DNA from: Actinomadura sp. DC4
Lineage (GTDB): Bacteria > Actinomycetota > Actinomycetes > Streptosporangiales > Streptosporangiaceae
Length of the DNA: 64,000 nucleotides
Assembly (NCBI RefSeq): GCF_030406325.1
Contig: NZ_JAUEQY010000038.1
Location: 1-64,000, forward strand
Reading direction: 5' to 3'
Shown here: one piece after another, positions 1 through 64,000 of the stretch
How positions within the stretch are numbered: position 1 is the first letter of the stretch
Layout of the letters: every line of letters starts with the position of its first letter
Position numbers and translations under genes: made by a program
Notes under the pieces: model-generated
Databases searched by the model: none
Seen by the model: only the letters and a program-made list of their open reading frames with translations
What the model was told of the DNA's origin: nothing

Positions 1-294
1 CGCGAAACTCATCGCCACCCGCGGCACGCTCATGCAGAACCTCCCCGCCACCGGCGGCATGACCGCCATCCAGGCCACCGAAGACGAAATCACCCCCCAC
101 CTCACCGACGACGTCTCCATCGCAGCGCTCAACAGCCCCACCTCCACCGTCATCTCCGGCGACCGAAACACCATCCACAACATCGCCGACCACTTCACGG
201 CCAAAGGCCGCAACACCAAACGACTCAACGTCTCCGGCGCCTTCCACTCCCCCCACACCGAACCCCTCCTCGACCGACTCAGACAGGCCATCGA
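1..294 (+). repeat. Copy 1 of a near-identical AT-domain tract
   Basis: Bases 1-294 match 17967-18260 with a single difference seen by eye (position 14, G versus A); 15-294 read identical. Similarity falls at about 295-400, where this copy takes on the local GC-rich codon style, then returns at about 400-480. The tract is rich in A-ending codons, unlike the DH and KR downstream. Confidence 0.9.
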
Positions 295-3200
295 GGACAT
301 CGCCCACCACGAACCGGCCATCCCCGTCGTCTCCAACATCACGGGAGACCCTCACACCGACTTCGGGCCCGGCTACTGGGCGCGGCACCTCCGTGGGACC
401 GTCCGCTACGCCGACGGCATCCAAGCCCTCCACACCGCCGGCGCCACCACCTACCTCGAACTCGGCCCCGACACCACCCTCACCAACCTCACCGACACCT
501 GCCTCGGCGAACACACCTCCGCCCTGGCGGCGCTGCTCCACCCCGACCGGCCCGAGGCGCTCTCCTTCCTGCGCGGCCTCGCCGAGGCGTACGTCCACGG
601 CACGCCCGTCGACTGGGCGGCGCTCGTTCCGGACGGGAACCGCGCCGACCTGCCCACCTACGCCTTCGACACCCGGCCGTACTGGCTCCAGGCCACCCGG
701 GCGGCGGGAGACGCGACCGATCTCGGGCTGGACCCCGGCGGGCATCCGCTGCTCGCCGCCGCGGTGCCGTCCGACGGCGACGGGGTGCTGTTCGCCGGCC
801 GGCTGTCGCTGGACGACCAGCCCTGGATCGCCGAGCACACCCTCCTCGACGCTCCGGTCGTGCCCGGCACCGCGCTGGTCGACCTCGCACTGCACGCCGG
901 CGCGCGGACCGGCTGCCCCCGTGTGGAGGAGCTGACACTGCGGGCTCCACTGGTGCTGCCGCCGTCCTCCGCCACGCAGTTGCAGGTCCGGGCCGGGGCG
1001 CCGGACGAGTCCGGGTGCCGTGAGGTCACCGTCTCGTCGCGCCCGGCGGCGGACGACGGCGGGCCGCGTCCGTGGACCCGGCACGCGACCGGCACTCTCA
1101 CCGAGGCGCGGCCCGCCCCGCCCGGCGACCTCACCGCCTGGCCTCCGGAGGGCGCCGAGCCGGTCGCGGCCGGGGACCTGTACGAGCGGCTCGCCGGTCT
1201 CGGCTACCTGTACGGGCCGATGTTCCAGGGGCTGCGGGCGGCCTGGCGGCGTGGCACGGACCTGTACGCCGAGGTGAGCCTGCCCGAGGACGCCGACGTC
1301 GCCGGTTTCGGCCTGCACCCCGCGCTCTTCGACGCCGCGCTGCACGGGATCGCGCTGGACGGCGGCGACGGCCCGGCCCAGGTGCCGTTCTCCTGGACCG
1401 GCGTCGAGCTGCACGCGACCGGCGCCACCGCGCTCCGCGTACGGCTCACCGCCGGTGAGGACGGCGCCATCGCGCTGCGCCTGGCCGACTCCACCGGCGC
1501 GCCGGTGGCCGTCGTCGGCGCCCTCGCCACCCGGCCCATCACCCCGGACCAGCTCCACCCCCAAGGCCCGGCGCACCGGTCGCTGTTCGCCGTCACCTGG
1601 CGCCCCGTGACCACGCCCGCCGCGCCGGCCGCCGGCACGTGGGCCGTGCTGGGCGACCCATGGCCGGCCGAGGCGCTCGGGCGCGCCGGTACGCCCGTCT
1701 CCTCCTACGCCGACCTCGCGGCGCTCCACGCGGCCATCGGCGCCGGGCTGGCCCCGGACCTGGTGCTCACCGGCGCGGGCGAACGCCGGGCCGGTTGCGC
1801 GCACGAGCCCGCGCGCGACGTCCTCGGCCTGGTGCGGGGCTGGCTCGCCGATCCGCTCCCGGTGCCGCTCGTGGTCGTCACGCGCGGTGCCGTCGCCGCG
1901 CGGGCCGGAGAGGACGTACGGGACCTGACCGCCGCGCCGGTGTGGGGGCTGGTGCGGTCGGCCCAGGCCGAGGAGCCGGGCCGCTTCGTGCTGGCCGACC
2001 TGGACGACGAGGCGTCCTCGATCGCCGGGCTGGCCGCGGCGCTGGCCTCCGGCGAACCACAGCTCGCACTGCGCGACGGAACGCCGCTCGTGCCGCGGCT
2101 GGTCCGCGCCGAACCCGCGGAGGAGCCGGCGCGGCACCCCGCCGGCACGATCCTGATCACCGGCGGCACGGGCGTGCTCGGCGGGGCGGTCGCCCGGCAT
2201 CTCGTACGGGAGCACGGTGCGCACCGCCTCGTGCTCACGAGCCGCCGCGGCGACGCGGCCGAGGGCGCGCGGGACCTGCGGGACGAGCTCACCGCGCTCG
2301 GCGCCGAGGTCACCGTCGCCGCCTGCGACATGGCCGACCGGGCCGCCGTGGAGAGGCTGCTCGCGGTGTACGGGCCGGTCGGGACCGTCGTCCACGCGGC
2401 CGGGACGCTCGACGACGGCATCATCACCGCGCTCACGCCGGAGCGGCTCGACGCCGTGCTGCGGGCCAAGGCGGACGCGGCGTGGCTGCTGCACGAGCTG
2501 ACGCCGCGGTCGGAGTTCGTGCTGTTCTCCTCGACCGCGGGCACGTTCGGCAGTCCGGGGCAGGCGAACTACGCCGCGGCCAACGCCTTCCTGGACGCGC
2601 TGGCGCACCACCGCCGCGCCCGTGACCTGCCCGCCACATCCCTGGCGTGGGGGTTGTGGGAGCAGGCCGGCGGGATGGCCGGCGGCCTCGACGGCGCCGC
2701 GCTGGCGCGCATGAGCCGCAGCGGCGTCACCGCGCTCTCCGCCGAGGACGGACTGGCGCTGTTCGACGCCGCGCTGGCTCGCGACCGCGCGCTGCTCGTA
2801 CCGGCCCACCTGAACATGGCGGCGCTCCACGGCCAGGGTGAGGCGCTGCCGCACGTACTGCGCGACCTCGTCGCCGTACCGGTCCGCCGGGCCGCGTCCG
2901 CCTCGGTGCCGCTGGCCGACCGGGTGTCCGGGTTCAGCGAGGAGGAGCGGGACGCGTACGTCCTCGACCTGGTCCGTACGACGGTCGCCGCGGTGCTGGG
3001 CGTCGACGGCACCGCGGCCGTCGACGCGAAACGCCCGTTCAAGGAGCTCGGGTTCGACTCGCTCACGGCCGTGGAGCTGCGGAACCGGCTGACGGCGGCC
3101 ACCGGGCTACGGCTGCCCGCCACCCTCATCTTCGACCACCCCAGCCCGGCGGCCCTCGCCGCGTACGTAACCGGCAAGGTCGCGCCGGACGACTCCGGTG

Positions 3201-3382
3201 AGGGCCGGATCCGCGAGGTCCTGTCCTCGATTCCGCTGGGCCGTCTCAGGGACTCGGGGCTGATGGACGCGCTCCTACGGCTCGCGGGCCACGCCGAGGC
3301 GCCGGTGGCCGAGACGGCGTCGATCGACGCGATGGACACGGACAGCCTGATCAAACTGGCCCTCGAAAACAACCAGGTCTGA
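1..3382 (+). CDS. Type I PKS, C-terminal part: AT(malonyl)-DH-KR-ACP (5' end outside window)
   Basis: The reading frame is open from base 2 and runs off the left edge, so KS and the start of AT are missing. Visible parts are the AT remainder (to about 620), DH (about 735-1560), KR (about 2140-2700), ACP (about 2990-3170, Ser in GFDSLT) and a C-terminal docking tail. The AT has GAFH where methylmalonyl ATs have YASH, so malonyl-CoA is predicted. KR keeps the dinucleotide motif GGTGVLGG, the LDD motif (B-type, known rule) and Ser/Tyr in SSTAG...NYAAAN, so it should be active. The DH motif reads [10 protein letters not shown]: the usual Gly of HxxxGxxxxP is Asp, so dehydration is uncertain although the later DAALH motif is intact. 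It is the first of four consecutive PKS genes; 15 bases separate its stop from the next chosen start. Confidence 0.95.
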
Positions 3383-3397
3383 AGTGTGGAGCCCGAT

Positions 3398-6300
3398 ATG
3401 ACCGCATCCGCCGAACAGGTCGTCGAAGCGCTCCGCGCTTCCTTGAAGGAGAACGAACGCCTGCGGCAGCAGAACCGGCAGCTCGCCGAGGTCGCGCGGG
3501 AGCCGATCGCCATCGTCGGCATCGGCTGCCGCTATCCGGGCGGGGTCCAGTCGCCGGAGGACCTGTGGGACGTCGTGGCCGGCGGCGCCGACGCCGTCGG
3601 CCCCATCCCGGACGGGCGCGGCTGGAACGTCGAGGAGCTGTACGACCCCGAGCCCGGCGTGGTCGGCAGGTTCTACACCCGAGAGGGCGGCTTCCTGCGG
3701 GACGCGGACCACTTCGACCCGGAGTTCTTCGGCATCAGCCCCCGTGAGGCCCTGTCCACCGACCCGCAGCAGCGGCTGCTGCTGAAGACCTCGTGGGAGG
3801 CCTTCGAACGCGCGGGCATCGACCCGGAGTCGCTGCGCGGCAGCCTGACCGGCGTGTTCGTCGGAGTGATGTACAACGACTACGGCGCACGGCTGATGTA
3901 CCGGGGGGCGGCGGGGCTCGCCGCGTTCGACGGCAGCGCCGGGAGCATCGCCTCCGGGCGACTCGCGTACACCTACGGGCTGGAGGGGCCCGCGGTCACC
4001 ATCGACACGGCCTGCTCGTCCTCGCTCGTCGCGCTCCACCAGGCGTGCCAGGCCTTACGGCAGCGGGACTGCGATCTGGCGCTGGCCGGCGGCGTCGCCG
4101 TCATGTCCACGCCGATCGCGTTCCTGGAGTTCAGCCGGCAGCGTGGCCTGGCGCCGGACGGCCGCTGCAAGGCGTTCGCCGCCGCGGCCGACGGCGTCGG
4201 GTGGGGTGAGGGCGCCGGGCTGCTGCTGGTCGAGCGGCTCTCGGACGCGCGGCGCAACGGGCATCCGATCCTGGCGCTGATCCGGGGCTCGGCCGTCAAC
4301 CAGGACGGCGCGAGCAACGGCATCACCGCGCCGAACGGCCCGGCCCAGCAGCGCGTCATCCGCCAGGCCCTCGCCAACGCGCAGTTGCAAGCCGACCAGG
4401 TCGACGTGGTGGAGGGCCACGGGACGGGTACGGCGCTGGGCGACCCGATCGAGGCGCAGGCGCTGCTCGCCACGTACGGGCAGGACCGGCCCGACGGCCG
4501 GCCGCTGTACCTGGGGTCGGTCAAGTCCAACATCGGGCACGCGCAGGCCGCGGCCGGTGTCGCCGGGATCATCAAGATGATCTTCGCGATGCGGCACGAG
4601 ACGCTGCCCAGGACGCTGCACGTGGACGAGCCCTCGCCGAAGGTCGACTGGGGCGAGGGCGCGGTGTCGCTGCTGACCGAGCCGGTGCCCTGGCCGGAGA
4701 ACGGCCACCCGCGCCGGGCGGGCGTCTCGGGCTTCGGCGTCAGCGGGACGAACGGCCATCTGATCCTGGAGCAGCCGCCCGCGCCCGAGCCGCCGGAACC
4801 CGCGTCCGGCGCAAGCCCGGCCGACGACGCGACCGGCGAGCGGCCGACGGCCGGCGCGGGACCGGTGGTCGTGCCGTGGCCGCTGTCGGCGAAGACCGAG
4901 CCCGCCCTGCGGGAGCAGGCGCGGCGGCTCCACGACCGGCTGCGGGACGATCCGGGCCTGGAGGTCGCCGACGTCGCCCACGCGCTGACCGCCCGAACCA
5001 CCTTCGAGCACCGCGCCGTCGTGACCGCCGGGGACCGGGACACCTTCACCACGGCTCTGGCCGCCCTGGGCCGGGGCGAGACTCATCCGGACCTCGTCCA
5101 GGCACGGGCGGCCGGCGAGCCCGGCCGTACGGTGTGGGTCTTCCCCGGCCAGGGCTCCCAGTGGCAGGGCATGGCCCTCGACCTGCTGGAGACCCCCTCC
5201 GTCTTCACCCGCGCGCTGGGCGACTGCGCCGACGCGCTGGCCCCCCACCTCGACTGGTCCCTCCTGGACCTGCTGCACGGCCGGCCGGGCGCACCGCCTC
5301 TGGAGGGCGCCGACGTCGTCCAGCCCGCGCTGTTCGCGCTCATGGTCTCCCTCGCCGAGCTCTGGCGGTCCTACGGCCTGCGGCCCGACGCCGTGGTCGG
5401 CCACTCCCAGGGCGAGATCGCCGCCGCCCATGTCGCCGGGGCGCTGTCCCTCGACGACGCCGCGCGCGTCGTGGCCCTCCGCAGCCGGGTGCTCACCGCC
5501 CTCGCCGGCCGGGGCGGCATGGTCTCCGTCCCGCTCCCCCTCGCCCTCGTCGAAGGGGACCTGGCGGACCATCCCGGGCTGACCGTCGCCGCCGTGAACG
5601 GCCCCGGCAGCACCGTCGTCTCCGGCGACGCCCAGGCCCTCGACCGGCTCCTCCAGCGCTACGAGGCCGACGACGTGCGGGCCCGCCGGATCCCGGTCGA
5701 CTACGCCTCGCACTCGCCGCACGTCGAGGCCGTCCACGACGAGGTCGTCGCGGCCCTGTCCGGCATCACTCCCCGCGCGGCGCGCGTCCCCTTCCACTCC
5801 ACCGTCACCGCCGCGCGGCTCGACACCACGGAGCTGACCCCCGACTACTGGTACGACAACCTGCGCGAGACCGTCCGGTTCCACGAGACGGTCGCGGGCC
5901 TCCTCGACGCCGGCCACGGCGTCTTCCACGAGATCAGCCTGCACCCGGTCCTCACCGTCGCGATCGAGGAGGCCGCCGGAGGCCGGGCCGTCACCGTCCA
6001 CACCCTCAAACGGGACCGGCCCGCGCGCAAGGAGCTGCTCTCGGGCCTCGCCCGGCTGCACGTCCACGGCAACTCGGTGGACTGGGGCCCGCAGGTGCCC
6101 GGCCGCCCTCGCGCCGGTGTCGGCCTCCCCACGTACCCGTTCCAGGACCGGCCCTTCTGGCTCGACCCGCCGCCGGCCGCACTCGACCCCGCCGATCTCG
6201 GCCAGGCGAGCACCGGTCACCCGCTGGTCGGCGCGGCCGTGGCGGTCGCGGACGGCGGCGGACACGTGCTCACCGGGCGGCTGTCCCCCGGTGTGCAGAC

Positions 6301-9300
6301 CTGGCTGCCGGACCACGCGGTGATGAACGCGGTCCTGCTGCCGGGCACGGCCTTCGCCGAACTGGCTCTGCGCGCGGGCGCGGAGGCCGGCTGCCCGCGA
6401 GTCGACGAACTCCTGATCGAGGCTCCGCTGGTGCTCCCGGACGAGGGCGGGGTGCAACTCCAGGCGGCGGTGGACGGCACGGACGATGACGGACGGCGGT
6501 CCATCGTGATCTCCGCCCGGCCGGACGGCGACCCGCAGAGAGCGTGGACGCGGCACGCCTCCGGCGTCCTGTCCGGCGCCGACGACGGGCGGCCCGGCGA
6601 GGTCGGCGAGGTCGGCGCCTGGCCACCGAAGGAGGCGGCCCCGGTCGACCTCACCGGAGCGTACGAGCGGATGGCGGCGCGCGGATACGACTACGGCCCG
6701 GCCTTCCGCGGGCTGCGCGCCGCGTGGCGGGCGGGCGACGAGGTCTTCGCCGAGGTCCGGCTGCCCGACGAGCGGGTGGCGGAGGCCGCGGGCTACAGCG
6801 TGCACCCCGCACTGCTCGACGCCGCGCTGCACGCGCTGGTGCTGGAGGCGGACGAGACCGCGCTGCCGTTCGCCTGGTCGGACCTGCGGGTGTACGCCAC
6901 CGGGTCGGCGGCCCTGCGAGTGCGGCTCACTCCGGGCGACGGCCGGCTGGCCCTGAACGCGGTCGACGCGGACGGGAGTCCGGTCCTGTCCGGCACGCTC
7001 GCCGTACGGCCGGTCTCCGCCGAGCAGCTCGCCACCGCCCAGAGCGGCGACTCCCTGTTCCGGCTCGACTGGGTGCCCGTCACCGGCACGACGCCGCCGC
7101 CCGACCTGGCGGTCCTCGGCACCCCGTTCTCCGGCGCGGACGGGCCGCGCGCGTACGCCGGCCTGGCCGCACTGCGGGAGGCCCTCGACGCGGGCGAACG
7201 GCCGCCCGCCGCAGTGATCGTGCCGTGCGCTCCCCCGGACGCGGACGACCCGCCGGAGGCGGCGCGTACGGCGACCGGCCGCGTGCTGCGGCTGGTCCAG
7301 GAGTGGCTCGCCGACGATCGGCTCGCCGGGGTGCGGCTCGTCCTCGTCACGCGGGGCGCGGTCGCCACCCGGCACGGGGAGGGCGTCACGGACCTCGCGC
7401 ACGCCGCGGTGTGGGGCCTGATGCGCTCCGCCCAGGTGGAGAACCCGCACCGGTTCGTCCTGGTGGACGTGGACCGTACCGACGATGTCGTGGCGGCCCT
7501 GGCCGTGGACGAGCCGCAGCTCGCGGTCCGCGACGGCTCCGTGTACGCGCTGCGGCTGGCCCGCGCGGACGGCGACCGTACGCTGACGCCGCCGGACTCC
7601 GGCGTGTGGCGGCTCGGCATGACCGGTCCGGGCACCGTGGACAACCTCACCCTGCTCCCCCACCCCGAGGGGCTGCGCCCGCTGCGGCCCGGCGAGGTCC
7701 GGATCGGCATGCGCGCGGCCGGGCTGAACTTCCGCGACGTGATGATCGTCCTGGGGCTGGTCCAGGACACACGGGAGCTGTGCGGCGAGGGCGCGGGCGT
7801 GGTCCTTGAGGTCGGTCCCGAAGCCGGCGAGTACGCCGTCGGGGACCGGGTCATGGGCCTGATCCCCGACGGCGTGGGGCCGGTCGCGGTGGCCGACGTC
7901 CGCGGGCTGGTGCCGATCCCGGCCGGGTGGACGTTCGCCCAGGCCGCGGCCACCCCGATCGTCTACCTCACCGCCTACTACGGCCTGCGCGACCTCGCCG
8001 GCCTCCGCGCCGGCGAGTCCGTGCTGGTGCACGCCGCCGCGGGCGGCGTCGGCATGGCCGCCACCCGGCTGGCCCGGCACTGGGGCGCGGACGTGTACGG
8101 CACCGCCTCGCCGGGCAAGTGGGAGGTCCTGCGCGGGCAGGGGTTCGGCGACTCCCGCATCGCCTCCTCCCGCGACCTGGAGTTCGCGAGCCGCTTCCCG
8201 TCGGTGGACGTGGTGCTGAACTCCCTCGCCGGAGAGTTCGTCGACGCCTCCCTGCGGCTGCTGCCGACCGGCGGCCGGTTCGTGGAGATGGGCAAGACGG
8301 ACATCAGGGACCCCGAGGCGGTCGCGGCCGGCCACGCGGGCGTGGACTACCGGGCGTACGACCTCGCCGACGCGGGGCCCGGACGGACCCAGGAGATCTT
8401 CCGCGAGCTGGCGGCGCTGTTCGAGAAGGGCGCCCTCGACCCGTTGCCGGTCACCGCCTGGGACGTGCGGCGCACGCCCGAGGCGGTCCGGTACCTGCTC
8501 CAGGCCCGCCACGTCGGCAAGATCGTGCTGACCTTCCCATCCGGCCCGGACCCGGAGGGGACCGTGCTGATCACCGGCGGTACGGGCGTGCTCGGCGGGA
8601 TGCTCGCCCGCCACCTCGCCGCCGGCGGCGCCCGCCGCCTCCTGCTGACGAGCCGGCGCGGGCCCTCCGCCGAGGGCGCCGCGGAGTTGGAGCGCGACCT
8701 CACGGCGCTCGGCGCGGAGGTCGCCATCGCGTCGTGCGACACGGCGGACCGCGAGGCCCTCTCCGGCCTGCTCGCCTCGATCCCGTCCGACCGCCCGCTG
8801 ACCACCGTGATCCACGCCGCCGGCGTCATCGGGGACGGCACCGTCGACTCGCTGACGAGCGAGCACCTGGACTCCGTACTGCGCCCGAAGGCGGACGCCG
8901 CGTGGCACCTGCACGAACTCACCCGTGAGCTCGACATCGGCTCGTTCGTGCTCTTCTCCTCCGCCTCCGCCGCGCTCGGGTCGCCTGGGCAGGGCAACTA
9001 CGCCGCGGCCAACGCCTTCCTCGACGCGCTGGCCTGGCACCGGCGGGCCCAGGGGCTGCCGGCGATGTCGCTGGCGTGGGGCTACTGGGAACAGGTGACC
9101 GGCATCACCGGGCACCTGACCGAGTCCGACCTCGCGCGGATGACGCGCGGCGGCATCGCGCCGATCCGGTCCGACGAGGGCCTAACCCTGTTCGACGCGG
9201 CTCACGACGCGGACCAGCCGGTGCTCGTCCCGGTACGCCTGGACCTGCGCCGGATGCGCGCCGGCGTCGACGCGGCGGCCATGGTGCCACCGCTGCTCCG

Positions 9301-9855
9301 GAGCCTGATCCGCCCGCCGGTCAGGTCAACGGCGTCGGCGGTGGTACCGGCGGAGTCGCTCGCGCACGAGCTGGCCACGCTGCCCGACGACGAACGCGCA
9401 GCGCGGCTGCTGCGCCTGGTCCGCGGCCACGTCGCCGCCGTGCTCGACTACGCCGCACCCGAGGAGGTCGACGTCGAGCGCGCCTTCAAGGAGCTCGGCT
9501 TCGACTCGCTCACCGCGGTGGAACTGCGCAACCGGCTCGGCTCCGCGACCGGGCTGAGCCTGCCGACCACGCTGGTCTTCGACCACCCGAAACCCGCGGC
9601 CGTGATCCGGTACCTCGACGAGGAGCTGCGGTCCGCCGGGGACACGCATCCGGTGCTCGCCGACCTCGACCGGCTCGCGGCGTCTCTCGCCGGTACGCCG
9701 CCCGATGAGGAGCTGCGGTCCGAGGTCACCGCGCGGCTGGAACGGATCATCCGGCAGTGGCAGCGAGCCGACGCCGGAGAGGACACCGACGACCTGCGAT
9801 CGGCGACCGACGACGAACTGTTCGCCGCCCTCGACGACGAACTCGGAGGCGTGTG

Positions 9856-9856
<1 letters not shown>
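3398..9856 (+). CDS. Type I PKS, one fully reducing module: KS-AT(methylmalonyl)-DH-ER-KR-ACP
   Basis: The predicted protein has 2152 residues. ATG at 3398 is chosen because GGAG ends 6 bases upstream; an in-frame GTG at 3386 lacks a good ribosome site. An N-terminal coiled docking segment precedes KS (about 3500-4770; Cys in DTACSSS, GHGTGT where EAHGTGT is usual, NIGHAQ). AT (about 5130-6060) has GHSQG and YASH, the methylmalonyl signature. DH (about 6215-7030) reads [10 protein letters not shown], with Asn for the motif Gly. ER (about 7600-8540) has LNFRD and [13 protein letters not shown] (about 8560-9110) has Ser/Tyr/Asn and IGD in place of LDD. ACP (about 9440-9620) has GFDSLT. The module should add a methyl-branched, fully reduced unit, since an ER is pointless without DH. 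The acidic C-terminal tail ([15 protein letters not shown]) is a docking domain for the next protein, whose ATG overlaps this stop (TGATG). Confidence 0.95.
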
Positions 9857-21396
<11,540 letters not shown>

Positions 21397-21406
21397 AAGG
21401 CGACTC

Positions 21407-24400
21407 ATGACCAACGAAGAGAAGCTGACCGACTACCTCAAGTGGGTCACCGCGGACCTGCACAAGGCGCGGCGGCGCATCGCCGAGCTGGAGTCCGGGA
21501 CGCCCGAACCGATCGCGATCGTCGGGATGGCCTGCCGCTACCCCGGCGACGTGTACGGCCCGGACGACCTGTGGCGGCTGGTGTCCTCCGAGACGGACGC
21601 GATCTCCGGCTTCCCGTCCGACCGCGGCTGGGACCTCGACGGGCTGTACGACCCGGACCCCGACCGGCTCGGCACCACGTACGCGCGCGAAGGCGGGTTC
21701 CTGCACCACGCGAACCACTTCGACGCCGGGTTCTTCGGCATGAGCCCGCGTGAGGCGCTCGCCACCGACCCCCAGCAGCGGCTGCTGCTGGAGACCGCGT
21801 GGGAGACGTTCGAGCGGGCCGGCGTCGACCCGGCCTCGCTGCGCGGCAGCCGTACCGGCGTGTTCGTCGGGATCATGTACTCCGACTACAGCGGCCGCCT
21901 GATGAACGGGGTCCCGGACGGGTTCGAGGGGCTGGTGGGGAACGGCAGCGCGGGCAGCGTCGCGTCGGGGCGGCTGGCCTACACCTTCGGGCTGGAGGGG
22001 CCCGCCGTCACCGTGGACACGGCGTGCTCCTCCTCTCTGGTCACGCTGCACCAGGCGTGCCAGGCCCTCCGCCAGGGCGAGTGCTCCCTGGCCCTCGCCG
22101 GCGGGGCGACGGTGCTGGCCACGCCCGGCATCTTCATCGAGTTCAGCCGGCAGCGCGGGCTGGCCCCGGACGGGCGCTGCAAGTCGTTCGCCTCGGCCGC
22201 CGACGGGACCGGCTGGGGCGAAGGCGTCGGCCTGCTCCTGGTCGAGCGCCTGTCCGACGCCGAGCGGAACGGGCACCCGGTTCTCGCCGTCATCCGCGGC
22301 AGCGCGGTCAACCAGGACGGCGCGAGCGCCGGCCTGACCGTGCCCAACGGCCCCTCCCAGCAGCGGGTCATCCGCCAGGCGCTCGCCGACGCCGGCCTGA
22401 CCGCGACGGACGTGGACGCCGTCGAGGCGCACGGAACCGGCACCACGCTCGGCGACCCGATCGAGGCGCAGGCCCTGATCGCCGCGTACGGGCAGGGACG
22501 GCCCGCGGACCAGCCGCTGCGGCTCGGCTCGATCAAGTCCAACATCGGGCACACCCAGGCGGCGGCCGGCGCGGCGGGCGTGATGAAGATGGTCCTGGCG
22601 ATGCGGCACGAGACGCTGCCCGCGACGCTGCACGTGGACGCGCCTTCGCCCGAGGTGGACTGGTCCGCGGGCTCGGTGGCCCTGCTGACCGAGCCGATCC
22701 CCTGGCCGCGCAACGGCCGCCCGCGCCGCGCGGGCGTCTCCTCCTTCGGCATCAGCGGCACCAACGCCCACGTCATCCTCGAAGAGCCCGGTGCGGCGGC
22801 CGGGGAACGCCCGGCGGCCACGCACACTGCGGGCCCGCTGCCGTGGGTGCTGTCGGCGCGCACGGACGGGGCGCTGCGGGCGCAGGCGAGCCGGCTCGGC
22901 GCGTTCCTCGCCGAACACCCCGGCACCGGCCCGGCCGACGTCGGCCTGTCGCTGGTCACGACCCGTACGGCGCACGACCACCGGGCCGTGCTGGTCGACG
23001 CCGGGGACGCCGCCCTGCGCGCCCTGGAGCACGGCGAACCCCACGCGAGCCTGGTCGAGGGCGTCGCGGCCCGTGACGGCCGGGTGGCCTTCCTGTTCAC
23101 CGGGCAGGGCAGCCAGCGGCCGGGCATGGGCCGCGAGCTGGCCGCCGCGTACCCGGTCTTCGCCGAGGCCCTGGACGCGGCCTGTGAGCGGTCGGGCGAG
23201 CACCTCGACGTGCCGGTCCGCGACGTGCTGTTCGCCGAGAAGGGGTCGGAGAAGGCCGCGCTGCTCGACCGGACGGCCTACACCCAGGCCGCCCTCTTCG
23301 CGCTCGAAGTGGCGCTGTACCGCCTCGTGGAGCACTGGGGCCTGCGGCCGGACGTCCTGCTCGGCCACTCGATCGGCGAGCTGACCGCCGCGCACGTCGC
23401 GGGCGTGCTGTCGCTCGCCGACGCCGCGACGCTCGTCGGGGCCCGCGGGCGCCTCATGCAGGCCCTCCCCGCCGACGGCGCCATGGTCTCGGTACGGGCG
23501 CCGCTGGAGAGCATCCTGCCGGCGCTGGAGGGCCGCGAGCACGAGGTCGCCCTCGCCGCCGTCAACGGGCCGGACTCCCTGGTGGTCTCCGGCGACCGGG
23601 ACGCCGTGCTGGAGCTGGAGACGCGCTGGAAGGGCCAGGGGCGCCGGACTCGGCGGCTGAACGTCAGCCACGCCTTCCACTCCCCGCGCATGGACGCAAT
23701 GCTGGAGGACTTCCGCACGGTCGCCGAGGGGCTGTCGTACGCGCCGCCCGCGATCCCGGTCGTCTCGAACGTGACCGGGCGCCTCGCCACGGCCGAGGAT
23801 CTCGGCTCGCCGGGCTACTGGGCCGAGCACGTGCGCCGGACCGTGCGGTTCATGGACGGCATGCGCTGCCTGGACGACCAGGGCGTCACGACCTACGTCG
23901 AACTCGGCCCGGACGGAGTCCTGTCCGCCATGGGACGCGACTGCCTGAGCGGCGCCTCCCCGGGCCGGGACCGCGTCCTGGTGCCAGTGCTCCGCGCGGA
24001 CCGGCCGGAGCCCGCCGCGATGGTCGCGGCGCTGGCCGAGGCCTACGTCCGCGGCGTTCCGGTCGACTGGCGCGCCGGTTTCGAGGGGCGCGGCGCCCGG
24101 CCGGTCCCGCTGCCCACGTACGCGTTCCAGCGGCGGCACTACTGGCTGGACGCGCCGCCGGCCCGCGACGGCGCGGACCCGGCCGACGCCCGCTTCTGGG
24201 ACGCGGTCGAACGCGAGGACCTCGCCGAGGCCGCCACGGCGCTCCGGCTGCCGGCGGACCGCCGGCGCGCCCTCGGTGACCTGCTGCCGGCGCTCTCGGG
24301 CTGGCGCAGGCAGCGCCGGTGGTGGTACCGGATCGACTGGCGCCCGGCCGCCGCCGCGCCGGCCGCGCCGCCGGGCGGCACCTGGGTCGTCGTCGCCCCG

Positions 24401-25936
24401 CAGGGGAGCCCGGGGACCGTCCTGGACAAGGCGCTGGCGGATGGCGGCGTCCGCGTCGTCCGGCTCGAGGTGCCCCCCGGCGAGCCGGACGCCGCGTCGC
24501 TCGCACGCCGGATCGGGACGGAGCTCCCGGACGGGGTGCTGTCGCTGCTGGCGTTCGACGAGACCGGCGGGGCGGCCGCGACGCCGGCCCTCTGGCAGGC
24601 CCTCGGCGACGCCGGGGTCACGGCGCCCCTGTGGCTCGCGACCCGCGGCGCGGTGGCGGCCGGCCAGGCCGATCCCGCCGCGAACCCGGACCACGCGCGG
24701 GTCTGGGGGCTCGGGCTGTGCCTCGGCCGGCGCGAACCCGGGCGGTGGGGCGGGCTGATCGACCTCCCGGACGACCTCGACGGACCCGCCGCCGTACGGC
24801 TGGCGGCCGTGCTGACCGGCGGCGAGGACCAGGTCGCGCTACGCGGGCCCGGCGTCTTCGTCCGGCGGCTGACGCACGCCGAACCGCCCGGCTGCCCGGC
24901 CGGGCAGGAGTGGGAACCGCACGGCACCGTGCTGCTCGCCGGGGACGTCGCGGCGCTCGGTGCGCCCGTCGCGCGGTGGCTGGCCGGAAACGGCGCCGGG
25001 CATCTGCTCGTGGCGGACTCGGCGGGCGGTTCCGGCCTGGACCGGGTGCGGGACGCGCTGGACGGCTCACCCGCCACGCTCGCCGCCTGTGACCCCGCGG
25101 ACCGGGACGCCCTGGCCGCCCTGCTCGACGCGATCCCGGCCGGGCGTCCGCTCACCGGCGTCGTCTTCGTGCCCGAGGGCCTGCGGGACCCGTTCGGCGC
25201 ACCGGAGGCCGACGACCCGCCGGACCGCACCGTACGAGCCGCGGTGAACCTGGACGAGCTGACCCGGGACCACGACCTGGCGGCGTTCCTGATCCTCCCC
25301 TCGATCGTCGGCCTGGTCGGCGCGCCGGACGCCGTGCGGCACGCGCCGGAGCACGCGTTCCTGGACGCGCTGGCCCGGCGGCGCCGCGAGGCCGGACGGC
25401 CCGCGACCGTCGTCGCCTGGGGCCTGCCGGCGCCCGGGGACGGCCCGTCCGCGGAGCAGGTGATCGGGGCGCTCGCGCCGGCGGCGGCGCGGAACGGGCC
25501 CACGGCCCTGGTCACGGACGTCGACTGGGCGGCCCAGGCGGGTCGCCCGCCTGCCGCCCTGCTGCGTGACCTTCCCGAGGTGCGCCGGACCGCCGAGGCG
25601 GCCTCCGCGGACACGGCCGGCCTGGCGCGCGAGGCGGAGGCGTGGCGGGCCAGGTTCGCCGCCGCGCCGGAGGCCGGGCAGGAGGCGCTCGTCCTGGACC
25701 TGGTGCGCGCGCACGCGGCGGCGGTCCTCGGCCACGACGCGCCGGACACGATCGCGCCCGACCAGCGGTTCCTCGAACTCGGCTTCTCCTCCTTCACCTC
25801 GCTGGAACTCAGCCGGCGGCTGGCGGCGGTCGTCGGCCGGGAGATCCCCGCCGCGGCGATCTTCGACACGCCGACGCCGGCCGCCCTCGTCTCATACCTG
25901 CGCGCCGAGCTGGCGCACGAAAGGAGCACCTCATGA
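21407..25936 (+). CDS. Type I PKS, terminal module: KS-AT(malonyl)-inactive KR-ACP, no thioesterase
   Basis: The protein has 1509 residues. ATG at 21407 follows AAAGG by 6 bases and begins a docking helix with [12 protein letters not shown] (about 21500-22780) has Cys, EAHGTGT and NIGHTQ. AT (about 23090-23990) has GHSIG and SHAFH, so malonyl-CoA. The next about 370 residues are a decayed KR: the NADPH motif reads [10 protein letters not shown] instead of ITGGTGxLG, and the catalytic YAAAN is replaced by HAPEH, losing Tyr and Asn. DH and ER are absent. ACP (about 25690-25900) has FSSFTS, with Ser kept but the preceding Asp changed. The protein stops after the ACP with no thioesterase. The chain should therefore leave as a beta-ketoacyl-ACP, the known substrate type for tetronate formation; the cassette genes follow immediately. 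The stop overlaps the next start (ATGA). Confidence 0.94.
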
Positions 25937-27411
25937 ACTGCACGGTCGTCATCTCCGGCGGCGGTCCCGCCGGACTCATGCTCGCGAGCGAGCTCGGCAT
26001 GGCCGGCGTGGACACGGTCGTACTCGAGAAGGAGCACGACCGGGAGACCGGCTCGAACCTGCGCTCCACCATGCTGCACGCGCGGGCGGTCGACCTGCTG
26101 GAGCGGCGCGGGCTGATGGAGCGCATCGGCAGGGACGCGTTCGTCAAGTGGCCGCTCATCCACTTCGCCAACTTCTGGCTCGACCTGCAGCCGCTGCTCG
26201 AACACGAGTACTCCCTCATCGTCCCGCAGACGCACACGGTCTCGGTGCTGGAGGAACGCGCGCGCGAGGTCGGCGCCGACATCCGCCGCGGGCACGAGCT
26301 GACCGGCGTGACGCAGGACGAGGACGGCGTCACCGTCCACGTACGGTCCGGCGGCGAGGAGTACCGGATCGACGCGCGCTACCTCGTCGGCTGCGACGGC
26401 GAGGACAGCGCCGTCCGGCGTCTCGCCGGGTTCGAGGCGCCGCAGAGCGGCATCACCTGGTACGGCGTCCTCGCCGACTACGAGAACGCCTCGGCCGAGC
26501 CCGCCTCTCCCACCTACCCGGGCGGCCTGTTCGCCAGGACGCCCCACCCGTACAAGCAGGGCTGGGTGCGCACGATGACGATGGAGCTGGGCGTCGACGC
26601 GCCGGGCCCGGAGGTGCCGGTCACGGTCGAGGAGCTGCGCACGGCCGCGGAGCGGATCACCGGCGAGAAGCAGGAGCTCGGCCCGCCCACCTGGGCGTAC
26701 CGATACACGAACCGCACCCGGCTCGCCGCGCGCTACCGGGACGGCCGGGTGTTCCTGGCCGGCGACGCCGCGCACGTCCACTACTTCGCCGCCGGCCACG
26801 GCGTCAGCACCGGCCTGCACGACGCCGTGAACCTCGGCTGGAAGCTGGCGGCCGAGGTACGCGGGCAGGCCCCGGCCGGTCTGCTGGACACCTACCAGAC
26901 CGAACGCCACGCGGTCGGCCGCCGCGCGTGCGTGAGCGCGGAGGCGCAGCTCGCGCTGCTGCACCCGCCGGAGCGGGTCGCTCCCCTGCGGGAGCTGTTC
27001 GAGGAGCTGGTCCGGTTCCCGGACGTGAACCGGCACCTCGTCGGCGTCATCACCGACGTCCGCTACCCGTTCGAGCACACCGGGGCGACGGCGCATCCGC
27101 TGCTCGGAGCCCCGGTGCCCGACGCGCCGCTGAAGACCGCGGACGGTGAGACGACCCTCGCGGCCACGCTCCGTAACGGGCGCGGCGTCGTGCTCGACCT
27201 CCGCGACGGCTCCGGGGGGATCTCCAGGTGGGAGGACCGGGTCGACCTCGTCGCGGCCACGCCGGTCGCCGGCCTCGACGCAGCGCGCCTGCTCGTCCGC
27301 CCCGACGGGCACGTCGCCTGGGTGGACGCGGACGGTACCGACGACGAGGGCCTGCGTACCGCGCTGACCACCTGGTTCGGGGCGCCCGCCGACGAGCAAG
27401 AGGCGCTTTAG
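25933..27411 (+). CDS. FAD-dependent class A monooxygenase family protein
   Basis: The protein has 492 residues. ATG at 25933 overlaps the PKS stop and follows AAGGAG by 6 bases. It has the FAD-binding Rossmann motif GGGPAG (residues 9-14), a DG motif ([12 protein letters not shown]) and the second FAD motif [10 protein letters not shown]. The C-terminal about 110 residues have the thioredoxin-like look of aromatic-polyketide hydroxylases (RdmE/PgaE type). The family usually adds a hydroxyl using NADPH, FAD and oxygen. The location, coupled between a PKS and a tetronate cassette, suggests another role: flavoproteins of this fold (PyrE3 and relatives) catalyse decalin-forming [4+2] cyclisation in spirotetronate and spirotetramate pathways. 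The sequence by eye cannot choose between oxygenase and cyclase. It is cytoplasmic, with no signal peptide. Confidence 0.85.
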
Positions 27412-27456
27412 CCATGCCACCGACGATGAAGAGCACGTACGGAAGGACCTGGAGCG

Positions 27457-28485
27457 ATGCCTGACACGTACATCCGTTCGGTCGGGACCGCCCTGCCAGG
27501 CCCGCCGATCGACAACGCCGCGCTCGCCCGGCGCTTCAACCAGGGCGCCGTCTGGCAGCAGTGGGTCGAGTCCTTCGTCGGCACCCGCGTCCGCCACCTC
27601 GCGCTGGACCTGGAGACCGGCGAGCAGCGCAGCTCTCTCGCCGATCTGGGCGAGGCCGCGGCACGGCGCGCGCTGTCCGGCGCGGGCGTCGACGCCGCGT
27701 CGGTCGACCTCGTCGTCATGGGCACCGCCACCCCGGACGCGCTCATGCCCGCGACCGTCAACCTGATCGCCGACCGGCTCGGCATCAACGAGGTGCCCGC
27801 GTACCAGCTGCAGTCGGGATGCACGGGCGCGGTCCAGGCGCTCGACGTGGCGCGGCAGATGCTGCTGACCGGACGGCACCGGACCGCGCTGGTCCTCGGC
27901 GGCGACGTCTGCGCCAAGCACTTCGACGTGAACCTCGACCTCGCCGGGCGGCCGCCGGCCGAACAGGTCAACGGCGTGCTGTTCGGCGACGGCGCGGGCG
28001 CGGCCGTGATGAGCGTCGATCCCGGCGCCGGGCTCCCGCTCCGTATCGAACACGTGCTACTGCGGCTCACCGGCATGAACCGGCCGCCCGGGCAGGTCGT
28101 CGACTGGTTCGGGATGGCCGACCGCGGCGACGAGCGGCCCGGCGTCCTCGAGGACTACAAGGCCATCGAGGAGTCGGTGCCGGACATGGCGGTGGAGATC
28201 CTGGAGGAGATGCTCGCCGACCTGGACTGGAAGCGGAGCGAGCTGGCGTACCTGCTGCCGCCGCAGCTCTCCGGGCGGATGACGCAGCGGATCAGCGAGC
28301 GGATGGCCGTGCCGGACGCGCGGGAGGTGAGCTGCGTCGCCGACACCGGGAACAACGGCAACGCGCTGCCCTTCCTCCAGCTCGAACAGGCCCTGCCCCT
28401 CATGTCGCCCGGCGACCGGTCCGTCCTGGTCGCCGTGGAGTCGAGCAAGTGGATCAAGGCCGGTCTGGCGTTCGAGGCCGGGTGA
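27457..28485 (+). CDS. FabH-like KAS III, tetronate C-C/C-O bond-forming enzyme
   Basis: The protein has 342 residues, the normal KAS III length. It has the thiolase-fold pattern with nucleophile Cys122 in LQSGCTGA and the glycine-rich FGDGAGA. In known tetronate pathways (RK-682, agglomerin, tetronomycin types) this enzyme joins glyceryl-ACP to the beta-ketoacyl chain and closes the ring, which also releases the chain. The canonical PHQAN segment reads PPQLS here, so the catalytic His is Pro269; the Asn region (TGNNGN, about 299) is kept. Loss of the decarboxylase His fits an enzyme that does no ordinary Claisen decarboxylation, but I cannot say whether all tetronate homologues share it. Ribosome sites GGAAGG and GGAG lie just upstream. 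FkbH, ACP, acyltransferase and alpha/beta-fold genes follow. Confidence 0.87.
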   Translation: MPDTYIRSVGTALPGPPIDNAALARRFNQGAVWQQWVESFVGTRVRHLALDLETGEQRSSLADLGEAAARRALSGAGVDAASVDLVVMGTATPDALMPATVNLIADRLGINEVPAYQLQSGCTGAVQALDVARQMLLTGRHRTALVLGGDVCAKHFDVNLDLAGRPPAEQVNGVLFGDGAGAAVMSVDPGAGLPLRIEHVLLRLTGMNRPPGQVVDWFGMADRGDERPGVLEDYKAIEESVPDMAVEILEEMLADLDWKRSELAYLLPPQLSGRMTQRISERMAVPDAREVSCVADTGNNGNALPFLQLEQALPLMSPGDRSVLVAVESSKWIKAGLAFEAG

Positions 28486-28487
28486 CC

Positions 28488-30356
28488 ATGAGCGCGGGCC
28501 GACTTGGCGAGCTGCACCGGGCCGGGCGCCTCGCCGCTGAGTATCCGCAGGTCTCCGGGGTGCTGGCGGACCTGTCCGGGCCCGACCTCCTGCGCGCGGG
28601 CCACCTGCTCGCGCGACTCGACCCGGACGAGGTACTCCGTGAGCATCCCGGCGTGCCGGTCGTCACCGTCGCGATCACCGGCCACGGGACGCTGGCGCCG
28701 CTGGTTCCCGCCCTGACCGCCGAGCTGGCCCGGCACGGCGTCGTCCTGCGGTCCTGCGTCTCCGGCTTCGACGGCTACGTCTTCGACCTGTCGGACCCGG
28801 GCAGCGACCTGTACGCGGCGGGAGCCGACCTGACGCTCTGCGTCCTCGACCCGGCGGTCGTGTTCGACGAGGTGCCGGTGCCGTGGCGGCCCGCCGACGT
28901 CGAACGGGTGGCCGCGGAGAAGCTCGGCCTGCTCACCCGGCTGGCCGGGCGCTTCGCCGAGGCCGGGCGCGGCACCCTCGTGCTCAACACCCTGCCGCTC
29001 CCCCGCCACCTGGCCGCCCAGCTCACCGACCACCGTTCCCGCGCCCTCCTCGGCGCCGTGTGGCGGGAGGCCAACGCGCGCCTGCTCCGCCTCGCCGAGA
29101 CCCGTACGGAACTGGTCGTGCTGGACCTGGACCCGCTGCTGGCCGAGGGCGTCGCGGCGCACGACCCGCGGCTGGACGCCTACGCCAAGGCGCACCTGTC
29201 CCCGGACCTGCTCGCCCGGTACGCCCGCGAGGTAGGCCACCTCGCCCGTGAGGTCGCGGGCCGGACCAAGAAGTGCCTGGTGCTGGACCTGGACGAAACG
29301 GTGTGGGGCGGGGTGCTCGGCGAGGACGGCGCCGACGGCATCGAGGTCGCCGACGGGCACCGCGGCGAGGCGTTCCGGTCCTTCCAGCGGGTGGCCAAGC
29401 AGATCGCGTCGCAGGGCGTGCTGCTCGCCGCGGTCAGCAAGAACGACCCCGAGCCGGTACGCGCGGTGCTCCGCGACCATCCCGGGATGACGCTGCGCGA
29501 GGAGGACTTCGTCCGGGTCGTCGCGAACTGGCGGCCCAAGCACGAGAACCTCCGCGAGCTGGCCGAGGCGCTCAACCTGGGCGTGGACGCCTTCGTGTTC
29601 GTCGACGACAGCGCGTACGAGTGCGGGCTGGTGCGGCGTGAGCTGCCCGGCGTCGCGGTGGTGCGGGTGGACGACGAGCCCGCCCGGCACGTCGAGCGGC
29701 TCCTCGCCGACGGCTGGTTCGACGTCCGTACGGTGACCGCGGACGACCGCGCGCGCGTGGCGCGGTACCGCGACGAGCTGACCCGCAAGGACTTCCTCGA
29801 CGGCTTCGACTCGATCGAGGACTACCTTCGCGAGCTGCGGATCACGGTACGCGTCTCGGCGGCGGAGGAGCCCGACGTGCCGCGCGTCTCACAGCTCACC
29901 CTCCGTACGAACCAGTTCAACCTGACCACCCGGCGGCTTCAGCCGGCCGAGGTCCGGGCGCTGGTCGAGGACCCGTCGGCGTACGCGATCGCCATCCGCG
30001 CCGCCGACCGGTTCGGGGACAGCGGGCTGGTCGGGGCGGTCTTCGCCTCGCGGGACGGCGACGCCGTGACGATCGACAACTTCCTGCTGAGCTGCCGGGT
30101 GTTCTCGCGCGGCATCGAGCAGGCGGGCCTGTCCGCAGTGCTGCGCACCGCCCGCGAATCGGGGGCCACCGCCGTGTACGGCGTCTACCGGCCGACCGCC
30201 AGGAACGGCGTGGTCCGCGACTTCTATCCGCGCTACGGCTTCCGGCCGGTCGCGGAAGACGGCACGGCGGTGACGTACCGGCACGACCTGGCCGACATCG
30301 TGCCCGCCCCCGGGCACATCGACCTGACCGAGAACCTGAACGGGAGGACCCCATGA
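28488..30356 (+). CDS. FkbH-like protein: glyceryl-ACP synthesis from 1,3-bisphosphoglycerate
   Basis: The protein has 622 residues. ATG at 28488 lies 2 bases after the previous stop. The N-terminal part resembles the extension of stand-alone FkbH proteins. The HAD phosphatase core starts near residue 263 with LVLDLDETVWGG, in which D267 and D269 are the expected nucleophile and acid/base. A GNAT-like C-terminal region ends the protein. The family takes D-1,3-bisphosphoglycerate, removes phosphate and loads glycerate onto an ACP. The next gene is that ACP, overlapping by ATGA, so the partner is clear. Glyceryl-ACP also feeds methoxymalonyl-ACP synthesis in other clusters, but the O-methyltransferase and two dehydrogenases needed for that are absent here, while all tetronate partners are present. 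Confidence 0.93.
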   Translation: MSAGRLGELHRAGRLAAEYPQVSGVLADLSGPDLLRAGHLLARLDPDEVLREHPGVPVVTVAITGHGTLAPLVPALTAELARHGVVLRSCVSGFDGYVFDLSDPGSDLYAAGADLTLCVLDPAVVFDEVPVPWRPADVERVAAEKLGLLTRLAGRFAEAGRGTLVLNTLPLPRHLAAQLTDHRSRALLGAVWREANARLLRLAETRTELVVLDLDPLLAEGVAAHDPRLDAYAKAHLSPDLLARYAREVGHLAREVAGRTKKCLVLDLDETVWGGVLGEDGADGIEVADGHRGEAFRSFQRVAKQIASQGVLLAAVSKNDPEPVRAVLRDHPGMTLREEDFVRVVANWRPKHENLRELAEALNLGVDAFVFVDDSAYECGLVRRELPGVAVVRVDDEPARHVERLLADGWFDVRTVTADDRARVARYRDELTRKDFLDGFDSIEDYLRELRITVRVSAAEEPDVPRVSQLTLRTNQFNLTTRRLQPAEVRALVEDPSAYAIAIRAADRFGDSGLVGAVFASRDGDAVTIDNFLLSCRVFSRGIEQAGLSAVLRTARESGATAVYGVYRPTARNGVVRDFYPRYGFRPVAEDGTAVTYRHDLADIVPAPGHIDLTENLNGRTP

Positions 30357-30574
30357 CCATCGACGACTTCGCCGTGTTCGTACGCGACGAGATCGGCCTG
30401 GACGTGACACCCGCGGACGTCGGCAAGAGCTTCGACGAGCTGCCCGGATGGGACTCGGTGCACCTGCTGAGCCTGCTGACCGCGCTGGAGCGCAGCACCG
30501 GCCGTCCGCTGTCGCTTCCGGACCTGCTGGACGCCGCGAGCCTCGAACAGATCTACGCGAAGGCGGTCTCATGA
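30353..30574 (+). CDS. Discrete acyl carrier protein for the glyceryl unit
   Basis: This 73-residue protein has the ACP signature GWDSVHLL, with Ser35 as the phosphopantetheine site. Its start overlaps the FkbH stop (ATGA) and its stop overlaps the next start (ATGA), so all three are translationally coupled. By family knowledge it carries the glyceryl group made by the FkbH-like protein and presents it to the KAS III-like enzyme. Confidence 0.93.
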   Translation: MTIDDFAVFVRDEIGLDVTPADVGKSFDELPGWDSVHLLSLLTALERSTGRPLSLPDLLDAASLEQIYAKAVS

Positions 30575-31317
30575 GACGCGAACCGGTCGCGCGCGAGCGG
30601 CGGCACACCCTCCACTTCCTGGAGGAGGTCCGCTCTTTCGCGCCGGTGTTCCTGGACACCGAGATCGACATGACCGCGGTGACCGGGCACCGGGCCGCGG
30701 CCGGCCGGAAGTACTCGGTCGTCACGTACGTGCTGCTCGCGGCGGCGCGCGCTCTCAGCAAGCATCCGGAGGCGAACGCGGCCATCCGCGGGCGGCGCCG
30801 GCCGAAGATCGCACGGTTCGACACGGTCTCCGGGAAGCTCACCCTGGACCGGACGCTCAACGGCCACCGGATCGTGCTGTCGGCGGTACTCCCCGACCTG
30901 GACCGGGCAGGTCTGGACGAGGTGCAGGCCGAGGTGGACCGCTACCGCGACGGCGACCCGGCCACGATGCCGGACTTCGCCGGGGTCCGCGCCCTGCACC
31001 GGATGCCCTGGCCGTTCGGGTCCACGGTGTTCCGGCTCGCCGCCCGCCCGCTCGCGCGGCGGCCGGAGATGCTGGGGACCTTCGCGGTCACCTCCCTCGG
31101 GCACCGCCCGGTCGACGGCTTCCACTCGGTGGGCGGGACCACGATCACGCTCGGGGTCGGGCGGATCGCCGACCGGCCCGTCGCGCGGGACGGCGAGGTG
31201 GTGATCGTCCCGGCGATGCGGCTCAGCCTGGCGTTCGACCACCGGGTGATCGACGGCGCGGAGGCCGCCGACCTGCTCGCGGACATCAAGGACGGCCTGG
31301 AGGCTTTCAATGAATGA
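30571..31317 (+). CDS. Stand-alone 2-oxoacid dehydrogenase E2-type acyltransferase
   Basis: The protein has 248 residues and corresponds only to the catalytic domain of E2 acyltransferases; there is no lipoyl or E1/E3-binding domain. The active-site signature HxxxDG is present as DHRVIDG (H224, D228). In agglomerin and RK-682 type pathways the homologous enzyme (Agg4 family) acetylates the primary hydroxyl of the tetronate ring so that acetate can be eliminated to give an exocyclic methylene. The gene overlaps its upstream neighbour by 4 bases and its downstream neighbour by 8, so it belongs to the same operon. E1 and E3 genes are absent from the window, which argues against a central-metabolism role. 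Confidence 0.88.
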   Translation: MRREPVARERRHTLHFLEEVRSFAPVFLDTEIDMTAVTGHRAAAGRKYSVVTYVLLAAARALSKHPEANAAIRGRRRPKIARFDTVSGKLTLDRTLNGHRIVLSAVLPDLDRAGLDEVQAEVDRYRDGDPATMPDFAGVRALHRMPWPFGSTVFRLAARPLARRPEMLGTFAVTSLGHRPVDGFHSVGGTTITLGVGRIADRPVARDGEVVIVPAMRLSLAFDHRVIDGAEAADLLADIKDGLEAFNE

Positions 31318-32371
31318 CGTCGGTGAGCTGAAGGAGTTCGCGACCGTGCACGCGCGGGCGCAGAACATCCGCCGCTACCGGGACGTTCTCGACCGCATCG
31401 ACAGCGACGAGGACGGCGGTCCGGGCTCGTGGGCCGGTGAGTGGAGCCGGGCGGCGGAGGAGTTCGCGGCACGCCCCCTGGAGGCGTGCCGGCGCTACAA
31501 CATGGCCCGGTTCCCGTACGTGGACGGCCCCGCGCGGCTCCAGGCGCTGCGGCGGTGCGTGGAGTCCTTCGACGAGTGGCGGCAGGGCCAGAAGGACGTT
31601 ACGCGACTCGATCTGGACCTGGAGGGGGGACGGGTCGGCGCCTGGGCCACCGGCCTGTCGTCGCCCGAACCCCGGCCCCTCGTCCTCATCATGGGCGGAA
31701 TCGTCAGCGTCAAGGAGCAGTGGGCGCCGGTGCTCGACGCCATCCGGGGCCTGGGCATGGCCGCGGTCGTCACCGAGATGCCCGGCGTCGGGGAGAACAC
31801 CCTCCGCTACACGCCCGAGAGCCGGCGGATGCTGTCCGGTCTCCTGGACGCCCTCGAGGGGCGGGCGGACGTCTCCCGTACGTACGCGATGGCGCTGAGC
31901 TTCGGCGGGCACATGGCGATGCGCTGCGCCGTGGAGGACCGGCGGATCCGCGGGATCGTGACGACCGGCGCGCCGGTTCGCGCGTTCTTCACCGACGCCG
32001 CGTGGCAGCGGCAGGTGCCGGACGTCACGATGGACACCCTCGCCCACCTGACCGGCACGAAACGCGCCGACCTGCCCGACCGCCTCGCCGCGTGGGCCCT
32101 GACCGACGACCAGCTGGCCGCGCTGGACATCCCGGTGCACTACGCGGCGAGCCGCCGAGACGAGATCATCCCCGCCGAGGACGTAGACCTGCTGCGGCGG
32201 AAGGTGCCCGGACTGTCCGTGCTGGAACACGACGACGTGCACGGCTCGCCGCACCACGTGACCGAGACCCGCCTGTGGTCCGCCTGGTCGGTGCTGCGGA
32301 TGGCCGACACGATGCCCGTACAGCGAGCCCTGGCCGGCGGGCTCCTCCGCCTGTTCCGGATGTTCCGTTAG
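31310..32371 (+). CDS. Alpha/beta-hydrolase-fold protein, predicted acetate-eliminating enzyme of tetronate tailoring
   Basis: The protein has 353 residues. ATG at 31310 is set by CTGGAGG 7 bases upstream and overlaps the previous gene by 8 bases. It resembles FrsA-like hydrolases: about 100 helical N-terminal residues, then the core with LIMGGIVSVKEQW, a nucleophile elbow ALSFGG (Ser near 196) and a late His (VHGSPHH). In the agglomerin pathway the corresponding protein (Agg5 family) removes acetate from the acetylated tetronate to give the exocyclic double bond. Neighbour order, E2-type acyltransferase then this gene, matches that two-step route. It is last in the plus-strand operon; a converging gene begins 3 bases later, leaving no room for a separate terminator. 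Ordinary esterase activity is the alternative. Confidence 0.85.
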   Translation: MNDVGELKEFATVHARAQNIRRYRDVLDRIDSDEDGGPGSWAGEWSRAAEEFAARPLEACRRYNMARFPYVDGPARLQALRRCVESFDEWRQGQKDVTRLDLDLEGGRVGAWATGLSSPEPRPLVLIMGGIVSVKEQWAPVLDAIRGLGMAAVVTEMPGVGENTLRYTPESRRMLSGLLDALEGRADVSRTYAMALSFGGHMAMRCAVEDRRIRGIVTTGAPVRAFFTDAAWQRQVPDVTMDTLAHLTGTKRADLPDRLAAWALTDDQLAALDIPVHYAASRRDEIIPAEDVDLLRRKVPGLSVLEHDDVHGSPHHVTETRLWSAWSVLRMADTMPVQRALAGGLLRLFRMFR

Positions 32372-32374
32372 CCG

Positions 32375-33637
32375 CTACGCGCCGACCGGGGGCGCCGGCC
32401 GTGAGTAGTAGACCTTGACGCTTCCGCAGCCTCTGGCCAGGCTCCGTACGGGCCCGGTCACCGGCACCCGGATCTCGTCGAAGGCGGCGATCGAGACCAG
32501 CCCGCCGATGGGCAGGCTGCGCAGCATCTGCTGGGCGGCCCCGGGAGGCGGGTCCTCCCAGAGGATGCACACCATCCGCACCGTGACCGCGACGCCATTG
32601 GTGTTGTGCAGGAGCAGGGTGTCGAAGTCCTGGGGTGCCTCGGTGAACCGGGTGCCCAGCAACCGGCGCGCGTGCAGCTCCTCGGCGGCGCTCGCCGGCC
32701 GCCTCAACCGGTCCCTGTGTCGTACGGTCACCCTGACGTCGGCGACGTCGCGGAAGCCGGGCCCGTCGAAGGCGAGCACGTCGATCCCCGGCGAGCGGGG
32801 CGGCAGGACCACCAGCCCGCGGTCGCTCCCGTACGCGGTCCGTACCGTGACGCCCGGGAGCACGTGCCCGGCGCGGTCGAGCGGGACGAACCCCAGGGTC
32901 GGCGCCGTGGCGGTGAGCCCGTAGTTGGTCATGTGGAGGACCTGGTCGATGTAGCCCGGGCCGGTGGTCCGCTTGAAGACGAAGGCGATCTCCGGGTCCG
33001 GGCTCGACGGCACGATGTTGACGATGACGGCGCCGAACAGCACCACCCCGAGGCCGAGGCTCGCCAGCGTGATCCACAGGCGCGCGGACCGCCGGGCCCG
33101 CTCCTGCTCCGGTGGGGTGTCACGGATGAGGAACCCCTTGAGCCCCGAGGACGGCTCGTACGCCTCCCGCAGCCGGCCGGCGATCTCGACGACCTCCGCC
33201 GCCGGGCGCGCGAGGCGTCCGGCGCGCACGGCGATCGGGGCGCCGAACCGCCGCAGGTTCGCGTGGACCTCCGGGCGGGCGGGGAGCGCCACGTCCTCCA
33301 GCGCCTGGCCGGGTTCGCCGACGCGTACGACCAGCCGGCGACCGCGCTGCTCGACCGCCGTCACGTTGGACCACGAGAGGCGCATCTCGTACTTGTGCCA
33401 GGTGATCTCGTCCGCGGCGAGGGTCAGGCCACGCCTGGCGCGCAGGGCGGTCAGGATCGCGTTCGTCTCCAGGAGCGCGATGCCGGGGATCCACAGGACC
33501 ATCGGCCCTCCGGCGTCCCAGCCGAGAAACCACCTGAGCGCGATGGCGACCGGCCAGAACACCGGCCAGAACCACACGGCGTGGCTTCGGTACGCGATCC
33601 GCTCATCCTGCGATGCCATCGTTGAAATCCCCGTCAT
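32375..33637 (-). CDS. Membrane protein with PH-like segment, function unknown
   Basis: The protein has 420 residues. ATG at 33637 is preferred over an in-frame ATG 18 bases later because GGAG lies 8 bases upstream. Near the N-terminus are one or two hydrophobic stretches (about residues 21-60). They are followed by a segment like bacterial PH domains (RGLTLAADEITW...VTAVEQRGRRLVVRV), a second hydrophobic helix near 186-208, and a probably extracellular C-terminal half of about 200 residues without recognisable catalytic motifs. I do not recognise a named family. The gene runs against the tetronate operon and shows no biosynthetic feature, so it may mark the edge of the first cluster. Confidence 0.75.
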   Translation of the reverse strand: MTGISTMASQDERIAYRSHAVWFWPVFWPVAIALRWFLGWDAGGPMVLWIPGIALLETNAILTALRARRGLTLAADEITWHKYEMRLSWSNVTAVEQRGRRLVVRVGEPGQALEDVALPARPEVHANLRRFGAPIAVRAGRLARPAAEVVEIAGRLREAYEPSSGLKGFLIRDTPPEQERARRSARLWITLASLGLGVVLFGAVIVNIVPSSPDPEIAFVFKRTTGPGYIDQVLHMTNYGLTATAPTLGFVPLDRAGHVLPGVTVRTAYGSDRGLVVLPPRSPGIDVLAFDGPGFRDVADVRVTVRHRDRLRRPASAAEELHARRLLGTRFTEAPQDFDTLLLHNTNGVAVTVRMVCILWEDPPPGAAQQMLRSLPIGGLVSIAAFDEIRVPVTGPVRSLARGCGSVKVYYSRPAPPVGA

Positions 33638-33655
33638 CGTTCCCGCTCCCCCGGC

Positions 33656-33889
33656 TCAGCGACGAAGATCATAAAGCCGGATACGCCGGGATGGTACGAA
33701 TTTCACGGCGACTCGCACGGCCGGGCCGGGCTCAGTGCCGGTCGGCCTTCTGCAGGATGGGCCGAGGCCAGGGGTGCCGAAGTCGTCGACGACCATTATC
33801 TTGGCCTGCGCCATGTACCAGATCCGCTCCGTACCGGAGACGCCGGCGGGCGGTCCTCTGTCCGGGGAGCCGTTCTTGAGACAGGGCAC
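33656..33889 (-). CDS. Possible small ORF or gene remnant
   Basis: This is a 77-codon frame from a GTG with only a weak ribosome site. It contains the natural-looking stretch GTERIWYMAQAKIMVVDDFG. The frame stays open further upstream, but that part looks non-coding. It could be a small protein or the displaced 3' part of a gene whose 5' part is the next ORF. No family is recognised. Confidence 0.25.
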   Translation of the reverse strand: MPCLKNGSPDRGPPAGVSGTERIWYMAQAKIMVVDDFGTPGLGPSCRRPTGTEPGPAVRVAVKFVPSRRIRLYDLRR

Positions 33890-33896
33890 GCGCCAT

Positions 33897-34247
33897 TCAC
33901 GGTAGGCCGCCGATCGGCTTGGTGCCACTCGCGAGGAGTCTGACGCCTTCGCTCGGCTCCTGTGCCGGTTCGAGGCCCGGGTGGCCGGGGCACGAGGTGC
34001 CCTCCCCTTCTTCACGCCACTGCGACGCACGAGGCAGCCCGAGCTTGAGGGGAATGACTCCCGGGAACATGGGTTGTTTACCGTAGGCGACGAAAAAGCC
34101 CGGACACGCAATCCGCTGGCCGGCGGGGGTCTTGTAGCCCACGAAACGGAAGTCGAGCCGTAGCCCGGCCGCTCGGACCTTGTCCCGGATCGCCTTCCGT
34201 ACACGGCCCTGGTCCTGGGTGCAGGCGTCGGCGCCGTGGCCGGTCAT
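33897..34247 (-). CDS. Possible small hypothetical protein (116 aa)
   Basis: ATG at 34247 follows GGGGG by about 6 bases. The first about 60 codons use typical GC-rich third positions and look coding (for example RKAIRDKVRAAGLRLDFRF and GQRIACPGFFVAYG). The second half looks less constrained. I do not recognise a family, and there is no signal peptide or membrane helix. With the ORF just downstream it may be a decayed gene between two clusters. Neither has a recognisable transposase or integrase feature. Confidence 0.35.
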   Translation of the reverse strand: MTGHGADACTQDQGRVRKAIRDKVRAAGLRLDFRFVGYKTPAGQRIACPGFFVAYGKQPMFPGVIPLKLGLPRASQWREEGEGTSCPGHPGLEPAQEPSEGVRLLASGTKPIGGLP

Positions 34248-34556
34248 CGCGACCCCCGCAAGGCGTCAGGCCCGGAGCATCCCTGAATAAAGGCATAAAT
34301 AACCATATGCTTCGCAGTGAACGGCCCCTACTCCATTTGCACTCCGCCACACTCGGCCGGATAACCGCCACCACGCGACACAATGGCGCGAATTACCCTC
34401 TCAAAGTAATCACGGCGTTGCCGACGTCGGTTATGGACGCTCAGAAGGCCCCTTATAGGACTAGCACTCAAGGACGATATATACACAATGACCTGACACA
34501 AAGCAGCGTCAACGCATACGCTCCGACCAGGCCATCACAACGGGAGGGACCGGAGA
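34248..34556 (+). promoter_or_regulatory. AT-rich upstream region of the 34557 gene
   Basis: About 310 bases hold no convincing gene. The stretch 34275-34520 is markedly richer in A and T than anything nearby (for example AATAAAGGCATAAATAACC and GATATATACACAATG), as expected for a promoter or regulator-bound region in a high-GC genome. A 10-base palindrome CCGACGTCGG lies at 34421-34430. The stretch ends with GGAGG 9 bases before the GTG start at 34557. No exact -10/-35 pair can be assigned with confidence. Confidence 0.4.
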
Positions 34557-37478
34557 GTGGGCACTGCCCCGGGCATCGAGCCGCCGGAAGGGTACGTGCT
34601 GAACACCGAGGAGGGCCGCCAGCTCCTCGCCCTTTTCGGCTCACTGATGGCGGTCAGGTCCTGGCGGCTGAGCGGCCAGCCGTTCCCCGTGATCGTTCTC
34701 GATGCCACCGAGCCTCAGGCGAATGTCGGCGCGTACGTCGACGCGCTCGAACAGGCCGCCGTCGAGGCCCGCATCCCGCACACGAGCCCCATTCTCGACA
34801 CGGACGCGGAAGACGCGGAACTCACCCTGCTCGACACGATGTCCGAGTCCAGCGCCTGGCGGTCGGCCCGGCCCGAGATCGGACCGCTGCGGTTTCCCCG
34901 TTCCAACCTGGTCAAGTCCCTGGAGCGGGCCATCGAACGCGCCCGCGAGAACAACACGAGCCCCGCCGACGAGTGGAGCGCCGCGGACGCGCTGTCCTCC
35001 TCGTCCCGGCGTCCGAACAAGGCGCCGGTCTGGTGGTCCACGATCGGCGTGGTCGCCGCCGCCCTGCTGGGCGGCTTCGCGCAGGGCCTGGCCGACAAGG
35101 TGACGATGGCCGTCCTGCTCGTCGGCGCCGGAGTGCTGGTGGCCCTGCTGTTGCTGGCCGCCGGGCTGCTGACGCGCCGGCTGTGGCTGCCCGTCCTGAC
35201 GCGGCTGGGGTTCGGCACGCGCTATCGCTGGTTCGCCACCTCCTCGTTCTTCTCCGTGCTCGGCGGCACCGGGTTCGAGGACAGGCTCAAACGGGTGCTC
35301 GGCCGGATGACCGCCAAGCGTGGCGCGGACCAGTTCCGGCTGCAGCTGAAGTCCTTCGCCTTCCTGGAGGACCTCCGCGCGGCGCACCGCAGGCTGTCGC
35401 CGAACCTTCGCGGGTTCAAGCGGCCGGTGCCGCCGGTGGTGTTCCTGGCCGGCATCACGAAGGAGAACGGCGGCATCGAGCTGCTGTCGGCGATGAGCGA
35501 CATCCGCAGCCGGCGGAGTGAGCTTCATCCGCTGCTGGTGATCGCCTCCGTCGACCACGCAAACCGTCACGAGCTCGACGAACTCGCGGCGCCCCAGCAC
35601 GAGACCGACGTCTCCATCGAGGACCGCTACCGCGACTGGGAGGCGTCCCTCGGCATCGCACAGGCGCCCAGCCAGCAGGTGCCGCTGCCCTGGGTGCTGC
35701 GGCTGCCCATACCGCCCCGGCGGCCGGGCCGCAACCCGGCCAACCCGCTGCCGGTACGACGGCGCCCGCGCTGGACCTGGCTCTGGTCGCGCCGGTCTCT
35801 CGTGGCCGCGCTGCTCGTGACGGCCGTGGGGATGTCCTACCTCCACATGCGCCTGACGTCGGAGTACTGCCACGTCGGCTTCCCGTTCTCCCCCAACACC
35901 GACTCCCGGCTGCGTACCGACGCCGACGGCAGCCGTGAGTGCGTCGGCGTCGCGACCGACGGCGTCCGCTTCGACCGCGGAACCGGCAGCATCGGCATCG
36001 ACGGCAACCGCGCGCGGCCGCACGAGACCGCGGATCTCGCTCTCTCCCACGGCGACTTCACCCTCGCCGACCTGCAGAGCCGCATCGAGCGCGAGAACAA
36101 GGCCATCGCGGGCCTGCGCCAGCCGTACGTGACCGTGCTCTACGCGGGCATCCTGAGTGCCGCCGAGGGTCACGACGGAAGCGTGGTGAGCGGTATCCGA
36201 TCGCTCGCCGGTGCCTACCTGGCCCAGCTCGGCAACAACCACACCGGCGGGCCGGGCTCGGCCGGGAACCCGCCGAAGATCCGCCTGCTGCCGGTCAACG
36301 TCGGCGAGAACATGTACTTCTCGCGAGAGGTCGCCGACCAGATCCTCGCCCTCGCACGACGGGACCCGACGATCGTCGGCGTCGTCGGCATGGAGCGCAA
36401 CACCGACGCCTCCCAGGACGCGATCACCCGGCTGAACCACGCCGGGCTGGCGGTCGTGGACACCGTCAACTCCTCCGACCAGTTGCCGATGCTGTCGCAC
36501 TACTACGGGCTCGCGGCCACCGACCACGACGAGGCGGTGCTCGCGGCGTACGCGGCGCGTGAGGCGCTCGGGCGCCGCGCCGCCCACACGATGATCGTCT
36601 CGCACGCGCCCGCTCCGTTGAAGGACGACCGGAGCACTCCCGCGAAGGACAACTACAGCGCCGAGCTGGCCGCCGACGCCCAGCAGCAGCTCGGGTCCGA
36701 CGAGACGACGGCCGTCCGCTACAACAGCGCGGGCGACATCGGCGGGCGTGTCAGGACGGCGTGCACCGCGGCGGCCGACGACCCGTACGACCTGATCTAC
36801 TTCGCCGGCCGCGCCGAGGACCTCTACAACGTGATCAACAATCTGGGCGGCGGCGGGTGCGCGAAACGGCCGCTGACCCTGCTGGGCGGCGACGAGATCG
36901 CGCGGGCGCACTTCGGCAGCGGCCGCCAGGACGTCGCGCTACCGCCGGGGATCAACGTCTACTTCACCAGCGCCACCTATCCGAAGAACCTCACCGCCCA
37001 CGGCCGGGACCGCAGCAACCCCTTCTTCACGCTCGCCCGGAACGACCTCGGCATCGCCTCGACGGACCAGACGCTGCTGGCGGACGGTCAGATGGCGCTG
37101 ACCTATGACGCGACGTCGGTGCTCGCCCTGGCGGCGCAGAAGGCGTTCACCACCCTCGACCTCACCTCACCCGACGACTCGGTGAGCCCCGGCAGCCGGG
37201 CGGTCACCTCGGGCGGTGTCCTGCTGGAGCTGCCGTCCCTCGTGTGGACCGGCGCCGCGACCGGCACCGTCGACTTCACCAAGGACGCCCACGACTCGTA
37301 CGGGCCGGGCAACCGGGGGCTCACCCTCGTCCGCGTCACCGTCGACGGTCACGGCGCCGCGACGTACCGGCCGATCTGCGGGCAGATGAACGGCGGCGGC
37401 AAGGTCGCGGACCTGCCGCTCCTGCACCTGCCCAAGAACGCCTCCGACCGGCGCGAGCGGCCCGTCTGCACCGGTTGA
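34557..37478 (+). CDS. Multi-pass membrane protein with extracellular type I periplasmic-binding-like receptor domain
   Basis: The protein has 973 residues; GTG start with GGAGG 9 bases upstream. By eye: a cytoplasmic N-terminal region (1-155), two adjacent hydrophobic helices (about 158-178 and 182-206), a second probably cytoplasmic region (about 210-410), a third helix (about 415-434), then about 540 extracellular residues. The last part reads like a branched-chain amino-acid receptor or substrate-binding fold (VTVLYAGILSAAEG, IVGVVGMERNTDASQDAI, DLIYFAGRAEDLYNVI). It has no lipobox, and no ABC permease or ATPase gene is nearby, so it is not an ordinary uptake receptor. A sensor coupling an extracellular ligand to a cytoplasmic effector is conceivable but unproven. 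It converges on the fused aminotransferase gene with a 4-base gap. Function unknown. Confidence 0.8.
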   Translation: MGTAPGIEPPEGYVLNTEEGRQLLALFGSLMAVRSWRLSGQPFPVIVLDATEPQANVGAYVDALEQAAVEARIPHTSPILDTDAEDAELTLLDTMSESSAWRSARPEIGPLRFPRSNLVKSLERAIERARENNTSPADEWSAADALSSSSRRPNKAPVWWSTIGVVAAALLGGFAQGLADKVTMAVLLVGAGVLVALLLLAAGLLTRRLWLPVLTRLGFGTRYRWFATSSFFSVLGGTGFEDRLKRVLGRMTAKRGADQFRLQLKSFAFLEDLRAAHRRLSPNLRGFKRPVPPVVFLAGITKENGGIELLSAMSDIRSRRSELHPLLVIASVDHANRHELDELAAPQHETDVSIEDRYRDWEASLGIAQAPSQQVPLPWVLRLPIPPRRPGRNPANPLPVRRRPRWTWLWSRRSLVAALLVTAVGMSYLHMRLTSEYCHVGFPFSPNTDSRLRTDADGSRECVGVATDGVRFDRGTGSIGIDGNRARPHETADLALSHGDFTLADLQSRIERENKAIAGLRQPYVTVLYAGILSAAEGHDGSVVSGIRSLAGAYLAQLGNNHTGGPGSAGNPPKIRLLPVNVGENMYFSREVADQILALARRDPTIVGVVGMERNTDASQDAITRLNHAGLAVVDTVNSSDQLPMLSHYYGLAATDHDEAVLAAYAAREALGRRAAHTMIVSHAPAPLKDDRSTPAKDNYSAELAADAQQQLGSDETTAVRYNSAGDIGGRVRTACTAAADDPYDLIYFAGRAEDLYNVINNLGGGGCAKRPLTLLGGDEIARAHFGSGRQDVALPPGINVYFTSATYPKNLTAHGRDRSNPFFTLARNDLGIASTDQTLLADGQMALTYDATSVLALAAQKAFTTLDLTSPDDSVSPGSRAVTSGGVLLELPSLVWTGAATGTVDFTKDAHDSYGPGNRGLTLVRVTVDGHGAATYRPICGQMNGGGKVADLPLLHLPKNASDRRERPVCTG

Positions 37479-37482
37479 GGAC

Positions 37483-39810
37483 TCATCGGCGCGTCGCGGC
37501 CTCGGACTCGATGAAGGCGGACAGCCGGGAGACGCCCTCCTCCGCGTCGGCGTGCGTCAGGTAGCTCGTGGACAGCCTGATCATGTGATCGCCGCCGCCG
37601 TGGGGGTGGAAGTACGACATCGGGGTCCAGATGACGCCGAAGTCCTGCGCGGACCTGGCGAGGGCGGCGTTGTCGGCGCGGAACGGCACCTTCATGGCCA
37701 GGAAGAAGCCGCCGGCCGGGGCGTTCCAGCTCACGCCCAGCCGCGCCCGGCGTTCGGGCGCGAACACCCGCTCCAGCGTCTGGAGGGTGAAGCGCATGGT
37801 GTCGCCGTAGTACGCGGCCGTGTCCGCGTTCAGGTCCCCCACCCGGCCCCCTGACTGCAGAAGCGCGCCCGCCACCGCGGCCTGGCTCAGCGCCGAGGTG
37901 TTCACCGTGACCATGCTCTTGATCTTGGCGAGCTCGGCCGCCAGCAGTCCCGTGGTGCCGTCGGGCCGCTGGACCGGCTGGTCGGCGACCACGTATCCGA
38001 CGCGCGCGCCCGGGAAGACGGTCTTCGCGTACGAGCCCAGGTGGATCACCCGGCGGTTCCGGTCGAGGGACTTCAGCGTCGGGACCTGGGCACCGGGACT
38101 GACCAGCCGGTACGGGCTGTCCTCCAGGATGAGCACGTCCTGCCGTTCGGCCAGGTCGAGCAGCGCGTATCTCGTCTCCAGCGGCGTGGTCAGGCCGGAC
38201 GGGTTGGAGTGGTCGGGGATCACGTACACCGCGCGGGGCCGGCGTCCACGGGCGCGTTCGGCGAGGATCGCGGCCTCGACGTCCGCGCATGACAGGCCGT
38301 CCTCGCGCTCCTCGACCGCGACGACGTCGGCGTCCAGCAGCCGGGCCGCGCCGGTGATGCCCATGAAGGACGGGCTGGAGACCAGCACCACGTCGTCGGG
38401 GCCGGCCAGGAGCGCGCGCAGCGTCAGGAACATCGCCTCCTGGCAGCCCACGGTGACCACGATCGACTCCGGCGGGACGTCGATGCCCTCCTCGGTACGG
38501 AGCGAATCGGCGACGAGTCCCCGGATCAGGCCGGCGGACGGCCCGTACTGGAACACCGTGTCGCGCACCTGGGCCGGCGTGCGACCGGTGGCGGCGAGGT
38601 GGTCGAGGTAGCGGCGGATGTAGGTGAAGATCTGCTCGGTGTCGAAGAACCCGTCGTACGGCCGGCCGGGCGCGAACGAGACGGCCTCGGGGTAGCGCAG
38701 CGTCACCTCGTTCAGGAAGTTCAGCGTGTCCATGACCGGGTCGGCGACGCTCGCGTGCAGGTCCGCCAGGCGCAGCGCGGGCCCGCGTTCCCGGGCCGGC
38801 GGCGGCGCGGCGACGTCGGCGACCGCGCCGTGGCCGGCGTAGGCCATGGCGGTCCGGAGCTCGTCCAGCAGGATGGTGAGGACGCGTGCCACGCCCTCGG
38901 CCGCGCCGACCGACAGGCCGTGCAGCACCGGACGGCCGAGCAGGACCGCGTCGGCACCGAGCGCGAGGGCCGCGAGCACGTCCTGGCCGCGGCGTACGCC
39001 GCCGTCGAGCAGGACCGGCAGGCGTCCGGCCACCGCCGAGGCGACCTCGGGCAGGGCGTCGAGCGTGGCCGGGACGCCGTCGCGCCCGCCGTGGTTGGAG
39101 ACCACGACACCGTCCGCGCCCGCGTCGGCGGCGTGGCGCGCGCCGGCGCCGGTCAGCACGCCCTTCACCACGACGGGCAGCGACGTGACCGAGCGCAGCC
39201 ACTCCACGACCGGCCAGTCGGGGCCGGGGTCGAACGTGATCCGGGCGGGCCCGGCGCAGCCCTTCGCGCCGAGGTTGGTCGGGGTCAGGCCGGATGGCAG
39301 GCGCAGGTCGCCGGCCGCGTCGCCGCCGGCGTGCGGGGTGCCGAAGGTGAGGACGAGCGCCTCGAAGCCCGCGTTCTCCGCGCGTTCGACGAGCCGGCGC
39401 AGGAGCGGCCGGTCGTGCAGAGAGTAGACCTGGAGCCAGAGCGGCACGCCGCCCTCGGCCGCGAGTTCCTCCAGGGTCCGGCCCGCGAAGGTGCTGACCA
39501 CGACCGGGACCCCGCCCGCGGCGGCCGCTCCCCGTACGGTGGCGAGCTCTCCCAGCGGATGCGCCAGGGCCTGGTAGGCCAGCGGCGCCACCGCCACCGG
39601 CGCCGCCCATGAACGGCCGAGGATCTCGGTGGCGGTGTCCGGCCGGAGCGCGGTGCGCGTGGGCGCGGACTCCGCCCGCACCTGTTCGAAGGCCTTGAGG
39701 TTGGCGGCGAGCGCGCGTTCCTCGGCGGCGCCGCCCTCCATGAGCTCCCAGGTCGCGGAGCTCATCTGGGCGTGCGCGAGCCGGGCGAAGTCGCTGAGTG
39801 TCCATTCCAT
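37483..39810 (-). CDS. hmo-hpgT: Fused FMN hydroxymandelate oxidase and PLP aminotransferase (Hmo-HpgT)
   Basis: The protein has 775 residues. Residues about 1-350 are an FMN-dependent alpha-hydroxy-acid oxidase with active-site SNHGGR (His near 241) and a glycine-rich LLDGGVRRGQD. Residues about 365-775 are a fold-type I aminotransferase with PDHSNPSG and the PLP lysine in SYAKTVFPGAR (near 595). The oxidase half would turn 4-hydroxymandelate into 4-hydroxyphenylglyoxylate. The aminotransferase half would turn that, or 3,5-dihydroxyphenylglyoxylate from DpgC, into the phenylglycine amino acid. It ends the Dpg operon, 15 bases after dpgD. No 4-hydroxymandelate synthase (HmaS) is in the window, so the oxidase half has no visible supply here; HmaS may lie outside. 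Separate hmo and hpgT genes are the commoner arrangement in glycopeptide clusters. Confidence 0.92.
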   Translation of the reverse strand: MEWTLSDFARLAHAQMSSATWELMEGGAAEERALAANLKAFEQVRAESAPTRTALRPDTATEILGRSWAAPVAVAPLAYQALAHPLGELATVRGAAAAGGVPVVVSTFAGRTLEELAAEGGVPLWLQVYSLHDRPLLRRLVERAENAGFEALVLTFGTPHAGGDAAGDLRLPSGLTPTNLGAKGCAGPARITFDPGPDWPVVEWLRSVTSLPVVVKGVLTGAGARHAADAGADGVVVSNHGGRDGVPATLDALPEVASAVAGRLPVLLDGGVRRGQDVLAALALGADAVLLGRPVLHGLSVGAAEGVARVLTILLDELRTAMAYAGHGAVADVAAPPPARERGPALRLADLHASVADPVMDTLNFLNEVTLRYPEAVSFAPGRPYDGFFDTEQIFTYIRRYLDHLAATGRTPAQVRDTVFQYGPSAGLIRGLVADSLRTEEGIDVPPESIVVTVGCQEAMFLTLRALLAGPDDVVLVSSPSFMGITGAARLLDADVVAVEEREDGLSCADVEAAILAERARGRRPRAVYVIPDHSNPSGLTTPLETRYALLDLAERQDVLILEDSPYRLVSPGAQVPTLKSLDRNRRVIHLGSYAKTVFPGARVGYVVADQPVQRPDGTTGLLAAELAKIKSMVTVNTSALSQAAVAGALLQSGGRVGDLNADTAAYYGDTMRFTLQTLERVFAPERRARLGVSWNAPAGGFFLAMKVPFRADNAALARSAQDFGVIWTPMSYFHPHGGGDHMIRLSTSYLTHADAEEGVSRLSAFIESEAATRR

Positions 39811-39825
39811 TGAGAAACCCCGTCG

Positions 39826-43737
<3,912 letters not shown>

Positions 43738-43904
43738 ATACGGGGCTTACTGCGGATCAGCTGAACCAGTGTGAACATCGCCGTCCTTCCTGAGCGATGA
43801 CGGGCGCGGCGCGCCGGGGCCGTGGGTCAGGGGTCGTGGAGAAGGGTCCGCCCGCCCCGGCGGCCGTGGCCGCTCGGAGCGGGCGAGGACGTGATCGGGG
43901 GCGG

Positions 43905-45488
43905 CTACCAGCGCCACTCCTGCTGCCCGTAGAGGTGGCCGGCCGGGATGTCGTGCTCCTTGCACCAGGCCAGGAACTCCTCGATCTGCTTGATCTGGTA
44001 GGTGTCCTCGTTGTACGTCGTGGCCATGACGTGGCCGAGCCAGGGCTCCTCGCCCATGGCGTAGACGTACGCCTCGCGGGCCCCGAACTCGGTCATGATG
44101 GCGGCGGCCTGCTCGGCGTTGGAACCGGACAGCTTGCGCGAGTCGCTCATCCTCTTCGTGACCGGGACCGTCAGCAGCGCCTGGTAGAGCCAGGTCAGCG
44201 GCGCGCCGTCGCACTCCATGCCGAGGAAGGCCAGGTCGGCGGTGCCCAGGTGCTGGCGGACGTAGCGGTAGAGCGCGGGGTCGATTCCGGAGGAGTCGGC
44301 GCCGACGAAGACCTTCTTGCCGGCCAGCTCCACCCAGTAGGTCGACTTGGCGCGGATGTCGAGGTCGCAGTGCTCGCCGAGGAACGGCGTCGCGGTGACC
44401 TTGCCGCCGGGGAACTCCAGCTCGTCGAAGTCGTCGACCTCGGCGACGGGGAAGCCCGCGTACCTGAGCATCAGCGCCATGGACGGGTCGGACAGGTTGC
44501 CGCGGGAGGAGCGCGGGAGGACGACCTTGCCGACCCGGCCACGCAGCTGGAGCAGCGTCTCCAGCACGATGTGGTCCTGGTGCCCGTGCGTGATGATCAC
44601 CAGGTCGATGAAGTCCGGCAGGTCGTCGAGCGTGTAGCGGTCTCCGGCGGTGCTGTCGGCGCTGATGAACGGGTCGGCCACGACGGCGCCGTCCGGTGTC
44701 TGCAGGACCAGGCAGGCGTGCCCGAAGTAACGGATGCGGCCGCCCGCATCGATGTGGCGGTCCTCGGCGAGCGAGGGCCGGTCGCTCAGCATGGTCGCCA
44801 GCCGCTGCGCCTGTGCGTCGTCGAGTTCGAGGGCCTCGCGCAGGTGGCCGAGAGTGGTCGGGTGGACCCGTGCCTTGAACAGCTCTTCCAGGCCGGAGTG
44901 CCGGAACGGGATGCCGAGCTCCAGGACGTCCGGTGAGGTCAGCCGGGGCGTGCTCAGGATGAACGGGCGCTCGACGCCGGTCTCGAACGACAGCTGCACC
45001 GACTGGCGCGACTCCTGGTAGAAGTCGCTGATGTAGGTGAGCGGTTCGATGAAGCGCATCTGCGCCTGGTTGTCGGTGTCGTAGGCCAGCTCGACCAGGC
45101 CGCCGAGCTCGGGGGGCAGCTTCGGGTACAGCGGGGTCAGGTCGAAGCCGGTCGCGTTGGCGCGCAGCAGGTCCTGGCCGGCCGCGATCGCCTCGGCGAA
45201 CCTCAGGATGTGCGCGCGGTCCCGCTTGATCGTGGCGAGCAGGTCGCGCACCTCGTCCGCGCGCTCCTCGGCGATGTTGATGAAGTAGCCGCCCCGCAGG
45301 TCCGGATTGTTACTGGCCGCGACGTGCACCTGGGGCGACTGCAGGTAGGACTCCAGGAGCGGCACCTGCAGAAAGGCGAGGTTCATCGCCGACTGGATCG
45401 GCGCCAGCGTGTGCGGCCAGGCGAAGAACCGGTCGACCAGCGGCTCGACAATGACCTTTGACTTGAGGAACAGCGATTCATCGGCCAT
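43905..45488 (-). CDS. CmlA-type metallo-beta-lactamase-fold diiron monooxygenase (amino-acid beta-hydroxylase)
   Basis: The protein has 527 residues. ATG at 45488 is chosen because GGAGG lies 8 bases upstream; the frame extends 19 codons further without support. The N-terminal about 250 residues form the extra domain of the CmlA family. A metallo-beta-lactamase core follows with HxHxDH as HGHQDH (H301, H303, D305, H306), then GEHCDLD (E372, H373) and GADSSGID (D398). The number and spacing of metal ligands fit CmlA, the chloramphenicol enzyme that hydroxylates the beta-carbon of a carrier-bound amino acid. It leads the operon that makes Dpg, so its target is probably an amino acid on the neighbouring NRPS. 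Which residue is hydroxylated cannot be read from sequence; a plain hydrolase is the weaker alternative. Confidence 0.83.
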   Translation of the reverse strand: MADESLFLKSKVIVEPLVDRFFAWPHTLAPIQSAMNLAFLQVPLLESYLQSPQVHVAASNNPDLRGGYFINIAEERADEVRDLLATIKRDRAHILRFAEAIAAGQDLLRANATGFDLTPLYPKLPPELGGLVELAYDTDNQAQMRFIEPLTYISDFYQESRQSVQLSFETGVERPFILSTPRLTSPDVLELGIPFRHSGLEELFKARVHPTTLGHLREALELDDAQAQRLATMLSDRPSLAEDRHIDAGGRIRYFGHACLVLQTPDGAVVADPFISADSTAGDRYTLDDLPDFIDLVIITHGHQDHIVLETLLQLRGRVGKVVLPRSSRGNLSDPSMALMLRYAGFPVAEVDDFDELEFPGGKVTATPFLGEHCDLDIRAKSTYWVELAGKKVFVGADSSGIDPALYRYVRQHLGTADLAFLGMECDGAPLTWLYQALLTVPVTKRMSDSRKLSGSNAEQAAAIMTEFGAREAYVYAMGEEPWLGHVMATTYNEDTYQIKQIEEFLAWCKEHDIPAGHLYGQQEWRW

Positions 45489-45886
45489 CTGCCCGACCTC
45501 CAGGAAAAGACTACAGAAGGGAACGGCTCGTTCAGAGGGAAACACGCCGGCGAAGAAAGCGTGAATTCACGGCACCGAGCGGAGTGCCGTTCAAAAGGAT
45601 GCCCCGGAAGCGGGCGATCGGACAATGGCCGGTGAACGGCGGCGCCTGCCCGAGGTGTTCAACTGTGCCCGGGGGGCAGTTGAACACCCGCTCAGACGGC
45701 CGATCCGCCGATATTGATCCTTACGGCCGGATGGTGACATGGTAGCCGCCCAGCCGCTTTACCCGTTACCTGGATCTGTCTCCGCCCACCCATATTTTCG
45801 CGACAAGAAGGGTGCCTTACCCGTGGCCCGAAAACCGAGACGCGGCGGAAAGAACCCCGCCCCGATCGAGAAATGATCGGCCTTTA
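45489..45886. promoter_or_regulatory. Divergent intergenic region between the Dpg operon and the hydrolase-exporter pair
   Basis: About 400 bases separate two operons facing away from each other, with no convincing gene inside, so it should contain both promoters. It includes a strong inverted repeat (separate entry) and less GC-rich patches near 45700-45730 and 45790-45810. I could not assign -35/-10 boxes reliably. The plus-strand gene at 45887 has only a weak ribosome site. Confidence 0.5.
45654..45688. promoter_or_regulatory. Perfect 12-base inverted repeat, candidate operator
   Basis: GGTGTTCAACTG (45654-45665) and its exact reverse complement CAGTTGAACACC (45677-45688) flank an 11-base GC-rich spacer. 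Arm length and a spacing of about two helical turns suit a dimeric regulator. Because it sits in the only divergent promoter region of the Dpg locus, a shared operator is the first interpretation. It could also fold as a hairpin in the leader of either transcript. No regulator gene is in the window. Confidence 0.5.
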
Positions 45887-46732
45887 ATGCCTTTCGTCGA
45901 GACCAACGGCATCCGGCTGTCGTACCAGCGCACGGGCCGGGGCGAGCCCGTTCTCCTCATCATGGGCTCCTCCGCCGCCGGCCACGTCTGGCGCATGCAC
46001 CAGACGCCCGCGCTGGAGCGGGCCGGCTACGAGACGATCACCTTCGACAACCGCGGCATCCCGCCGTCGGACTCGCCCGGGGGCGACTACTCCCTCGCCG
46101 AGATGGTGGCCGACACCCGGGGGCTGATCGCGGAGCTGGCCATCGGCCCCTGTCACGTCGTCGGGGCCTCGCTCGGCGCGATGATCGCGCAGCAACTCGC
46201 GCTCGAGTCGCCGGGGCTGGTGCGGTCGGCGGTGCTGCTCGCGACCCGGGCGCGGTCGGACGCCTACCGGCGGGCGCAGTCGGCCGCCGACCGCGAGCTG
46301 CGCGAGAGCGGCATCCGGCTGCCGAGCCGCTACCAGGCCGCCAAGACGGTGCTCGAGATGCTGTCGCCCACGACGCTGGATGATGACGACGCCGCCGCGA
46401 TGTGGCTGGAGATCTTCGAACTCTCCGGTGGCACCGCCGCCGGTCAGGCCGCCGCGGCGGAGGACCGGGGCGACCGGCGGCCGGCGCTGCGCGGGGTCGG
46501 CGTGCCCTGCCGCGCGATCGCGTTCGCCGACGACCGCGTCTGCCCGCCCCACCTGGTCGCCGAGGTGGCCGATGCCATCCCGGACTGCGATCTGGTGGAG
46601 ATCCCCGGCGCCGGCCACATCGGGTACCTGGAACGGCCCGAGCCCGTCAACGCGGCCATCATCGGTTTCCTCGACGAGCGCCGCGAACGGGCGAAGCGTC
46701 CCCCGGCGCGAACCAAGGCGGACGCGCAGTGA
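45887..46732 (+). CDS. Alpha/beta hydrolase (GASLGA nucleophile elbow)
   Basis: The protein has 281 residues. ATG at 45887 begins the conserved strand MPFVETNGIRLSYQ; the frame is open upstream but without family sequence. It has the oxyanion segment LLIMGSSAAG, nucleophile GASLGA, an acid in AFADDRVCPP and catalytic His in GAGHIGYLERP. Its size and motifs match single-domain hydrolases and perhydrolases. One member, Bhp in balhimycin-type clusters, is linked to supply or release of beta-hydroxylated aromatic amino acids. A similar hydrolytic or editing role beside the CmlA-like hydroxylase is plausible but unproven. It probably forms an operon with the exporter that starts 67 bases later. 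Confidence 0.8.
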   Translation: MPFVETNGIRLSYQRTGRGEPVLLIMGSSAAGHVWRMHQTPALERAGYETITFDNRGIPPSDSPGGDYSLAEMVADTRGLIAELAIGPCHVVGASLGAMIAQQLALESPGLVRSAVLLATRARSDAYRRAQSAADRELRESGIRLPSRYQAAKTVLEMLSPTTLDDDDAAAMWLEIFELSGGTAAGQAAAAEDRGDRRPALRGVGVPCRAIAFADDRVCPPHLVAEVADAIPDCDLVEIPGAGHIGYLERPEPVNAAIIGFLDERRERAKRPPARTKADAQ

Positions 46733-46799
46733 GCGAGGGGCGGATGAGCGTCCCGGTCACCGTACGGCGCGAAGAATCCAGAGAGAGCGAGGCGGTTTC

Positions 46800-48755
46800 G
46801 TGGCCATGCTAGGCGGGCCGTCCATGAGTGCGGTCAGACGGGGCCCGGTCGACGATCTGATGTCGCGGCAGCGGGTCAAACGCGGGACCGTACGGCGGAT
46901 CGTGCCGTACGCGCGGCCGTACCGCTGGCACATCGTGACGCTGCTGGTGGCCACGGTCATCAGCGCCTGCATCGCGGCCGCCAGCCCGCTGTTCCTCAAA
47001 CTGATCATCGATGACGGGGTGCTCCCCCGGCATCTCGGCGTCGTCGTGTGGCTCAGCCTCGGCCTGGCCGGGCTGGCCCTGGTGGACGCCGGCTCCGGCT
47101 TCGTCCAGGGCTGGGCCTCGGGCTGGATCGGCGAGGGGCTCGTCTGCGAGCTGCGCACCGAGGTGTTCGCGCACGTGCAGGAGCAGCCGCTGGCGTTCTT
47201 CACCCGTACGCAGACCGGCAAGCTGATCAGCCGGCTGAACGCCGACGTCATCGGCGCCCGGCAGGCCGTGACCTCCCTGCTGAGCCAGGCGGTGTCCACG
47301 ATCCTGACGCTGGTCCTGGTGCTCGCGGCGATGTTCTACCTGTCCTGGCAGATCACCGTCGCGGCCCTGGTGATGATCCCGCTGTTCCTGATCCCCGCGC
47401 GGCTGATCGGGCGCCGGATCCAGCGGATCACCCGGGCGATGATGGAGCAGGACGCCGAGATGAGCTCGATGATGACCGAGCGCTTCAACGTCTCGGGCGC
47501 GATGCTGGCCAAGCTGTACGGCCGCGCGCCGGAGGAGCGGGACCTGTTCGCGAACAAGGCCGCCCGGGTCCGCGACGTCGCCGCCAAGGGAGTCGTCTGG
47601 GGCCGGCTGCTGCCGATCATCGTCACGATCCTCACCTCCTTCACGACGGCCCTGGTGTACGGCCTGGGCGGCGGCCTAGCGATCAACGGCACGCTGCAGC
47701 TCGGCACCCTGGTGGCGATGGTGGCGCTGCTGATGCGCCTGTACGGGCCGGTCAACCAGCTCTCGAACCTGCAGTCGTCGGCCATGGTCGCCCTGGTGAG
47801 CTTCGACCGGGTCTTCGAGGTCCTGGACCTCAAGCCGCACATCACCGAACGCCCCGGCGCGCGGCCGCTGACCGTCCCGGCGGACCGGACCGGGTCCGAG
47901 GCGGGCCTGCTGGACATCGAGTTCGAGGACGTCTCCTTCCGGTATCCGAGCCCCGGCCAGGTGTCGCTGGCGTCGCTGTCGTCGGCCGCCAAACCCGAGC
48001 CGGCCCGTACGGACGACAACACGCCGACCCTCACCGGGGTGAGCTTCCTCGCCCCGGCCGGCAAGCTGACCGCGCTCGTCGGCCCGTCCGGCGCCGGCAA
48101 GACCACGATCACCCACCTGGTGCCGCGGCTGTACGACCCGACCTCGGGCGCCGTGCGCATCGACGGTCACGACCTTCGCGACCTGACCCTCGCGTCCGTA
48201 CGGGAGAACATCGGCGTGGTCACGCAGGACGCGCACCTGTTCAACGAGACGGTGCGCGCCAACCTGCTGTACGGCCGCCCCGACGCCGACGAGGACGAGC
48301 TCGTCGAGGCCTGCCGCGCGGCGCTGATCTGGGACACGATCGAAGCGCTGCCCGAGGGGCTCGACACGGTCGTCGGCGATCGCGGCTACCGGTTCTCCGG
48401 CGGGGAGAAGCAGCGCATCACGCTGGCCCGGCTGCTGCTGAAGGCCCCGCCGATCGTCGTACTGGACGAGGCGACGGCCCACCTGGACTCAGAGTCGGAG
48501 GCGGCGATCCAGCGGGCGCTGAAGACGGCCCTGGCCGGCCGCACGTCACTGGTGATCGCGCACCGCCTGTCCACGATCCGCGAGGCCGACCAGATCCTGG
48601 TGATCGAGGCGGGCCGGATCAGCGAACGCGGCACCCACGAGAAGCTGCTGGCCGCGGGCGGTCTGTACGCCGACCTCTACCACAGCCAGTTCGCCCGTCA
48701 GGCGGAGGACATAGAGGTCAACGGCGGCCCGGTCCTCGACGGCAGCCCCACGTAG
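46800..48755 (+). CDS. ABC exporter, fused membrane and ATPase half-transporter (MsbA/LmrA type)
   Basis: The protein has 651 residues. GTG at 46800 with GAGG 7 bases upstream is preferred to ATG at 46806. The N-terminal about 330 residues hold six predicted membrane helices (from LLVATVISACIAAASPLFL onward). The C-terminal ATPase has Walker A GPSGAGKTT, signature FSGGEKQR, Walker B IVVLDEAT and H-loop IAHRLST, all intact. Such half-transporters work as dimers and export lipids or peptides; glycopeptide clusters carry one of similar length for product export. It lies between the Dpg operon and the NRPS and is followed by a strong hairpin, so it probably exports the peptide and contributes to self-protection. 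Confidence 0.93.
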   Translation: MAMLGGPSMSAVRRGPVDDLMSRQRVKRGTVRRIVPYARPYRWHIVTLLVATVISACIAAASPLFLKLIIDDGVLPRHLGVVVWLSLGLAGLALVDAGSGFVQGWASGWIGEGLVCELRTEVFAHVQEQPLAFFTRTQTGKLISRLNADVIGARQAVTSLLSQAVSTILTLVLVLAAMFYLSWQITVAALVMIPLFLIPARLIGRRIQRITRAMMEQDAEMSSMMTERFNVSGAMLAKLYGRAPEERDLFANKAARVRDVAAKGVVWGRLLPIIVTILTSFTTALVYGLGGGLAINGTLQLGTLVAMVALLMRLYGPVNQLSNLQSSAMVALVSFDRVFEVLDLKPHITERPGARPLTVPADRTGSEAGLLDIEFEDVSFRYPSPGQVSLASLSSAAKPEPARTDDNTPTLTGVSFLAPAGKLTALVGPSGAGKTTITHLVPRLYDPTSGAVRIDGHDLRDLTLASVRENIGVVTQDAHLFNETVRANLLYGRPDADEDELVEACRAALIWDTIEALPEGLDTVVGDRGYRFSGGEKQRITLARLLLKAPPIVVLDEATAHLDSESEAAIQRALKTALAGRTSLVIAHRLSTIREADQILVIEAGRISERGTHEKLLAAGGLYADLYHSQFARQAEDIEVNGGPVLDGSPT

Positions 48756-48777
48756 GCCGTGATCCGAAGATGACGTT

Positions 48778-48804
48778 GATGGCGGCTGCGTAGCAGCCGC
48801 CATC
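48778..48804 (+). terminator. Perfect 12-bp stem hairpin after the ABC exporter
   Basis: GATGGCGGCTGC and GCAGCCGCCATC pair perfectly around a 3-base loop (GTA), 22 bases after the exporter stop. There is no T-run, which is common for actinomycete terminators. Confidence 0.8.
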
Positions 48805-48963
48805 AGCCGGTCGGAACAGGATCGACGGCGCTACGGCGCCCGCCGAGCGGGGCCGACACCGCGGCAGCACACCGCCACCCGGCCGTTCGCGGTCCCCGCG
48901 CCCGTCCTCGCCGACCGTGTCCGGAGAACGTGCCGTTCATGCCGCGACGCAGGTGGGCGCGGT

Positions 48964-49013
48964 CCGGCCTCGCTCTCGCCCCCCCCGAGTTGGGGGGGCG
49001 AGCGCGAGGCCGG
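48964..49013 (-). terminator. Long GC-rich hairpin after the NRPS stop
   Basis: Two 22-base arms (48964-48985 and 48992-49013) pair with a single mismatch around a 6-base loop (CGAGTT); the inner stem is a run of C against G. It begins 17 bases past the NRPS stop. With the previous hairpin it insulates two convergent transcripts and could act in both directions. The 159 bases between the two hairpins show no gene. Confidence 0.8.
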
Positions 49014-49030
49014 TCATGCCCCCGTGCCGG

Positions 49031-52000
49031 TCAGGCCTTCCGGGTCCGCAGCCACTGGGCGATGGCCTCCCAGGCCAGCGCGATCATCTCTGGGCGGGCC
49101 ATGTCGGAGTGCCCGCACGGCAGGCCGGCGGCGGCGGGGCGCCGCGTGAGGTGGGGCCGCCAGAGGGTGTCGTGGGAGAAGTCCTCCGCCTTGCCCTCGT
49201 CGGCCACGAGGATCAGCGTGTCGCCGCCGAACCGGCCGTACTCGTGTTCGGTACGGATCGTCGCGTTGTTGTGGAACACCCGCGCGAGGAGCTTGAACTC
49301 CTCGTCGGAGAAGCCGCCCAGCATGTGGCCCAGTTCGGCGCGGATGCGCTCCGCGAGGACCTCCTGCTGCTCCTCGGCTCCGGGCCGGGCCGCCCCGCCC
49401 TGGACCGGCGGGAAGGCGTCCAGGAGGATCAACGCGACATCCTCGCCCTCGGCCTCCAGCCGTACCGCCATCTCGTGTGCCGGGGTTCCGCCGAACGACC
49501 AGCCGACCAGGTGATAAGGGCCGGACGGCTGCAGCGAGCGGAGACGGCGTACGTACTCGGCGGCCATCTCGGCGACCGACCCCGCCGGCTCCGAGACGCC
49601 GTCCAGGCCCTGCGCCTGGAGGCCGTACAGCGGATGGCCGTCCGGCACGTACCGGGCGAACGGCATGTAGCACCAGCTCAACCCGCCTGCGGGGTGGATG
49701 AAGAAGAACGCCGGGTCGTCGCCGCCGGTCCGGATCGGCAACACTCCGTCGGCCGCGTTCCGTACGGACGACAGGGTGAGCGTACGGATCAGGAGGTTCG
49801 GCGTCGGGTTCGTGATCACGTCCCGCAGCGCCACCGTGACCCCGCCGGCCCGCAGCCGCTCGACGAGCGAGACCGCGAGCAGGGAGTGGCCGCCGAGCGC
49901 GAAGAAGTCGCCGTCGGCGCCGACCGAGGGCAGGCCGAGGACGCCCGCGAACGCCTCGCGCACCGTCTCCTCCAGCGCGTCGGCGGAGCCGCCGCGGGAC
50001 CGGCCGTCGTCGGCCGCGTGAACGGGGGCAGGCAGTGCCGTACGGTCGAGCTTGCCGTTGGCGGTCAGCGGCAGGGCGTCGAGGACGACGACGGCCGCGG
50101 GCACCATGTAGTGCGGCAGACGCTCGGCGGCCGCACTACGGACGGAGGCGGCAAGGTCGTCGGCCGCCACGGCGGGGACGACGTAGCCGACCAGGCGCGG
50201 GCCGTCCTGGCCGTCCGTACGGGCGACGACGGCGGCCTGGGCGACGCGCGGGTCGGCGAGGAGCGCGGCCTCGACCTCGCCGGGCTCGATGCGGAAGCCG
50301 CGGATCTTCACCTGGTCGTCGGCGCGTCCCGCGAAGACGAGTTCGCCCTCGGGGGTTCGGCGCGCCAGGTCCCCGGTCCGGTACATCCGCTCGCCGGCCT
50401 CGTACGGGGAGGCGACGAACCGCTCGCCGGTCAGGGCGGGCCGGCCGAGGTAGCCGCGGGCCACGCCGGCGCCGGCCACGTACAGCTCTCCGGTCACCCC
50501 GGCCGGGACCGGCCGCAGGCGGGAGTCCAGGACGTACGCGCGGGTGCCGCCGATGGGCGTGCCGATCGGTACCTCGGCCCTGCCGGCACGGCAGCGCCAC
50601 GCCGTGGCGTCGACGGTCGTCTCGGTGGGCCCGTAGGTGTTGAACAGGACGCGCCCCGGCGCCCAGCGGGTGATGAGTTCCGGCGGGCAGGCGTCGCCGC
50701 CGACCTCCAGCACGACGTGCGCGGGGATCGCGTCCTCGCACAGGCCGGCGAGTACGGCCGGCGGGAGCGACAGGTGGGTGATCTCGTGCTCGGCGACGAA
50801 CCGGGACAGTTCATCGCCCAGCCGGTCGCCCGGCGGCACGACCACCAGGGTCGCGCCCGCGGACAGGGCGATCGACCACTCCAGGCAGAAGTTGTCGAAG
50901 CCGGCCGAGGCGAACTGCGCGACCCGCGCGCCCGGGCCCGTGCCGAGGCGCGTGCGTCCGGCGCGTGCGGTGTTCGCGAAGCCGGACCGGGTGACGACGA
51001 CGCCCTTCGGGCGTCCCGTCGATCCCGACGTGTAGACCACGTACGCCGGGTGCTCGCCGCGCGGCGCCGGCCGGTCGACCGGGCCGTCGGCCGTCGTCCC
51101 CAACGCCGCCCGGCATTCGGGCGACCCGAGAGCCAGGACGGGGCCGGGGAGCGCGGGTCCGGCGTCGCCGGTGACGGTCAGCGCGGGCCGGGCGTCCTCC
51201 AGGACGAAGGCCAGCCGTCCGGCCGGCTGCGCGGGATCGAGCGCCAGGTAGGCACCGCCGGCCTTGAGCACGCCCAGCAGGGCGATCAACAGGTCGACGC
51301 CGCGCTCCAGGACGACGGCGACGACGGTCTCCGGGCCGACGCCGCGGCCGGCGAGCAGCCGGGCGAGCCTTTCCGCCCGCGCGTCCAGGTCGGCGTAGGA
51401 CAGCTCGGCGCCGCCCGCCACGAGCGCCGGGGCGCCGGGGGTGCGTGCCGCCTGCTCGGCGAACATCTCGGCCACCGGTACGGCCGGGGCGGTGTCGTTC
51501 CATCCCCGGGCGAGGCGGTCGTGCTCGGCGGGCTCCAGCACCTCGACCGCCGCGTACGCGCCGCCGGCGCCGTCCTCCAGGACCGCGACGAGGTTGTCCA
51601 CGCAGGTGTGCAGCAGCCGGCAGAGCCCGCCGGGATCCACCGGCGCCACCGCGTCCACGGTCAGCCCGAACCCGGTCGGCAGGTCGTCCACGGACACGGC
51701 GATCGGGTAGTTGGTGGCCTCGTGCACGTACACGAAGGTCGCGCCCCGGGGTCCAGGGCCCTCCTGGCGGGGTGCCGGGTCGCGGCGGCCGCTGTGCCGG
51801 TAGTTGAAGATCGAGGTGAACAGCGGGCCGCCACCGGGGATCTCGGCGGCCTGCTGGGCCAGGGAGAGCGGTGCGTGTTCGTGGACGAGGAGTTCGGCGA
51901 GCTGGCGGCGGAGGCCGTCCAGCGCCTCGCCGACGCCGGACGCGTCGACACGGACCCGCACGGGCAGGGTGTTGAGGAAGAGGCCGGGCACGTGGTCGGC

Positions 52001-55000
52001 GCCGGCGCCGGCGTTCATCCGGCCGAACAGGACGGTCCCGAAGACGACGTCGTCCCGGCCGCTGACGGTGGCGAGCACCCGCGCCCAGGCCAGGTGGAAG
52101 ATGGTCGCCGGGCTCACCGCGAGGTCACGCGCGGCCTCGCGTACGCGGCGGCTCACGTCCGCGTCGAGGCCCAGGTCGGCGCGCACGACACCGCTGCCGT
52201 CGCCGTGCACGTCCATCAGCCCGTACGGGGCGGTGGTCTCGTCGATGCCGCGGAGCAGGTCGGTGAAGTAGCGGTGGTGGTCCTCGCGGGAGACGCCGAG
52301 GCGGGCCTGGGCGACGAAGTCGCGGAACGGCAGCGGCGCGGGCAGCGACGCCTCGCGGCCGGACAGGATCGCGCGGAGCTCTTCGAGGAGTACGTCCTGG
52401 GTGGTGTGGTCCTGTACGAGGTGGTGGATGCGCATCATGGCCAGCCACCGGCCGTCCTCCTTCTCGGCGGCGGTGTGGACGTCGATGAGCGGCGCGCGCC
52501 CGAGGTCCATCCGGTTGCGTCCGGCGGCGAGGAGCTGTTCGACCGCGTCGCCGGTTTCGAGAGTGATCTCGGTGACGGGCAGCGTGGCGTTCCGGGTGAC
52601 CACCTGGACGGGTTCGGGCAGGCCCTCCCACACGATGGCGGTGCGGTAGATGTCGTGCCGGTCGATCACCCGTTGCAGCCCGTGGAGGAACGCTTCGAGG
52701 CGTTCCGGGGCGTCGAAGCTGATGACACGGGGTGAGGCGTACGGGTCGGTTCCGGTGCCGGCCTGCAGGAGGTGGTGGAAGAAGATGCCCTCCTGTAGCG
52801 GCGCGAGCGGGTAGACGTCGGCGACGTTGGCGGCCCCGCCGTCGACGGCCGCGACCAGCCGGCCGATCTGCTCGGGCGTCAGGTCGACCAGGGGGAGCAT
52901 GTCGGAGGTGAGCTCGGTGGCGCCGGCCGGGATGCGGTTCGGCGGTACGTCGACCGTCTCGGGGGCGGCCACCGCGGCCAGGCCCTCGGGGGTCGGGGTC
53001 TGGAACAGCGCCCGTACGGAGATCGCGACGCCGCGGGCCCGCAGCAGTTCCACGAGGCGGACGGCGAGCAGTGAATGCCCGCCGAGTGCGAAGAAGTCGT
53101 CCTCCACACCGACGTGGTCCAGGCCCAGCACGTCCGCGAAGACCTCGCACAGGACCTCCTCTTCGACCGTCGCCGGGGCCCGCCCGCTCGTGATCGCGGC
53201 GGCGTAGTCGGGGGCGGGCAGCGCCTTGCGGTCGAGCTTGCCGTTGCTCGCCAGCGGCAGCCTGTCCAGGGCGACGACGGCCGAGGGCACCATGTACTCC
53301 GGCAGACGCCCGGCGGCGAACTCCCTGATCGCGGCGGCGTCGACATCGGCCGGGGTGACGTAGGCGACGATCCGCTGGTCATCACCGGCGATCACGGCCG
53401 CCTGCGTGACCTGCGGATGTGCGACGAGTACGGCCTGCACCTCGCCCGGTTCGACGCGGAACCCGCGGATCTTCACCTGCTCATCGACCCGGCCCGCGAA
53501 CACCAGCTCGCCTTCGGGAGTCCAGCGCGCCAGGTCCCCGGTCCGATACATCCGCCCGCCGCCGTACGGGCACGCCACGAACCGCTCCGCGGTCAACCCC
53601 GGACGACCCACATAACCCCGAGCCAACTGAGCGCCCGCGATGTACAGCTCACCGGCCACACCCACCGGGACCGGCCGCAAACGAGCGTCCAGCACGTACA
53701 GACGCGTGTTCCCCACCGGCCTGCCGATCGGCACCACACCGGACCCGGTCAACCGCGCCGTGGCGACACCGATCGTGGCCTCGGTCGGGCCGTAGTGGTT
53801 GAACACCTCACACTCACCGGCCAGCAGCTCCGCCACCAACTCCGGCGAAGCCGCTTCACCGCCCAGGACCAGCGACCGTCTCGGCAGCACACCGCCCAGC
53901 GCGGCCACGTGCGAGGGCACCGCCTTGAGATAGTCGATCCGCCGGTCGGCCAAGTAGTCCCGGACGGCAGCGGGGTCGGTGACGGTGTCCTCGTCCAGAA
54001 TGTGCAGCTCACCGCCCGAGACCAGGCTGGCGAACACCACCGTGTTGCCCAGGTCCGTCACCTGCGCCTGCAACACCGCATACCGGCCGGGACCGTCGAA
54101 GCCGACCCGCTTCGGCACGAATGCGACGTAGTTCGCCAGGTTCGCGTGCGTGACCGCCACGCCCTTCGGGCGGCCCGTCGACCCGGACGTGTAGATGACA
54201 TAGGCCATCTGACCTGGAGCGATCGACACCTGCGGGGACTCCGGCGGCATCGCGGTGACCAACCGGTCGTCGACGGCGACGAGACGGTGACGGCCGGCCG
54301 GCAGGTCCTCCATCACCTCTTCCGAGGTCAGCGTCAGCACCGCGCCGCTGTCGGACTGCACGAACGCCACCCGCTCCGCAGGCTGACCCGGATCGATCGG
54401 CACATACGCCGCGCCCGCCTTCCAGACACCGACGATCGCCGTCACCATCTCCAGACCCCGCGGCAGGCACACGCCGACCACGGACTCCGCACCGACACCT
54501 TGGGCCCGCAGGAAACGCGCCAACTGATTGGCGCGGGCGTCCAGCTCCGCGTACGACAGCTCCTCATCACCGGAGACCAGCGCCACCGCCTCCGGCACAC
54601 GCGCCACCTGACGACCCAACAACGTCGGCAGCAACGCCGGCGAAGCCTCCGTCGCGGTGTCGTTCCACTCCACGAGCACCCGGTGCCGTTCGGCCGGGTC
54701 GAGGGCCTCCACCGCGCTCAGCCGTACGGACGGGTCCTCGACCAGCAGCGACAGCACTCGTACGAGGGCGTCGGCCAGGCGCTGGATCGTGGCGGCCTCG
54801 AACAGGTCGGCCGGGCCGGTCACCAGGCCGCTGATTCCCGCCGCGGCGCCCTGGGCGTCGAGCTTCTCCCCCACCAGCACGCTCAGGTCGAACTTGGCGC
54901 CGACCTGACCGGTCGGCAGCGAGCTGGCCTGGAGCCCGGACGCCGCCGAGCCCGGTCCGCCGGCGCCCGACGCGATGTCCTGCATGGTGAGGATGACCTG

Positions 55001-58000
55001 GAACAGCGGCTGACGGCCCAGCGAACGCACCGGAGCCAGCTCCTCCACCAGCCGCTCGAACGGCACATCCTGATGCGCGTACGCCCGCAAACCCTTCTCC
55101 CGCACCCGCCCCAGCAACTCCGCGAACGACGGATCACCCGACAGATCACTACGAATCACCAGCGTGTTCACGAAACACCCGACCAGATCATCGAGGGCCT
55201 CGTCCAACCGGCCCGCCACACCCGAACCGATCGGAATGTCCGTACCCGCGCCGAACCGGTTGAGCAGCACCGCCACGGCCGCCTGCAGCACCATGAACAC
55301 GGTGACGCCCTCGGCGCGGGCGACCTCGCGCAGCCGCGTGTGCACGCCGGCCGGGACGTCCACGCGTACGGCGTGGCCCCGGTGCGAGGCGACCGCCGGG
55401 CGCGGCCGGTCGAAGGGCAGCGCCAGCTCCTCCGGCGCACCCGCCAGCTCCTCACGCCAGTACGCCACCTGACGCGACAGAACACTGCCCGGGTCACGCT
55501 CGTCGCCCAGCAGCTCCCGCTGCCACAACGCGTAGTCCGCGTACTGCACCGGCAACGGAACCCACACCGGCGCCCGGCCCTCACACCGCGCCGCGTACGC
55601 GACCGACACGTCGCGCGACAGCGGTCCCATCGACCAGCCGTCACCGGCGATGTGGTGCACGACCAGCACCAGTACGTGCTCGTCCGGCCCGGTGCCGAAC
55701 AGCCACGCCTTGACCGGCGGTTCCGCGGCCAGGTCGAAGGCGTGGCCGGTGGCCTCGGCCACCTCGTCGCCCAGCGCGCCGGCGCCCACGTCGACCGTCG
55801 ACAGCACGGACCCGGTCTCCTCGACGCCGAGGACCTTCTGGTACGGCTCGCCGCCGGCGACCGCGAACACCGTCCGCAGCACCTCGTGCCGCCCGATCAC
55901 GTCCCGCAACGCCTCGTCCAGGGCCCGCCGGTCCAGCTCGCCGGTCAGCCGCAGGGCCACCGGGATGTTGTACGTCGCGCTCGGCCCCTCCAACCGGCCG
56001 ATGAACCACAGCCGCCGCTGCGCGTACGACAACGGCACCCGCTCGGGACGTACGACCGGGACCAGTGCGGCGCGGGCCTGGCCGGCGTCGGCGAGCCGGG
56101 CGGCGAGACCGGCCACCGTGGGCGTCTCGAAGAACGCGCGGACGGACAGTTCGGTGCCCAGCATCGAGCGCACGCGGCTGACCAGCCGCATGGCCAGCAG
56201 TGAGTGGCCGCCGAGAGCGAAGAAGTCGTCCTCGACGCCGACCGCGTCCAGGCCGAGCACGTCGGCGAAGGCCTGGCAGAGGATCTCCTCGGCCGCGGTG
56301 ACCGGCCGGCGGGCGTCACCGGGAGTCGCGTGGTCGGGCAGGGGCAGGGCGCGGCGGTCGAGCTTGCCGTTGGGGGTCAGCGGCAGCGCGTCCAGGACGA
56401 CGACGGCCGAGGGGACCATGTGGTCGGGCAGCCGCTCGGCGGCGAACGCGCGGATCACGTCCGCCGGTTCCCCGGGGCCGGCCGGGACGACGTAGGCGAT
56501 CAGCCGCTTCTCGCCGGGGCCCTCCTGCCGGACGACCACTGCGGCCTGGGCGACCCGTGGGTGGGCGGCGAGGACGGCCTGGACCTCGCCGGGTTCGATG
56601 CGGAAACCGCGGATCTTGACCTGCTCGTCCGCCCGTCCGGTGAACTCCAGGGTGCCCTCGTTGGTCCAGCGGACCACGTCGCCGCTGCGGTACATGCGCC
56701 CGCCGTACGGGCAGGCCACGAACCGCTCCGCCGTCAGCCCCGGGCGCGCCAGGTAGCCGCGGGCGAGACCGGCTCCGCCGATGTACAGCTCCCCGGCGAC
56801 GCCGACCGGCACCGGCTCCAGGCCCGCGTCCAGCACGTACACCTGGGTGTTCGCGATCGGCCCGCCGATCGGCACCGACCGCGCCCCTTCCGGCGGTTCG
56901 GGGATCGCGTGGGTGCACGCGAACGTCGTCGTCTCGGTCGGCCCGTAGCCGTTCACGAGCCGCAGCCCCGGCACCGCCCGCTGCGCGGCCCGTACGTGGG
57001 GCACCGAGAGGGCCTCGCCACCGACGAGGAGCCGGTCCAGGCCGGCCAGGACGTCCGGTTTCTCATCCACGACGGCGTTGAAGAACGACGCCGTCAGCCA
57101 GAGGCTCCGGACACCGCCGGCCACCAGGTCCCCCAGCCCGGCGACGTCCACCACTCCGGGCGGCGCCACGACCAGCCGGCCTCCGTGGACCAGCGCGCCC
57201 CACAGTTCGAACGTCGACGCGTCGAACGCGAGCGGGGCCAGCAGCAGGTGCACGCCGTCCGCGGTGAACTCCGCGAACCGCTGCCCCCACACCAGCCGGA
57301 CGATCGACCGGTGCTCGACCACGACGCCCTTCGGACGCCCCGTCGACCCCGAGGTGAACATGACGTAGGCGACGTCGCCGCCGCCGGTCTCGACGCCGGG
57401 GTCGGTGTCCGGTTGTGACGCGTCGATGCCCTCGACCGGCAGCACCGTGCCGTCGAGTTCCGGCAGGTCAGGGGCGAGGTTCTCCTGGGTGACGACGACG
57501 CGTACGCCGGCGTCGGCGATCATGAAGCCGAGCCGTTCCGCCGGGTATCCGGGGTCGAGGGGGACGTAGCCCGCGCCGGCCTTCCACACGCCGAGCAGCA
57601 CGGCGACCACGTCGGCTCCGCGCTCCATGCAGACGCCCACGAGCGAGCCCCGGCAAACGCCGGCCGCCCTCAGGGCGTGGGCGATCCGGTTCGCCCGCGC
57701 GTCGAGCTCCGCGTACGACACGCGTACGTCGCCGGACTCCACGGCGACGGCGTCCGGGTGGACCCACGCTCGTTCGCTCACGAGCGTGTGGACGCCGCAG
57801 CCCGGCATCGCGACCGCGGTGTCGTTCCATCCGCGTACGACCTGGTCGCGCTCGGTTTCGTCGACGATGTCGACGGCCGACAGCCGCCTCTGCGGCTCCT
57901 CCTCCAGCGCGGCCACGACGTTGCGGAGGCCGGTGGCCAGCAGCCGGCACACCGCCTCCCCGTCCACCGGCTCCACCGCGTCGACCGTCAGCCCGAAACG

Positions 58001-61000
58001 CGTGCCCCGGTCCTCGACCGACACCGTCACGGGATAGTTCGTCGCCTCCAGCGTCGAGACCGTGCTGATGCCCGTCGCGCCCTGGCCGGGCGACGGGGTG
58101 CCGGGCGCCTGGCCGTGGCGGTAGTTGAACAGCGAGGCGAACAGCGGGGTGCCGCCGGGAACCCCGCCGGCCTGCTGCGCGAGGGCGAGCGACGCGTGCT
58201 CGTGGACCAGGAGTTCGGCGAGCTGACCCCGCAGGTCCTCCAGCGCCGCGCCCACGCCCGTCTCACCGAGGCGGACCCGTACCGGCAGCGTGTTGATGAA
58301 CGGCCCCTGCACCCGATCCGCGCCGGCGCCCGCGCTCATCCGGCCGAACAGCACGGTCCCGAAGACCACGTCGTCCCGGCCGCTGACGGTCGCGAGGACG
58401 CGTGCCCACGCCAGGTGGAAGATGGTCGCCGGGCTCACCCCGAGGGTCCGTGCCACTTCCCGCACCCGCGTACCGGTGTGCTCGTCGACTCCGAGACGTG
58501 CCCGCGTGACGCCGCTGCCGTCGCCGTGCACGTCGAGCAGCCCGTACGGCGCCGTGGTCTCCTCGACGTCGCCGAGCAGGCCGGCGAAGTACGCCTCGTG
58601 CTCCTCGCGGGAGATCCCGAGCCGCGCCTGGGCGACGAAGTCGCGGAACGGGAGGGGTTCGCGCAGCCGTCCTTCGTGGCCGGCGAGGATCGCGCCCAGC
58701 TCCTCGATGAGGACGTCCTGGGCCAGGTGGTCCTGGACGAGGTGGTGCATGCGGAGTACGGCCAGCCATCGGCCCGTGCCCGGTTCGGCGGCGGTGTGCA
58801 CGTCCACGAGCGGGGCGCGGCCGACGTCCATCGTCGCGCCCGCCGAGGCACGCAGCCGCTCGGCGGCGTCTTCGTTGTCGACGGCGGCCTCGGTGACCGG
58901 GAGCGCCGCGTGCCGGGCGACGACCTGGACGGGTTCGGGCAGCCCGTCCCAGACGATCGCGGTCCGGTAGATGTCGTGCCGGTCGATCACCCGTTGCAGC
59001 GCGCCCAGGAAGGCGTCCAGCCGCTCTCGCGCGTCGAACCGCAGCACGCGCCGTACGACGTAGGCGTCCGTGCCGCCGTCGGCCATCAGGTGGTGGAAGA
59101 ACAGCCCTTCCTGGAGCGGCGCGAGCGGGTACACGTCGGCGACGTTGGCCGCGCCGCCCTCGACGGCCGCGACGACGCGCTCCAGGTCGGCCGGGGTCAG
59201 GTCGACGAGGGGGAGCATGTCCGGGGTGATCTCGGTCGCGTCGGCGGGGATGCGGTTCGGCGGGACGACCACCTCGTCCGGTCCGGACGCACCGGCCAGA
59301 CCGGCGGGGGTCGGCGAGTCGAACAGGGCCCGTACCGACACCCCCACACCGCGGCCCCGCAGCAGCTCCACCAGGCGGACGGCCAGCAGTGAGTGCCCGC
59401 CGAGTTTGAAGAAGTCGTCCTCGACGCCCACGCGCTCCAGGCCCAGGACCTCGGCGAAGGCCCGGCACAGGACCTCTTCCTCCAGCGTCGCCGGGCCACG
59501 CCCCGCACCGGCATGGAACTCGGGTGCGGGCAGCGCCCTGCGGTCGAGCTTGCCGTTGGGGTTCAACGGCAGGGTCTTCAGCGTCACGGTGGCGGAGGGG
59601 ACCATGTAGGCCGGTAGCCGCTCGGCCGCCCGTTCACGTACGGAGGCGGACAGGGCCTCGGGGTCGTCACCGGGCTCGGCGGGCACGAGGTAGGCGACCA
59701 GGCGCTTCTTTCCCGGCGTGTCCTCGCGGACGACCACGGCCACCTGGGAGACACCCGGATGGGCCAGCAGGACGGCCTCGACCTCGCCGGGCTCGATGCG
59801 GAAGCCCCGGATCTTCACCTGGTCATCGGTACGGCCCAGGAAGTCCAGCCGCCCGTCCGGAAGCCAGCGCACCAGATCACCGACCCGATACATCCGGCCA
59901 CCGAACGGACACGCGACAAAACGTTCGGCCGTCAGGCCGGGACGCCCGAGATAGCCACGCGCCAGGCCCGCGCCGGTCACGTACAGCTCGCCCGCCACGC
60001 CGACCGGCACCGGGCGGAGGGCCTCATCCAGTACGTAAGTGTGGGTGTTGGTGATCGGCGGGCCGATCGGCACGCCCGTACCCCGGTCCAGATCCTCGGC
60101 CGTGACCCGGCCCACGGTGGTGAAGGTGGTGTTCTCGGTCGGGCCGTACCCGTTGAGGAGCCGGACCTGCGGCAGCCGTTCCAGGACGGTGCGGCAGCGT
60201 GGCACGGACAGCACGTCGCCGCCGGCCAGGAGGTACCGCAGCCCGGCGAAGGACTCCACGTCGGCGTCGACCGCCTCGTGGAACAGCCCGGCCGTCAGCC
60301 ACAGGACCGTGACCCGGTACTCGGCCAGGAACGCCTTCAGGTCGGACGGGGAGAACCGCCCCGGCGGGACGATGGCGACGGCGGCGCCGTTGAGGAGCGG
60401 CCCCCAGATCTCCAAGGTCGCGGCGTCGAAGGAGACCGGCGCCATCTGCGCCACGACGTCATCGACCTCCCACCGAACGAAATCCGGACCGTGCACCAGC
60501 CGCTCCACGGCCCGATGCGGCACCACGACCGCCTTCGGCGTCCCCGTCGAACCCGACGTGTAGTTCACGTACGCCGGATGCGCCGGCCCGACCCGCGTGG
60601 GAGGGTTCGCGTCGGAGAAACCTTCGAGCGCCTCCATCTCCGTGAGGATCACGGCCGGAGCGGCGTCTTCGAGCATGAAGGCGACGCGTTCGGCCGGGTG
60701 GTCGCCGTCGATCGGCAGGTACGCCGCGCCCGCCTTGAGGACGGCCAGCAGAGCGACCACCAGCTCCGGCGAGCGCTCCAGCGCGACCCCGACCAGGTCC
60801 TCCGGGCCGACCCCACGCTCCACCAACGACCATGCCAGCCGGTTGGCCCGGGCGTTCAGCTCCGCGTACGTGAGCGTCGCGTCCGTGGACGTCACCGCGG
60901 TGTGGCCGGGCGTCGCGGCGGCCTGTGCCTCGAACAGCTCCGGCAGGCTCCGGCCCGACAGCTCCACCGCGGTGCCGGGCCACTCCTGGAGAACGCGCCG

Positions 61001-64000
61001 CCGCTCCTCGGGCCCCATCAGGTCCACGCCGCTCAGCCGCGTCTCCGGCGCCGCCGTGACGACCTCGGCCACACGCCCGAACCAGCCCGCGATCCGTACC
61101 GCCGACTCGGCGTCGAACACGTCGGCCGCCACCGTCACCGCGCCGCGCACACCCGCCGGCGCCCCGCCCGCGTCGAACGCCTCGGTGAGGGCGATCTCCA
61201 GGTCGAACTTGGCGGTCGCCGTGCCCGTCGTGAGCCCGCCGACCCGCAGACCGGGAAGCCGCAGTTCCGTGGAGTCGTTGTTCTGGAGCGTCAGCATGAC
61301 CTGGAACAGCGGGTGCCGCGCCATCGACCGCGCCGGAGCCAGCTCCTCCACCAGCCGCTCGAACGGCACGTCCTGATGCGCGTACGCCCCCAGACTCGCC
61401 TCACGCACCCGGCCCAGCAACTCACCGAACGACGGATCACCCGACAGGTCACTACGGATCACCAGCGTGTTCACGAAGAACCCGACCAGATCGTCCAGCG
61501 CCTCGTCCAACCGGCCCGCCACCGCCGAACCGACCGGCACGTCCACCCCCGCGCCGAGCCGCGACAGCATCATCGCCAGCGCCGCCTGCACCACCATGAA
61601 CACGGTCACACCCTCAGCACGCGCCACCTCACGCAGCCGCGCATGCACCTGAGCCGGCAGCTCCAACGGAACCCGGTATCCCTCATGCGAGGCCACCGCC
61701 GGACGCGGCCGATCGAACGGCAACGACAGCTCCTCCGGAACACCGGCCAAAGCAGCACGCCAGTACGCCACCTGACGCGACAACACACCCTCGGCATCGA
61801 GCAGCCCCCGCTGCCACAGCGCATAATCCGCGTACTGCACCGGCAACGGAACCCACTCCGGCGCCCGGCCCTCACACCGTGCCGCGTACGCGTCGGTCAG
61901 GTCACGCGCCAGCGGACCCAGCGACCAGCCGTCACTCGCGATGTGATGCACCACCAGCACCAGCACGTGGCCCTCGGCCCCCGCGTCGAACAGCCAGGCC
62001 CGGATCGGCACCTCGGACGACAGGTCGAAGACGTGCGCGCTCGCCTCCGCCACGGCGCCCTCGGCGAGCTCGGCGGCCGTCAGCTCCCACGACAGGTCGT
62101 CGAGCCCGATGACGTGCTGGTACGGCTCGCCGTCGATCGCCGGGTAGACCGTCCGCAGCACCTCGTGCCGGCCGATCACGTCGCGGAACGCCGCACCGAG
62201 CGCGCGCCGGTCGAGGTCGCCGGTCAGCCGCAGTACGACCGGGCTGTTGTACGTGGCGTTCGGCCCCTCCAGCCGGCCGATGAACCACAGGCGCCGCTGC
62301 GCGTACGACAGCGGCACCCGCTCCGGACGCGCGACCAGCGTCAGGGCCGTGCGCGCCGTGCCGGCGTCGTCCAGCCGTACCGCCAGCCGCGCCACGGTCG
62401 GCGCGTCGAACAGGGCGCGCAGCGGCATCTCGACGCCCAGCACCGCACGGACGCGGCTCACCAGCCGCGTCGCCAGCAGCGAATGCCCGCCCAGCAGGAA
62501 GAAGTCGTCATCGACCCCCACGCCGGACAGCCCGAGGACCTGCGCGAACACCTGACACAGGAGCTCCTCGCGCACCGTGGCGGGACCGCGGCCCGCGCCG
62601 CCCTCGTACTCGGGGGCGGGCAGGGAGCCGCGGTCCAGCTTGCCGTTGGCGGTCAGCGGCAGCACGTCCAGCACGACCACCGCGGACGGGACCATGTGGC
62701 CGGGCAGCCGTTCGGCCGCGAGTGCGCGCAGGGCATCGGGCAGGTCGTCCGCCGCGCCTGCGGCGACCACGTAGGCGACGAGGCGTCCGCCGCCGGGGGC
62801 GTCCTCGCGGAGGACCACCGCGGCCTGGGCGACCTGCGGGTGGGCGGCCAGTACGGCCTGGATCTCGCCCGGTTCCACGCGGAATCCGCGGATCTTCACC
62901 TGCTCGTCCGCCCGGCCCAGGAACTCCAGGGCCCCGTCGGCGCGCCACCGCGCCACGTCGCCGGTGCGGTACATGCGCCCGCCGTACGGGCACGCGACGA
63001 ACCGCTCGGCGGTAAGCCCCGGGCGGCCCGCGTACCCGCGCGCCAGGCCGGCTCCCGCGAGGTACAGCTCGCCCGCCACGCCGGCGGGAACGGGGGCCAG
63101 CGCGGCGTCCAGGACGTACACGCGGGTGTTGGCGATCGGGGCGCCGATCGGCACGGACGTCCCGGTGTGCCCGGGGCGGCACTGCCAGGCCGTCACGTCG
63201 ACGGAGGCCTCGGTCGGCCCGTACAGGTTGTGCAGCTCGACGCCGGCGAACCGGGCGAAGAACTCCCGCTCGGCGGCGAGGGACAGCGCCTCACCCGAGC
63301 AGATCACGCGCCGCAGGCTCGTACCGTCCGCCACCGCCGGCTCGGCCAGGAAGGCCTCCAGCATCGACGGCACGAAATGCACCGTCGTCACCCGCCGCTC
63401 CCGGATCAGGTCTGCGAGGTAGGAGGGGTCGCGGTGCCCGCCGGGCCGGGCCAGGACCAACCCGGCCCCGTTCAGGAGCGGCCAGAAGAACTCCCACACC
63501 GAGACGTCGAAGCCGAACGGCGTCTTCTGCAGGATCCGGTCCTCCGGCGTCAGGCCGTACCGCTCCTGCATCCAGGCGAGCCGGTTGACGATGCCGCCGT
63601 GCGGGACCAGCACGCCCTTCGGGCGCCCGGTCGAGCCCGACGTGAAGATCATGTACGCGGGGTTGGCCGCGGTGACCGGCACACCGGGCCGGCTCGCCGG
63701 TCGTGCCGCGAGGTCGGCGGCGGTCGCCGGGTCGTCCAGGACGATCCGTACGGCGTCGCCGGGCAGCCGTTCCGCCGGCGCGGCCGTGGTCACCACGTGC
63801 GCGGCTCCGGCCTCCGCCAGGGTGAGGGCGACGCGGCCGGCGGGGTGGTCCGGGTCCACCGGCAGGTACGCGGCTCCCGCCTTCAGCACGGCGAGCAGCG
63901 TCACGACGAGTTCCACGCCGCGTTCGAGGCAGACGGCGACGACCGACTCGACGCCTGCGCCCCGGGCGGCCAGGTGGTGGGCGAGCCGGTTCGCGCGCGC
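49031..64000 (-). CDS. NRPS, C-terminal five modules with thioesterase (5' end outside window)
   Basis: The frame is open to the right edge, where the first A domain has already begun (ARANRLAHH); 4989 residues are visible. Order: A1(partial)-T1 (Ser near 62485), C (about 61030-62330), A2-T2 (near 59395), C (57850-59270), A3-T3 (near 56210), C (54700-56070), A4-T4 (near 53075), C (51500-52930), A5-T5 (near 49890), TE (49031-49740; [21 protein letters not shown]). Ten-residue codes read by eye against GrsA, with the invariant final Lys assumed: A1 DVWHISLVDK (Ser), A2 DALWLGGTFK (Val), A3 DAFWLGGTFK (Val), A4 DLTKVGHIGK (Asp), A5 DNLSEGTVDK (unassigned). The C domains before A2 and A4 are LCL-like ([13 protein letters not shown]). 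Those before A3 and A5 begin PLAPLQEG and carry HHLVQDH, resembling D-accepting or dual epimerisation/condensation domains; no separate E domain is present. TE should release a linear or cyclic peptide. Confidence 0.95.
55026..55225 (-). repeat. C-domain tract shared within the NRPS
   Basis: About 200 bases of this LCL condensation domain closely match 61326-61525 in the other LCL domain, including synonymous positions around the [19 protein letters not shown] segment. This suggests module duplication or conversion. Confidence 0.75.

Follow-up and report, generated by a model that had tools for sequence, protein, structure and literature searches.

A modular PKS with a degenerate terminal ketoreductase and a tetronate cassette in Actinomadura sp. 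DC4 probably encodes a class II spirotetronate pathway

The pathway of tetronate formation, including its need for a β-keto thioester, has been reviewed (PMC4979870, in extract). In the tetromadurin (mad) PKS, no module has a thioesterase domain and the KR of terminal module 14 is without its catalytic Tyr; the product is a polyether tetronate, made with the Mad10 and Mad31 cyclases (PMC7489565, in extract). The abyssomicin (aby) pathway uses the tetronate cassette AbyA1-A5. Its terminal module AbyB3 is KS-AT-ACP without a KR (PMC3625739, in extract). A dead or absent terminal KR in tetronate PKSs is therefore already published and not a discovery of this work. In the chlorothricin pathway the decalin is built by ChlE3, one of two cyclases (ChlE3 and ChlL) (PMC13273814, in extract). 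The extract available of a lobophorin paper (PMC10143065) held nothing on modules or KR.

We analysed a window of 64,000 nucleotides from Actinomadura sp. DC4 (contig NZ_JAUEQY010000038.1, positions 1 to 64,000, C43 in our numbering). The following PKS modules lie upstream of the terminal one.

2..3382, forward strand: PKS module (AT end, GAFH)-DH-KR-ACP, truncated at the edge of the contig; KR intact (ORF and domain scan)
3386..9856, forward strand: PKS module KS-AT(YASH, methylmalonyl type)-DH-ER-KR-ACP; KR intact (domain scan)
9856..21396, forward strand: two-module PKS, KS-AT(YASH)-DH-ER-KR-ACP then KS-AT(GAFH, malonyl type)-DH-KR-ACP; both KRs intact

Toward the PKS end the reductive sets thus run DH-KR, DH-ER-KR, DH-ER-KR, DH-KR and KR0. 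In two modules, 2-3382 and 3386-9856, the DH active sites have deviating motifs (20 protein letters, omitted here), which makes the assignment of diene and saturation uncertain. The last reductive set, KR0, belongs to the terminal module.

21407..25936, forward strand: terminal PKS module, docking-KS-AT(HAFH)-pseudoKR-ACP, without thioesterase (Pfam, locus census)
24923..25426, forward strand: degenerate KR (77 bits to Pfam KR), lacking the glycine loop, Lys, Tyr and Asn
25337..25354, forward strand: RHAPEH replacing NYAAAN, with His at the catalytic Tyr and Asn positions
25700..25900, forward strand: terminal ACP (Pfam PP-binding), LGFSSF instead of LGFDSL

The earlier note on this DNA covered 21407..32371, and these coordinates are right: the terminal PKS ORF occupies 21407-25936, and 32371 is the end of an alpha/beta protein. 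By Pfam, this ORF comprises a docking domain, KS, AT, a dimerisation element, KR and PP-binding. A thioesterase domain was detected neither here nor in the next six genes, which agrees with the claim that no release domain follows the last module. In an alignment with the window's four intact KRs, the terminal domain shows AGDVAALG where they have TGGTGxLG, a gap at Lys and H for both Tyr and Asn, while the Ser column is retained. The loss of the NADPH motif and of the catalytic Tyr and Asn (HAPEH) was thereby confirmed, and no functional KR emerged from this alignment. With both NADPH motif and catalytic Tyr gone, the domain matches the definition of a C-type (inactive) KR. Because this KR appears to be dead, the module, after adding the last malonyl unit, would leave a β-ketoacyl-ACP, as had been suggested. 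Moreover, the malonyl-type AT (code HAFH) agrees with the requirement of tetronate C3. A C2-type (epimerising) role for the pseudo-KR was rejected, since such an AT leaves no α-methyl substrate.

It had also been suggested that the degenerate KR is perhaps kept as a structural element. Its predicted structure (pLDDT 87) suggests that the KR fold is preserved, with Foldseek matches to Lsd14, EryKR1 and A-type and C2-type KRs, and its constraint is relaxed yet below neutrality in most pairs tested. Both results speak for a structural role, which is possible; against it, three of 19 comparable modules do without the domain altogether.

Downstream of the PKS we found the genes of a tetronate cassette.

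27457..28485, forward strand: KASIII-like tetronate synthase; Cys122 and Asn299 kept, the FabH active-site His position is Pro
28482..30356, forward strand: FkbH-like protein for glyceryl-ACP supply (TIGR01686, 292 bits, cut-off 147)
30353..30574, forward strand: discrete ACP with motif GWDSV, to carry the glyceryl unit (PF00550)
30571..31317, forward strand: E2-type acyltransferase with HRVIDG near the C terminus, whose position and family make it AbyA4/Agg4-like (PF00198)
31310..32371, forward strand: alpha/beta-fold protein, AbyA5-like, for acetate elimination (PDB 4ywf AbyA5, 369 bits; PF06500)

The FkbH-like protein, the stand-alone ACP and the FabH-like KASIII together make up a 3-acyl tetronate cassette of the AbyA1-A5 or Agg type, and the E2-type acyltransferase and the AbyA5-like protein are the exocyclic-methylene pair of such a cassette. 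The best PDB relatives in the cassette are 5by7 (411 bits) and AbyA5; among solved structures, AbyA5 comes closest to the alpha/beta protein. All five genes named in the earlier note are thus present, but the KASIII gene is not the next gene after the PKS, as a gene for an FAD protein intervenes. This PKS-to-cassette arrangement is found again in loci from a number of actinomycete genera and is for that reason more than chance. A second FkbH gene occurs elsewhere in the genome, on contig C37, and its neighbour at L003:13140-14033 is a thioesterase gene.

These gene contents support chain release by closure of a tetronate ring, together with formation of an exocyclic methylene. Judging from characterised homologues, FkbH and the small ACP would provide glyceryl-ACP, the KASIII-like enzyme would couple the two carrier-bound units and release a 3-acyl-5-hydroxymethyl tetronate, the E2-type enzyme would acetylate it, and the AbyA5-like enzyme would eliminate acetate to give the exocyclic methylene. 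A 3-acyl-5-methylidene tetronate had been predicted as the product. The release and methylene steps of that prediction stand, but the compound is more likely an intermediate than the end product, because the operon has a ChlE3-like FAD protein and the genome has an AbyU-family gene beside a PKS start.

25933..27411, forward strand: FAD protein of the PgaE/PyrE3 superfamily, probable decalin [4+2] cyclase (Pfam, PDB sequence search, tree)

This FAD-binding protein of 492 aa, encoded between the terminal PKS and the KASIII gene, was absent from the earlier note. Its best solved relative in the PDB search was ChlE3 (357.5 bits, 44% identity), which makes a decalin [4+2] cyclase probable. It also matches the oxygenases PgaE (325.5 bits) and 4k2x/OxyS (321.9 bits), with 41-43% identity, and in the tree it falls in a clade of eight rows (98/98), apart from the rows with ChlE3, PgaE and OxyS. 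The tree does not settle the choice between cyclase and oxygenase. In a PyrE3/ChlE3-type [4+2] cyclase, the Arg residues that handle NADPH are expected to be altered. Arg occurs in both PgaE and OxyS in 19 columns, which are not mapped to the NADPH residues of MtmOIV; the FAD protein is without Arg in four of them and so is ChlE3, two being common to both.

Those oxygenase matches and the separation from ChlE3 in the tree leave room for a reading in which tetronate release is the same, while the FAD protein works as an oxygenase or as a Tsn11-like hetero-cyclase and the product is a non-spiro tetronate (simple 5-methylidene, tetrodecamycin-like or polyether-like). In fact, polyether tetronate pathways hold the PyrE3 relatives Tsn11, Tmn9 and Mad10 (PMC7489565, in extract). 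We nevertheless regard this reading as rather unlikely in view of the AbyU-family gene. PF18678 (AbyU family) has a single match in the genome, on contig C38, where the gene adjoins a PKS start with an N-terminal KS-AT-ACP; its product best matches PDB 9qp8 (99.5 bits) and 8of7 (97 bits), with AbyU itself (5dyv) at 53.7. A putative link between C38 and the window comes from matching broken PKS ends and from the single-contig arrangement in Actinomadura sp. OS1-43. The argument is weakened by the VstJ-type relatives that occur in polyether tetronate clusters too (PMC7489565, in extract). In OS1-43, however, both cyclase-type genes and the same kind of terminal module lie on one contig, which also argues against a non-spiro product.

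We therefore think it probable that the window holds the 3' part of a modular PKS pathway whose chain is released as a tetronate and ends in a class II spirotetronate, most likely an uncharacterised antibiotic of the spirotetronate type. The location of the AbyU-like gene on a separate contig and the lack of an FkbH match in the OS1-43 region speak against this reading. The FAD protein would most likely form a trans-decalin by intramolecular [4+2] reaction between a C4=C5 enone and a C10-C13 diene, the enone being set by the penultimate DH-KR module and joined to the diene by a four-carbon tether. Finally, the AbyU-family product from C38 would most likely close the spiro ring. Modules for the dienophile (C4=C5) and the four-atom tether are present; the one that would set C12=C13 lies beyond the contig start, and two of the DH motifs deviate, as noted above.

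While a dead KR is usual for such assembly lines, the altered motif of the terminal ACP (GFSSF at 25781-25795) is the more unusual detail. G-x-[S/T]-S-[F/L] replaces GxDSL in the ACPs of 19 terminal modules, and in none of 82 other ACPs of the same loci (one unreadable). In these 19 modules the KR is dead in 11, a degenerate relic in five and deleted in three, with no recognisable intact KR among them; the AT code is HAFH in 15, two modules with a truncated AT have RAFH, and the remaining two gave no AT reading. Six loci with an intact-KR module directly before KASIII (L039, L042, L047, L049, L051 and L060) were set apart and read as mid-line modules, having C-terminal tails of 85-106 aa in five and 46 aa in L051. 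L096, with an intact-KR module before an FAD gene and an 88-aa tail, was likewise excluded. Should one of these seven modules be truly terminal, the rule has exceptions. A strict DNA pattern for the motif occurred in three of 150 family genomes, namely the source genome and two others where it fell in a mid-line PKS ACP away from any recognised tetronate locus, which shows that the motif is not exclusive to terminal tetronate modules. As an association test this pattern was rejected as too strict, since it matched only one of 14 KASIII-positive genomes.

The shared motif is possibly a new observation. It might be a dedicated signature of the terminal ACP that marks hand-over to the KASIII-like tetronate synthase rather than to a KS or thioesterase, an idea that we advance tentatively and hold to be somewhat less probable than its opposite. 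As the motif is present with either a full-length KR relic or a KR deletion, it would be the ACP and not the KR that marks the off-loading module. A phosphopantetheinyl transferase paired with the odd motif was not supported: the three matches in the genome are on C18, C21 and C26, and none is on C38 or C43.

The census also bears on a last alternative, in which the keto group is reduced by a neighbouring-module or trans KR, or the acid is released by a trans thioesterase; despite the cross-module KR action proposed for tetromadurin module 12 (PMC7489565, in extract) and the thioesterase gene on C37, it is very improbable given the β-keto thioester needed for tetronate synthesis (PMC4979870, in extract), the absence of a recognisable intact KR from all 19 comparable modules and the intact cassette directly 3' of the terminal module. 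No candidate trans thioesterase was found beside this module, and the one on C37 was rejected as a release enzyme, as it sits in a locus that by eye looks like an NRPS one.

As a candidate source, the cluster may yield a spirotetronate that is as yet uncharacterised. By adding the operon FAD protein and the AbyU-like gene of C38, a general tetronate prediction becomes a testable pentacyclic one. Across the compared loci, decay of the terminal-module KR has gone to different lengths, some domains being dead yet full-length and others deleted. Should the terminal-ACP signature prove functional, genome mining would gain a short mark for off-loading modules, and recognition of the PKS partner by a KASIII-type synthase could be approached through a single residue.

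Among known systems, the two-cyclase logic of chlorothricin parallels the proposed pathway (PMC13273814, in extract), but ChlE3 belongs to another clade than the window FAD protein. The FAD protein of Streptomyces lucensis (L059) is sister to ChlE3, and its locus, like the window, has a dead terminal KR; its terminal ACP motif is LGLSSF.

Actinomadura kijaniata NBRC 14229 has the same gene order, that is, terminal PKS module, FAD protein, KASIII, FkbH, ACP, E2 and alpha/beta, in a locus (L054) which we take to be the kijanimicin cluster. Its terminal module also combines a KR relic with the ACP motif LGLSSF; it differs in that the relic falls under the HMM threshold, and the FAD proteins and terminal KS are 47% and 77% identical to those of the window.

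Actinomadura sp. OS1-43 (L023, L144-L148) is the closest relative found, with 67% identity in the FAD protein and 81% in the terminal KS. A single contig holds its AbyU-like gene, a loading module followed by twelve extension modules, the pseudo-KR terminal module and the FAD, KASIII, ACP, E2 and alpha/beta genes; no FkbH match was found within the 93 kb read. A phosphopantetheinyl transferase match lies about 5 kb beyond the AbyU-like gene. OS1-43 differs in its twelve extension modules, in the reduction pattern near the PKS end and in having another FAD gene next to the AbyU-like one. It shares with our strain the pseudo-KR terminal module and an altered ACP motif (LGLSSF in OS1-43), and its AbyU-like gene lies at the opposite end of the PKS.

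The earlier note had described a terminal PKS module whose KR is dead and which is followed by no release domain, and both points were confirmed. In an alignment with the window's four intact KRs, the glycine loop of the terminal KR reads AGDVAALG, the Lys column is gapped, the Tyr and Asn columns are both occupied by His, and the Ser column is retained. The Pfam domain scan found no thioesterase in the terminal PKS gene, which is listed here with the genes downstream of it:

21407-25936, single-module PKS gene (docking, KS, AT, dimerisation element, KR and ACP, from Pfam)
25933-27411, FAD protein
27457-28485, KASIII
28482-30356, FkbH (NCBIfam cut-off passed)
30353-30574, stand-alone ACP
30571-31317, E2-type acyltransferase
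31310-32371, alpha/beta protein

The succession from KASIII to the alpha/beta gene had been correctly described, but the FAD gene had been overlooked. The interpretation of these genes as a tetronate release system was right, and a terminal module with such a cassette is an already known arrangement. In sequence searches against the PDB, the nearest solved structure to the alpha/beta protein was AbyA5 (369 bits), and that to the KASIII was 5by7 (411 bits), an entry named 3-oxoacyl-ACP synthase III that we take to be AbyA1. The KASIII, the only match in the whole genome at E 1e-70, retains the active-site Cys and Asn, but reads PPQLS where FabH has PHQAN, which places a Pro at the position of the FabH active-site His; PPQLS is unchanged across 15 aligned KASIII sequences. 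A second FkbH gene (C37:62145-63965, L002/L003), 67% identical, was seen on another contig, adjoining a thioesterase gene and genes that look NRPS-like by eye. Among solved structures, the FAD protein is closest to the decalin cyclase ChlE3 (357.5 bits), followed by PgaE (325.5 bits), 4k2x (321.9 bits; OxyS according to an excerpt of PMC7489565) and PyrE3 (300.1 bits).

Judging from domain order, the terminal module would leave a keto group at C3, and the penultimate malonyl-type DH-KR module would set C4=C5. Two methylmalonyl-type DH-ER-KR modules would then provide methyls at C6 and C8 with reduced C7 and C9, and the DH-KR module at the contig start would set C10=C11. An enone dienophile and a diene separated by four atoms would be a decalin-forming arrangement. 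The reduction pattern is uncertain, since the DH motif is deviant in the contig-start module and in the next one.

A dead terminal KR is not unusual. Abyssomicin has a terminal module of the form KS-AT-ACP, according to excerpts of PMC3625739 and PMC5819245. At E 1e-70, 14 of the 150 family genomes, among them this one, have KASIII relatives. Our census covered the window and 80 named loci around KASIII relatives (best 80 of 227), taking as terminal any ACP followed by fewer than 60 aa; the resulting 30 rows became 29 once OS1-43, a duplicate of L023, was dropped. In 19 of these 29, S or T precedes the active Ser, within the motif G-x-[S/T]-S-[F/L]. A KR was detectable by HMM in 11 of these 19 altered-motif modules, with Tyr and Asn missing in all 11. 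In five others (L027, L033, L044, L054, L076), the stretch of 446-602 aa from AT to ACP can be aligned to the pseudo-KRs, and in L046, L048 and L093 the KR is gone, as the interval is just 84-156 aa. No recognisable intact KR was found in any of the 19. Best hits in 17 genomes that contain other loci among the 80, which do not amount to a census, added four modules (L151, L158, L160, L173), all with G-x-[S/T]-S-F and with no KR Tyr motif visible by eye. An intact-KR module lies immediately 5' of KASIII in six loci and, in L096, ahead of its FAD gene; we judge these to be mid-line modules. Two KASIII loci (L039, L060) carry a KS-DH-KR-ACP module with AT undetected at the threshold used, and are perhaps trans-AT-like PKSs adjoining a tetronate cassette.

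The same motif was found in none of 82 other ACPs from these loci and from the PKS contigs of this genome, a set in which one ACP is unreadable and some OS1-43 rows duplicate L023 (Fisher p ~2e-14, ignoring shared ancestry). Asp is retained in the other ten short-tail ACPs, which read LGFDSV (3), YG[LF]DSV (6) and LGMDSL (1, L051), the first nine stemming from a distinct, smaller KS-AT type of tetronate locus. The altered motif is not exclusive to terminal modules: one non-terminal ACP reads LGFTSL (L176) and mid-line PKS ACPs of two family genomes, both KASIII-negative at E 1e-70, read GFSSF (L180, L181). A search of the open-licence literature, with subscription journals outside its scope, found no paper joining a GxDSL or DSL motif with tetronate.

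The suggestion that the pseudo-KR is kept as a structural element received mixed support. Given an alignment of 18 rows, AlphaFold2 predicts that the domain folds as a complete KR didomain (pLDDT 87, pTM 0.87), and the model matches Lsd14, EryKR1 and A-type and C2-type KR structures. By simple counts on GC-rich, diverged DNA, dN/dS was 0.49-0.90 for the pseudo-KR against 0.32-0.44 for the penultimate KR in the same seven overlapping pairs. For the pseudo-KR, five of these pairs had an upper bootstrap bound below 1, and the bound exceeded 1 for window-L023 (81 codons only) and window-L065. The whole AT-ACP interval gave 0.47-0.87 (eight pairs) against 0.22-0.32 for the KS (seven of those pairs, in which the KS was read). 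These values, together with the lineages devoid of the KR, indicate that constraint has weakened but probably persists, and that some lineages tolerate the deletion.

Beyond the cassette, neither Pfam nor NCBIfam gave a match at E 0.001 for the two large predicted genes at 32375-33637 and 34557-37478, and at E 0.1 Pfam gave only weak sub-threshold hits. They lie between the tetronate genes and another cluster, mostly encoded by the minus strand, at 37483-64000 and beyond on C43 (L005), which looks like a hydroxyphenylglycine-type NRPS cluster adjoining the tetronate genes:

37483-39810, minus, fused FMN hydroxy-acid dehydrogenase/aminotransferase
within the cluster, minus, enoyl-CoA hydratase-family genes
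42592-43737, minus, chalcone-synthase-family protein (DpgA-like in our reading)
43905-45545, minus, CmlA-type diiron hydroxylase
46380-48755, plus, ABC transporter gene
49031 onward, minus, giant NRPS-like ORF (by eye)

The window begins at base 1 of its contig, C43, within an AT. This AT shares 95% identity over 484 bases with a second one in the same PKS, so the break in the assembly probably fell on a repeat. Contigs C38, C73, C80 and C83 also begin or end within KS or AT domains. With C43 included, four ends and four starts are broken, a tally consistent with ten extension modules, though their order is inferred and the genome has further PKS contigs. The single match of the genome to the spirocyclase family of AbyU (PF18678), in a genome profile search, is in the gene C38:4600-5127, whose product best matches 9qp8 (99.5 bits) and 8of7 (97 bits) in the PDB, with AbyU itself (5dyv) at 53.7 bits. 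On one side this gene is flanked by a transporter-like gene (MFS by eye) and a TetR gene, and on the other by a PKS beginning KS-AT-ACP-KS, whose first KS has no DTACSSS motif and whose start we read as a loading module. Among the eight genomes with related loci that were searched for PF18678, six gave a match, and those of L065 and L027 gave none.

The cluster is best classed as a new pathway, probably of the class II spirotetronate type, its presumed linkage to C38 being the main uncertainty. In the 93 kb examined from Actinomadura sp. OS1-43 there was no match to FkbH; on a single contig of this strain, an AbyU-like gene is accompanied by a loading module, twelve extension modules, a terminal module with a pseudo-KR, and the FAD, KASIII, ACP, E2 and alpha/beta genes.
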